From Obelidium mucronatum (lineage: Eukaryota; Chytridiomycota; Chytridiomycetes; Chytridiales; Chytriomycetaceae), in the NCBI GenBank assembly GCA_025765595.1, contig JAIVFH010000104.1, positions 52,600 to 116,599 of the forward strand: a DNA stretch of 64,000 nt. Reading direction: 5' to 3'. A program made the translations under genes and the position numbers. Positions 1-64,000 of the stretch are shown piece by piece. A model generated the notes under the pieces. It worked only from the letters and a program-made list of their open reading frames with translations. It ran no database searches and was not told the DNA's origin. The number at the start of each line of letters is the position of its first letter. The first letter of the stretch is position 1.

Positions 1-1247
1 GCAGCTTTTCCATTGAAAAGGTATTGAACCAATCCTTGAGTGACAATGGCTGCTACTGTTGAATCATCTACAATAGGATGGAAGCTGCACGTTCCTTCCC
101 CCTTTTGCTCCTTCATTTTTTCCCTTACGCTATCCTTCCAATGGTGCCTGAGGGGAAACATCCCGCTTGCTGGATTTGATAGCACGAATATAAAATCGGC
201 TATGGCAGCTTCAATCGACATTTTCTTGTCAACAACCGCATCCAAGAGAAATGCGACAAAACAAGCACGTCCAAGGAACAACTTGTTGAACGTTACAGAT
301 TCAACAATGTGCAAGATTTCTTCTTTGGAAAACACATCCGGGCTGAGCATCTGTCGAATAAACGTTTCGGCTTGTGCCGCATTCAAGGGCTTTAGATTCG
401 AAATCAGGCTGAACCCATGAACTACCCCACTCTGGAATGCTGCAGATCTCACCATTTCTCTCATAAAGTCAATGTTGATTGCGGTTCCAGAGATGATAAA
501 ATTCCGGAAATGGAGTTTTGATTCAAACACAAGTGGAGAAAAGAAGGGTCTCCCAGTTGTTGTACTTGTTGAGAAGATACATCCACCCAAGAGAGAACGG
601 TGAATGTCGTCGATAACCAAGAAATCAAAGGCCCCCTTCATTCCTTTCAGTTGCCTTCCAACTTGAGAAGTGTGGTGTTTGGTGGCCAAGAGTTCAAACA
701 GCACACGGAATATATCCACGCCTCCGAAAAATTCCCGTGGATGGAGTTGCGCTACCAGGATCTGATCAGGTCTGGTGTACCCGTGGTCCATCAAGTATCC
801 ACACACAAAAGCTCGGACAAAGTACAGCAACTCAATCAAGTATGTTGTTCGGTGTGGAGACGCATGGCACAGGTCACGACACCTTCCCATGTCGCCGGAC
901 CCGAGATCCCAGACTTGCCGCGCAGTGACAAAATAGAAACCGTGCTTAATAGTCAAGAGCTCCAAAAGCTGTCTGGTTTTGCCGGATCCCGATGGAGAGA
1001 AGAGGACTTTTATATCATTGGCTCCGTCGAGTGTATAATCCGTTCTTCTGTCAATCAGGAAGCTCTCTAAGCAGTTGTTGCGGAACTGTGCAGAGTACGG
1101 GCGGTCGAGCCGGAATGGGGCAAGTTGATTCATCTTGAAGTGGAGGAGCTTGATGGCATCTTGGGTAATACATAGATTGAGGCGGTTCTCGAATACAAAT
1201 TCTTGGCTAGAGGTTTGAAAAAGTGGCTTTGGTGCAGCAGGCGTCAT
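1..1247 (-). CDS. Crinkler-type P-loop NTPase, 3' end outside the window
   Basis: The minus strand is open from ATG 1247 to the left edge, about 415 codons without a stop, so the gene is cut by the window. Seen: a Walker A motif SPSGSGKT at about residues 84-91, followed by a helix and the phrase KHGFYFVTAR, then a hydrophobic strand ending FLVIDDIH at about 209-216, which fits Walker B. The combination GKTR..LELL..GFYF resembles the NTPase module of Crinkler (CRN)/RHS-like proteins known from oomycetes, chytrids and Glomeromycota; that assignment comes from pattern memory. No secretion signal is visible at the N-terminus. A detached Crinkler-type nuclease domain lies just upstream on the same strand, in the reverse of the usual NTPase-then-nuclease order, so it is probably the end of another copy. 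Other STAND or AAA ATPase families are possible. Confidence 0.6.
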   Translation of the reverse strand, partial: MTPAAPKPLFQTSSQEFVFENRLNLCITQDAIKLLHFKMNQLAPFRLDRPYSAQFRNNCLESFLIDRRTDYTLDGANDIKVLFSPSGSGKTRQLLELLTIKHGFYFVTARQVWDLGSGDMGRCRDLCHASPHRTTYLIELLYFVRAFVCGYLMDHGYTRPDQILVAQLHPREFFGGVDIFRVLFELLATKHHTSQVGRQLKGMKGAFDFLVIDDIHRSLLGGCIFSTSTTTGRPFFSPLVFESKLHFRNFIISGTAINIDFMREMVRSAAFQSGVVHGFSLISNLKPLNAAQAETFIRQMLSPDVFSKEEILHIVESVTFNKLFLGRACFVAFLLDAVVDKKMSIEAAIADFIFVLSNPASGMFPLRHHWKDSVREKMKEQKGEGTCSFHPIVDDSTVAAIVTQGLVQYLFNGKA

Positions 1248-1386
1248 GGCTGCAGTTCTGATGTTGCTCTCGTTTTTTGGGGACGAAAAAACAAAGGAAA
1301 AAACTTTTCAATAGTAATAAGCTGTTTATTGATCAAGATTGATGTGAATTATGTTTTCCTGGGTCCCAAATACGCACTGGACACTC

Positions 1387-1734
1387 TCAAACGAGCCTTC
1401 CTTGAAAAACACAGTTATTCTGTTTGAATGATTTCGGACATTTGTCGGTTGTCCTGATATCCACCACTACATAATCTGATACGCCCAGTTTAAAGTACTT
1501 TCCAGCTGGTGAAAATCTCAACAAATGCTCCCCAATTCCGTCACCATTAACCAATAATTCAATACCCCAGTGAAGGTCTCCATTCAAGTAAAAGTCAATC
1601 TCGCCAGGAACAGTTCCTGACCCAACTGAGTTTGAATCTGGATAAATCTTTGATAGCTCTGGACAAATTGAGCAATCCGCCCTTGTAAACCGAGCCAAAA
1701 ACAAATGCTGAAAAACCGGGATTTGATTATTCAT
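1387..1734 (-). pseudogene. Detached Crinkler/RHS-type nuclease domain (PD-(D/E)XK-like) fragment
   Basis: This is a 115-codon open frame on the minus strand. Its central part reads GEIDFYLNGDLHWGIELLVN and continues with GEHLLRFSP and DYVVVDIR. The pattern IDF..WGIELL..GD..EH..RF is the conserved core of the restriction-like nuclease at the C-terminus of many fungal Crinkler-like proteins, with the Asp and Glu of PD-(D/E)XK enzymes apparent. No NTPase domain precedes it: upstream, only about 100 bp separate it from the chitinase stop. It is therefore probably a 5'-truncated relic, or an exon whose upstream part was lost. The next Crinkler-like gene starts 140 bp downstream. A small functional protein cannot be excluded. 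Confidence 0.5.
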
Positions 1735-1833
1735 CTGATAGTTGAAATAGAAATGCGTATTTACTTCCTTAAACTTTTACATCCACAAACGTAGCGATAA
1801 GAAAAAAACAGCTGAAAAAGACACTCGTCTCTT

Positions 1834-3513
1834 TCAACACCCACGATTCTCTTCCGCCCATCCCACCAACTGATTCTGAAAACACTGAATCTTCCCAACC
1901 CGTTTGTAATCAATACCCCCACCTCCCAAACTCCAACACTCAATGAACCCATTAATCTTATACACACTCGCACCCATACTCACACCCGCACCTTGAAAAT
2001 GCGGCTGCACCGTACTCGTCCAAAACCACTGCACAACCTCCCAATTCGTATACTCATCATCACTCACCACATCCGGGTTCGTCACTATATCCGGTCTCCC
2101 CAAATAATCCGCCGCTTTCTGGTAATTGTCATGCCACGTGAGTTGAATGTACCCACGGCCGTAATACCACCCGTACGCGCATCCACCGTATTGACACGCC
2201 CATTCTTTGGTTTGTGTGAATCCGCCGGATTCGTGTGCGAGGTTTCCTAGGAGGATCGCGAGTTCTTGGAGACCGCCGGGGAGCGGGGATGTGAACCCGC
2301 GAACGACTGAGTCGTACATTTCGGAGTGGCCTGTGCAGATTTGGACGGCGGTGTCGAATTTTTGTTTGTCGATGAGGGAGGATATTGTTCCAGGGCGGTT
2401 GGATGGTGGGGGTGGTGGGGGTGGTGGAGGGGGTGGTGATGGGGATGGTTCTTGAGTTGTGGTGGTTGTGGTGGTTGTCGTTGTACTTGTTGTTGTTGAA
2501 GTTGTGGTTGTTGATGTCGTCGTCGTTGTTGTTGTCGGCTGGGTTGTAGTAGACGACACGTCGGATGTAAAGGTTGTAGAACTAGGGAATAATGATGCAG
2601 AAACTAAAGATGTACAAGACGGAGATGATACGGTTACGCGTCGCGTGGTTCGAGATACACTGTTGCCAGAGGAAACAGTTCTTGATGGACGGCTAGAAGA
2701 TGTTCCATCAATAGGGATTGGTAGCATGTCTGATTCATTGTTTGGAGAGTCCAAAGAATCAGTTTGTACAGCTTCTGGCACAATTTCATTTTCATTGCCA
2801 CCGTTTTCATTGGGTATGATATCGCCGTTGCTGCTCAAATCAGTTCTGCCACTGCCACTGCCATACCCGACTGCTTTCTTTTTGATGATCCAAACAACGA
2901 TTCCAAGCACAACGAGAAACAAGAACAATGCAATCAGGATGTAGGTCCATTTCTTTTTTCGATTCAGTTTCTTCATGTGTAATACTGAATCATCATCATC
3001 GACATCCGAGTCGTGATTGGCGCGCAGAGTGTCCATACGTGGATCCATAAAGAACGATCTCCTTGCGCCCATCCTGCGTTCCGCGCGCTCCAGGATTCTA
3101 ATCTCCGACCGCGAATCGTCAGTGACTTCAGCGTACTTTGCCTTGTGGCGAGTCTTTGTCTCTGCCGTCGACGCCAGAAAGCGGCCCTTGTCGCCTGCCG
3201 AAGAAGACGCACAGACTTCGTCGACATCGCCGAGCAGCGCCTCGAAGCGCTTGCTCGAACTCGAAGCGTAAGAGCGCAGCACATCCTCGCAGTCATCGTA
3301 GTCTTTGTTCTTTTCGTCGCTGAAGTCGTTGAAATCGTACGAAGCAACGAGTCGGCGCAGCTCGATGTCGTCTCGCTGTTCTTGTTGTTCTTCTTCAATT
3401 TCTTGTCGATCAGAAAACAGAAACGACCAGCGGCTCGACACTCTCATAGACTGTGACTGCGACGCCCACGAAAACCGCGGCAGAAAGACGGTCGAGCGCC
3501 GCCTGGCTTCCAT
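1834..3513 (-). CDS. Type II membrane-anchored GH19 chitinase
   Basis: The product is 559 residues: a charged cytoplasmic N-terminus, a transmembrane helix at about 191-210 (YILIALFLFLVVLGIVVWII flanked by Lys/Arg), a Ser/Thr-rich stalk with a long Thr tract, a poly-Pro tract, then a GH19 domain over the last 190 residues. GH19 chitinases hydrolyse beta-1,4-linked GlcNAc. The domain keeps LAHESGGF with the predicted general acid Glu, a second acidic residue in KEWAC, and YYGRGYIQLTW, the family signature. The topology puts the enzyme outside the cell. I chose ATG 3513 over the in-frame ATG at 3591 because the earlier start overlaps the APH-1 stop and because MEARRRSTVFLPRF aligns with the N-terminus of the paralogue at 34284. 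No intron is visible. Wall remodelling or attack on other chitinous material are both possible roles. Confidence 0.8.
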   Translation of the reverse strand: MEARRRSTVFLPRFSWASQSQSMRVSSRWSFLFSDRQEIEEEQQEQRDDIELRRLVASYDFNDFSDEKNKDYDDCEDVLRSYASSSSKRFEALLGDVDEVCASSSAGDKGRFLASTAETKTRHKAKYAEVTDDSRSEIRILERAERRMGARRSFFMDPRMDTLRANHDSDVDDDDSVLHMKKLNRKKKWTYILIALFLFLVVLGIVVWIIKKKAVGYGSGSGRTDLSSNGDIIPNENGGNENEIVPEAVQTDSLDSPNNESDMLPIPIDGTSSSRPSRTVSSGNSVSRTTRRVTVSSPSCTSLVSASLFPSSTTFTSDVSSTTTQPTTTTTTTSTTTTSTTTSTTTTTTTTTTQEPSPSPPPPPPPPPPPSNRPGTISSLIDKQKFDTAVQICTGHSEMYDSVVRGFTSPLPGGLQELAILLGNLAHESGGFTQTKEWACQYGGCAYGWYYGRGYIQLTWHDNYQKAADYLGRPDIVTNPDVVSDDEYTNWEVVQWFWTSTVQPHFQGAGVSMGASVYKINGFIECWSLGGGGIDYKRVGKIQCFQNQLVGWAEENRGC

Positions 3514-3587
3514 TTGTGTTTTTTGTTCCTTTTTTTCTGCTTCGGCGCTCCTCTTCAATTTGTTTATTGATGAAAAAATGAAACTCA

Positions 3588-4657
3588 TCATTCAAGCTTC
3601 TTTTGCCGAACGACAACAGTGCCGAAACAGAGTCCCAGGTTGAGAGACAGCACAAGCACAAGCGTCAGCAGCGAATACCAACACCCGCCAGATAAAGTGG
3701 ATGGAATCAACGTTGTCTGTGAGAGTGTGTGCCCGTTGATCAGTTACTAAACTAACTGAAAACGCGAAGAAAAAACAACATACACTGTACGATGCTCCAA
3801 AATGTGACACCAAAACATATGGCACTTGCCAGTACGATTTCCTCCACAAGGAGTCAAACGCCAAGACTCCCCACGTTGTATGAAGAAAGATGAACAAACA
3901 CGTTGTTAAAGCTATCGGAATTCTGTGGTGGTTAGCGATAGGTCTTCCCGACATACCCACACTCAACATAATATACCTGAAATAAAGAACATATCATGAG
4001 ATGGACACGAGTTGCAGTAAATCATTCCAGGATTCGATGAATTCGCTAGCTGCGTAACAAACATGACGAGGCCAGACATGATTCCATATCCAAGTCCACT
4101 TGCTGTTGTTTGGTGTAATCTGTCAGAATATGTGTTTTCGTTCCGACTGCTTTTTGTTTCAAGCCACTCTCACCATAACTAAACTTTAATCGATTCAATG
4201 ACTGTGGCATTCCCGAGATTTTCGTCAATCCAATTTCAGGAATTCTGTAGAGTTATAGGACCGGTTTAGCATGCACAGTGGTTTCAACACAAATCAACCA
4301 CTCAACTTGATCAAATACCAAAACAAGACACGAAATAATTCTTGTAATGCGATCGATAGCCCCAGATTGAAAAATACATTGGATTTTGTTGTTGTTGAGG
4401 CTGCAAACCAGAATCCAGACGCCAAAAGCATAGAAAGCAGCCAAAAGAAGGCACTAAGAGGGGAGTTGTTTTTCATGTGGAAGTCATTGAATGTTGGGTC
4501 AGTTCACTTGTGATCCCCAATGTTCTATCCCAGCCTCCACCCACCTGCAGATCATTAGAATCGCTAGTTCACCACTGTGGTATGCCGTCACTGCAAAAGC
4601 TCCTGCTGCTGGTCCATACGCTGTAAACAAGTTCCCAAAGAATGAAGATGTTGGCAT
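3588..4657 (-). CDS. APH1: APH-1, gamma-secretase subunit
   Basis: Six exons (4657-4545, 4453-4307, 4244-4174, 4102-3977, 3911-3784, 3716-3588), all with GT..AG introns of 62-91 bp, join in frame to 237 residues; human APH-1 is about 257. APH-1 is the multi-pass scaffold of the gamma-secretase intramembrane protease with presenilin, nicastrin and PEN-2. Recognisable blocks in order are FFGNLFTAYGPA, SAFFWLLSMLLASG, ALQELFRVLFWYLIK, YASGLGYGIMSG with the helix-packing G-x-x-x-G run, then FISALTTCLFIFLHTTWGV with the conserved His, then FDSLWRKSYW and VLVSHFGAS. The last exon gives a further hydrophobic helix ending VVVRQKKLE. Several exon joins were chosen because they restore conserved family positions. 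No presenilin, nicastrin or PEN-2 gene is seen in this window. Confidence 0.85.
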
Positions 4658-4703
4658 TTGGATAGATCTATTTCTTTTTATTTTATTTCTCTATTTAAAA
4701 AAA
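4658..4703. promoter_or_regulatory. 46-bp gap between divergent APH1 and SEC13 starts
   Basis: The two predicted start codons face away from each other with only 46 bp between them, an A/T-rich stretch with poly-T and poly-A runs. Any promoter must be shared or lie inside the neighbouring gene. The SEC13 start rests on a three-nucleotide first coding exon, so the distance is provisional. Confidence 0.3.
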
Positions 4704-6278
4704 ATGGTTTAATTAGCTCAACGTCTCTCTGTCTTCAAATCTAACCAGATCCCTTGAGCAGACTGCCTCAGCTGCCACCCCTTCATCAGCCGTCAATTCA
4801 TTCGATACAAACCACGAAGACATAATTGTAAAATATCAACCTTTTCCTGATCGCTCATGAAAGGGACGTCAACTCAAAAAACAAACAACACATTCATAGC
4901 ACGATGCCCAACTGGACTACTACGGCCGCCGTCTAGCAACCTGCTCTTCAGACTCATTCATCAAAATCTTTGAAGTCGACAACGACTCACATCGACTCGT
5001 TGATACTCTGAAAGGGTAAGAACATGCAACTGCTGGATAAAACATGCCACGTTGCTAAAACAGCCCACAAAACAAACCAAAAAATTCCATAAAAAAACAT
5101 ACACAAACCATAATAGACACAACGGTCCTGTATGGCAAGTCGCTTGGTCTCACCCAAAGTTTGGCGCGGTTTTGGCTTCTTGTTCATATGATGCCAAAGT
5201 CTTTATTTGGAGAGAATACAATGGCGTTTGGAGTCGGGTTTTGGAACACGCTGATCATGTTTCGTCAGGTGAGTTTTTCTAGTCTGATATTTTTCGGAAA
5301 GGAGCGGGGATATGTTCGGATCGGGGAATGGAACGGCATTTTCTTTGGACTCGTCAAAGTGGTGTAGTGTTTGTTGTGAGTGGGATGGGATGGGCGACCC
5401 TTCTTGGACGAATCGAGAAACCTGTACTTATACCCAAACTCCCCGCATTAGTCAACTCTATTTCCTGGGCCCCTCATGAATACGGCCTCGTTCTCGCTTG
5501 TGCTTCATCAGACGGAAAGATTACTGTAATCACTTGCAAAGGTAAAAAAAAAAAAAAAAAAAAAAAGAACAAACAGAAACCTTTTTTAAAGGCTAATATC
5601 GGGATGTTTTTTTTTAAAAGAGGACGGAGCTTGGGATACTCAAACAATCCACGCACACGCGATCGGTGTCAATTCAGTGACTTGGGCGCCTGCCGTTGTT
5701 TCCGGAAGTTTAACAACGACAACCGGTTCCACTGCAACTGCGGGACCAAAGCGATTGGCGAGCGCTGGATGCGATAATTTGATCAAGATTTGGAGGTTGG
5801 TTTTTTTGTTGGTTGGTTGTTCTTGATTTATTTTTTGGGGGGGTTGCTTATGGCATTCTCTTTTCAGAGAGGATGAAAATGGATCATGGAAAGAGGAAGA
5901 AACATTACAAGGCCACTCTGATTGGGTTCGAGATGTCTCGTGGGCGCCTAGCATTGGACTTCCAACAAGTTATTTGGCTAGTTGCTCTCAAGTAAGTGAT
6001 CAATTGCTTATTTGGTGCGCATTTCATTTAATTAACTCCAAACCCCTCACAACCAACAGGACAAGACAGTCCAAATTTGGACACAAGATGCAGCAACCTT
6101 GAAATGGGCGCGAAAGCCATTGAAGGCGGAACCGTTCGGCGATGTCGTATGGAGAGTCAGTTGGTCAACTGCAGGCAACATTTTGGCCGTTAGTTGTGGA
6201 GACAACAAAGTGAGCATGTGGAAAGAGAACTTGGAGGGCGAGTTTAACCAGATTGGGGAGGCGAATGAAGGGATGTGA
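4704..6278 (+). CDS. SEC13: SEC13, WD40 protein of COPII coat and nuclear pore
   Basis: The model joins 4704-4706, 4762-4827, 4900-5015, 5117-5268, 5452-5541, 5621-5795, 5868-5991 and 6060-6278, giving 314 residues, close to the family length. SEC13 is a six-bladed propeller pairing with SEC31 in COPII vesicles and with the Y-complex of the nuclear pore. Diagnostic blocks are [51 protein letters not shown] text, [54 protein letters not shown] and [17 protein letters not shown]. Exons from 4762 on are well supported by homology. The first exon (ATG only, then a GTTTAA donor and a GAGCAG acceptor) is the weakest part. One intron begins with GTAAA followed by an A run of about 20 bases. Confidence 0.9.
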
Positions 6279-6629
6279 AGCGGTTTGAGATGAAACACAT
6301 TTCAAATAATTAAGCGGGGGAGACTCGAAATATTTGTATGGGCTAAAATCAGCCTAATATAACCTTTTTTTTGTTGGTGTTGCTTTTTTTTGGTCGCTGC
6401 TGATTACCTTTGCTTGTTTGGGGCAAGCTGAGGTATGATATTACTAATTATAGCGCTCGTTAAGCACCAAGGTCACGACTATGACACAAAAAAGACGGCA
6501 AAAGTCCTCACAGCGACTCAGTCTAATCTATAATTTTGGACGGACTTGTTGTGCGCATTGGCTTGATGGTCTTATATTTAGGTCTGAAAAGTTGTAAAGA
6601 AAAACTGGAAATAGGTACAGATAAAGCGC

Positions 6630-8003
6630 ATGGATACCTCCACCCTGCCCGACCGGCCAATGACCGACCTCGACACGCCCGAAGTGATGGACGCCGTCAA
6701 GTCCCTGCTGTCTCTGTGCGACTCGGGCGAGTCTTCAGCTTCTGGCTACACTTACTTGTACCAACACAGCCCGCCACGACTTCCGCACCACAGCCAGCAG
6801 CAGCCTCTAAACGCCCAGCACAACTTTATCGCTCAGCCAGCTGACTCAAATCCCACTTACACCACCCTGCCGCTTCTTGAACTTCCAACACAGTCTCAAT
6901 CAGTTCAAGACACCAATGGAGTTCAAGAGTCATTAGCATCATGGCCCAAGCCCCAACCCCTCCCATCTTCTCCTTTCACTTCTTTTCGCTCATTACACGC
7001 AACAACAAACTCCGAACCAAAAATGCCGTCTTTTGAGCAGCTCCTCAGCAGCAGTGGTGGTGGTGGTGGTGCTGGTGGCCGCAGTAATGCAGCAAAATCT
7101 AAACCAGCAATGCCATGCCCAAACCCATCATGCCAAGAAATCTTCACTTCCTACGCCGCTGTAATCCGCCACTGCATGGACTTTTGTTATGCAACAGTCC
7201 ATATGACAGACGCAAGAGGAAACTACGGAATCTGTCCAATCCACGTGCCACTCCCTCCCACCACCGCCGCCGACTCCACCACCCCGTCAACAACAACAAC
7301 AATGATCCAATGTGGCAAAAAATTCACCGGCAACAACTGGAAAGTAAACCTCGTAACCCACTTCAAAACACACGACAAGAACCGCGAAAAAGAATACACA
7401 TGCGGAGACTGCGGCAAACAGTACAGGAACGAAAAAAGTCTTGCGAATCATGCCAAGGAGCATGCGGGTGGGATTTTCCCGTGCACAACGTGTGGGATCG
7501 GGTTCCCGACAAAAGTGCGAAGGGATCGGCATGTTGCTGTGCAGCATCGGGAACAGAAAAGAAGTAAAAGAGGAGCAGGAGGAGGAAAGGATTCTGCAAA
7601 GGTGAAGGAGGAGGCTGATGATTTGATGGAATTGGAGGATGAAGGTGTGGATTATTCTAAAGTGTTGACGGGGGATTATCCGCAAGTTTATTCAGCACCA
7701 GGCTCAAGGGGTGAGCGAAGGTCTTCGCTGCGTGGTGGCGGTGGTGGTGTTGGTTATGCTGAGGGTGTCGGACTACAGTATTCCGGGCACCAACCACCAC
7801 CACCACCCCAATATTCAGGAAATTTCCAGGAGAATATGCATAGCGAGGGACAGCAGCATCAGTGGAGCCATCACCACAGTCAATTCGACCACCAGGATGG
7901 GCAAAATCTTCAACACGAACCTCTGCGCCATGAAAAACAGAACGAGTCAGTTATTGCGGCTCCAATAATCGCGTCCTCTTTCAACCCTACCACACAGAAA
8001 TGA
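6630..8003 (+). CDS. C2H2 zinc-finger protein, putative transcription factor
   Basis: This is a single uninterrupted frame of 457 residues starting at ATG 6630. The first 160 residues are Ser/Pro/Gln-rich and look disordered. Zinc-binding motifs follow: an irregular C..C..H..C-type finger at about 161-190 (CPNPSCQEIF), another spaced C..C..H..H arrangement interrupted by a Thr/Pro loop at about 200-245, and two classical fingers at about 256-279 (CGDCGKQYRNEKSLANH) and 283-307 (CTTCGIGFPTKVRRDRH). A basic KRSKRGAGGG stretch after the last finger could be a nuclear localisation signal. The C-terminus is His/Gln-rich. DNA binding is inferred from the fingers; no orthologue is recognised. Confidence 0.75.
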   Translation: MDTSTLPDRPMTDLDTPEVMDAVKSLLSLCDSGESSASGYTYLYQHSPPRLPHHSQQQPLNAQHNFIAQPADSNPTYTTLPLLELPTQSQSVQDTNGVQESLASWPKPQPLPSSPFTSFRSLHATTNSEPKMPSFEQLLSSSGGGGGAGGRSNAAKSKPAMPCPNPSCQEIFTSYAAVIRHCMDFCYATVHMTDARGNYGICPIHVPLPPTTAADSTTPSTTTTMIQCGKKFTGNNWKVNLVTHFKTHDKNREKEYTCGDCGKQYRNEKSLANHAKEHAGGIFPCTTCGIGFPTKVRRDRHVAVQHREQKRSKRGAGGGKDSAKVKEEADDLMELEDEGVDYSKVLTGDYPQVYSAPGSRGERRSSLRGGGGGVGYAEGVGLQYSGHQPPPPPQYSGNFQENMHSEGQQHQWSHHHSQFDHQDGQNLQHEPLRHEKQNESVIAAPIIASSFNPTTQK

Positions 8004-9700
8004 GAATACACTTCTTTCTTTTTTTTTTCAACGGGTTTAATTATATTCAACACTGTAAATAAAGTGAAGCAACGCAGGAAATCACGCTTATAATGTTTAA
8101 TACCGGATATGTGCTTTTTTTGAACTGATGGATGCTACCAAGATGTGGGTGGGTCACCCCTCTCGCTTACAAAAAAAATAAATGCCAACTGATCCATTTT
8201 ACCCTTATACTATATGATACGCAAAACTCTTCATATTCGACAGTGTAAAAAGTGAGGCTGTTGTATTAGGTTTTATTTTTAGAAAAAAGTTTGAAAATAG
8301 ATCGATAGAAAAACATAAATACCTATACCCAATACTCTCGTATCCTTCACCCAACCCATCAAGAACGCAGATAGTATGATTTAAGACAGATAATGTGAAG
8401 CCTGAGATACCCAACTGGCATGGTAAGGCTTTAGTCCATCAACCCGCAGGTGTATTACAACTCACTTGTCTTCTCCAGAAGCGGCAATCCCTCACAGAAA
8501 TACATGCCAAAATTTCTGTAAAAAACAATGGCCATCGCATTTAAGAATATCATAACTGAACTCATAGCCGAGCGGTACGCTTTACGGATGACCCGGATCG
8601 TCAATAACCCAACAAGTTCAACGTCAGACTGGATATCAATAAATCCCGTTCTTATTCAATCTATTGAGTCAGAAATAATACTCGCGGGTCTTGAAGAGAG
8701 CAAATAATTATTCAATTCGGCAGCTCTAATTCTTGAACGAATTGAAGCTTCAGATTAATTCCTCACGAATAGCCCGCGAAATATCAAAGCTATCGGTATT
8801 TGCCTATCAGAGGAGTCAATTATTTAACCTGGAGGGGCGAATTATTCCCACTGTTTGTTCCGTCTCGAAGTCCAAAGTCCAGCTCCTCCCTGCAACTCAG
8901 AAACGGCTTTGGAATGCAAATGCAAAGATATTCAGTGGTATTTAGGAACCACCAGAAGCTGCCACTGATAATACTGCGTCCGAATGAAATCCAACAGTTT
9001 GTCAGCAACACCACACCTTTAGTGATGAAAAACCAGGAATCAAAGCTCCAACAAAACAAATGAATCAGCATTTCAAAGCTCATCGATACAGAAAAAAATA
9101 TCAGCATGTCGCTCATCTGTTTGTTCAAAAAGCGAGGCCGAAACAAAACACATTGAAACACTTCCACCTTGACTTTCTGGGCCAACGGAACGTGTTTTCT
9201 TGCTGGAATTTTACCGCAGCTCTTGAATAGCTCAAATAAACAGAAGTCGCAAGCGCTGGCTCATTCTTTTTGGATCCAATTTGGGAGTTCGTTGGTGTTG
9301 GTTGGCTTTTAAGATGGATAAAAATTTACTCAGAAAAAAGGAATCCCTGTGACGGTAAGAGTTTCATCTTTCCCATCCTTCTATCGCGGAGTTTCCTCTG
9401 TTCTCTTGTGCCTCTATTCGACAAACGGGGACGCGTGTTATAACACTGTTGTTGCTGGGAACCATGTTTAAACTGTAGCACCATTTTACCCCTATCTTTT
9501 TTTCAATACGCTCTGTTTTGCTCCTTTCGATCTCAGTGTGTACAACAGTGGATCCTGCTAGCGTCGGATTCTTTCTCCTCCCCAAATTATATTCTCTTAT
9601 CGAAGACGTGTTCCCTCATCTGCAGTCCTATCAGTGATTTACAATTGTGGAGATCACTAACTGGGAGGAAAATTCTTTTCTTTTTACAGTTAAAATCAAA
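8004..9700. other. 1.7-kb stretch with no recognised gene
   Basis: The region is A/T-rich with short runs of T and A. The longest frame is 121 codons on the minus strand (9185-8820), hydrophobic and without a known motif. Short plus-strand frames at 8733-9063 overlap it. None shows a domain, convincing splice pattern or repeat. I see no tRNA or other structured RNA. Confidence 0.5.
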
Positions 9701-11999
9701 ATGGCACCATCTTTCTCCAAGTGCCTTCTCGAACTTCCACAGCTACCCGTGAAAATGAATACTAACGCAGCAAAAAAGAGAAAAAGAAATAAGAAAGTAT
9801 GTATTCATTGATTTTATTTCTCTGTCTTCGTCATTCATTTTGCTTTTGCAGAAGCCAAGTTCTGCCTCGCTTTTAACGAAACTGACAAGCCCTTCTCAAA
9901 TTGCGCTCGAATGTTCTCCAATGAGTCCATGTTCTTTCCCTGCTGTGCCGCCTGTAGTGCCCTCGCCAAAAATTGCTTCAGTTGATTTAGTCTTGTCACC
10001 TAATTCAAAAAAGCGAGCTTCAACGAAGAGAATCCCAGCCGTTCTTCAAGCTACAACAGGCGTCACTAATCGCTCTTACAACAATTGGGGTGCCTCTATT
10101 GCCTCAGCAAATGTCTTCGTAAAGCCAACATTCCAAAGTAGATCTCAGAATCAATCATTGTACCATATTGCCACCAGGGTTGCGGCCCTATCTTACTCTC
10201 GATATAATGCAGAATCTTCGAGGTCCCAACAAGATATTCATGGAATTTTGATGAAGGCACCATCAAGTGCAGCTTCTCTAAAAATGCGAAGTTCAGCCAA
10301 TGCTTCCCACGCTTTTCAGAAGTTCATCGAGGGCCAGTCGCTTGTCTCTCTGACAAAAATTTCGACTGTAACTCACGGTTTTTCATCGCAGTTGATTGTT
10401 GAGAAATCGCTTCTTGCAAGTTCAAATTCTTTATCGGCGAAATCAAATAGTATCATTGCAAAGTCAACGCCAGTATATGCTTGCAATTCCAAAATTTGCA
10501 CACTCGCAATTTCAATCAAAGCTTGCCTGAATGCCAAATTGTTGATGCGAGCTCCAAACGCTCAAGTTCTTGATCAATATGCCATGCCATCAGGACCTGG
10601 TTTGCCAATTCCCATAGTTTCACGCCCATTCGAAAGATTTATTCCGGATATACAACTGCTTATTCCTTCAAGTTCACTGACGTCAGCCAACCAAGTTATG
10701 CCAAAACAACCTGCAGCGCTGTGGCTGACCTCGCCTTCAGATGAAGATGAAAAAGAAAAAGAAAAAGTAAAAGAAAGAGTACAAGAAGAAGAAGCTTTCT
10801 TTCTTCCAAAAGCACCGAAGCTGGCCGCTAGAGTCATCTCAGGCATAGCAGAAGTCGGTGGAGTCACTTACAAATCAAATCCAACGCAAGCAGCCAAATT
10901 AGACTCATCAAAACCCGCTTTAAGCATATTTGATGAAATCCGGTTGGTTGCGCTGGAACTTCAAGAGGCTCCAACTCTTGACACGGATAGAGATGAAAGT
11001 AGAGCTCGATACGAAATTTTGAATTGGCTGTGTGTATCACAACAAAACGAGTACAAAATTCTGGGAATTGCTGGATTCTCGGAGTTTGGTGTTGTTCTAT
11101 CAGCATATGACCAACTTAATAACTTGAAGGTGGCAGTTAAATTGCTGTACAAAACCAAATCTGTGGAGACATGGCCGATGGAGATTGCCGCTCTCCAGGA
11201 AATCAACGCTGCAGTTCGGCATCCTGGTATCCCGCTATTGCTTCGGGTCTGGCAAACAAAGGAGTGCTTCTTCTTAGTGACGCCATATCAGGAACCAAGC
11301 CACCAGGAGCACATCGCCATGGCATTCTTGCCGTTGGCATACTCCCTCCCAGCCCCACTTTACAACCCCTATTACATGGAGCACCATGTAATCCCGGTTG
11401 TAAACGGCACTTCTGATTTAGAAGTGTTTGCGGCAATGGCGCGAGGCATTTCCTGGCGCTCGGGGGGCAGAGGGTTCCTGAAGCGCAAGCTTGTCCAGAC
11501 GCTTATTCTGGACATTGCCAAGGTTCTGGAGCCCATCCACGGCTTGGGGTATTGCGTAGGCGACATCAGGGCAAGAAAGGTCCTGGTGGCAGGCTCCAGC
11601 AACCCTTGTGGGTTTGAGGTGGCTTTGGCGGCCAACAGGCAGATGCGGCCAACATCTGTTTTGAGGGGCCAGAGGAGGGGTCTTTCGGCTTGTGTGCCAG
11701 AGAATTTGGTGGGGGCCAATTTTATTGCAGATGGAATAAGTGCTGATGTGTATCAGTTGGGGCTTCTGGCTTGCAGATTGATGACTGCAGATGATATCTT
11801 GCCTCAACTTGCTGTTGCCATTGACAGCAAGGCCATCACATATGGGATGTTGCGTAGAGCACCTAATTTTGTGATGGAGCTGCCTGACCTTGATAGAGAG
11901 GGGAGGCAACTGTTGTGTGGTATGTGTGACATCAACCCCCAAAGTCGGCTGACAATTGGGGACATCTTGAGCAATTCCTGGCTCTATGGAAATATTTGA
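9701..11999 (+). CDS. Protein kinase-like protein with degenerate catalytic motifs
   Basis: Two exons (9701-9796 and 9852-11999; intron GTATGT..TTGCAG) encode 747 residues. The first 400 residues are Ser/Ala-rich and low in motifs, with an acidic-basic EKEKEKVKERVQEEE run at about 300. The C-terminal 350 residues look like a protein kinase fold: VAVKLL at about 459-464 supplies the ATP-binding Lys; the HRD loop is replaced by YCVGDIRARKVLV near 599, keeping Asp but losing His and the usual Asn; no DFG motif is found at the expected distance (FEVALAANRQM). ADVYQLGLLACRL fits helix F. It is probably a pseudokinase or a very divergent kinase. Decayed partial copies follow immediately downstream, so this is a locally amplified family. 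No named orthologue is recognised. Confidence 0.6.
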
Positions 12000-12329
12000 A
12001 CAAGAGTTCTTTTTGACTGGAAACATGTCAGTGTTAAGATTTTTAGGCATTCAAAATAAACATCCACTTCTAGTCGAAACCCTGATTATTTAAGTGTTCA
12101 AGATCAGCCTGATTCCAAGAGATACATATCTATTTAACTCTTACTTCCTAATGGACTATCATTGGTAACCTTATGAAACGCCTGATGCTGTGTTTTCTGC
12201 TCTGCTACAAGATTTTTAGACACAGCGGACACAGAAGCATCTGCTGAATCCCTAGCCACATTTTCTGCACCAAAGTAAGCATTTTTTTTTGGCAGAAATC
12301 TGTCTTATTGCATTAAAACAGGAAACTAA
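12000..12329. other. Gap after the kinase-like gene, nothing recognised
   Basis: About 330 bp with no supportable reading frame. It separates the intact kinase-like gene from its first decayed copy. Confidence 0.5.
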
Positions 12330-12640
12330 TCGCGATCAAAGTAGAGCTTGGAATAAAATTTTGAATGGGGTGTATTCACAACAAACCGAGGACATAATTT
12401 TGGGAATTACGGGATTCTCAGAATTTGGAGTCTTCTGACCGCGTTTGACCAACTCAAATCCCATGAAATCCACCAAAGAAATTGTATCAAAACCTCTTTT
12501 AAGCATATTTGATGACTGCGCTGGATATTCAAGAGGCACCAACTCTTGACACGGATCGAGATGAGATTCGGACACGGCGCAAAGTCTGCAACTGGCTCTG
12601 CATGCTGCAACAGCAATTTCAATGCCACATTCTCGGACAA
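12330..12640 (+). pseudogene. Two short decayed fragments of the kinase-like gene
   Basis: Bases 12330-12440 resemble 10985-11095 of the intact gene: the frame reads KILNGVYSQQTEDIILGITG then FSEFGVF before a stop. Bases 12500-12640 resemble the segment from SIFDEIRL to the Cys-rich WLCM region (the phrase for APTLDTDRDE is recognisable), but with deletions and stops. These are partial tandem copies, not genes. Confidence 0.6.
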
Positions 12641-13270
12641 TCTCAGCTTACAATAAAACTGCATCAAATTCCGTGAACTCGGCCAAATACACTGTACCAA
12701 AACAGTCTATGAGCATTTTTGATGAAATCCGGTTGCTTGCACTGGAGCTACAACACGCACCAACTCTCGACACAGATCGAGATGAGATTCGGGCGCGGCA
12801 GGCAGTCTGCAACTGGCTCTGCATGCCACAACAGCAACTCCAATACCAAATTCTTGGAATCATTGGATTCTTGGAGTTCGGAGCTGTTGTGGCAGTAATT
12901 GACCATCAGAATGGCTTGAAAGTGGCAATCAAGTTGTTGTACAAGCAACATGCAGCTGAGCCTCTGCCAATGGAGATTGCCGCTCTCCGAGACCTCAATT
13001 CCAAGGCCAGGCATCCAGGAATTCTTCTGTGCCTTCAAGCCTGGGAAGCCCAAGAGTGCTTCTTTCTGGTGACACCATACCAGGAACCGTGCCATCAGGA
13101 GCACAAGGCCATGCCATTCTTGCCGCTGGCCTACTCCGTCCCAGTACCACTTTACAACTCCTATTACATGGAGCACCATGTAATCCCGGTTGTAAATGGC
13201 ACTTCTGATTTAGAAGTGTTTGTGGCAATGGCGCGAGGCATTTCCTGGCGCTCGGGAGGCAGAGAGTATT

Positions 13271-13317
13271 CTATTTGTTTGTATGTGTCAAACCAAATAA
13301 ATAACACAGAATTCAAT
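13271..13317 (+). repeat. 47-bp direct repeat, left copy, flanking copia pol fragment
   Basis: This 47-base sequence beginning CTATTTGTTTGTATGTG and ending CAGAATTCAAT is identical to 15062-15108. It abuts the truncated end of the reverse transcriptase frame. It may be the end of a long terminal repeat. Confidence 0.8.
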
Positions 13318-15061
13318 CACAATATATTTTACCTAACCCTTCCTCAACATTCCTTTTGATAGTTGTTCCAACGTACTGTGCTACACTCCCCAAGTCCTTA
13401 ACCGTAAACTTGGTCGTAAACGCCTTCCAGAATCGATCGAATTCCTCTCGATCCAATTTGCAGAATAACGCCAGTATATCATCGACCCAGACGATGATAA
13501 TAATTGGTTTCCCAGAAACCGTACTAAATTTCACAAAAATACACTTCTCCGCAATAAGTGCTAAGTACCCAATACTTTCCATAAATGCTTTCAACATTTT
13601 TGGCCAACAGTTTCCCGCTTGACACAAACCATACAGTGCCTTCTTCAGGTAACAGTACAAAGTTTCCCCATTAGGCCCAAATTTTTCAAAACCCGGTGGT
13701 TGCTTCATCCAGACTTCTTCTCCTTCCAAGTCCGCATTGACAAACGCACCTTTAACATCAGATTGGTGAATTTCCATTTTCCACGCAACCGCCAATACAA
13801 AAACAACCCGAATGACCGCCAACTTCGCAACCGGTGCGAACGTTTCGAAGTAATCAACCCCATATGTTTGCAAATCTCCTCGCACACACAAGCGAGACTT
13901 GCGAGCTTCCTCTGGTAGAACCGTCGGACCCTCTTTCTTTGCAAAAGCCCAAGTCGATGGCAACGCCTTCTTATCTCTTGGCTTATCGGCTGTCAAGTCC
14001 CATGTGTCATGATCCTCGGTAAGTGCATCGTATTCTTTTTCCATTGACAAACGCCACATCCGCTGTTCTTCAGGACTCAGCCTCAGTAAATCCTGATAGG
14101 TCCTAGGGACTGTTATAGCGTAAGCAAAATGCCCGTACTCATCTTCCGAATCCTCATTGTAGTTCTTTTTCAAGATAGATCGACGTGGACGCGACTGAGT
14201 TGGTGTAGACGGACCCGAAGACGCCGTAGCTGAGGTAGGAGTTCCAAACATTGATGTTGTAGTTGATGATGCTGGCGATGGCACCGTTCCATATTCAGAA
14301 GATAATCCGTTGCTTCATCAGGTACATCATCCTCATCTACTTCACCAACTCCCATCACCCCCTCGTCCACACGAGCTACCTTATAATCTTCATCTTCTCC
14401 ATCACTTCCACTCAACAAATCGCACATGTCATCCAATTCTTCCTGAAATTTTCCCTCAAAAGAATCACCTCGTTCATCAAACTTCAGGTTTGTGGTAACA
14501 AAAACCTCTTTTGTCTCAACATCCACCACCTCATAGGCATGACTGCCTTGAACGTAGTTAAGAAATAAACATGCTCTCGAGCGCGAGTTTCGCCCAACAA
14601 GCAGCTCCAAACACCCACAATGGCATTTTCCCAAAATCCGGTTTAACTCCAGTAAACCCCTCAATCGGTGTAACTTTTAAGTCCGCATACGGCAACCTAT
14701 TTGCCACGTAAGTCATACACGTCAACGCTTTACCCCAATACTTCAACGGTAGTTTCTTGGTGTCCAGTAGCGCCGTGCGTGCTTTTTCGAACAGGATCCG
14801 AATTGAACCTTCGGCAACTCCATTTTGTTCGTGTTCGTATGGAACAATAAACTGTTGTTCCACACCCAAATTCTCCAAGTAGCGCGCAAATTCGCCCTCC
14901 TTGAATTCTTTCCCATTATCAGATCGAATACACTTTAACTTGTGACCCGATTGACGTTCCGCCCATGGTTTCCAAGCCTTGAAAATCTTGACCAATTGAA
15001 GACCAGAGCGTTGATTTACCGGAAATGAAAATCGCATTCCAGTACAATCATCCGTCATTAC

Positions 15062-15108
15062 CTATTTGTTTGTATGTGTCAAACCAAATAAATAACACAG
15101 AATTCAAT
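15062..15108 (+). repeat. 47-bp direct repeat, right copy, flanking copia pol fragment
   Basis: Identical to 13271-13317 and directly adjoining the truncated start of the integrase frame. A further 140 bp to the right has no counterpart on the left side and may be the rest of a long terminal repeat. Confidence 0.8.
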
Positions 15109-15832
15109 GAAGAAAAACAAAGGGGAAAACCACTCCTTAAATACGAATTCCAGGCCCAAAAATCTAATCACACCGTTGAACCATTCTGAAACGCGAATTC
15201 AGTTTCAACTAATTTCAACTACCATCCAAAAACTATCCGAAATCCAACAAACGCAAGCTTGTCCAGAGGCTTATTCTGGACATTGCCAAGGTTCTAGAGC
15301 CTATCCACAGCTTGGGGTATTGCGTGGGAGACATCAGGGCAACTGGTGGCAGGCTCCAACAACCCTTGTGGGTTTGAGGTGGCTAGGGCGGCCAACAGTC
15401 AGATGTGGCCAACATCTATTTTTAAGGAGCAGAGGAGGGTTCTTTCAGCCTTTGTGCGTTTGGAGGGGGTGCATTTTATAAAGGGAACCAGATACCAATA
15501 CCACATTGTCTTGGCGATTCCAATGACAAACTGCCTTGGTGATTCGGGGTGTCTGATTTCTTTAACTTATAAAAAATTACATATACTCAACTTAGCTGTT
15601 ATAATGGTGTGGGAGCTATACTAGGATGAGCATTTGGACTCAACAGTACAGGGATAAAGATAAACACACAACCTTTCTTTTTGCAAGATGGCTTGATTCT
15701 TGAATAAAACACAATGAATAAAACACAACACTGATGGAGTGATGGTACGTATGGGATGGAGCTGAACCCATTTGGAGGCTTAGTCCGTAGAACGAACCTT
15801 TTCTAAATCAAAGCAAACTCGCCAAGACTCTA

Positions 15833-16987
15833 ATGAGCACATCTGCAGCCCTTCTTGCGTCTCTGCAGCCATCGCTAACTCTGACGAATCTTCCTCTCGA
15901 TACTGGCTCAGTGTGTGTGGGCAGTTCTCTGACCTTCAACCTGACCGTTGCCAATCTGGCAGCAATCACCGATGCAACCAACGGACCCGTCTTTGTGTAC
16001 TTTGAAGTCCGCGGCACTGATTTGTCAGCACCGGCAGCGCTGCAGAGGCGCAGCTGGCTGTCGATGGCCGGCGGCGTCGATCTGTATTCGATGCTCGTTT
16101 CTGGCAGCGGCGCGAACAAGAAGGGGTCGTCGGGCGGAAGCAGCGGCGGGGGGCACAGCTCGGGCGGCTCGAGCAAGGGTTCGTCAAGCTCAAGCTCGAG
16201 CTCGAGCTCGTCTAGCAAGGGATCGTCTTCTTCGAGTTCATCATCGTCTTCGTCTTCTTCGAGTTCAAGTTCAAGTTCTAGCTCAAGCAGTAAAGGATCG
16301 ACAAGCAGCTTTTCAGGAAGCAGCGGCAGCAGTTTTAGCAGTTCAACGTCAAAGGGAACTACAACGGGAGGAACAACAAAAGGTATTGGCTCGTCATCAT
16401 CGTTCAGCGGAGCCAAGGGTCCAATTGTGGGTGTGAACGCTCCCTCAAAAAATGGATTCACAAGCACAAGCTTGAGCGGAGGTAGTCGAGGGCTTTATAC
16501 AAGCAGTTCGCCACCCAGATACAGCGCATCAAGATCAATCACTTCATATCCAAGAGTATCATATGGAGTTTTTCACTATCCAATCATTATTCACTCGCCG
16601 TGGATTTACCACCGACCAATCTACTACCATTATCCGTACTATTATGGCTATTCGTCAGCTCCAATTACAGTGACGACAGAAACATCCACAAGGAATGATA
16701 CAGTTTATGATGCATTGCCATTAGTTTCTCTTCCCGAGTTTTTCAATGACACGACAAGCAACACAAGTGATAACACTTGGAATGATATTCCGCTTGAACT
16801 GACGGGATATGTTTACCAAATCCGGGCCAATTTCTTTTACAAAAAAGATATCAATTCCACAACTGATGGAATGGCGTTTGTTACGAGTCAGTACTTTGGC
16901 GTGAGTGACTGTTCTCTTTTGAGTGATGCTCATCGTGTGACTATGAGCACTGTTGTCCTCGGTCTTTTGTCTCTTCTTCTCTTTTAG
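15833..16987 (+). CDS. Ser-rich cell-surface protein, probably GPI-anchored
   Basis: The frame gives 384 residues with no intron required. About 75 residues of an ordinary sequence (SLTFNLTVANLA, GPVFVYFEVRGTD) precede a long Ser/Gly tract (about 100-180) coded by mixed Ser codons. A Tyr/His/Pro-rich patch (HYPIIIHSPWIYHRPIYYHY) and a segment with several N-glycosylation sequons follow. The protein ends in a hydrophobic tail MSTVVLGLLSLLLF with no charged residue after it, as in GPI-anchor signals. The N-terminus MSTSAALLASLQPSL is only a weak signal peptide, so an upstream exon may be missing; no in-frame ATG exists upstream before a stop. Function unknown; a wall or spore-surface protein is an inference. 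Confidence 0.55.
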   Translation: MSTSAALLASLQPSLTLTNLPLDTGSVCVGSSLTFNLTVANLAAITDATNGPVFVYFEVRGTDLSAPAALQRRSWLSMAGGVDLYSMLVSGSGANKKGSSGGSSGGGHSSGGSSKGSSSSSSSSSSSSKGSSSSSSSSSSSSSSSSSSSSSSSKGSTSSFSGSSGSSFSSSTSKGTTTGGTTKGIGSSSSFSGAKGPIVGVNAPSKNGFTSTSLSGGSRGLYTSSSPPRYSASRSITSYPRVSYGVFHYPIIIHSPWIYHRPIYYHYPYYYGYSSAPITVTTETSTRNDTVYDALPLVSLPEFFNDTTSNTSDNTWNDIPLELTGYVYQIRANFFYKKDINSTTDGMAFVTSQYFGVSDCSLLSDAHRVTMSTVVLGLLSLLLF

Positions 16988-17068
16988 TTCTTGTATTTTC
17001 TTTAGAGTATTCGCATCCTTATTGAATATTATGACTGCACTTGTTTGTTGTTATTTTGACGCATCAAA

Positions 17069-19209
17069 ATGAATTCGTCGCCGCTTCTTTCGCACGCGCT
17101 GAGTCCAATCCGGCAGCGAGTGGCGGCGCAGAATGCCGCAGCGAGCGGCGCCGAGTCGTCGTCGTCGTCGGTGTCGGGCGCCGACTTTGACAACGACGCC
17201 GCAAAGGCCGGCGCGCACAAACTGACAACGATTCTCCCGCGGAAAACACCGGCGCAGCCAAATGTTGTAATGCGCCAGCAGCCGCAGCAGCAGCTGGCGC
17301 AGCAGAGCCTTTGTCCGTCGTTGATGTCAAACGACTTGCTTCCACTCGAGCCAGAATTTGGCAGTTTATGCGATACGCTGGTTACGCTGGATCCTTTGTC
17401 TTTTGTTAATCAGGTTCCATCAATAACACCTGTGGATGCTGCTCTATTCGAGAATATCGTCAAAGAAGTGAAAGCCGCCATCGAAGCGGGTGTTTATCCA
17501 GAGCGAATAGTCAAGGGATCATCTGGTATTCCGTTTTAAACACTGAGCTCTTACTCACTATGTTGAATTTGAACTGACGCTTCTTGAACCCCCATTCATT
17601 ATAGGGTCCTACTTTTGCAAAAACCGAGCTGGACAAATTATTGCAGTCTTCAAACCCAAAAACGAAGAACCGTATGGAAATATGAACCCCAAATGGACAA
17701 AGTGGATACACAAAAACTTGTTACCTTGCTGTTTTGGGAGGTCTTGCTTGATTCCAAACTCGGGTTATCTTTCTGAAGCTGCTGCGTCATTTGTGGATTT
17801 GAGGCTGGGCTTAAATGTAGTTCCGAGAACCGAAGTAGTTGCACTTGCAAGTCCCACTTTCTTCTATACCTGGTATGGCTTCCCCACTCGTTCAGTATTT
17901 CATCTGTTTCTAATGGCAAACCACACCGAAAGGTATGAAAAGTGGATGTATGTACGAGGCTTAAGACCGCTCCCATTGAAACTTGGAAGCTTCCAACTGT
18001 TTCTAAACGGATTCAAAGACGCTACAACATTCTTCCAAAATGGGTACGACCAGGCTCTTCAGCAACAACAGCATCACCACCATCCACCGGCAACCTCCTC
18101 TTCTGAAGAAGAAGAACAAGAAGATACCCCGCTACGTCCTTCAGAATCCACCATTTCTCTCACGTCTCCAGCACATCCATGTAATTGGTCGCCCAAAACT
18201 CAAAAGGAATTCCAATCTGGCTTTGAACGCCTGGTCGTTCTTGATTATCTTATTCGAAATACCGACAGAGGCATGGATAACTGGATGATTCGATATGTGG
18301 ATGAAACCACGACCGAAACTGCTGTCCCAGCCGCATCCAATTCAGCCAGCACTACCACTGTTCCACCTACTACAACAAACGCCACTCTAGAAAACAACCC
18401 ATCCACGGCAACACTCCTCCCCGAAGACGCAGTCTCCATTCAAATTGAGGCCCCACCACCAACATACACAACAATCCCTCCTCCTTCAGGCACGAATTCA
18501 ATCACAGTTGCAGCCATCGACAATGGCCTCGCGTTCCCATTCAAACACCCCGACAGGTGGCGCGCGTATCCGTATGGATGGGCGTATTTACCAATAGCCA
18601 AGATCCCCTTCTCCAAGAGCACAAGGGATCAAGTTTTGTATTTTTTAACGAGTCAACAGTGGTGGAAAGAAACTTTGGATGGATTGGAACGCATCTTTCG
18701 ATTGGTACTATTTTTTTTTTGATGTGTTTTCAAACTAACTCGGGTTTCATCAAAAACAACAAACTGATTCTTCTTTTTTTTCCGTGTCACAGGACCCAGA
18801 TTTTAATGAAGACATGTGGAGGAAACAGCGTGGTGTGATGCGAGGAGAAGGGTATAATTTGGCAGAAGTCTTGCGTCGATCGGAGATTGGCGATGTTGAA
18901 GGGGGAAGCCCGTGGGGCCTTGTTCGTAAACCTGTGGTTGCAGTGTATGAAGAAGAAGAGGATAGTGATGATGAGGCTGAAGGGAATCAAGGAGGCTATA
19001 ATGATCGAAGCGCGTTGGTTGGGACGGGGATTGCAGGGACTGGCAGCAGTCGTATGAATTCGAATTCAAGCGATAGTGGTGTTGAACCACACCACCACCA
19101 CCATCATCATCATAATCGAGGGCGGGATATGATTAGGAGGTTTCGTAGACGCGTTCGTCAGCGTTTTGAAACTTTTACGAGAAGCCAGCCGTTCTTTCAG
19201 CACTTTTAA
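17069..19209 (+). CDS. LSB6: Type II phosphatidylinositol 4-kinase
   Basis: Exons 17069-17525, 17605-18704 and 18793-19209 join in frame to 657 residues. The enzyme makes PI4P from phosphatidylinositol on endosomal and Golgi membranes. Recognised blocks are SSG/SYFCKNRAGQIIAVFKPK (ATP-binding Lys), EEPYGNMNPKWTKWIHK, CCFGRSCLIPNSGYLSEAAA, GLNVVPRTEVV, LGSFQLFLNGFKDA, FERLVVLDYLIRNTDRGMDN (catalytic loop) and AAIDNGLAFPFKHPD (metal-binding Asp). The usual palmitoylated CCPCC motif reads LLPCC, so only part of it is kept. Compared with animal enzymes there are a His/Gln/Glu-rich loop of about 45 residues and a Thr/Pro-rich loop of about 60 residues within the kinase fold, plus an acidic and His-rich C-terminal tail. 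The first 100 residues look disordered. Confidence 0.88.
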
Positions 19210-19305
19210 ATTAAGAGGAATAGAAAAAAAGATGTGATTTGGCGAGTATTCTCTGGTTTGCTTTGATTCCTCTTTGATAGCGCTTCGCCTCAAAAAAAAA
19301 AATTC

Positions 19306-20611
19306 ATGTCTAACTTCCACAATCAATCACCCGTGCATTCGCCATCAGCTACAACGCTGACTGAAGAAGCCCCAAGCTTCTTGAACTTGGATCGCATTCG
19401 TCATGAACTAGTCCAAATGGAAGACTCTATCGTCTTTGGTATGACTCTCTTTTGATGTTCGATTACAGGGTTAACCAAATCTCAATGTTAGCTTTAATTG
19501 AAAGAGCCGGATTCGGTAACTAATCGAGGCAAACTTTCTCGGAAGACCATTTGTACTGATGCCAAGCAACTGCAGCCCAAAACAACTGTATTTACGCCGA
19601 CAGCCATGAGAACTTTGAGTTTGAAACACCAGTAAACACTTCATTCTTGGACTATCTTATGGCAGAAATGGAGGCCGTTCATGGTACCGTCTCAATTTGA
19701 TCTTATCTCCCTTGGCAATCTTGTGAGACAGACAGACACACTGTTATCTAACCTCCAACTCCTCTCCAAACCCAATAATGAAAAAAAAAATCGAACAGCC
19801 AAAGTTCGACGATACACATCTCCTGACGAATATCCATTCTCTTCGAATCTTCCGAAGCCTGTGCTGCCGCCGCTTAAATTCCCTCAACTTCTTTACCCAA
19901 ACACCATCAATTTGAATTCAACGCTGAAAAAGATATACATAGAAAAGGTTTAATATTGATGTATAATTTTTTATTTTATTTTAGTTGTTCTCAAAATGCT
20001 TTTTTGTTATCAGGTGATTCCATCACTTTGTAAAGAAGGGGATGACAAAAACTATGGATCTTCAACCACAAAAGACATTGAGGCGCTTCAAATTTTGTCT
20101 CGAAGAATTCATTTCGGTAAGTCATTCTGTTCCTTTCGTTTGTAGAGCTCTTCACTTAAAACTATCCCCCCGCGCTTCTTCTTACTCATTAGGCAAGTTT
20201 GTCGCGGAGGCAAAATTCCAAGACCCCAAAACACAGCAAGAATACATCCGCCTCATCAAAGCAAAAGACCGTGATGGAATCGAAGCACTACTTACAAACC
20301 GTGCCGTCGAAGAAAGGCTCTTGAAACGTCTTCGCCTCAAGGCGTTTATTTTTGGCCAAGAAATTGATGAAACCATCACTGGTACAGATTTAGCTGCTGC
20401 AATGGACGAAGCGAGTTGGCGTGCCCCAGGAACGCCATTGACTGAGAAACCAGCCCCGCTTCTCTCGGAGAAAAAGAAGATTCGAAAGATTGATCCGGAT
20501 TTGGTTGTCAGTATTTACGAGCAGTTTGTTATTCCATTGACTAAGGATGTGGAGGTGGAATACCTGTTGGGACGGTTGGAGTACTTTCCAGATTTCAAGC
20601 CGACTTTGTAG
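19306..20611 (+). CDS. ARO7: Chorismate mutase (AroQ, fungal type)
   Basis: Six exons (19306-19438, 19492-19515, 19576-19683, 19799-19947, 20014-20116, 20193-20611) join to 311 residues; the yeast enzyme is 256. It converts chorismate to prephenate for Phe and Tyr synthesis. Landmarks are [116 protein letters not shown] and [20 protein letters not shown]. The Arg, Lys and Glu positions of the AroQ active site are present. The second exon is only 24 nt and encodes most of ALIERAGF; dropping it loses a conserved helix. About 45 extra residues (DETITGTDL to [10 protein letters not shown]) lie between the last two helices, as also seen in longer fungal versions. Confidence 0.92.
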
Positions 20612-20722
20612 ATGAGCATTATTGGGGGTCAGGGAGATGCACGAGTGTGAACAATAAATGCAGTCCCGGAAGCCACCGGACCGGGTGGCAAAAAAAAAAA
20701 AAAAAAAGTCAAAAACCACAAA

Positions 20723-22826
20723 ATGACGCAGCTCATCTCAACAAAAACTACAACCACAACGACGGTTACCGGTCCAAATGGAACCACCAAAACAACCGTA
20801 ATCAAAACCGTGACGTCCACTGCAGCCTCAGCTTCGGACAGAAGCCCAGAACAATCAGTCGCTGAGTTCATTGACTCATTCAACCTTGAATACGAAAGCA
20901 AGCATAAAGCATTCGAAGACAACTTTTGGGCAACGAAAATGAACCTGGCTGGAAATAGTTCTGAAGACTTGGCTCGGACAAAGAATGAGTTGGACCAGTT
21001 CTTGGGAAGTGTTGAAAACCTTGGGAAGGTAAATATCACGACCATTGCAGTACATTATGAACAACCTCTGAACGCCGAATAAAAGGTGAACGGATTCCTG
21101 GCAAGACCAGACTTGACTGCCGATGAGCGCAAGACGCTGTTGATTTTCCAAAGGACATTCAAGTGCTACATCATCACCAATCCAGAGGGAGTAACCCTTC
21201 GTGAAGAACTGAATGCCCTTGAAGCCAAACTTGCTGAAGACCGTCGCGCAATGAAGCTTGGCTATGTGAACCCGGAAAATGGGGAATTCGTTGCCGCTTC
21301 AACTGTCCAACTCATGACTCTTATCCGTTCATCAGAGAATGAGGCGTTAAGAAAGAGCTGCTATGAAGGTCTTCGCTCTATTGGGCCCTTTATTGCACCA
21401 CAGTTTATCGAAATCGTCAACAAGAGAAATAAGCTTGCTCGGCTCCTTGGATTTGTGGACTTTTATGATTACAAGGTCTGTTATTTGCCAGAACCAGCTT
21501 TATTCTTCCCTTTTTGTGGTATTAATGGATGCTTGATAGGTACAAGCAGCTGAAGGCTTCGGCAAAGCAACTCTATTCCCTATTCTCGAAACTCTGGTTC
21601 AACGTGCACGCCCAATTCTTGACGACGCGCTTGAAAAACTCGCCAATGAGAAAGGTGCTGATGCATTAAAGCCATGGAACACGTCATTTGCACTTGCTGG
21701 TTCCCTTGCAAAGGAAAAGGATCCTTACTTCCCATTCGAAACTGCTGTGAATGCCTGGGCGCGATCCTTCGCTGCTTTGGGAATCAAGTACGAAGGCGCC
21801 ACGATGCAGCTCGATCTTTGTGACAGGAAGGGAAAATACTCCAACGGATTCTGCCACTGGCCACAACCCGCTTGGACTTCGTCTAAGCGCGGATGGGTTC
21901 CCTCGCAAGCCAACTTCACTTCTCTCGCTACTCCTGGACAAGTCGGAAGTGGTCTTAATGCTTTAGTCACGCTCATGCATGAAGGCGGTCACGCAGCGCA
22001 TTTCGCAAACGTTCGTCAACCTTCCCCTCTATTTTCCCAAGAACGCGCCCCAACATCCATTCCATATGCCGAGAACCAATCCATGTTTTTGGATAGTCTT
22101 GTTGGAGACGCTGCCTGGCTTGCCAGATATGCATACAGCAAAGACGGACAAGTGATTCCCTGGGAACTGATTGAAAAGGAGATCCAAACAATGCACACGT
22201 ACAAGATTTTCCGTCTTACGGCTCTCTGCTCAACAGTCATGTATGAGCGCAAGCTTTATGAAGTTCCTGAGGCGGAATTGACTCCCGAAGCTTTGTTTGC
22301 TCTTGCTGATGCCACTGAAATCGAAGTTCAAGGAATCATGTCTGGTCGTCCTTTGCTTGCCGTTCCACACCCACTCACTGATGAATCCGCGGCGTACATG
22401 CATGGATATGTTATGGCTGAAATGGCCGTCTTCCAAACCAGAAAGCACTTTTTGAAAAAGTATGGCAGCATTGTTGACAACCCACAAATCGGTGAGGACC
22501 TCAAGAACGTATACTGGGTTCCCGGGAACAGTCGAATGTTTTTGGATTTGGTCAAGGAGATGACTGGAGAAGAGCTTTCTGGAGACGCGTGGCTGGAAGC
22601 GTTGAGGGTTCCAACTGAAGAAAAGATTGCCAGTGAAAAGGCAGCCTACTTTGAGGCTTTGGAAAAGGGCCCCAAGTTCCAGCCAACTGAGAATGTCGAC
22701 TTGGATATGCGGGTGATTTTGGTTCATGGAGATGAGGTCATCAGTGACAGCAGTAAATTGGAAGGCGGTTTGACACAAGCGTGTGACATCTTTAAGACGT
22801 GGATTGGACAAAACTTTTCCTCTTGA
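20723..22826 (+). CDS. M3-family zinc metallopeptidase
   Basis: Exons 20723-21028, 21086-21475 and 21540-22826 give 660 residues. The active-site motif HEGGHAAHF at about 379-387 fits the HExGHxxH pattern of family M3 (thimet/oligopeptidase type); the third zinc ligand is probably the Glu in YAENQSMFLDSL about 25 residues on. The N-terminal 200 residues are helical (FNLEYESKHKAFEDNFW, LTADERKTLLIFQRTFKCYI), as expected for the channel-forming helices of oligopeptidases. No secretion signal or transmembrane helix is seen, so it is probably cytosolic and degrades short peptides. Its stop codon lies 8 bp from the edge of the inverted duplicated block, so its original 3' flank has probably been replaced. 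Subfamily not determined; M2-like assignment is the alternative. Confidence 0.8.
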
Positions 22827-22833
22827 ATATTCA

Positions 22834-22905
22834 GCAAAAAGAATACTACAGCGCACAATTCCAAAGCGCTTCAAGAAGACAAGAGTAGCGCTGTTTTTTT
22901 TAACG
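22834..22905 (+). pseudogene. Remnant of the 3' end of homogentisate dioxygenase, edge of the duplicated block
   Basis: Read on the minus strand, bases around 22834-22905 match the last 75 bp of the HGD gene at 56071-56145: both contain GCTGTAGTATTCTTTTTGC and a version of the stretch coding for the Lys/Asn-rich C-terminus, with several deletions in this copy. The remnant is oriented like a plus-strand gene end. It marks one edge of the inverted duplicated segment. Confidence 0.7.
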
Positions 22906-23009
22906 TTTGTCGCGTCTCTCATTATAAATAAAACTCATTCCTTAACAAGCTGGGATTAATGGAAATTAATACTGTTTTTATTGTTTTGCTGCATATCAAA
23001 AAAATACAA

Positions 23010-26000
23010 TTAACTGCATTGACCATTTCCACCAAAACCAGAACTTCCTTTGACTCTCCAAACTTCCGACATCGTTTGCATCATACAGAGCAATCGTCGC
23101 ATTCATGACTGGATCAGTTTGAATGCACAAATACCGTGACTGTATATCCATAGTCGCATGATTTGTGACACCTACAATCGTCCCATTCACAAACATGACG
23201 ATATTTCCGTCCTTTTGATACGATAAAAGAGTATCAATAGACATGTCAGGGGTATCAGATGTCCAGATGACTTGTTCTTTGAATCGAATCGTTCCTCGAT
23301 ATAGCACTAAATTGCTCGGAATCTTTTCCGTGTTTTTACTTGCTGTGCGGGAGTTTATCATAAGAAGCTGCAATTTACAACACACCATTAAACACGCTCT
23401 CGACTACTCACTTGTCCAGGTCAAATAGAAATCTTGAAGATTCATATATGCCAGAAAGCCCAGCGTTTCTCCTGGCAATAGACAGGTTCTGTTTTGTCCA
23501 TTGATTGGTGGTCGGGTGTGGCCAAGTTGGACATTAGTTCCAATCCGCGATAAGTTTGTTGCATTCGAAAATATGTTGGACGCAAGGTCACTTGGTTTCT
23601 CAATCGTTCCATCAGATGTCCAAAGGATCCTCTCGGTTTCTCCAAAAAGGGCAAGCGTACCATTTCGACGCAAGCATAATTGTGAGGATTTGATTGACGT
23701 ATTGAATGGAACAATTGAGATATTGGTTTCACGCTGATAACAGTTCGACAAGGCGCAGAGATCGATCCATCCCATACTTGAAATACATTGCCCCAGATGA
23801 TAGCCGTTCGGTACCAGTATTCCAGATATCCTTTTTACTTCTAACCGCAGTTCCCTGATAAATTTTCAAATTCCCATTTACTGCAAAGAGTTGGTATTGA
23901 ATCAGCGAATGATAGCATAATTCGCAAATGTTAACTATACCTGTTAAACTAAGGAATATGTCTTTGACGGTTCATGTACTGACACGGTCGCATAGTATCC
24001 CCAGGAAGCATGCAAGAAACGGATTCATTACCAACTGCGATTGCATGCCCCACAAGGCCACATGCATCACCCCCAAATCCACTGAACCCATTCGTTGACG
24101 GATTTTTCCAGACTCGTTTCCATTTGTTATCCGACGCAATATCCAACAAAGCAAGATAGCCCTTTTCACTGACGCAAAAGTGCGTGCTTCTCTTAACTTG
24201 TGATGCACTTGAATTTGTGATGGAATCAGCGCTCATGAGTTCCTGAAGCGAATCGTAAAAAACCAGGCGACCCGAGGGCTCAAAGCTGAATCGAGGCGAT
24301 TTTCGAATCCCATGGCTGATTTGCGCACTCCAAAGAATTGACGACTTGTTTCCCACTTGATGACTCAAGAACAGGTTTCCTTCGGCTGAGGAAAAAGAAG
24401 AATATGTTTAGAACACTGTTTCTTTGAAACCTGATTACAAAAAAACACGGAAAGAAAAGAAACAACCAAACCTGTCATATTCATACTATAGTCTCCCGAT
24501 CGAAGCGATTGACATGGGATGAAGCTTTCCCCGCGCTGCATACACGAGAACTTTTCGCCTTCAAGCGATGTTTTGTAGTGACCCACAACAGATGCCATTC
24601 CAGGAGACGGACACGAAGCAGCTCCAAATCCACTGAAAGTTCCGTTCTTCAGTGGAAGTGACCAGACAGTCGTGTGATTGTTCAGGAGAACCAGGTCACC
24701 AGTCTCAACCAAACAGAATCTAGAGTTTGGTAAACCGCGAGTCAAGTCGCCCGATGTAGCTCCAGGAATGGATTGGATTGTGGAATATCCCAACGGTGCC
24801 ATCTTCGCGGTATTGGAAGCTTGCATTTCCAGAAAGGGGGGATGTAATCGTCCACATCAACGAGGTGAGGTCGCTGCTGGGAGACCCTCGCCGTAATTCA
24901 ATGCTTGAAAATTCTGAGACAATGATTAGAACGTTTCATTTGCAACATCACCAAACCTGTCATATTCAAGAAGTATTCTCCAATCCGCAAGTATTGACAG
25001 GGGTTCATCGCAGCCCTCGCGACTCAGGCATCGAGCGTAGAGCATGCGTAGGGTTCATTATGTTGCTCCATATCGATTCCTGTGTCACCGTTGTGCAAAT
25101 ACACTGTCTCATACGTTATAAGAGGAATAACGTCTAATGGGGCCTTTCTGACAATATCCGCCAGGTAACCCACAGCACCGCATGATTCATTGGATGGGTT
25201 TCGGTTAAATCCAATTGAAATTCCTTGCGATGACCAGATAAACTCAAAGTTGGTGCGATTGTAGACGCCAAAGTAACCATCAGAATGCAAACATAAGAAG
25301 CAATTGACTGATCCGTTCCGTACATCAGATGCATGCAACACAGTTTCATCATTTTGAGACCATACATCGACGACTTCAATATTTCCGTTTGGGTGGTATT
25401 GTAAGACTGCATGATTATACATCGTCACAGAAACCTGCTCCTCGGATGAATACCATAAAATATTGTTCCCAGTCTGATTCTGCAGTACAAAGATGCCGTT
25501 GTTTTTTGGCCTCCATAATTGATAGCCAGCCAGTTGAATTCCCAACCAACCAATACTTGATCCTGGCGGTACACATATCATTCCATCAATCTCTATTGCG
25601 AAACTGTGCAATCCATCATTGAAATAAAACATTGTTGTAGAGAGCACGGAAAGGTCTAAGGTGTGTTGATACGAGTAATCTGGTTGAGGCAGTTTGACTA
25701 GTCCGGCTGATATGTAATCAAAACTGATGCAGTAGGTTAGGACCGCCGGGTTTGTTGAAAATGTGCTGATTGTTTCGTTTCTCAGGTGCACCGTTAGGGA
25801 GGCCGAATCATCCGTAGATGTCATAGTCAATTTGTAATCTTGATTACGATCCATTGTTCCACCACCCGCTGTGAATAAAAGACGGTCTGGGGCCCCGATT
25901 GGCCCGCTGTACAGTCCAATATTTGCATCCTCTGTTTGAAAAGCTTCATTTAATAATTGTAGGGGTGGGAAGGCAGGCAAACATTACCTGTCAACTTCAA

Positions 26001-29000
26001 ATACTTTGAACCAAATCTTATATATTGGCAGTAGCTGACGGAAACATTTGGTGAAAGACACATGCCCACTGTATAAGTATCTTCAATCCATGGACTCCCC
26101 ACCGGCCCACAATCCGAGGTATCCCCAAATACCGGATAGCTCCATTTCCGCTCCGAGTCAATAAAAATAGAAAACTCCCCTGATGAGTGGATACAAACAG
26201 CATTGGCACCTTGAACGTCTTCTGTCAGATAAAAAAGCACGGGCAGCCAAGGATTTCGAATTTCCACATATCCATCCAAGCTGAAAAGCAAGTAGCTAAA
26301 TTTGCCCAAGGAAAGAGATCGCCACACTTCCCGACTCGATGGCAGGGATGGATTGCCGATTGACCGTACCAAAGCGCCATCCTCTAAGAAATTCATGTCA
26401 ATTTCATTAACCCCAGATACTGAATGGCTTACCATCCATCCATATATATGACTCGCCAGATCGCATGTACTGGCACGGTTTCAACATCGCACCAGGCTTT
26501 AAACAGGTCAACTGCTCGTTGACAAACCATCCAATGGATCCACAACCGTTATACCACCCAGATGCACCCGAGGACTGCCAAATAACATCAAAGCGATCAA
26601 AAAGCGTTAGTTTCCCTTCTGGCGTCAAACACAAGTCTGTAGCAGGCTTGTTCAAAGTCAACAGCCCCGTTTCTGAGATGACTCGCTGGTGACCGTCATA
26701 TAGAACCAAGTTTCCATCGGTTTGGAAGGCAAACTTGTAGTCCAGAGACGGTGGGTGTCCTTGATGTCCAGTACTCCAAATCAATGATCCAGCAGTCTCG
26801 CTGTTACTAGAGAATATTTTTAAATTGGAGTCATGGTCCAGAAAAGCATAGTAGTCGCCAGTCTTCAACATTTGACAGGTCTTGAGAGTAGTTCCAGGAA
26901 GAATACAGCCACTAGCTGTACCGTTGTGGAATCGAGGCTTTCCAACATCTTGAAGAGACTCGCACTCAAGCGTAAATCCAGAGTTTCTCCGGTTTCGATT
27001 CACGCTTCTGGGATTACTCCATACAATGTCAAGAAAACTCTTGCGATACACTGTTAAAGATCCTTCGCTGTCAAGACAAAGACGACTGGCGTTCGCGAAG
27101 AGTATCGATGAAGAAGAACCTCTCATTGGTTGTAATCTAAACCCAACCCCAATGTTTCCGTTCACGTCGAAATCCAAAAAATAAGCACGCGATTCACTCT
27201 GGGGTAATCCAGCGTTCCATACACGCTTTGATTTGTCCCATTCAAACCCCTCATAAATAGCAAGATCGCCCGTTTCTGAAAGAATCAGTCAATTCAAGAT
27301 GAATGCCACCAAAAAGAAATGCTTTATACCACCTTCAACCACGAAAAAAAAGTCGCCTCTACGCATATACTGGCAGACTTCCATTCTTTCCGAAGGTCGC
27401 AAGCAAATAGCCGGTTGATCCATCTCAGGAATAACCATTTCCACAGTTCCAACAGGTCGGCACAGATTCCCTCCAAACCCATAGAACCCCGGTTGAGTTG
27501 GAAATACCCATAAAGCTTGACTGGAGCTATTATGTACCGAAAGCTTCGGCCAATAAGGCGCCTGATAGATTCCCAGATCTGCACCTGAAGGTGTGCCCAA
27601 CAGCGATACTCGAAGACACAAGGCATCCCCGCCAGAGAAAGGAAACCGAAAACTATTCCTGGCAATTCCATCTGCGTCAGTAACAAGAAGCTCGCCATCA
27701 TCCTTGAATGACAATGTATAATCGCCGAAACGTTGACGAGCAAAGCCAGCATGCCATACAACTTTTTGATTTTCGTCTCTAAGAACAACATTTCCGGCCA
27801 ATTCACCCGAACCTGTGTTGTGTAATTGTCAGGTACAGCTTCCACAATCCAAAACTCATCAAAAATACCTTCGACACTCAGACTCCTATACCAAACTACA
27901 ACCCCCCTTAAATCATTAAGACTCTTGTATAGTCCTGAAAATCGCCTTGTATACATCTTCTTATAACTAACCACCAGGGCGGTGCTTGTAGTTACAGTCA
28001 TTCCTCGAAACAAACATCTAGTCTCCCAGGATCCACTTCCCATCATCCATGTGTTCCCATACAAAGACTCAACCTCAAAAGGAGATTCTATAGTCTTGCG
28101 AGGACGGAACCCAAAATATTCTATTTCAATTGAAGGCCAAACTTCAAGACGACGTTGTGGAAATGAGCTAAAAATCGGTTCTCTTGCTGAATCACCAATG
28201 GTCAAAAACATGTATGAGCGATTCTTTAACGGGTATTTTGTCAGTGAGCTCCCATCTTCCCTCTTGATGCTGAGAGAGTCCCCCGAAAAGAGAAGCGAGT
28301 ACTTTTCAACATCAGCCCCATTAAAACCAGTTGTGAATATTCGCGAAAAATTCTGTATGTACATGACGAGATTGCCATCACCTTTTTTTGTTGTCGTTTG
28401 AAAGATCAGAAATTAGAACGGTTGGAAAATATGGAAGTTGGAAAACTCACGTTGCATCAACAGAGAAAGTCCCTGGTAGTAAATGTACTGGCACGAGAGA
28501 ATACTTTCTCCAGGAAGTAAATGTACGTTTGATTTATCGATTGGGCTATGGGCAGGAAGGTATTCAATACTTTCGCACAAGTCCAATCCAGCGATAACAC
28601 TCGGCATAGAATAGAGTCCACCAGTGGTCGATTGAATACAAGAAAACAGGCTAGATGAGTTCAGAATTGGATCTGACCAAGTAAACGATGTTCCTCCGTT
28701 CGGGCTTGATATAGAAATTGAAGAAGTCGTGTCAAATGAGAAGGAGTAATCCTTCGGCTGGTTTCCTGAGGCGCCCATAGTCCAAAGAACATTATCTCCT
28801 TCACGAAGCACTAAATTACCAGCCAAATCTCCCGAAGCTGTTCGAAGGCGGCAGTTTTGTTCACTTTGTTGCAGAGGATGATACAAATAAATAGAAAGTC
28901 CTCACTTTGCATCATAAGAGTATGATTTCCGAGGATCAAATACTGACACGGTCCAATCCGCTGCTTTGGGAAGCAAAAGTCGCCATTCTGTCGCCGCATC

Positions 29001-29582
29001 ATCAAACCAATATCCTCACAGATGTGAAATCCAAAATTAAAAGTAGGCGGATTCATGTACCACACGTCCCCAGCCAAGCCAAAAGTAGAGTCCGAATATA
29101 CACAGAGATCTCGGCCAAAGACGGGATAGGTGAGTGCAGTGATTACGACCCCATTTGGGTCAATAATCGAGAGTGATTCGTTGCCGTGGCGTAAGACATA
29201 TCCATCAGAGTAGTAGTCCACTGGTATATTCGTAGTCCATAATGGACGTGGTCTACTGGTTGCGGGATCTGAGAAGTACAAGGCCAGGTTGGCATCGCCT
29301 ATTGCTTGACGTCAAACTCAAAACACCCAAAAAAGACCAACCAGCCTCACGTTGCATAACCAAGTAAGAGTAGTCAGCGAGTAGATATTGACATGGTCGC
29401 AGCTCTGAATTCGCTGGAATGCATTGACCAACATTCTGTAGTGTGGGGCAGTCAGCAACCCCATGGATGCTGGGTATCGGTTGAAGCACTGAACTTGGTC
29501 TCCACGGCTCTGGAACTCTTGGTGCAGTATGCCCGTAGGCCTTCACAGAAGCCACAAGGCTGATAATATTCAAAAGCAACAT
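23010..29582 (-). pseudogene. Inverted, frame-damaged copy of the giant lectin-repeat gene
   Basis: This is a minus-strand copy of the gene at 49385-55944, with the same 12-exon plan: 29582-29351, 29298-28906, 28837-28451, 28381-27869, 27812-27333, 27275-26433, 26383-25988, 25931-24957, 24913-24472 and three more to about 23010. The first seven exons are open and keep the phase-1 splice sites. From exon 8 on the frame is broken: +2 and +1 insertions around 25024-25065 bracket a TGA at 25024, and single extra bases lie near 24784, 23969, 23737 and 23070. A product would be cut after roughly 1,350 residues. The signal peptide (MLLLNIISLVASVKA) and B-lectin-like motifs of the front part remain (FAFQTDGNLVLYD, CLKPGAMLKPCQYMR). 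Either a pseudogene or a shortened paralogue. Confidence 0.75.
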
Positions 29583-29639
29583 TTCACAATTTCCTGCAAG
29601 CCAGCCACACGCTGATTTATTAATATCTTGGTTCAAGAA

Positions 29640-29769
29640 AGTCACTCCTGACCCTCAAGCAACTTCAAACTCGCACCACCACCCGTCGAAACGTGAGAAA
29701 ACCTGTCCTCACGCCCAGTCTTGGCAACAGCCGTAGCAGCGTCACCACCACCAATAATCGTCGTAGCTG
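29640..29769 (-). pseudogene. 3' fragment of phosphoglycerate kinase, edge of the duplicated block
   Basis: On the minus strand the frame reads [18 protein letters not shown] and then [20 protein letters not shown], which is the C-terminal part of PGK encoded at 49130-49260. It ends in a premature stop after LLEGQE. It sits directly upstream of the lectin copy exactly as PGK sits upstream of the intact lectin gene. The match stops at about 29769, giving the second edge of the inverted segment. Beyond it, an open frame continues to 30100 with sequence I do not recognise. Confidence 0.85.
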
Positions 29770-29779
29770 ACGTCGATTT

Positions 29780-30440
29780 TACAACCAAGTAAGACAAATC
29801 TGCAGTTATCATGACGCTAGGGAAATTCAAAAGAACTTTTTGAGTAATCCAAGGGTTTATATAGGATCCTGGATCTGTGGGTTTCATGGAGTATTTCCAC
29901 ATCAGTGTGTCGTTTTTGAAGTTTTTTGATGACGGCGTCAAAGTATTGGGGCGCTTTCCTCCAAGCTCCGATAGTCGCATCCACCGTGGACATTGATTTT
30001 TAACAGGCTTCCGTGTAATGGAACGGGATAATTGAGTCTCCAAAGACTGGATGTGTTCTTGGGAAGACACCTCTGTCGTATCCCTCATTACCTCCCTCAT
30101 TACTAACCCTATCTAAGCCCCTATTTATTCCCACTTATTCTCTATCTCACATTATATTATCTGCCTTATCTATCTGTCTGTTATACTTATTTGATTTATT
30201 TGTGTGCAAGAATAATAAATTCCCAAAGTTCCAAAGGACGTCATCGTTCACTCCCCTCACTCCTCCTCCATACAACAACAGACACCCCAACCTCCAAACA
30301 TCAAAACTGCATATCCAGGCGAGGCAAGAGAGAGTCTTGAATAGGTCATTTTCTTTATCGGTATGAAGGATGAGAGATGTTTCGATACCAGTGTAGGCCT
30401 GGTCTTTGAGGGGCGGGAGATATGTTTGAAGGTAGTCTGG
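29780..30440. other. Degenerate sequence between PGK fragment and helicase relic
   Basis: A minus-strand frame from 30100 reads with phrases such as [15 protein letters not shown] and [20 protein letters not shown], and another from 30485 reads VTPDYLQTYLPPLKDQ. They may be the tail of the helicase relic or part of another element; I do not recognise them. Confidence 0.3.
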
Positions 30441-31290
30441 CGTCACAGAAATTTTCCTCACCTTTATTTGTCGTGCCTGTCCCAATACAAAGACTTGTTA
30501 AATTCACCACTTTCTACACCATACATATCTCGCATCATTGCTTCAATCACTTCAAAAGGTGGGATTGGCAACCCCTGCCTCTTCAGCTCCAGAATCAGTG
30601 CATTCCCAAACGCTGCTCTGTCTTCCAAGCTTTGAACAGTTTTGGCACGATGGGCTTTCGCTGGTGGCACTCTCTCCCCCGCACTTTCAACAGAATCGCA
30701 AATGTCACAACAGTTTGCTTGTCCGATCAATTTGTCCATTGGCTCTCCATCTCGAAGGTACCAGCGTAATAGCAAGTCTCGTCTGCACGAAGAGCTGTTG
30801 ATGTATGATCGAATGCTGCTAAACCCACTCTAAAGAACGGCGCTGTCGGTTTCAAACAAAGGCGGCTTCACCACTTCATGCTTGCTGATCCACAGAATAT
30901 GCTTTGTTTGGCATTTTAAATGCAGTGCATTGCTCCCTCATCACAAACGTCAAAGGACTGATCACAACAACGGTCCCAGGTAGTTTCAATTGTTTCCGAA
31001 GGATTACCAGCAGTTCAACGCACATTGTTTTACCAACGCCAGTTGATAACAACGCCAGTTGGCTGCATCAAGAAAACGTCGTTTCCATTGAGTAGCTGGT
31101 GGACGCAATCAGATTGAAATTGAAGCGGAGCTGCGGCATGGTCCTTGAAGATACGCTTGATCCAGCGGAGGCAAGACAGAGAAACAGAGTCTATCGAGTG
31201 ACAAGAAATCACTGGCGCAACAGTTGAAACTGGTCGGTATTGATTTGTGGGCAGTTGCTTGGATGCCATCTGTCATGATGAGCTAATGAG
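30440..31290 (-). pseudogene. Relic of a RecQ-like DNA helicase
   Basis: The minus strand holds the beginning of a helicase core at 31269-30910: LQFQSDCVHQLLNGNDVFLM then QPTGV, and after a frame change GKTMCVELLVILRKQ, which is motif I (QPTGVGKT) of RecQ-type DEAH helicases. The frame is broken by a 16-bp insertion that duplicates 12 bp (31034-31045 and 31050-31061). Motifs Ia to VI are missing. At 30815-30700 the text CRRDLLLRWYLRDGEP..ANCCDICD is the four-Cys zinc-binding domain that follows the RecQ core. The middle of the gene is therefore deleted. RecQ-like genes of this kind are often subtelomeric in fungi, but nothing else here indicates a chromosome end. Confidence 0.6.
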
Positions 31291-31804
31291 CTTGAGTGCC
31301 GATACTTTCAGGAAAGATTCTAAGTGGTACCTACAATGTGTGTGCCAAGTTTCAGAATTCTCAGTTACGATGCTGGATGGCTTCTCTTGAGAGGTTGTTT
31401 TTGGTGCAGAAAATTTCTTTGACACCAGACCCTCTTCGAGGACGAGAAAAAAAGAGGGTCGGGTTGGTTCGAGACTAGTTTGAAGGGTTCTTAAGAAAGT
31501 CGTTTGCGTCAAAGAATTGTTTGATCTTTTGATATTAGGCAAATAACAGGGCAAATAAACAATATCCACTTGCGTTTGAGTGCCAACGTGCTGCACTTAG
31601 TCAAGCTTATTCAGAAATTCATTGCAGAGATCCAATCTGGCACAGCCACATTTATTTACATATTTATACGGACCCGAAGATGCGGAGCCGCTCGAAAACA
31701 AGTGAATCTCATAATTTCAACTGTGCTTATTCAGCACTCAAGAAATCACAGTCTTGGCGAACAACAATTTTCGAAACCCGAAAAAAGAAACAAAAAAAAA
31801 ACAA
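31290..31804. other. Spacer upstream of the ABC transporter, no gene supported
   Basis: About 500 bp. A minus-strand frame at 31596-31273 (107 codons) has no recognised motif and may be an upstream part of the helicase relic. The last 100 bp before the ABC transporter are A-rich. Confidence 0.4.
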
Positions 31805-33847
31805 ATGAGCGGATTTCTTGTTTCCGACGAACGACCAACATCAACCCCTTCAACAGCAACTGTTGAAATTGCGTCTGTCTCGGGGTCCTCAACTGTGGGC
31901 CTTACGCTGAGCTGGAAGGACCTCGGCTACTCTGTCAAGGACAAGAGCATCTTGGCCGGTCTGAGTGGATCAGTGGCGCCTGGCCAAGTCCTTGCAGTGA
32001 TGGGTCCCAGTGGTGCCGGAAAGAGTACTTTCTTGGTGAGTATCACTGGCAGTCTTGGCGTTGCTTCATTGGATCAATATTAATATCTGCTTTTAAAGGA
32101 TGTGATCGCAGGACGTAAGGGAAACGCCGGAACAATGCACGGCAAAGTCATGCTCAACGGAACCGAACGTCCAATGAAAAAGTACTCTTCGTATGTTACC
32201 CAGGACGACTCTCTGATCGGCTGCTTCACTGTCCGCGAAACCGTTCGCTGGGCTGTGGAGCTCAATTTGCCAACGTACGTCAAGAAGGAAAGAGAAGAGA
32301 AAGTGAACGAACTTTTGGCTCAATTTGGATTGATGAAGTGCGCTGATCACGTTGTGGGTGATGCTATTTTGAGAGGCATCTCTGGTGGAGAAAAACGTCG
32401 TCTTTCCATCGCCATTCAGTTGGTTAAGGAACCAAAGGTGATTTTCTTGGATGAACCTACTTCGGGTTTGGACAGTGCGGCATCGTTCAAGGTTATGGAG
32501 GCCATCAAAGATCTTGGTGAGTGATCGATCATACACCGTTTTTATCTGCCAAAAGCATTTGCTTACAGTCAACCTTCAGCCAAGCGCAGAAACTGTACGG
32601 TTGTTTGTTCAATTCATCAGCCAAGTCCATCCACGTACTCTCTCTTTGACAAGGTCCTCTTTTTGGCCCGTGGAAACACAGTCTACTTTGGCGAAAACAA
32701 AGACATCGAAGCTGAGTACTTAAAATCAGTTGGATATGAAATCCCGTTGCACATGAACGTTCCTGACGCTGTCTTGGACCACATCAACGTCGACTTCTTG
32801 GGAGATGAGAAACTCGCCGATACTCGAATCAACCACTTTGTTGAATCTTGGGACAAGTCCGAGAACCGAACCAAAGTTATTTCCCAAGTTGATTTGGAGG
32901 TCACCAAAGGAAGCACTCCTTCCACAACCGATGCAGGAATGGTTATTGGTGGTGGCGACTACACCCACAACTTTTTCAAGCAAGTTGAAATCTTGACCCG
33001 TAGAAACTTTGCCAACGCAATCAAGAACATTTTGCTCTTCTGGGTTCGCCTTGCAATGTACCTCGCCATGGCTATTCTTATGGGAACTACTTGGTGGCGT
33101 ATGAGCTTGAACCAGAATACTGTTCAAGACAGATTCTCCGCCATCTTCTTTGCGATTGCTTTCCTGGCATTCATGTCTGTCGCGGGTATCCCAGCCATTC
33201 TCGAAGAACGAGCCGTCTTTTATAGAGAACGCATGAACAGAACGTACCGTGTGGGTGCCTATGTCGTTGCCAACACGCTCGTTTCTCTGCCATTTGTCTT
33301 TTTGATTGCGATTGGTTTCTCCCTCCCGGCGTACTGGATGATGGGAATGAACCCTGGAGCATCCAACTTCTTTACTTTCGTTGCTTACTTGTGGTTGGCG
33401 CTTTACGTTGCCGAATCCATGGTTATTCTCCTTGCTGCGATTTTCCCAATCTTTGTGGCCGCATTGACACTTGCCAGTTTCTTCAACGGTCTCGAAATGG
33501 TCACTCAAGGTTACTTTGTGCGTCGTCAGAATATCCCAGCGTTTTGGAGATATGGATTCCATTACTGGAACTACCAAAAGTGGTCCTGGGAGGCTTTGAT
33601 TGCAAACGAGTTTGTGGGGCTTACTTTCGATTGTAATCCGAACCCATCTGGAAAAGCTGGCTGTTTCTGTTCGATTCCTTCCAGTTTGGGGCCAGATGCT
33701 TGTACTTTTTCGGGAGAGGATATTATCGCAGAGTATGGATACACGGATTATTCGTACTGGAAGAGTGCGGTTTGTTTGGTTGCGTTGATTGTGTTTTTTA
33801 GATTGGCCTTCTATGTGACTTTGCGTGTCAAGAAACCAAAGGTGTAA
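31805..33847 (+). CDS. ABCG-type half transporter
   Basis: Exons 31805-32035, 32099-32516 and 32580-33847 give 638 residues, the usual size for a half transporter with one nucleotide-binding domain before one membrane domain. Seen in order: Walker A GPSGAGKST at about 66-74, the Q-loop TQDD, signature SGGEKRRLSI, Walker B VIFLDEPTSGLD and H-loop CSIHQPS. The C-terminal half has about six hydrophobic helices (FWVRLAMYLAMAILMGTTWW to AVCLVALIVFFRLAFYVTL), with a Cys-containing extracellular loop before the last helix (KAGCFCSIPSSLGPDAC). It would act as a homo- or heterodimer at the plasma or an organelle membrane, exporting lipids or small hydrophobic compounds. The substrate is not predictable. 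Confidence 0.92.
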
Positions 33848-34283
33848 ACACTGAAAAATAAACAACAGCATTTGAAATAAAAAAGAAAGGATGCGTTCCG
33901 TGATTGTCATTGATTGCAATATAAAATGGTCGAACTAATCCAGAAATAATCTGGTTTTCGTTCGACAGGAATAACGAAGTTCATTGAGGACACTAGATAA
34001 TATTTTCTGAACACTCATAGAGAGAATGCAAGTGAATTTGAACCTCACGATAATGTCACCGCAATAGGCCAATTCGCAAATGAGAGTACTTGAAGCTCTG
34101 TTTTAGTTTAACCTGGCCTCGAGAGACAGTCGAACTGCCAAGACAGTGAAGATGCACACTCCACGCAACTCCAATGAGAGACGCCGGCAAAGAGGAGCCA
34201 AAGAGGAGCCGACAAATCACATTTTTTCACATTTTTTCTTTTCTCTTTTTTGCCCCCTCGCCGCTCCCGAAATTCTTCCAAAC

Positions 34284-35894
34284 ATGTTTTCAGACACAGC
34301 AACCCGAACAGCGGCCGAGCCGCGCCGCTCGAATGCGTTCCGCCTGAGTTCGTTTCTTCCGCTTTACGCCGGCGACGACGAGACAAAGTCTGTGTTTTCG
34401 CGGCTCAGTTTGTTCTTTGCAAAGCCGGAGTTCGATGTCGACTTTGACAGCGACAGCGGCTCGGAGAGCGGCGGTGATGATGATGAGGATGGGCAGGGCG
34501 GGTTTCGGGTGTCGCGCTTCGTGGGCGGCTACGACTCCGAGAAGCAGAAGGGGTACAAGGCGTGCGTGGACGTGCTCGAGGTGGGTTTGCTGACTACTGA
34601 TGACTGTCTCTGGTTACAAACTGATCACTCGCTGCTACAGGGGTACTCGCGGAAAACAAGCAAGCACATTTCCGCAATGCTCGAAGACGATTGTCTGAAC
34701 GAGAAGGCTGGTGCCAGCGACGATGGGTTCATGCTGGCCAATGCCGATTCAAGATCCGAAAAAGTCATTATGCGACAGGCAGAGCGAGAGCTTTCTCGCA
34801 AGGATCAAGTCGTCGGATGGGCAAAGAGCAACAAGCGACGACTGCTGTATCTGTTGTGCATTGGCATTCTCTGCGTTGTCGTTGGTGTTGTCATTTGGGC
34901 AGTCCAGAAAGGAAGATACTCGTCTGTTTCAAATGGCATTTCTGGATCAAATGCATCATCTTTCGGTGCTGGCAACGAAGGAAGCGACCATGGCGATTCT
35001 GCAGGCGATAATTCCAATTCCAATAGCAACGAATCAGTTGGCAGTGTCCCCGTCCCGGCTTTAGCGTCCAGTTCTCAAGCATCTATTTCGACTTCTTTTT
35101 CATCTTCTATCACGTCTTCGCCTTCTACCTCGGCGTCTGCTACATCCCGTTCAGTTACTAGCAGAAACATCACGTCCACTACAAACTCAACCAGCTCAAC
35201 CACAACTTTAGCCACGACAACATCCTCGACCACCACCACCACAACCACAAGCACAACCACAACATCTACAACAACAACATCTACCACGACAACAACCACC
35301 GAACCACCCCCGTCTCCAACCCCACCACCACCCCCAGCACCAAAGTCCGGAACAATCGCCGCACTCATCTCTCAATCCGCTTTCGATTCCGCAGTATCCA
35401 CATGCACAGGCCACTGGGGAATGTATTCCGCAATCACATCAGGTTACTCCCACGCCCTCCCCGGCGGCCTCCCCGAACTCGCCCTCCTCCTCGGAAACAT
35501 GGCATGGGAATCCGGCGGTTTCAGCCACACCAAAGAACAAGCCTGTCAAGACGGCTCCTGCGCGTACGGGTGGTACTACGGACGTGGATACATTCAATTG
35601 ACGTGGCAAGCCAATTACCAAGCCGCTGCTGACTTTTTGGGAAGACCTGAGATTGCGAGTAATCCTGACTTGGTTTCCAATGATGAATACACGAATTGGC
35701 AGGTCGTTGAATGGTATTGGTCGCAAAAGGTTGGACCGGTGCTTCAATCGAATGGGTACAGTATTGGCGCGAGTGTGAAGGCGATCAATGGGGGTATTGA
35801 ATGTGGTGGGAATGTGTGGGGTGGTCGTATTAGCTATATTCAGTGTTTTGCGAATCAGTTTGGGACTTGGGTGGATCCAAACTCTTGGTGTTGA
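34284..35894 (+). CDS. Type II membrane-anchored GH19 chitinase, paralogue 2
   Basis: Exons 34284-34580 and 34641-35894 encode 516 residues. Start ATG 34284 is chosen because the following MFSDTATRTAAEPRRSNAF aligns with the N-terminus of the chitinase at 3513; the upstream in-frame ATG at 34146 adds an unrelated stretch. A transmembrane helix (LLYLLCIGILCVVVGVVIWAV) follows an acidic cytoplasmic region; then a Ser/Thr stalk, a Pro-rich hinge and a GH19 domain with LAWESGGF-like text (NMAWESGGFSHTKEQAC) and YYGRGYIQLTW. Both putative catalytic Glu residues are kept. The intron 34581-34640 (GTGGGT..CTACAG) is 60 bp with no stop codon, so reading through it would insert 20 residues. The first paralogue has no intron at this position. 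Confidence 0.82.
   Translation: MFSDTATRTAAEPRRSNAFRLSSFLPLYAGDDETKSVFSRLSLFFAKPEFDVDFDSDSGSESGGDDDEDGQGGFRVSRFVGGYDSEKQKGYKACVDVLEVGLLTTDDCLWLQTDHSLLQGYSRKTSKHISAMLEDDCLNEKAGASDDGFMLANADSRSEKVIMRQAERELSRKDQVVGWAKSNKRRLLYLLCIGILCVVVGVVIWAVQKGRYSSVSNGISGSNASSFGAGNEGSDHGDSAGDNSNSNSNESVGSVPVPALASSSQASISTSFSSSITSSPSTSASATSRSVTSRNITSTTNSTSSTTTLATTTSSTTTTTTTSTTTTSTTTTSTTTTTTEPPPSPTPPPPPAPKSGTIAALISQSAFDSAVSTCTGHWGMYSAITSGYSHALPGGLPELALLLGNMAWESGGFSHTKEQACQDGSCAYGWYYGRGYIQLTWQANYQAAADFLGRPEIASNPDLVSNDEYTNWQVVEWYWSQKVGPVLQSNGYSIGASVKAINGGIECGGNVWGGRISYIQCFANQFGTWVDPNSWC
34581..34640 (+). other. 60-bp in-frame, stop-free intron in chitinase paralogue 2
   Basis: GT at 34581 and AG at 34640 bracket 20 codons without a stop. 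The encoded 20 residues have no counterpart in the paralogue at 1834-3513, where DVL is followed directly by RSYASS. Retention would keep the frame open. Confidence 0.65.
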
Positions 35895-36245
35895 TTTATC
35901 TTTTACACAATGTCATATGGAAATATTTAAAAAAAAAACCCCCCTCTTTTATTTTTAATCGTATCCGTTCTTCCTTGGTTTTTTTTTAATAAGGATCTTT
36001 GGAATAAATTCGTTCTTCTTTCGATGTTTCTTTGAGCAGATAAGTTCGGAATCATTCACTTGCAATGTGAATGCGTTTAATCACATTTATATTATCAAAG
36101 TGGCTACTTTTGGGTAAAAAAATGGAATTGCATTGACGGGTCTTTGGTTTTGGCTCGACTTTTTCTTACTTGTTCTTCTTTCTTGGCGCCGAAATAGAGC
36201 AACAACTGAAAAAAACAAAATATTTAAATCGACAAAGACACACAG
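35895..36245. other. Spacer between the two GH19 genes
   Basis: 350 bp rich in A and T runs (AAAAAAAAACCCCCC near 35932-35944 and several poly-T tracts). No gene is supported. Confidence 0.5.
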
Positions 36246-37345
36246 ATGGCTTCAATGTACAACCATCGAACTGCTGCCGCAGCGGAAGAAAACGCGGCGT
36301 TTCTAACCAGTGCAAACAAACCGTTCCAGGTATCCAAAGAAGAAGTCGTTGCCGAACAAATCCGAAGTGAACGAGCAAGCAAGAGGCGAAAAGTGTGTAT
36401 TTGTCTTGTATTGTTTGCAGTAATGGTTGCATTGTTTCTTGGCCTTGGCTTGGGTTTGGGGTTGGGGCTGAAGCGATCATCCAATGAGAGTGGTAGTGGC
36501 GGTAAGGATGATCCAAACAACAAGATGACTGCCAATACTGCCTCCGGATCGTTGTCTACTACTATTTCGCGGACAGCTACAACCACTGCCACTGTGACTA
36601 ACTCTGTGACAAGTCTGTCGTCAACTGGATCGGGAACAACAAACAGACCCACAAGCACCACATCCCAATCCGCAACGGCGACAGTAACATCTTCAAACTC
36701 AATCAGCAGTTTGATTAGCGAGCAAACATTTACAAAAGCCGTCGAGCAGTGCGGAATAACTGCCGTTGCCCCATCAACAATCTACCAAACACTCAACAAT
36801 GGATTTTCAAAAACACCAATCCCCGGGGGGTTATCCGAGCTTGCTCTTTTAATGGGCCAAATTGCATTTGTGTCGCTTGGATTCACGTTCACTCACTCTC
36901 AACCGTGTGTTGGATCCACGTATCCCACGCCTCAATGTCCAGATGGGTTCTATTATTCGAGAGGGTACATTCAGTTGACGGGGGAAAAGAATTATAGAGC
37001 CGCGGCGAATGCATTGGGACGAGAGGATTTGTTTGTTGATCCGGATTTGGTGGCTCGTGATCCAAGTGTGAATTGGGCTGTTGTTCAATGGTAAATGGCC
37101 CGTAATTATGCGGATTTCTTTTTATTTACTGGATGTGGTTTTTTTTTTTGTTCGTAAGGTATTGGACGAGTACTGTTCAGCCATTGTTGGCCAGCAATGG
37201 ATACACTTTGGCTGCGAGTACGCAAGCAATGAATGGACCCAAGGAATGTGGACCTGGAAAAACTATTGCAAGTGATCGAATTAAGTACGTGCAGTGTTTC
37301 CAGCAGCAGTTTGTTGGCGCATCTGATTCTGTGACCACCTGTTGA
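36246..37345 (+). CDS. GH19-like membrane protein lacking catalytic glutamates (predicted pseudoenzyme)
   Basis: Exons 36246-37090 and 37159-37345 (intron GTAAAT..CGTAAG) encode 343 residues. The protein has a short cytoplasmic tail, a transmembrane helix at about 50-76 (ending in a run of Gly-Leu), a Thr/Ser stalk and a GH19-type domain. The fold signature is present (GFYYSRGYIQLTGEKNY, LGREDLFVDPDLVARD, VNWAVVQWYWTSTVQP). Where the active paralogues read AHESGGF or AWESGGF this one reads AFVSLGF, so the general acid Glu is replaced by Val. The second acidic position (KEWAC / KEQAC) is replaced by HSQPC. The frame is otherwise intact, so this looks like a protein kept without chitinase activity, perhaps binding chitin, rather than a decayed gene. 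Confidence 0.75.
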
Positions 37346-37542
37346 GCACAATGAGGTAATCAACCCCCTTTCTGTTGCTGTTTTTTTGTAAGACTTAAAA
37401 AAAATGTTCGTTTTAATAAGAGCACAATCCGCTGGTACTTTGTTGGTGGAAACATTGTTGGGGAGGTGAAACTTGGAAATTTTCCGAAGCCATATATCGA
37501 TTTCCCTTTTTTTTTCTTTCCTACAACACCAACAAATTCACA

Positions 37543-38393
37543 ATGGCTGACCACGAAGAAGAGGAGCACGAGACCTTCGAGGCCGTTGGTGCCGGAGCCT
37601 CCCTTACCTACCCAATGCAATGTTCTGCTCTTCGTAAGAACGGACACGTTGTCATCAAGGGCAGACCTTGCAAGATCATTGATGTATGTACATTGATTTT
37701 GCTTTTTTCTTCCATTATGTTCTCCGTTACTAAAGCAGCTTTTAACCCACACACCCTTACTTCTTCTGCCTGCTTGTTATTGTCTCTTGGTTCTCCCTGT
37801 TCTGTCTATGCGTATCGACTGATTATAATCAAATTGAATGATTCGATCTGGCCCTATCCACCTTCTTGAACTGATTACACAGAGTGAGTATTGATGTCAG
37901 TTGCTGCCTCGAATTCAATCGAATGCAATCCTCTGCTGTTAAGACTGATTATAACTAACGTACTCTTTTTCGTTTAGTGGTACGAATTCGAAACTTGCTG
38001 AAACCAGTCAAACCACCGCATTATAATACTAAAAAAAACCTTCCTTGTTACTAGTCCACCTCCAAGACCGGAAAGCACGGACACGCCAAGGTCAACCTCA
38101 CCGCCATCGACATCTTCACCGGAAAGAAGCTCGAAGATGTTTCCCCATCCACCCACAACATGGAAGTCCCCAACGTCACCCGTACTGAATACAACGTTCT
38201 TGACGTTGATGACGGTTTCCTCTCCTTGATGAAGGAAGACGGTACCACCAAGGACGATGTCAAGGTCCCAGATGGAGAGTTGGGCGACCAGATTGAGAAG
38301 GAATTCGCTGCCGGCAAGGACTTGTCTGTTACTGTTATCACTGCTATGGGTGAAGAGGCTGTTATTGCCGTCAAGGATGCTCCAAAGGCCTAA
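37543..38393 (+). CDS. EIF5A: Translation factor eIF5A (hypusine-containing)
   Basis: The proposed model joins 37543-37683, 37883, 37978-37979 and 38055-38393: 483 nt, 160 residues. eIF5A promotes elongation and termination on the ribosome after a Lys is converted to hypusine. [38 protein letters not shown] and CKIID precede the splice region; [20 protein letters not shown] with the hypusine-site Lys follows it. Between D and S the family has one residue, usually Met. Splicing out a single 371-bp intron loses that residue. Using the strong internal splice sites ACACAG/A/GTGAGT and GTTTAG/TG/GTACGA adds exactly A plus TG, restoring ATG. Each of the three introns has its own likely branch site (CTGAT, CTAAC, TACTAA). 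The termini are secure; the micro-exon model is inference. Confidence 0.93.
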
Positions 38394-38662
38394 AAAAAAA
38401 AGATGAAAATATATTTAGTCATTTGTTTTTTTCTTTCTTTTTTAATGCCTTCTTCCCCCTCCGTCATTATACATTGTCCTTTGTCGTTATTTTTGTCTTC
38501 TTTTTTTTGATCTTTGGTGCTTTGGTTGTTGATGATTTCGGGATCTGAGAGTAAAAGAAAAATAAGAAGTGATAATTCTTAATGCGAGCTTGTGCTATTG
38601 CTGCCCTTCAGGAGGCTATTTCGCTCGAGCACGCAGATGCTGAATAAAACAACAATATTATT
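38394..38662. other. eIF5A 3' flank and promoter of the next gene
   Basis: 270 bp, T-rich just after the eIF5A stop. Nothing else is supported. Confidence 0.4.
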
Positions 38663-39820
38663 ATGGATTTAAAAAAGGTCAAAAAAATGAAACGGCGAGC
38701 CTCTCTTGTCGATTCAACGCCCAAAATCTTGTGGGAGCATGCTGCGTTGAATGTGACAGACAACGATCGACGGTTGGAAGCCGTCTTTGCAACCTACCAC
38801 GATGGGAATCTCTGGTTTCCGAAATCCAGTGAAGAAAGAAGCCCTGAGAGTAGAGAGTGTGCTCGAGCGGCAGTGTTGAAAACCTTGGAGCATGAAGCAA
38901 AAACGGTGCCTCTGAAAGTCGGAGAGCTAGCAGAGATTCAAGATAGTGTCGCACGCCTCTTTCTCGAGACCATGAAGCAGCTGGAATGTGAGAAGGACGG
39001 GATTTGCTTGTGGCGTGATGCCCCTCTTCCCAAATGTTCCACCCTACAAGAAGCAAAGATCCAGCGTCTAGCACCTCGCGTATACACTTGGTATTCTGGG
39101 ATTTCTGATTTCGCATTTGGTTATTCAGGCGACGCTAGCATCCACAGATGCAATGAAACTGACTTGGGGGTATGTGTGGATGATTTACCAACGTCGTTCT
39201 TCTTGCCAATGGTTTGTCCTGCCGAGGTTAAATGCTTAGTAGATATTCTTGAAAATATGATGGATGATGACATCACTGGCCAGTACAATCCCACTTGCCA
39301 TTCAGACGATATCCTACAGACAGCATCATATGCACTCTATTGCATGCTCCGTATTTTACCACATCTGACTGATGTCCAGAAAGTTGAAGTGTTTGGCCCA
39401 AATATTTCAATGTATGCGCTTCTATTGACGCACACTTGCTGCCAAATTATCCGAGTATCCATCACAGGATTTGGTCCTGCAGGTCGAGTTATTCTTCATT
39501 GGGGTGACGTGTTACGTGGGCAGCAAATGGCGAATGCTCTGGTTGATTTCGTTTCTTGGGTCCGTGATCTTCTGGCAAAAGTAACCATATTTGAAGCTGC
39601 CATGAAAGAACCAGGTTCACCAAAGTATATCTGGTTGCCTGTCTCTGAATACAAGTCAGTATTTGCAACCATGGAGACAGACGTGACCCAAGTGATTCTT
39701 GCTTCATTTATGAATCCTGTGATTCGTGTTGGTGACCGTGTTTACCGACTGTTTGAACATATCCTGTCAAATAATTGGAGATCCAAGATTAGTAGTCTTA
39801 GAGTTCTGTTTTTACAAAAG

Positions 39821-39967
39821 CAACGAGTTGCGGCGGAAAGCCAACGAGACGCGGCGAAAAACCAACGAGTTGCGGCAAAAAACCAATGAGTTGCGGCGGA
39901 AAACCAACGAGACGCGGCAAAAAACCAACGAGTTGCGGCGGAAAACCAACGAGACGCGGCAGAAAAG
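39821..39967 (+). repeat. 21-bp tandem repeat encoding heptads, 7 units
   Basis: Seven near-identical 21-bp units (CAACGAG followed by TTGCGGCGG or ACGCGGCAA types) encode QR(V/D)AA(E/K)(N/S). Two unit types alternate, V and D versions. The fourth unit carries the CGA to TGA change. Confidence 0.9.
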
Positions 39968-40063
39968 GAACGAGACACCCTCGCAAATTACTTGACTCAA
40001 CTTCTGCAAGGCACAATGACAGCTGCCGATTTGCCACCAGACTTTGTGGCCAGTTTTGGATTG

Positions 40064-40183
40064 AAACCCAAAGATTCCGTGGCGAAATACGTGGCAGACA
40101 CTGTACTGGTTCCACTTGAATCGAAAACCAAAGATTCTGTGGCGAAATACACGGCCGAGAGCGTACTGGTTCCAGAGGACAGT
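40064..40183 (+). repeat. Two 60-bp direct repeats in the kinase-like gene
   Basis: 40064-40123 and 40124-40183 are imperfect 60-bp copies, each encoding a 20-residue K-(P/T)-KDSVAKY-x-A-(D/E)-(T/S)-VLVP unit. Confidence 0.85.
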
Positions 40184-40783
40184 TTTCATAACCCTTTCAA
40201 TGATTGGGTATTCGCAAAGTACTTCATTTCAATGCCATACTATGGGCGCTCGTTGGATTTAATCTTTGAAGAAGATGCTGAATGTGCCACTCCTGCTCGC
40301 CTCAAAAGCCTATTTCTCTCTGTTATCGACAAGTCTTTGCTTCCTCTTGAATCTGTGTCGTATTCACACATGGATATTCGCTTGGCCAATGTTGTTTTAA
40401 GTGACTCTGTTGGTTGGTCTGATGCCTGTTTGATAGACTATGATTTTTGCGAAGACTTGGGAATGTCAAATCCCATGAACAGAGTAGAAACTCGATATCC
40501 ACCGGAAGCAAACGTTCACAAAAATAGTGACATTTGGATGCTGGGTATTGTTTTGTTGAATTTGGGTGTTTGTGGTCGTGGGTGGGAGAAGCTGCGTGAT
40601 CATGCAGAAGTGGAGTCGTGGGTGAATGCTCAACTGAACTCGTTTCAGAATGGTGAAGTAGCGAGTAGAGAGGGTGTTTTTGAAGGTGCCTTACAGCTTG
40701 CGGCTGAGTGCCTCTGTGTGAATCCCAATGAGAGAATGGGTGTTGCCGCTGTGAGGGCAAATGTTGATTTGTGGCAGGTTTGA

Positions 40784-41144
40784 TCGCATGTCAGATAATT
40801 TGAGTTTATTGAGTGTGCCTTTCCAATGTATTCAACCAATGTATTCAACCAAAGTCATCTCACTAGTTTGCTTTTCATAACGTGCCTTCTTTCTTGTAAA
40901 GCAATTTCATCTTCAATTCTTGCAGCAACATCTGCTGGAACCACTCGAATGAAGGAATAGATTGGGGGATATGGGATAGAGCACGCGTGTGTTTGTTGTT
41001 ATGGGTGGACCACCAACGTGTCCGAGGAGGAGGAGGAGGAGGAGGAGTGTGATAGCAAAGATAATTTGAGTTTATTTCTTATTGAATAAACCAACTCCGA
41101 GTTTTGTTGGGTATGACTATATTTTTAACGAATCTGAAAAGCGA
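40784..41144. other. Spacer with a GGA microsatellite
   Basis: 360 bp. It includes a GGA trinucleotide run at about 41024-41047 and a direct repeat of AATGTATTCAACC near 40826-40851. No gene is supported. Confidence 0.5.
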
Positions 41145-42712
41145 ATGAAAGTCAACTCAAGTCTTCTCAATCCAAAGTACCGAATCAATCAAACCCTTGT
41201 ACCAATTGCTTCATATTAACGAGTCTATACTTTTTCAGCTTCAATGGATACCGGCTGAATTTCAACTCCTCAACCAAAGTCCTGCCTCTCCCAAAACAAT
41301 CGCAACCCCACAAGTGGAAACCCAGCGACTCCTCATTAAACCAACACAAAAAAATGATGGCTCATTTATCTTTAAACTCAGTGTCTCGTGGTCTGTTTAT
41401 CGATCAAGCAGGGACGTTGCAATCGGTCAATTCTGACGCTGAAGAAGTTGTAATGACTTCAGTTTGTAAAGTTCCAGTGCTGGTTTCCCAATCAGAGTTG
41501 AATGTTTGTCCTACAGTGCAATGTCTGGAGAATAAGGATGTGGCGATTTGTTGTGACGGGGATTCGATTTTGTCTCTTGTGGATCTGAGTGTGAATCGCA
41601 TCACGGCTTCAGTCTCTCTATCAACCGTTACTGGAACATCTGCTAATGAACACAATGCGACTTACCATGGCCATGCTCTAGTGGCAGCATGTCGCGTTGA
41701 TGCCACAACAATCACAGTCGCCACTCGGCAAGACGCATTCCAGAGCAACGGAGACTCCTGTCGGATTTCATGTTTTCGATTGAGTTCAAGAGAGGACTTG
41801 AAGCAAGCGGGTGGTGGTGATGTCAGCGTGGAATTGGTCTCTCAAGCTGTCGGTCCAACAGCACCATTATCCGTATTGCTTGATTCCTCTCAGCTTGTTA
41901 TTGTCTTTGGCGACAACATGCGACCGTTTCAACAAGTATTTCCAGTTTTGAAGCCTGAATTCGGACCACCGCGACCTCCATCGTCCGTTGAAACCGTACA
42001 ACAAAATCCGTTTGACAACACAGGAATGTCCGCTCCAGCACCCGCCCCTCTGCACCCGAAACCAAATGCAATAACTCTTTTGGATGATGCTATGGAAGAA
42101 GACGAAGACGGCGATAATGGAATCTATGAAAACACACGTTCAGAAGGCGGTACAAGCTTTCTCTACCTTCCAACCGTCGCGGCGGCGGCGGCTGCGGCGG
42201 CAGTAAAGAACAAGCAAACAGTCATTAATATACCTACATCAAGTTTCCTATGCAGTCAACCAGATTCTACGGCAGTCTGTCTTAAATCCAGTGTAGATGG
42301 GATCATTTGTTCTGTATCACCGTCGGCGCCGCCACCACCGTCAACAACAGCAGCAAGACCACCAGAAATCACACATGTATCCACATTCGACGCGTTCGCA
42401 TACATTTTCTCGTCGAAGCGAGACAAGCGGTTCGCGCTTGTCACTCGAGACGGCGGGTATGCGTTCATTGTTGAAAGCAGTCGATACCTGTACGCGTACA
42501 AGAAAGCGAAAAGTTTGAAAGCGATGGGGAGTGATCAATGGGTTATTGATTTATGGGAGTACAAGAATAGATGTTGTGAAGGTGGCGGCGGTGGGGCGCC
42601 TGCTGCTGCTGCTGCTGTTGTGGGAGATGTGAGGGGTGTACAAGATTTGGGGCAGGGAAAAGTGTTGGTGCTTTGTGAGGATCGCGTTTTGGTGATTACT
42701 TTTGGCGGGTGA
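41145..42712 (+). CDS. NUDCD1-like protein lacking the CS domain
   Basis: Exons 41145-41176 and 41239-42712 give 501 residues. The join yields SLLNPNFNGYRLNFNSS, which resembles the LLDPRFEGYKLSL start of animal NUDCD1, and HVSTFDAFAYIFSSKRDKRF near residue 400 resembles its [20 protein letters not shown] block; the end (GVQDLGQGKVLVLCEDRVLV) also fits. NUDCD1 is a NudC-family cofactor associated with Hsp90 and RNA-processing or COPI clients. The p23-like CS domain expected in the middle is not visible; this region holds a Pro-rich linker, an acidic stretch MEEDEDGDN and a run of eight Ala instead. The rest would form a beta-propeller-like scaffold. Identification rests on a few blocks recalled from memory. 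Confidence 0.6.
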
Positions 42713-42990
42713 ATGCTGGTGGGGGGAGGAGAGGGGACTCAAGCTGACTCAAGTACCAAAACCGTTACTGATAAAGATTATTAATACTATATATATTGTG
42801 GTTCAAGATTTTGAAACGAATTGAGTTGAAGTAGAAAAAAAATGGGCTTTCAAACAGAATTTCCCTCTCCCTCCCCCTAAATGAGAAAACCTGAAACACC
42901 GCAGCCATATTGGGTTGAGAGAGAGAAAAAAAAAAGCGAAAAACGTGTCTTCAGGAAGCTGCGCTTTTAAACCAGAAAGACTGTCAAAAA
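42713..42990. other. Spacer, no gene supported
   Basis: Fewer than 300 bp, purine-rich, without a convincing frame. Confidence 0.4.
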
Positions 42991-43296
42991 ATGATTGCTC
43001 CACTGTCGAACCATTGCGAGAAATCTGATCCGCTGGACACTGCAATGTTGATTCCTGGAACGGATTCAAAGACAGGCAGCCGCGGCACCCATGTGTTCAA
43101 CAACAACAACAACCGGTCACAAAGAATCGATCGATCCAAGGCATTCAAATTCGGTTGGCGTTTCTTGGTATCTGTTGCAACTGCGATGATCGCAAGCTTG
43201 TCAGTTCTGGTGCTTCTGGCAGTGGTGTTATTACCCCCTGGCGGCGTGTCGGCAGTTTACTCTATATTAGTATATCGGACAATCATGCTATTATAA
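42991..43296 (+). CDS. Small putative membrane protein
   Basis: The frame gives 101 residues with a hydrophilic first half (including five Asn in a row) and a strong transmembrane segment (FLVSVATAMIASLSVLVLLAVVLLPPGG, residues about 57-84). A second hydrophobic stretch with a basic tail (TIVVNLSIGGIFGLFTWRAI) is encoded in another frame at 43321-43380, which suggests a downstream exon, but no donor-acceptor pair joins the two in frame. No known family is recognised. It may be a fragment or a spurious frame. Confidence 0.35.
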   Translation: MIAPLSNHCEKSDPLDTAMLIPGTDSKTGSRGTHVFNNNNNRSQRIDRSKAFKFGWRFLVSVATAMIASLSVLVLLAVVLLPPGGVSAVYSILVYRTIMLL

Positions 43297-43539
43297 TCAA
43301 GTCTTTTTTTTTGTTTGTTTACAATCGTTGTCAATCTATCGATTGGCGGAATCTTTGGTTTGTTTACATGGAGAGCCATCAAAAACAAAATACTAGAACA
43401 CACAACGTTTTTACGTTCTTGGTTGTATAGAATTTTTAAGTTAAAAAGGGGAAAAACTGGAATCATTATTTAATAAAAGGATAAGGGGTTAACTTTCTTT
43501 CTTTTTTGTTCTCAAAAAAAAAAAAAAAAAAAAAAAAGA

Positions 43540-45619
43540 ATGGAGTCTGAACAAGCTGCACTACCGCAACAACTACGGCCGAAACTGGTTGAGTTCCATT
43601 ATTGACACCATTTTCTTAACCATAAGACTTAAATCAGTAAAAAAAAAAAAGCACCACTTACTCAGAGAACTCATTCGAAGTGCAAAAAAAGTCAAAACTC
43701 TTGAAACCCAAAAACAAATCAAGAAACTGAAAACATTCAAATCGAAACTGGAAAACAATGATGATGCTGTTCCTGAACCAGTGTTGGCGGCACGGAGGAA
43801 GGAGGTTGGGAAGGCGGAAAGGGATCTAGGCGGCCTCAAGGTTTTTCTTTCTCCGTTTTACTTTGCAGGGCCATTATTTTCAAACATTGCGCTCCTTTTT
43901 CTAAGTCGATCGACGTCTATGCTGTATCGTATTCTGCTTTCGTTTCATTCGTGGGCGCCAGCGATGCAGATTCAGAACTCTCCACCTTCTCATCAACCCT
44001 CCTGGAAATCATGAACCAAGAGCACAAACTCCTTCTCTCACAGCGGAAACCGGAGCTGGAAATCGATCATGAAGCACCAACAGCAGCAGCTGCTGCAGAT
44101 GATACTGCGGCGGCGGAACTCCAACAAAGAATGTCAAACCGAATCAAGGAACACATGGAATTCCGGAAAGTTCTTGAAAGTGGGGTTGAGGAGGTTCGGA
44201 GACTGTTGGTTAGACTGGGTGGTGCTGTATCATTGTCTGGAGGCGGCCCAAAAACGGATCTTGTACCGAAACCGAAACTGACGCAGAAGGAAAGGAAAGC
44301 GCAAAACAAGAAGCGGAAATTGGAAGCCATGATGCAACAGCAGCAGCAGCAGAATGAGGACAGTGATGAGGAGGAAGAGGGTGACGGTGCGGCATTAACT
44401 GGAAAGTACGTTCGCCTCACACAGGTACAAAAAAGGAACTTGCTCTATCTGTTAGTGAAGCTCATACATACTTTCTCGCCCTTTTTTTAGAGCGCGTCAG
44501 ATGGTACTCTGTTGAATCCTAAACCCGCAAAACCCATCAACACCACACAACCACCGTCCAAAAAGCAAGCCATTATATCCTCTGCACTGTCCACAAAACC
44601 TACAGCAGTCGCAGCATCAAAACCATCAACAACAGCAACAACAGCAACAACAAAATCATCATCAAAGATTGAGTCGGCATTCCTAGAAACACTAAACGGC
44701 GGCAGTTTATCCGATGTCGAGTTTTCAGATTTCTCTGAAGACGATGACGACGAACGAAAGATTCAACAAAAAATGGCTGCAACAAAGAGTAAAAAAGAGG
44801 AAGAAAAAAGGAAAAAGAATCGTCCCGGACAAAGAGCGAGACGAGAGTACGTTTTTTTTTTCTGATTTCTTTTTTTTCGTACATCAAGGTGGGCGTTTGT
44901 TTTTTAACTTGAGAAACTTGTATAGGTTATACGAACAGCAGTATGGGAAACAAGCAAATCACATTGTCAACAAGGAGCTTACTCTTGTGAATAAGATTCG
45001 GAAACCTGTTGCTAAAGCAGCAGCACCTGTTGTGGATGAAAAGTTGCATCCTTCGTGGGCTGCGAAAAAAGCCCAGAAGATTCAGATATCGGCTATACCT
45101 GCGGGAAAGAAAATCTCGTTTGGTGATGATGAGGAGGGTTACAGTGGTGGTTCTGTTGTCGTTTCCAAGAAACCTGTTGTTGTCGAAGAAAGCTTGCATC
45201 CATCATGGGCTGCCAAAAAAGCACAGAAGCTTCAAATTTCTGCGGCTCCTGCTGGGAAAAAGATTAATTTTGGTGATGGAGGTGGTGAGGATGCCGTGAA
45301 ATCTGTGCCAGTCGTCGACGACAACTTGCATCCGTCGTGGGCAGCTAAAAAAGCACAGAAACTGCAAATATCTGCTGCACCTGCGGGGAAAAAGATAAAA
45401 TTTGGCGGTGAGGGTGAATCAGAGGGTGAATCCGTTGCGACAAAGGTGTCAACACCGCAGAAGGAGTTCAACAAGGGGAAACGTACAACTACTGTACCAC
45501 CACGATCAGCTACTACTGTTGTAGAAGAAAAGCTTCATCCATCGTGGGCTGCAAAAAAGAAGCAGAGTTTAGCGATTGGAAACAGTTCTGGGAAAAAGAT
45601 TGTGTTTGGGGATGATTAA
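43540..45619 (+). CDS. BUD22: BUD22/SRFBP1-family ribosome biogenesis protein
   Basis: Exons 43540-43587, 43652-43840, 43906-44424, 44491-44846 and 44926-45619 give 601 residues. BUD22 acts in nucleolar 18S rRNA maturation. Support: PKLHHLLRELIRSAKKVKTL and ETQKQIKKLKTF at the N-terminus (the first intron, ending after a poly-A run at AAAAG, was chosen because it restores this block), then acidic and Lys-rich low-complexity regions, then NRPGQRARRELYEQQYGKQA, the conserved signature, then LHPSWAAKKAQK. The final motif, normally present once as LHPSWEAK..GKKIxFDD, occurs here four times (from about 45042, 45193, 45325 and 45531), each ending GKK(I/K)xFG. The initial exon follows an A run of about 24 bases. 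Confidence 0.85.
45042..45616 (+). repeat. Fourfold repeat of the BUD22 C-terminal motif
   Basis: Four imperfect units of about 45-60 codons contain LHPSWAAKK(A/K)Q followed about 15 residues later by (A/S)GKKI(S/N/K/V)FGD. Codon choice differs between units. Confidence 0.85.
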
Positions 45620-45951
45620 AAGTTAAAAAGTACATATGAAAGACTTGCTCTCTGATAGTGCTTCAAAAATGGCATGCTAATCGTTCGTTGGGCGCTGGAT
45701 CGCCTTTTATGGTGCTTTCGTGCTTGTGGAGGTTCTTTTTTATCTTTCAATAGGTGAGTGTCCCCGCCCCATCCCCACCACCAGCCTACGTCGGCATCAG
45801 ACGATACGAAGCTCGATACTCTGTAGCCGTCATTTGAGACCGGAAGGACAGCATGGATGCAGCGATGGATGGCCGATCAACTCTCTTGAACCAGATGTCT
45901 AACCCGTACGCATACACAGCCAGTCCTTGCACGGTTCGAAGTCCGCAAACC

Positions 45952-46764
45952 ATGTCCGCCTCGCCCGCCATCCTCGCACCAACCGAACAGGACATCCAGG
46001 CGCTCCTCGCAGCGCAGTCGCACATCGGCACCAAGAACCTCAACGTCCACATGCAGCCGTACGTGTGGAAGCGCCGCGCCGACGGCGTCCACATCATCAA
46101 CATCGGAAAGACGTACGAGAAGCTCGTGCTCGCCGCCCGCATCATCGCCGCCATCGAAAACCCCGCTGACATCTGCGTCGTGTCTGCGCGTCCGTACGGC
46201 CAGCGCGCCGCTCTCAAGTTCGCAAACTACACCGGCGCTCAGGCCATCGCCGGCCGCTTCACCCCGGGAACTTTCACAAACTACATCACGCGTACCTTCA
46301 GAGAGCCGCGTCTGATCATCGTCACAGACCCGCACACCGACCACCAGGCCATCAAGGAGGCCTCCTACGTCAACGTGCCAATCATTGCCTTTGCCGACTG
46401 CGACGCCCCGCTCAAGTTTGTCGATGTCGTCATCCCCACAAACAACAAGGGAAAGCACGCCATCGGTCTCGCCTACTGGCTGCTTGCCCGTGAAGTCCTG
46501 CGTCTGCGTGGAACAATCTCCCGCTCTGAGCCATGGTCCGTCATGGTCGACATGTTCTTTTACCGTGACCCAGAAGAAGCGGAGAAGGAAGCCGAGGCTC
46601 TTGCTGCTGCCGCTGCCGCTGCTGCCGCCCCAGTTGCTGCTGATGACGAGGCTGGTGCCCCTGAATGGGAAGTCTCTGCTGCCGGTGCTGCTGGTGTTGC
46701 TGGTGTTGTTCCAGAAGGTGAATGGGGTGGTAACGCCAACGTTGAATGGGGTGCTGATGCTTAA
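45952..46764 (+). CDS. RPS0: Small ribosomal subunit protein uS2 (RPS0/SA)
   Basis: Single exon, 270 residues. uS2 is a 40S protein needed for late 18S maturation. Start ATG 45952 ([16 protein letters not shown]) is chosen over the in-frame ATG at 45853 because it gives the standard family N-terminus. Landmarks: [96 protein letters not shown] and [20 protein letters not shown]. The tail is Ala-rich and ends in two EW motifs (GEWGGN, VEWGAD), as is usual. The coding sequence is clearly GC-richer than its neighbours with strong third-position C, typical for a highly expressed gene. Confidence 0.97.
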
Positions 46765-46807
46765 AATGTCGTGTTGTAAGCTATCAACAGTTTGGTTGTT
46801 TTTTTTT

Positions 46808-47055
46808 TCATTTGCCTTTGAAACCTTTTGGGTTCACATTGCGCTGAAATAAAGAGATTTGATTCAATACTACAGTAATATGTTCATGTTTCTAGGAAGT
46901 AGTGGAGTGGAGGATCGAATAATCATAGTTTTCTTTCATCTGTAATAATAATAGTACAAGCTCAGTTTTATTTCATTTGCCTTTGAAACCTTTGGGTTCA
47001 CATTGCGCTGAAATAAAGATATTTGATTCAATAATATGTTCATGTTGCTGGGAAG
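46808..47055 (+). repeat. Tandem partial duplication of the RPS0 3' flank
   Basis: About 85 bp from TTTCATTTGCCTTTGAAACC through TTGATTCAATA..ATATGTTCATGTT..GGAAGTAG occurs at about 46808-46902 and again at 46971-47055 with small differences (including the probable AATAAA polyadenylation signal). The second copy lies next to the tRNA gene. Confidence 0.8.
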
Positions 47056-47169
47056 TAGGAGGTGAATTCCCTGTTGTGACAGAACTAAAACGGTACACCA
47101 GTACACGTAAAACACGCATAACACGAGACATAAGGATCGTTGCTAGAATTATAGGACGGGGAAGCAAAA

Positions 47170-47243
47170 TGTTTCCGCCCGGGTTCGAACCGGGGACCAC
47201 CAGTGTGTTAGACTGGTGTGATAACCAACTACACCACGGAAAC
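47170..47243 (-). tRNA. trnV-AAC: tRNA-Val (anticodon AAC)
   Basis: Read from 47243 downward, a 7-bp acceptor stem (GTTTCCG with CGGAAAC), a D-arm containing TAGTTGG, an anticodon arm CCAGT-CTAACAC-ACTGG with anticodon AAC, and a T-arm CCCGG-TTCGAAC-CCGGG form a complete cloverleaf of 73 nt plus discriminator A. There is no intron. The promoter boxes are internal (TGGTGTAGTTGG and GGTTCGAAC). Confidence 0.95.
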
Positions 47244-47282
47244 ATGTTAGGTTTTGACATCAAACAAAATACAGAGCCCTAA

Positions 47283-47586
47283 AAATTTTCCGAATTCAAT
47301 TCCCACTTCCTAGACTATATTTCCAACGAATGTCTAGAGGATTTCTTTGCAAAATATATATTCATTGTTCTCGGAGAAGTAGGTCCTTATCGCACCATAG
47401 AAGTATCAAGAGCAGGAGAATTTCGTTTCATCTTTAGAGCATGGGTCCATAAATACGGTATACCCTTTTGACAGATGAATCATCACGCATCTATTCATGC
47501 TTTAGCCCTTCATGAGGCGGCGTTCAGAGCTCCAATCCAAGCAACCCAACAAGAAATCAATAAACATCGTTTAAGATTTCCGCAAT
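47283..47586 (+). other. Possible coding relic upstream of PGK
   Basis: About 100 codons in one frame with a single internal TGA (47469-47471). The text is protein-like (YISNECLEDFFAKYIFIVLG, RTIEVSRAGEFRFIFRAWVH, HHASIHALALHEAAFRAPIQ) but starts without ATG and matches no family I recognise. The remaining 140 bp to the PGK start show nothing. Confidence 0.3.
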
Positions 47587-47726
47587 AAAACTTTCTGGCT
47601 TTAACATGGAACGTGGAACGGAATTTGCTAACGCTGACTTCTCCAACATGATCAGCATAGGTTGCAAGAGTTTATTTTGGTAGTGAGAAAACGTTTCATT
47701 TTGTTGTAACAACACCATCGAAAAAA

Positions 47727-49289
47727 ATGTCTCTCTCCTCAAAACTTGCCATCACCGACGTTGAACTCGCCAACAAGCGCGTCCTCATTAGAGTCGGTTC
47801 GTTGCAAATCCTTGATGACGGTTTTTCCGGAGTGTAAAAGGTTCATGGATCTAACTCAACAAAAAGACTTCAACGTTCCATTCGCCAATGGAGTCATCTC
47901 CAACAACCAGCGTATCGCTGCTGCTCTCCCAACCGTTAAATATGCTCTCGAAAAGGGTAAAATTGTGCTGCATGCTTTCTTTGTGGCAAAGAGTGTTATC
48001 GTTTTCCCTTATCTAATATCAGCACCGAAAACCCCAATCAAACTATAAGGTGCCAAGAGCGTTGTGTTGATGTCCCACTTGGGTCGTCCAGATGGAAAGG
48101 TCGTGTCCAAGTTCTCCTTGAAGCCAGTCGCTGATGAAGTGTCCAAGCTCCTTGGAAAGCCAGTTACTTTCCTCGATGACTGTGTTGGTGAGAAGGTTGA
48201 GGCTCACTGCGCCAACCCACAGCAAGGTAAATTGGTCGATATATTTAAGATTCTTTTTATATTATCATTGGGGCGTCTGTGTTGTGGTGTGCTGATTCTC
48301 GAATTGGGTGTATTTTTTCAGGCGAGATTATCCTTTTGGAAAACCTCCGTTTCCACATTGAAGAGGAAGGATCTGTCAAGGACAAGGAAGGCAACAAGGT
48401 AACTATTGCAGAATTCTTCCTGTGAGGGAACTAAATAAAATTAACACAGACCAAGGCTGCCAAGGAAGACGTTGACAAGTTCCGTGCCTCCCTCTCCAAG
48501 CTCGGAGACGTTTACGTCAACGACGCTTTTGGTACCGCCCATCGTGCCCACTCCTCCATGGTCGGAGTCAACCTCCCCATCCGCGCCGCCGGTTTCCTCA
48601 TGAAGAAGGAACTCGAATTCTTTGCCAAGGCTCTCGAATCCCCAGAACGCCCCTTCCTCGCCATCCTTGGAGGCGCCAAGGTCTCTGACAAGATCCAACT
48701 CATTGAAAACTTGTTGGACAAGGTCAACGCTGCCATTATTTGTGGAGGAATGGCCTTCACCTTCTTGAAGGCTGTCTACGGAGTCGAGATTGGAAACTCC
48801 CTCTTTGATAAGGAAGGCGCTGCCATTGCCAAGTCCCTTTTGGACAAAGCCAAGGAGAAGGGTGTTCAGATCTACCTTCCATTGGACTTCACCACCGCCG
48901 ACAAGTTTGCCCCAGATGCGGCTACCGGTTACGCAACCACTGAAACTGGTGTCCCAGCCGGTTGGATGGGTTTGGATTGTGGTGAAAAGTCCAACGCCAG
49001 CTTCGCCGCGGCCGTTGCTTCCTCAAAGACGATTCTCTGGAACGGACCAGCGGGAGTCTTTGAATTTGAAGCGTTCGCCAAGGGAACAAACAGTCTTTTG
49101 GAGGCTTGTGCTAAGGCTACTGGAGCTGGGGCTACCACGATTGTTGGTGGTGGTGACACTGCTACGGCTGTTGCCAAGGCTGGGCGTGAGGACGAGTTTT
49201 CGCACGTTTCGACGGGTGGTGGTGCGAGTTTGGAGTTGCTTGAGGGTAAGGAGCTTCCAGGAGTGACTTTCTTGAGCACTAAGGCGTAA
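47727..49289 (+). CDS. PGK1: Phosphoglycerate kinase
   Basis: Exons 47727-47796, 47867-47956, 48050-48226, 48322-48398 and 48450-49289 give 417 residues, the normal length. PGK transfers phosphate from 1,3-bisphosphoglycerate to ADP in glycolysis. Blocks: [127 protein letters not shown] and [13 protein letters not shown]. The catalytic Arg in the first block and the C-terminal Gly-rich nucleotide loop are intact. All introns lie in the first third. Its last 160 bp occur again, broken, at 29640-29769 on the other strand. Confidence 0.97.
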
Positions 49290-52200
49290 ACAAACAAAAA
49301 TAAAATGCATGTGAAGCAATCTTCCAAATATGATTTCTAAAAAAGCAGTGGCGTTTCATTTGAGGAAATTGGATTACCTGTAAAATGCCCCCGATTTTCG
49401 CACTTCTCAGCCTCGTGGCTTTGGTCAATAGCTTCGGGCCTATTCCACCAAGTGCCCCAGATTTATGGATACCAAGCTCCGCTTTCCAACCAATACCCGG
49501 CGTCCATGGTGTTGATGACTGCGTCACACTCCAGAATGTTGGTCAGTGCATTCCAGCGAATTCCGAGCTGCGGCCATGTCAATATCTATTCGTCAACAAC
49601 GTTTACTTGGTGATGCAACGTGAGTCTGGTTGGTCTTTTTTAAATGTTTTGAGGTTGACATCAAAGCAGGTGATGCCAACCTGGCCTTGTACTCCTCAAA
49701 TCCCGCAACCACTAGACCGGTTCCAAAATGGACTACAAACATTCCAACTGATTACTACTCTGATGGTTATACTTTGCGACATACCAACGAATCACTCAGC
49801 ATCGTTGACCCGAATGGAGATATCATAACCACACTCACCTATCCCGTTGTCGTTGGTGGAAACAATGATTTCTGCGTATTTCCAGGCCCTTATTTTGGGC
49901 TCGGTAGTTTCGCATGGACTGTGAATCCACCGGTTAGGTTTAATTTTGGATTTCACATATGTGAGGATATTGGTTTGTTGATGCGGCCGAATGGGGACTT
50001 TTGTTTCCCCAAGCAGCGGATTGGACCGTGCCAGTATTTGATCCTCGGAAATCATACTCTGATGATGCAAAGTGAGGGCATTTGTATAATTGGTCTTCTG
50101 ATTGGCTCAACAAACCACCTTCTTGCAAACAGCTTCAGGGGACTTGGCTGGGAACTTAGTGCTACGCGAAGGAAATAGCGTTCTTTGGACCATGGGCTCC
50201 TCGGGAAATCGACCGTGGGATTACTCCTTCTCGTTTGACACGGCTTCTTCGATTTCTATTTCAAGTCCGAGCAGAGGAACATCGTTTACTTGGTCAGATC
50301 GAAGCCTGAGCTCCTCTAGCCTGTTTGCTTGTATTGAATCGACCACTGGTAGACTCTATTCGACGCCGAGTGTTATCGCTGGATTGGACTTGTGTGAAAG
50401 TATTGAATACCTTCCTGCCCATAGCCCGATCGATAAATCAAATGTGCATTTGCTTCCCGGAGATAGCATTTTGTCGTGTCAGTACATTTACTATCAGGGC
50501 ATATTGCTGTTGATGCAACGTGAGTCCAGCTGACGGTTCTGGTTCGTCTTCTAACTGCAAATAAAAACAAAGGTGACGGGAATCTTGTTATGTATATGCA
50601 AAATTATACTCAAGCATTTTCAACGGGTTTCCAAGGGGCTGATGCCGAAAAGTACTCGTTTCACTTTTCAGGGGACTCTCTCAGCATCAAGAGGGCAGAC
50701 GGAAGCTCACTGACAAAATACCCGTTAAGCAATCCGCCCTATTTACAATTGATAATTGATGATAAACTTCCGCGTTTTGGTGTTGGTCCTGACTTTCCAG
50801 CTGAAAATTGGCCTGTAACCACATTAGAATATTTTGGGTTCCGTCACCGCAGTACTATGGATTATTTTTGGACTGACTATTCGTACAGAAACACTTGGAT
50901 GATGGGGAGTGGATCCTGGGAGACTGCATGTTTGTTTCGAGGAATGAGTGTCACAACAAGTACCGCCTTGGTAGTTAGTTATAAGAAGATGTATTCAAGG
51001 CGATTTTCAGGGCCGTACAAGAGTCTTAATGATTTACGGGGGGTTGTGGTTTGGTATAGGAGTCTGAGCGTTGAAGGTATTTTTGACGGTCCTTTTGTGA
51101 GTTTTGGATTGTGGAAGCTGTACTTGACGACTTAATAACACAGGCTCGGGTGAATTGGCCGGAAATATTGTTCTTAGAGACCAAAATCAAAAAGTTATAT
51201 GGCACACCGGCTTTTCTCGTCAGCGTTTCGGGGATTATACATTGTCATTCAAGGATGATGGCGAGCTTCTTGTCACCGACGCAGATGGAATTGTCAGGAA
51301 TAGTTTTCGATTTCCATTCTCTGGCGGGGATGCCTTATGTCTTCGAGTATCGCTGTTGGGCACCCCGTCAGGAGCAGATCTTGGAATCTATCAGGCGCCT
51401 TATTGGCCGAAGCTTTCAGTACATAATAGCTCCAGTCAAGCTTTATGGGTATTTCCAAGTCAACCGGGGCTCTATGGGTTTGGAGGGAATCTGTGCCGAC
51501 CTGTTGGAACTGTGGAAATGGTTATTCCTGGGATGGATCAACCGGCTATTTGCTTGCGACCTTCGGAAAGAATGGAAGTCTGCCAGTATATGCGTAGAGG
51601 CGACTTTTATTTCGTGGTTGAAGGTGGTATAAAGCATTTCTTTTGGGTGGCATTCATCTTGAATTGACTGATTCTTTCAGAAACTGGCGATCTTGCTATT
51701 TATGAGGGGTTTGAATGGGACAAATCAAAGCGTGTATGGAACGCTGGATTACCCCAGAGTGAATCGCGTGCTTATTTTTTGGATTTCGGATTGAACGGAA
51801 ACATTGGGGTTGGCTTTAGATTACAACCTATGGGAGGTTCTTCTTCATCGATACTTTTCGCGAACGCCAGTCGTCTTTGTCTTGACAGCGAAGGATCTTT
51901 AACAGTGTATCGCAAGAGTTTTCTTGACATTGTATGGAGTAATCCCAGAAGCGTGAATCGAAACCGGAGAAACTCTGGATTTACGCTTGAGTGCGAGTCT
52001 CTTCAAGATGTTGGAAAGCCTCGATTCCACAACGGTACAGCTAGTGGCTGTATTCTTCCTGGAACTACTCTCAAGACCTGTCAAATGTTGAAGACTGGCG
52101 ACTACTATGCTTTTCTGGACCATGACTCCAATTTAAAAATATTCTCTAGTAACAGCGAGACTGCTGGATCATTGATTTGGAGTACTGGACATCAAGGACA

Positions 52201-55200
52201 CCCACCGTCTCTGGACTACAAGTTTGCCTTCCAAACCGATGGAAACTTGGTTCTATTTGACGGTCACCAGCGAGTCATCTCGGATACGGGGCTGTTGACT
52301 TTGAACAAGCCTGCTACAGACTTGTGTTTGACGCCAGAAGGGAAATTAACGCTTTTTGATCGATTTGACGTAATTTGGCAGTCCTCGGGTGTATCTGGGT
52401 GGTCTAACGGTTGTGGCTCAATTGGATGGTTTGTCAACGAGCAGTTGACCTGTTTAAAGCCTGGTGCAATGTTGAAACCGTGCCAGTACATGCGATCTGG
52501 CGAGTCATATATATGGATGGATGGTAAGGCATTTAGTATCTGAGGTTAAAGAAAATGACATGAATTTCTTAGAGGATGGCGCTTTGGTACGGTCAATCGG
52601 CAATCCATCCCTGCCATCGAGTCGGGAAGTGTGGCGATCTCTCTCTTTTGGCAAATTTAGCTACTTGCTTTTCAGCTTGGACGGATATGTGCAAATTCGA
52701 AATCCTTGGCTGGGCATGATTTTTTTTCTGACGGAAGACGCACAAGGCGCAAACGCTGTTTGTATCCATTCGTCAGGAGAATTTTCAATTTTTATTGACT
52801 CGGAACTGAAATGGAGCTATCCGGTGTTTGGGGATACCTCCGACTGTGGGTCAGTAGGGAGTCCATGGATTGAAGATACTTATACGGTGGGCATGTGTCT
52901 TCCACCAAATGTTGCCGTCAGCTTTTGCCAGTATATAAGATTTGGTTCAAAATATTTGAAGCTGACCGGTAATTTTCGCGACCCTTCGCCTCCTTACAAT
53001 TATTAAATGATCCATTTCAAACAGAGGATGCAAATATTGGACTGTACAGCGGGCCAATCGGGGCCCCAGACCGTCTTTTATTCACTGCTGGTGGCGGAAC
53101 AATGGATCGTAATCAAGATTACAAATTGACTATGACATCTACGGATGCTTCGGCCTCCCTAACGGTGCACCTGAGAAACGAAACAATCAGCACATTTTCA
53201 ACAAACCCGACGGTCCTAACTTATTGCATCAGTTTTGATTACATATCAGCCGGACTAGTCAAACTGCCTAAACCAGATTTCTTGCATCAGTTTGACTCAG
53301 ACCTTTCCGTGCTCTCTACAACAATGTTTTATTCCAATGATGGATTGCACAGTTTCGCAATAGAGATTGATGGAATGATATGTGTACCGCCAGGATCAAG
53401 TATTGGTTCGTTGGGAATTGAACTGGCTGGCTATCAATTATCGAGGCCAGAAAAAAACGGCATTTTTGTACTTCAGAATCATACTGGGAACAATATTTTA
53501 TGGTATTCATCCGAAGAGCAGGTTTCTATGATAATAGGCAATCAAGCCGTCTTACAATACCACCCAAACGGAAATATTGAAGTCGCCGATATATGGTCTC
53601 AAAATCATGCAACTGTTTTGCATTCATCTGATGTACGGAACGGATCGGTCAATTGCTTCCTGTGTTTGCATTCTCATGGGTACTTTGGCATCTACAATCG
53701 CACCAACTTTGAGTTTCTGTGGTCATCGCAAGGAATTTCAATTGGATTCAACCGAAACTCATCTAAAGAATCATGCGGCGCTGTGGGCTACCTGTCAAAT
53801 ATTGTCAGGAAGGACCCATTAGATCCTCTTATTGTTCTATTGTATGAGACCGTGTATTTGCAAAATGGCAACACAGGAATGGATATGGAGCCGTATAATG
53901 AACCCAGCATGCTCTACGCTCGATGCCTGAGTCGCGAGGCTGTGATGAACCCCTGTCAATACTTGCGGATTGGAGAATACTTCTTGAATATGACAGGTTT
54001 GGTGACAGTGCAAATGAAACGTTCTAATCAATGTCTCAGAATTTTCTAGCATTGAATTACGGCGAGGGTCTCCCAGCAGCGACCTCACCTCGTTGATGTG
54101 GACGATTACATCGCCCCTTTCTGGAAATGCAAACTTCCAATACCACGAAGACGGCACTGTTGGGATATTCCACAATCAATCCATTCCTGGAGCTTCTTCG
54201 GGCGACTTTACTCGCGGTTTACCAAACTCTAGATTCTGTTTGGTTGAGACTGGCGACCTGGTTCTCCTAAACAATCACACGACTGTCTGGTCACTTCCAC
54301 TGAAGAACGGAACTTTCAGTGGATTTGGAGCTGCTTCGTGTCCGTCTCCTGGAATGGCATCTGTTGTGGGTCACTACAAAACATCCCTTGAAGGGGAAAA
54401 GTTCTCGTGTATGCAGCGCGGGGAAAGCTTCATCCCATGTCAATCACTTCGATCGGGAGACTATAGTATGAATATGACAGGTTTGGTGGTTTCTTTTCTT
54501 TCCTTGTTTTTTTTGTAATCAGGTTTCGAGGAAACGGTGTTCTAACGCTTTCTTCTTTTTCCACGCAGCCGAAGGAAACCTGTTCTTGAGTCATCAAGTG
54601 GGAAACAAGTCGACAATTCTTTGGAGTGCACAAATCAGCCATGGGATTCGAAAATCGCCTCGATTTAGCTTTGAGCCCTCGGGTCGATTGGTTTTTTACG
54701 ATTCGCTGCAGGAACTCATGAGCGCTGATTCCATCACAAATTCAAGTGCATCACAAGTTAAGAGAAGCACAGACTTTTGTGTCAGTGAAAGGGGCTATCT
54801 TGCTTTGTTGGATATTGTGTCGGATAACGAATGGAAACAAGTCTGGAAGAATCCGTCAAAAAATGGGTTCAGTGGATTCGGGGGCGATGCTTGTGGCCTT
54901 GTGGGGCATGCAATCGCAGTTGGTAATGAATCTGTTTCTTGCATGCTTCCTGGGGATACTATGCGACCTTGTCAGTACATGAACGTCAAAGACATATTCC
55001 TAAGTCTTACAGGTATATCAACACTGGAACTTGCGAATTATGCTATCGTTGCTGATTCAAGACCAACCCTTTGCAGTAAATGGGAATTTGAAAATTTATC
55101 AGGGAACTGCGGTTAGAATTAAAAAGGATATCTGGAATACTGGTACCGAACGGCTATCATCTGGGGCAATGTATTTCAAGTATGGGATGGATCGATCTCT

Positions 55201-56145
55201 GCGCCTTGTCGAACTGGATCAGCGTGAAACCAACATCTCACTCGTTCCATTCAATATGTCGATCTCATCCTCGCAATTATGCTTGCGTCGAAATGGTACG
55301 CTTGCCCTTTTTGGAGAAACCGAGAGGATCCTTTGGACATCTGATGGAACGATTGAGAAACCAAGTGACGCTGCGTCCAACATATTTTCGAATGCAACAA
55401 ACTTATCGCGGATTGGAACGAATGTCCAACTTGGCCACACCCGACCACCAATCAATGGACAAAACAGAACCTGTCTATTGCCAGGAGAAACGCTGGGCTT
55501 TCTGGCATATATGAATCTTCAAGATTTCTATTTGACCTGGACAAGTGAGTGTCGAGAGCGTGTTTTATAGTGTGTTGTAAATTGCAGCTTCTTATGATAA
55601 ACTCTCGCACAGCAAGTAAAAACACGGAAAAGATTCCGAGCAATTTAGTTCTATATCGAGGAACGATTCGATTCAAAGAACAAGTCATCTGGACATCTGA
55701 TACCCCTGACATGTCTATTGATACTCTTTTATCGTATCAAAAGGACGGAAATATCGTCATGTTTGTGAATGGGACGATTGTAGGTGTCACAAATCATGCG
55801 ACTATGGATATACAATCACGATATTTGTGCATTCAAACTGATCCAGTCATGAATGCGACGATTGCTCTGTATGATGCAAACGATGTCGAAATTTGGAGAG
55901 TAAAAGGAAGTTCTGGTTTTGGTGGAAATGGTCAATGCAGTTGATTAATTAATTTATTTTGATATACAGCACAACAATAAAAACAGTATTGATTTTCATT
56001 GATCCCAGCTTGTTAAGGAAAGTGTTTTTATTTATTATAAGAGACGCGACAAACGTGAAAAAGACACGGCGCTACTTCTTGTTCTTGTTGAAGTTCTTTG
56101 GCATTCCCTGCCACACGCTGTAGTATTCTTTTTGCAAATTAGTTC
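49130..56145. repeat. Inverted duplicated block, source copy (partner 22834-29769)
   Basis: The segment from the last part of PGK through the lectin gene to the last 75 bp of HGD is present again in reverse at 22834-29769. Here both flanking genes are complete, so this is the source locus. Confidence 0.85.
49385..55944 (+). CDS. Giant secreted bulb-type-lectin repeat protein
   Basis: Twelve exons: 49385-49619, 49670-50071, 50133-50519, 50573-51076, 51144-51623, 51681-52523, 52573-52968, 53025-53996, 54040-54480, 54569-55012, 55077-55544 and 55613-55944, together 5,904 nt or 1,967 residues. All eleven introns are phase 1. The N-terminus (MPPIFALLSLVALVNSFG) is a signal peptide; no later transmembrane helix or GPI signal is seen. 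Most internal exons encode one module, the longest two or more: a beta-rich stretch with GNLVL..W motifs (FAFQTDGNLVLFDG), like D-mannose-binding bulb lectins, then C..GxLxLF..IWxS, then G..C..VG and a Cys-rich end (CLLPGE.., PCQYMR.GDY.L.M). Some QxDxNxVxY sites are degenerate. An extracellular adhesin or carbohydrate-binding matrix protein is inferred. The gene sits between PGK and convergent HGD. Confidence 0.8.
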
Positions 56146-57669
56146 CACAGTCTTCAATCGCCCACTTTGATGGGCTCATCATCAAACTCGACTCGAACAT
56201 AAATGCAAGCCCATCCGGTCGCAACTTGATTGGCTTCAACTCCTCCGTGCTCGCTTGCTTGAAAGTGGCGGTATCAGGTCCATGGGCACTGAAGGCACTG
56301 TGCAAGGATGCACCACCAGGCAAAAACCCTTCCGCCTTGGCATCGTATCCACCGCTGATCAAGCCCATGAATTCAGACATGCAGTTACGGTGGAACCAAG
56401 GTGGACGGAACGTGTTCTCAGCAACCATCCATCGAGGTGGGAAGATGACAAAGTCAGCCAACGCAACGCCAGGGGTACCGCTCTTTACAGTCATGACAGT
56501 GTAAATGGATGGATCCGGGTGGTCAAATGAGACAGTGTTGATGGTGTTGAATTTCTTCAAGTCGTATTTGAATGGGTTGTAGTTTCCGTGCCATGCAACG
56601 ACGTCAAAGGGAGAATGCTGTTGCTTTAGCTGGAAGTATCCTCCTTGGTACTTTGTGTAGACGGTAAAGTGGTCTCCCGTGTCGATGTCTTCGTAGGCGG
56701 CGACAGGGGCGAAGAAGTCGCGCGGGTTGGCCAGGCCGTTGGCTCCAATCGGCCCGAGATCTGGAATTTCCCAGTGACGGTCAAATGTTTCGAGAATGTA
56801 TCCTCGGGAAGGTCCGTCTGGGAGGTCGACAGAGAATTTGATTCTATGGGATGTGTAATGTCTCAGTTTTTTGAAGTTCGCGTTGAAAGATGAGGGAATC
56901 TTCAAACACCAACCCTCGTGGAATCACAACGATTTCGGTTGGTTCGACATTCAAGAGACCGAGTTCAGTACGAATTTCAAGACGACCTTGCTGTGGAACT
57001 GACGATGGAAGGGTAAATACAATTTATCCTAATGTTTCGTACAATAAAACACAATACCAATCAAGAAATCGCCGTCAGCATTGTAAAAAGATTCTCGAAG
57101 TGGAGACATGCTGGTGTTGGCAGTGTATACGATAGTTGCAATTCCAGCACGGGTGCTTGGATCACCACATCCAGCCACAGTCTTGAGACCTTGGAAAAAT
57201 GTGGTTTTTTTGTCGTTGGAGGGAATGGTGAATGGGGACCATCGGAGCTGGTTGGGGGTGTTTACAAGAGTGTCGGCTGTCAAACAAAACAGCAACATGT
57301 TAGAATCACAGTATCAACATAGAGTCTTTATATTCTTACCAGCCACAGAACACAGAGTTGGAGCCTTGCCGGCTGGAGCAGCTTCGTAAGGAAGGTGGCT
57401 AACAGATGGCCGGATGCGGTACACCCAAGTGCGTTGGTTGTGGCCGCGGGGGGCCGTGAATGCCGTTCCGCTGATCTGCTCAGCATAGAGTCCGTAGGGA
57501 CACACCTGCGGAGAGTTCATGCCTAAAAAAGACTCCATCAAGATGCTGTTGCACTGCAAATGGCACTTTAATCCCGCCCACCTTCCGGCAGAGCTCCCTC
57601 CAAGGCCTCGGTTGCAAACTCGTTTCCAAATCCTGAGTTGTACTTAAGTTTCTGCTGATCAACAGTCAT
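56072..57669 (-). CDS. HGD: Homogentisate 1,2-dioxygenase
   Basis: Exons 57669-57582, 57522-57340, 57276-57058, 56998-56914 and 56843-56072 give 448 residues, the usual size. The enzyme opens the ring of homogentisate in Phe/Tyr breakdown using Fe(II). Blocks: [148 protein letters not shown] and [15 protein letters not shown]. The Fe ligands expected in WFHRN, SEFMG and AHGPD are present. The C-terminus is Lys/Asn-rich and its coding sequence is the fragment copied to 22834-22905. Confidence 0.95.
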
Positions 57670-58012
57670 TTTTTGTTCCTTTTCTTTCTATCCAACAGGA
57701 TTTGGTTCCTTTTTTTGTATTGGAAATTGTTTGTCTCCCGGAAGTTTCCGAAACCTGGCTCAAAGCGTGAGTCACACCGTGAGTCACACCGTGTCGACTT
57801 CCACTCAATTCGATCAGCGCCACAGCTTTGTCTCCCGAATGCGTCCGATCTCCGCTTTGCACTGTTTGGTCTAGTATTGTCCTATCTAAAGAAGTCAAGA
57901 AAGTATATCTGCAGAAATTGGTGATCGGAAGGATATTGGTAGCAACGCAAGGATTTTTATTTGACGATAATAGAAAAAAGAGAAATAGAAAAACATCAGA
58001 CGTGTTTTTTTT
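57670..58012. other. Spacer between HGD and the serine hydrolase gene
   Basis: About 340 bp, the HGD promoter region. It contains an imperfect tandem GTGAGTCACACC at about 57767-57791. No gene is supported. Confidence 0.4.
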
Positions 58013-59747
58013 TCAAATGCGGTTGAATGGAACAGGCTCCTCATGAAGATAAGTGGTCGCAACAGAAAGCTGCTTCCCGTCTTTGGAGAAGGTGAAAGTA
58101 GTGTGGGGAACAGAGTAATTCTTGTACGCTTGCAAGGGCAGTTCAAACAAGCCAAAAGTCTCCTTTTCCCAATGCCCAACACCTCCAATCAATTGTGCCT
58201 TTCCGTCGCCGGACCATTTCATACCAAAGAGGTTTTTGACTTTATCAGTGAGCGTGAATGTGATGTTTCCGAGTCCAGGGTGGTTGTATACGCCTTCGTA
58301 GGCGGAGAAGGGAAGGGATGGAACAGTGTTGAGTTGTCTCGCGGCAATCATGGCGGCAATTTGCGCGTTTACGGCTTCAGTAATCATGGCAATATTATCC
58401 TTTCCAGTTTTCGTCCAGTCGGACTTGATGCTTGGAAACATGATGCGGTCTGCAATCATGTTGGTGATGGAACTAGCACCCATATTCTGATTCTGGTTGG
58501 ACAAGACAATGACTCCCAAGTCATCGCTAGGATAAAAATCGATTTGACTCGTGTATCCAGGTGCGCCGCCAGAGTGGTGGACTTTGACTTTCCCACGGAA
58601 GGATTCAATGAACCAGCCAAGACCATATGTTTGGAGCGTGATGGGTTCTCCAGATACTGGCACCCCCATGGTGCTATGAGGAGTAATGAGTTTACTGAAT
58701 TGTGCTGGAGACAGATGCTGAGTTCCGTTTGCAAGAGCTCCTTGTTTGGTGAACATCGCGACCCACTTGGCCACTATCGGAAACACTGATTACTATACCA
58801 TTCATAGAGACATGGGCAAAGAAATGTAAAAGAAAAAAACTCCTTACAATCTTCGATATTGGTAACAATGCTTCCAGCCGGCTTACAACTGTCAGTGACA
58901 TAGGAATCATTGTAACTCAGAACTTTCGTGATACCATCGTAGTCTCTAAAGTACCCCCTCGCGTGGTTCTTGGTGGCAGGCATTCCGATAGGTCCAGTAA
59001 GCGTGCTTTTCATTCCCAATGGATTCAAAATCCTGGTTTGCACAAGCGCTTCCCAAGTTGTTCCAGCGGCTTTCGCAGCAGCCTCACCAGCCAAAACGTA
59101 CATGACATTAGAGTATTGATTCACAGCTCTGAATTGCTCGGTAGGTTTAAGGTATTGGACCTTGGACAAGAGAGAGTCTGCCGTCTTGTGGAGGAATACG
59201 GAGTTCTCGTTCCAATGTCCCATACCGCCGAAGCCAACGCGATGGGCGAGGAGATCAATCATGTTCACATGGTCGTTTGTGTATTGCTCGTGGAATTTAA
59301 CCGGGTAAATAGAAGTCACTGGGGTGTCCCAGCCGAGGAATCCTTCATCAATTGCTTTTGCAACTGCGAAAGCGTTAAATGCCTATGGGATTATCATTTG
59401 TTCACAATTAAAAAATTCGAACGAATATAAATTTATGGAAAAAGACATACCTTGGTTGTTGATCCGATTTGGAACAGAGTTTCTGGCGTTACTGCCTCCT
59501 TCTTTTCATTCTTGGTACCGAATCCTTTGGCGTACACCAGCTTTCCCTTTCGAACTACACCTACAGCAAGACCTGGAGTCTCCCATGCCTTGCGATTCGC
59601 CTCGATTTCTTTTGTAAGCTTGTCCCAGTTGATGTAGTAGCCTCTTTCGTTGGTAGTAGTGTCAGCAGCAGTAGCTTCAGCTTCCACCGGTGCGGAATTT
59701 GAGTTGGCCGTGAAAAGCAGACAGAGGAAGAGGATGTTGAGCTTCAT
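58013..59747 (-). CDS. Secreted serine beta-lactamase-like hydrolase
   Basis: Exons 59747-59451, 59382-58848 and 58773-58013 give 530 residues. A signal peptide (MKLNILFLCLLFTANSNSAP) precedes a class C beta-lactamase/penicillin-binding-protein fold, family S12-like. Motifs: nucleophile SxxK in FQIGSTTK, YxN in QYSNVMYVLAGEAA, and HSGG in KVKVHHSGGAPGYT, with YGLGW before it. A C-terminal beta-rich domain (YEGVYNHPGLGNITFTLTDK) follows, as in LACTB-like and D-aminopeptidase-type esterases. In fungi such enzymes act as esterases, lactonases or peptidases rather than antibiotic-degrading enzymes; the substrate cannot be predicted. Codon use looks like its neighbours and there are two introns, so recent bacterial transfer is not indicated. 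Confidence 0.85.
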
Positions 59748-60660
59748 TATTGTTGATTACTTTTTTTGTTGTTTGTTGTTATTCTGGTCATCAACTCAAA
59801 TTCTGTCCTCTTTAAATACCAATTTATTTTAAACGGGTTCGACAGTCGTGATTGAGTGCGAATTTCGGGTTCGCGACCTCTCAAATCTAATAATCTCGTG
59901 TTTTTCGTGGGAAAAATTATTGACGTCGAGACCAGCCACAATCAAAATTTATCATGGCCAATCTTAACTGATTTATCGTTCGTATGTTCATCCTTCATCA
60001 TTTGTGCATTCTGAGTGATGCTGAGTGACATTTTGAATGGTATTTCGAAGGGTGAAACCAGCTTCCAATTGAAACCTATCAAAATAACCCGAACAGCACT
60101 ATCAAAGTCTTTGACTTTATTTTAAGGCTGGAATAATTCGATTTGAAAAAGGGGGGTTGGTTTATAGCGTTTATTACTCGCATACTTTAAGAATACTCGC
60201 TGAAAACTTTTTACAAAATGAATTGCGACAACGATTCTCTTGCTCTACTATGTAGCATCATGACGCGCTTCATAGAACACTCCGTAACCAGTTCTGATTG
60301 CCGCAAGCGTTTCCGAATGCCGGTTCTAGTGTTGAGCGGCAACTTGAAGTTCATCTTTTGTTCATTTGCACGCGAGCGGAAGAATCGGCACAGTTTCGCA
60401 GGCAACGAGGCCCAGTTGCTCGGCGCAGAGTGTTTGCTATTATGAATAACGCGTATTCTCATTCCGCCAGATTCGGTTACAGCGTTGCGATGCGTAAAAT
60501 TGCAGTGGTTTGGCTTTGAAACAAAAAAGCTTTTCTTTGTAATAATTGAGCCTTTAATTCACAAGAGGAACTATAAAAACCAAACTCAAAAACATCCACG
60601 ACATCACCACAAACCGTTTCCACCCCAGAAAACACACAATTTTGATGTATATAAAAATCA
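59748..60660. other. 900-bp gap with no recognised gene
   Basis: Short frames exist on both strands (for example 60218-60445 plus and 60462-60211 minus) but overlap each other and carry no motif. No RNA gene is recognised. Confidence 0.4.
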
Positions 60661-60666
60661 ACGTAT

Positions 60667-61354
60667 TTAGAGGGTAGATGGACGCTGGGCAATGAAGGTT
60701 TGCGCGTATCTCTTGGAAGATGGACGGAGTCTGTTGTGGGCGATTGGGAACTTGAGCTTTGGCTGGATGACCTGGGTAATGTATGGGCGACGGACATCAG
60801 CAGTCTTGACGGTAGCAACCTTGATGATGTGGATGTTGGTGAAACGAGCACGGTGACGGGCAGCCATGTCCTGGTCTGTAGTAAAAACAAAAACTTGTGT
60901 AAGCTTCCGATGAAAGTTGTAGAGTGTCCAAAAAATAATACGTACAGCAGGCAGCAACGGCGTCAGTGCGGGTAAGCTCTCTGTACTCCTTGTACATGTT
61001 GTGGGTACCAGAACGAGAATCGTAACGGAGCCAGATTCCAAAGTTCTTGACAGACTTTCCGTGCTTCTCGTAGATTTCGTTGATGGCAACGATCTCACCG
61101 GCAGCCTTCTTGACCTTGTCGACCTTCTTCAAGAAGTACCAGTATCTAGACTTGGCAACGACCTACATATGGATTCAAAGAATATATAGTTGAGTTAAAA
61201 ATATTCAAGCGGAAAAGTCATCAATTAAAAATAGAGTGATTTCGATATTCACCTCATTTGGGGCAAAGAGGCGCATACGGTAGAGCTTTGGGGTTGGCTC
61301 CTTCTCGGTTGGCTGCTTGCGTCCAATGACTTGGTACTCGTGGAGACGGCTCAT
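60667..61354 (-). CDS. RPL20: Large ribosomal subunit protein eL20 (L18a/L20)
   Basis: Exons 61354-61253, 61162-60946 and 60875-60667 give 175 residues, the usual family length. Blocks: [80 protein letters not shown] and [18 protein letters not shown], ending [14 protein letters not shown]. It is a 60S protein. The coding sequence is GC-richer than its flanks, as expected for high expression. Confidence 0.96.
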
Positions 61355-61938
61355 TATCTGCAATTTAGAATTTGAAATATTCCAGGAATTAGTTCATCTT
61401 TCGTTGATTCTCCGCTTTGATGGTTTGAGAGAGTGGGTTTGATTTGTTCGAGTTTCCCAAGCGAGATCGTTGATCTCCAATCGCCCTAATGATAATCCGT
61501 CCAAATACGAGATCCAGAAATGCGATACATGGTTCCTGACGGCGTTGAATCGAGTTTTGCTTCTCTGGATTTGGAACAGTCTCAAAGGGCATCGCATCCC
61601 TGGCGGCCCCCCTGACTTTCCAGCTCCTTACGGCCATCCCAACTCCCCGATTTCTCCGCAGGACCAGTCTGACAGAGTCCCCGGACACGTTTCGGCGCCG
61701 CAATGGTTTGATGCAATGGTCTTTGCGGTGGTGATGGACGGTGGTGGTTGGTGTTTGCTCACTCACGATTTTGGTTGAAATGGACAAACTCTAAAATAAA
61801 GTGAACTACGCCTGTTGCCCAAGCGGTCATTGCAGGTACTGGCTGCACTGCAGCGTTGATGTTTTGCTGATCTCGCTTTTGTATCAAATCGCTCTTAGGT
61901 TTACTTTGAGGACTTCAATCGCTGGGCACCGGCAGTCA
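61355..61938. other. Gap upstream of eL20, no supported gene
   Basis: Overlapping frames of 132 codons (minus, 61787-61389) and 102 codons (plus, 61470-61778) occupy the same bases. A possible donor (AAAATC/GTGAGTG) follows ATG 61787 on the minus strand. Neither protein is recognisable. Confidence 0.4.
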
Positions 61939-62562
61939 ATGATCAGATACACACCCTTAGTCTTTGCGGCCACGATCGCAAGTGTGTGGGTTGCTCAAAA
62001 GTATCTGCCGCAGATTGGGTCAGAGATCGTCTCTCGAATACTGGCTGAGACTTCAGAGCTGATCTGTCGCTTGCATCAGGAAAGCCATCAGCAGTCACTG
62101 ATGATCGCGAACCTCTCCGACAGAGTAAAGACGACACAAGAATCCTTGGATCGATTTAATGATTCTATTTTTCAAACGGAGCAGCTTATTCGGCATCAAA
62201 CGCTGCTGATTCAGAATTTAAGTGATTCTGTTGAACAACTCCGTGATGATGGAGAAAGTAGAATGGAGCAAGTTGCGGCAGATTTAATGGAAAAAATGAA
62301 GCAGCAGAATGATCAGATTCTTCAGTTGCTGGCAGCGAATCGCGTGAGCTCTCCGTTTTCTGGTGCTGCAACTCAACCAACACCTTCCTCAAGCACACAT
62401 CCATCTCCGGCACCTCTACGAAGAAATCTCTCATCTTCAAGTTCTCACTCGAGATCTACATCTATTTCATCAAGCATCTCTAGGCATTCTAGTCAAATGG
62501 ATCCGGAAGATAAACTGTTTCGCGGCGGCGAACCAAAAGGATTTCGAAAGTTCTTTCAATAA
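61939..62562 (+). CDS. Putative membrane-anchored coiled-coil protein
   Basis: From ATG 61939 the frame gives 207 residues; the frame is open further upstream but without ATG. A moderately hydrophobic N-terminal segment (YTPLVFAATIASVWVAQKYL) could be a signal anchor. A long heptad-rich region follows (ILAETSELICRLHQES to MEQVAADLMEKMKQQNDQIL), predicted coiled coil, then a Ser-rich linker (LSSSSSHSRSTSISSSISRH) and a basic end GEPKGFRKFFQ. No family is recognised. The single-pass helix plus coiled coil would suit an organelle tether or shaping protein, but that is a guess. Confidence 0.5.
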   Translation: MIRYTPLVFAATIASVWVAQKYLPQIGSEIVSRILAETSELICRLHQESHQQSLMIANLSDRVKTTQESLDRFNDSIFQTEQLIRHQTLLIQNLSDSVEQLRDDGESRMEQVAADLMEKMKQQNDQILQLLAANRVSSPFSGAATQPTPSSSTHPSPAPLRRNLSSSSSHSRSTSISSSISRHSSQMDPEDKLFRGGEPKGFRKFFQ

Positions 62563-62649
62563 TTTGCTCTTTTCTAGTGATATTTATTACATTCCCATCA
62601 GCCTAAAAAACCAGAAGAAAAATCCCCAACAAACAAAAATAAAAACACT

Positions 62650-63782
62650 TTACAAAAGCGTTCTATATGCATGAGTGGAACACCGATCCAAACACTGACA
62701 CGCCAAACAATTGGGTCCATTTGATGGCCCACACGATCCATCACACTCGCTATTTTTCACAAGTTCAGGCATTCGTCGACCACAATAAAAATGCCCAGTA
62801 GCTCCATTTGACCTGCGAGAAGGAAACCCATCCGAATTCACCAAATACCCTTTTGGAAGCCGACGAGCTGCAAGATCAAGTTGCATGCACGATTTACAAT
62901 TGGATCCAGATATTGTTCCACAATTTCCCTCGCAACACGTGCAATCAGTGCTAAACCACATTGCCTTTCCACAGTAAAACTTTCCAGTTTTACCTAACCT
63001 GCAGACAACGCTTGAATCCAAGTTTTGAATGGGGAGTCTGGGGTCAGTGAATTCTGCGGGTCTACCGCTGGATGATTGGGATGGGGTATCGTTCAACTTC
63101 AAGAGCACATTGATGGATTGTTTGATGCATGTAGAATCCACGTCCTTTTCATGATGCGTCAAAACATGAAGCAGTACGTCTCGAGCAGAAGCCTTGAATG
63201 CACATCTGCCTTTGGGACAAGTCACTTCGCCACTGACCCCCTCTGGAGACTCCAACATGAGCTGTGCGATAGCTCCAACAGACGCATGGTTTACAATTTC
63301 CGGGTGATCAAATGCAATATGCATCAAGACGGCAGTTCCAGGGTGTGTTGTGTTGCAATCGGGATGCGGACACGAAATCAATCGTTGTGGGCATTTGAAT
63401 GCGTGAGCAGCCATGTGGGCCGGTTCTAATCTAATTCGACAGTCTGGACATGTTGTGGTTCGTTGGTTGCAAGATCTTGTGTGTTGGGCGAAATCAATGC
63501 GGTCGATTTTAGCGTTGCAGGAAGTACACTCGGTTTCAATCTTGGCAATGAGGCGATCGAGGAAAGGGTTGGGTGTGTGTCTGTTTGATTTTTTTTATAT
63601 TTGAGCACAAGTTTTGATGAAGCAGGCACTCACTTGACTGGAGTTGATCGACAGGTTGGACAGGAAATACAAGTTACAATACATGATCCACAGTAGACTT
63701 GATTGCAACAGACAGTCGTGTGGGCTTCATCAGCGAAATCGACGCAAATGGGACAAACAAGAGAATCTTCAGTTTTCGTCAT
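62650..63782 (-). CDS. RING/TRAF-type zinc-finger protein with Cys-rich C-terminal repeats
   Basis: Exons 63782-63634 and 63580-62650 encode 359 residues. The N-terminus is a RING-like domain (LVCPICVDF, TTVCCNQVYCGSCI, CPTCR), followed by TRAF-type fingers (CTSCNAKIDRIDFAQHTRSC, CPDCRIRLEPAHMAAHAFKC, CPHPDC) and another Cys/His pair (VTCPKGRCAF..HVLTHH). A role as an E3 ubiquitin ligase or signalling adaptor is inferred. The C-terminus carries two Cys-rich units, FYCGKAMWFSTDCTCCEGNC then SNCKSC, and FYCGRRMPELVKNSECDGSC then GPNCLACQ, a FxCG..C.G.CG..GP.C..C arrangement common in proteins of protists and early fungi. No membrane segment is seen. Confidence 0.75.
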
Positions 63783-64000
63783 TTTTTATTTTTAATTTCA
63801 TCCAATAAATTATGAATAATGAACACGTTAAAATGAAAAAATTACTATTATTCTTTTTAAATTCAAATACTCCTGTGTGTTGTAGAGTGGTGTCGATCGC
63901 GCTCAACGACTCGACTCGAGAACTGATGCTACATAACGTGCAACCAAAACCATTCGCCTTATGCTTCCGCCTGCAGTCAATCATAAGGTTCTTGCGGTGA
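63783..64000. other. Right edge, no gene supported
   Basis: About 220 bp, A/T-rich near the RING gene start, with a plus-strand frame to the edge (63812 on) that has no motif. Confidence 0.4.

Follow-up and report, generated by a model that had tools for sequence, protein, structure and literature searches.

In Arabidopsis, the APC11 gene contains a 1-nt exon, an A, that was demonstrated with cDNA, minigenes and reporter constructs (PMC4674806). Plants have conserved 1-nt exons in APC11 and in VPS55, where the donor is GTRAGT, and rice has microexons of 5 and 12 nt that lie side by side (PMC8831610). In February 2026, a read-confirmed 1-nt exon in Fusarium CYP621A was described as the first for any fungal gene; according to the introduction of that paper, exons of 2–5 nt were already known (PMC12940212). 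The eIF5A gene of Obelidium mucronatum described here probably combines two such exons, of 1 and 2 nt, in one codon. The preliminary description of this DNA had named Arabidopsis single-nucleotide exons as a precedent; the precedent is real (APC11, PMC4674806), and closer cases exist in fungi and in plant VPS55.

As in APC11, the candidate 1-nt A exon of eIF5A lies between AG and GT in an apparent single intron and is needed for the reading frame. However, one exon restores the frame in APC11 (PMC4674806), whereas in eIF5A the 1-nt and 2-nt exons would jointly make up an entire codon, and the frame also survives if both are skipped. CYP621A is likewise a fungal nuclear gene with a 1-nt exon in a conserved motif, in an interval that exceeds the usual intron. 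Its exon (a G) is single and conserved in 20 orthologues (PMC12940212), whereas eIF5A would have two consecutive ones, in a translation factor analysed here in one genome. A 1-nt A exon with a GTRAGT donor is the pattern of plant VPS55, where this strong donor is conserved, and the rice pair illustrates that adjacent microexons occur. The rice pair is larger, however, and neither case is described in the excerpted text of that paper as two ultra-small exons in one codon (PMC8831610). No report of one codon made from two ultra-small exons was found in a literature search largely limited to open-access papers.

Two further systems share the consecutive removal of introns. Fungal stwintrons have several U2 introns at one position that are removed one after the other, as the eIF5A introns would be. 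In stwintrons, however, the internal intron splits a splice element of the external one and nothing in between is retained (PMC7138796), whereas eIF5A would keep 1 + 2 nt. A stwintron was rejected for this locus, as the three intron units border on an A and a TG that would be exonic and are required by the protein. Zero-nucleotide recursive splicing at AG|GT is similarly stepwise, with each step readying the next donor (reviewed in PMC13149111). In contrast, coding bases would be left behind in eIF5A, the introns are short, and there is no AGGT within 37684–38054. A zero-nucleotide recursive splice site was rejected on this ground, and neither such a ratchet as such nor a 3-nt ATG exon is present in the interval.

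The window, which is the whole 64-kb stretch of DNA analysed, is part of contig C104; the genome comprises 48.3 Mb in 694 contigs. Its matches include 89 for the Zn2Cys6 cluster family and 19 for chitin synthase, which suggest a fungus. The eIF5A gene runs on the forward strand from an ATG at 37543 to a TAA at 38391–38393. It was identified by its two domains (IF5A-like N-terminal, with 128.6 bits for a cut-off of 27.1, and eIF-5a, with 101.7 bits for a cut-off of 24.2) and by the presence of the hypusine-loop motif. Matches to solved eIF5A structures start at query residue 4 and those to PF21485 at residue 20, both in the part encoded by exon 1, and the last exon matches PF21485 and PF01287. 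Between GAT, which ends at 37683, and TCC, which starts at 38055, lie 371 nt. These coordinates, the letters and the sub-intron lengths of 199, 94 and 75 nt had been given correctly in the preliminary description. Translation also bore out its statements that removal of the interval as one intron deletes the residue before the hypusine loop and that GAT-A-TG-TCC reads D-M-S with the frame intact; the single-intron protein has 159 residues and no Met at this position.

Table 1. Exons of the eIF5A gene and the proposed division of its 371-nt interval (window coordinates)
Feature	Position	Strand	Description
eIF5A exon 1	37543..37683	+	ATG to Asp GAT, 47 codons, ends ...KIID; by translation
Intron 1 (proposed)	37684-37882	+	199 nt, GTATGT...ACACAG; branch site uncertain
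Exon A (candidate), Met codon base 1	37883	+	1 nt; sole AG-N1-GT in interval; required for D-M-S
Intron 2 (proposed)	37884-37977	+	94 nt, GTGAGT...TAACTAAC...TTTAG
Exon TG (candidate), Met codon bases 2+3	37978-37979	+	2 nt; sole AG-N2-GT in interval; required for D-M-S
Intron 3 (proposed)	37980-38054	+	75 nt, GTACGA...TACTAA...ACTAG; final acceptor common to single-intron reading
eIF5A last exon	38055..38393	+	Ser TCC of hypusine-loop motif to stop TAA; by translation

The two internal acceptor/donor pairs, AG-A-GTGAGT and AG-TG-GTACGA, are present as claimed, and each is unique of its size within the interval. Both tiny exons are bounded directly by AG and GT, as is required of ultra-small exons of 1–2 nt. 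The sole AG-N3-GT in the interval encloses TGA, a stop. GC donors directly after an exon of 1–3 nt would yield only CA and TT, neither of which completes ATG. All chains of up to four GT-AG introns were enumerated, with donors and acceptors in 37641–38120 and an intron minimum of 40 nt. The 10,620 chains included 782 that retain the C-terminal frame. Three yield a protein of 160 residues, but an intact eIF5A is encoded by just one of them, the A/TG chain with D-M-S. In addition, nine splicing combinations were translated. The frame was kept solely by complete removal of the three introns and by removal of the interval as one intron, and the other seven lost the C-terminal frame.

Splice-site strength was judged with a self-trained ab initio gene finder run on 184 kb of the genome with a stronger intron cost, which gave 187 introns. 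Earlier splice models had been rejected for drifting toward non-splice motifs, for finding 5 introns where seven controls with altered motifs gave 1 to 5, or for degenerating to about 2000 introns. The 138 predicted introns of up to 110 nt served as the reference set, from which the eIF5A interval is absent; the set grew from a fungal-like starting consensus and consists of predictions only, including doubtful introns and some from duplicated genes. Two related genes in inverted orientation, whose open frames are nearly identical, lie in the window at 25024–29980 (reverse strand) and 51143–54480 (forward strand), and the introns common to this pair enter the training set twice.

Measured against these 138 model introns, intron 1 ranks at the 95th percentile for its donor and the 98th for its acceptor, intron 2 at the 90th and 30th, and intron 3 at the 21st and 6th, both of the latter weak. 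Thus, exon A is flanked by an acceptor at the 98th and a donor at the 90th percentile, and exon TG by sites at the 30th and 21st. The two best of the 24 GT donors in 37641–38080 are those at 37684 (first) and 37884 (second), and the best of the 15 AG acceptors there ends at 37882, so that the strongest acceptor and the second-best donor stand one base apart. When the preceding exon bases are joined, the context of the GTGAGT donor rises from 5.61 to 6.83 bits and that of GTACGA from 5.63 to 6.22 bits. The acceptors at 37735 and 37738 outscore those at 37977 and 38054; using them would break the frame or alter the protein.

Plausible branch sites had been claimed for all three sub-introns. By eye, this holds for intron 2, with TAACTAAC about 19 nt upstream of the acceptor, and for intron 3, with TACTAA about 22 nt upstream. 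It is uncertain for intron 1, since just 8 nt separate the top-scoring candidate, CTGAT, from the acceptor. Each sub-intron contains the 7-mer ATTATAA once (starts at about 37821, 37947 and 38019; 61, 30 and 35 nt before the acceptors), and none of the 138 other model introns has it; it was chosen after the fact and may therefore be due to chance.

Alternatively, the interval could be one 371-nt intron, 37684–38054, in an eIF5A that truly lacks Met, for example through a 3-nt deletion at the donor, with the tiny exons present by chance. Such an intron would be canonical, with a strong GTATGT donor, and would keep the frame over 159 residues. The gene finder, which is protein-blind, also favoured one long intron, but with another acceptor; the intron that it drew, 37684–38066, would delete Met together with STSK. 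Against a single intron ending at 38054 stands the need to bypass the strongest acceptor, at 37882, for one at the 6th percentile. The ATG chain would also have to be a coincidence, and its frequency by chance was estimated in two ways, both relying on the same splice-site model and sharing its limits.

In the first, the outer sites were fixed and the interior was dinucleotide-shuffled 20,000 times. A chain spelling ATG appeared in 71 of the shuffles; in 4 both sites were as good, and none scored as high. In the second, such a chain was present in 157 of 6770 real 371-nt segments, which overlap one another, cover both strands and include coding sequence, and 2 of the 6770 scored as high, one of them the eIF5A locus itself. 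In-frame chains for any sense codon are common (1168 of 1708 segments, with three scoring as high, possibly overlapping the locus). The weight therefore rests on the exact expected Met and on the strength of the sites, and not on there being a chain at all.

The cost of losing the residue was computed with two profiles. For PF21485, the score is 128.6 bits with Met and 118.4 without; for TIGR00037, it is 176.3 with Met and 166.5 without. The drop of about 10 bits in both speaks against removal of the interval as one intron. DMST is found in all five solved eukaryotic eIF5As among the matches listed (5 of 35). A search for relatives gave archaeal ones only among genome contigs, and none among viral contigs. 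In the 72 archaeal aIF5As, which were found by pattern, selected in part via the neighbouring KHGHAKVN pattern, and come mostly from Woesearchaeota and other Nanoarchaeota-type genomes, the Met column is occupied in all 72 (T in 39, V in 13, L in 9, I in 7 and M in 4). The column is never empty, so length is conserved there, though the letter is not always Met. An eIF5A without the residue would lack a position that is missing in 0 of 72 archaeal homologues.

Intron length was also considered. Protein-supported junctions were taken from chaperonin, actin-family and chitin synthase genes, with 108 of 114 match rows entered and 6 omitted. Of 64 junctions, with allelic copies counted twice, 4 with estimates below 30 nt were treated as alignment artefacts and excluded. 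Among the remaining 60, 57 introns measure 47–148 nt, with a median of about 66 nt over the protein-supported set, and three exceed 200 nt (about 203, 504 and 521 nt). That short introns are the rule here counts in favour of a division of the interval. The intron of about 203 nt is plain by inspection, and the two of about 500 nt, which are allelic and belong to an actin-family gene (C177 and C131), are filled with a CGCCGAAGGCGG-type repeat alternating with T-rich stretches. The length of 199 nt is thus not unusual for intron 1. That introns above 200 nt exist in this genome favours a plain single intron. Given such plain introns of roughly 200 nt or more, 371 nt is no anomaly by itself, and length was discarded as proof of a composite interval. 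With the residue, the acceptor and the chance estimates weighed against its length, its donor and its open frame, one intron in a protein truly without Met is unlikely.

A second alternative uses exon TG only. Two introns, from a donor at 37688 (GTACAT) to 37977 and from 37980 to 38054, would give D-V-L-S and a transcript containing GATGTATTGTCC. This protein is in frame at 161 residues, one residue longer than with D-M-S, and its profile scores are intermediate (121.5 bits for PF21485 and 169.2 for TIGR00037). However, its first donor lies 4 nt into the intron that begins at the strongest donor and is weaker than that site. The combination also passes over the best acceptor and the second-best donor and adds a residue in a conserved stretch. 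It is therefore extremely improbable.

The assembled sequence itself could also be doubted. The junction reads GATGTATGT, and three bases might have been lost from an original GATATG|GTATGT by an assembly or sequencing error; otherwise, a non-canonical TG-AG intron might retain GTA (Val). A G precedes the donor in about two-thirds of the model introns, where this gene has T, and other differences between the two genomic copies of the gene resemble homopolymer indels. Against this, both assembled copies are identical at the junction, loss of 3 nt outside a homopolymer would be an unusual error, and the ATG chain is left unexplained by either version. Error or a non-canonical intron is thus very improbable.

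These copies are the C104 locus and one at C44:183668, the only two eIF5A matches in the genome in a search that scored the best candidates only. The contigs are 96.4% identical over 15.6 kb, with 340 substitutions. A 7.5-kb block (window 33501–41000) that holds eIF5A and part of the chitinase cluster is without substitutions relative to C44, which may reflect a recent conversion event, loss of heterozygosity or an artefact of assembly. Inside the gene, single-base indels in or beside homopolymers are the only differences between the copies; three of these fall within sub-introns (one in intron 1 and two in intron 3), and the splice sites and tiny exons show no difference between the two copies. 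Their agreement argues mildly against a random junction error. The second copy was rejected as independent conservation, because there are no substitutions between the copies over 33.5–41 kb. Both copies carry the structure and no further copy was found among the best candidates; nothing obvious therefore marks the gene as a dead duplicate.

Other features of the window include three genes that we take to resemble family 19 chitinases, at 1834–3591 (reverse strand), 34146–35894 and 36246–37345 (both forward strand). Each has what looks like a predicted membrane segment and a Ser/Thr-rich linker. An open frame at 13313–14284 (reverse strand) presumably resembles a fragment of a copia-type retrotransposon polyprotein. 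Two origins for the three eIF5A introns were tried and rejected. When the sub-introns are aligned locally in pairs, they score no better than shuffles do (468, 848 and 279 of 1000 shuffles reach the scores), which gives no sign of duplication. An introner origin was dismissed as the 371-nt interval has no genome-wide match besides itself and the second eIF5A copy.

Sequence, chain uniqueness, site strengths against the genome model and the cost of residue loss were all computed directly. On these points, the interpretation of the interval as carrying two microexons is supported wherever the sequence can speak to it (the unique chain, the strength of the sites and the cost of the residue). It is thus probable that the interval consists of three U2-type GT-AG introns with exons A and TG, a real double microexon spliced stepwise. 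Exons A and TG would be constitutive and together supply the ATG of the Met that precedes the hypusine-loop motif. The mature mRNA would then read GATATGTCC, whereas the single-intron product would read GATTCC.

From the arrangement of the sites we infer that splicing occurs here, that it is stepwise and that it follows one of two orders. The three introns would most likely be removed in steps, because two spliceosomes could hardly occupy an acceptor and a donor simultaneously when just 1 or 2 nt separate these sites. Each step would better the exon context of the next donor, from GAT|GTATGT to GATA|GTGAGT and then GATATG|GTACGA. Intron 1 may be removed first, followed by intron 2 and then intron 3. 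Equally possible would be removal of intron 2 first, after which introns 1 and 3 would flank a 3-nt exon, ATG. Because the frame survives when both exons are skipped, translation of a mis-spliced product could go unnoticed by frameshift surveillance. The beginning of intron 1 (37684–37866) is open in the eIF5A frame for about 61 codons before a stop; unspliced RNA would thus add a foreign tail.

As only two eIF5A matches were found among the best candidates, this gene presumably has to sustain the organism. It is a tentative and rather doubtful suggestion that the Met codon of the only eIF5A found is made solely via an obligatory order of recursive splicing, with splicing fidelity gating the yield, possibly as a regulatory checkpoint; the gating is suggested because seven of the nine combinations lose the C-terminal frame. 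If the double microexon is real, annotation pipelines would silently lose one conserved residue here, since skipping both exons keeps the frame. As a compact minigene, the locus would also allow the order of splicing to be measured. A single codon in an essential translation factor would be spread over a 1-nt and a 2-nt exon among three consecutive introns, an arrangement that would test the lower size limit of consecutive exons and demand stepwise, intron-defined splicing.
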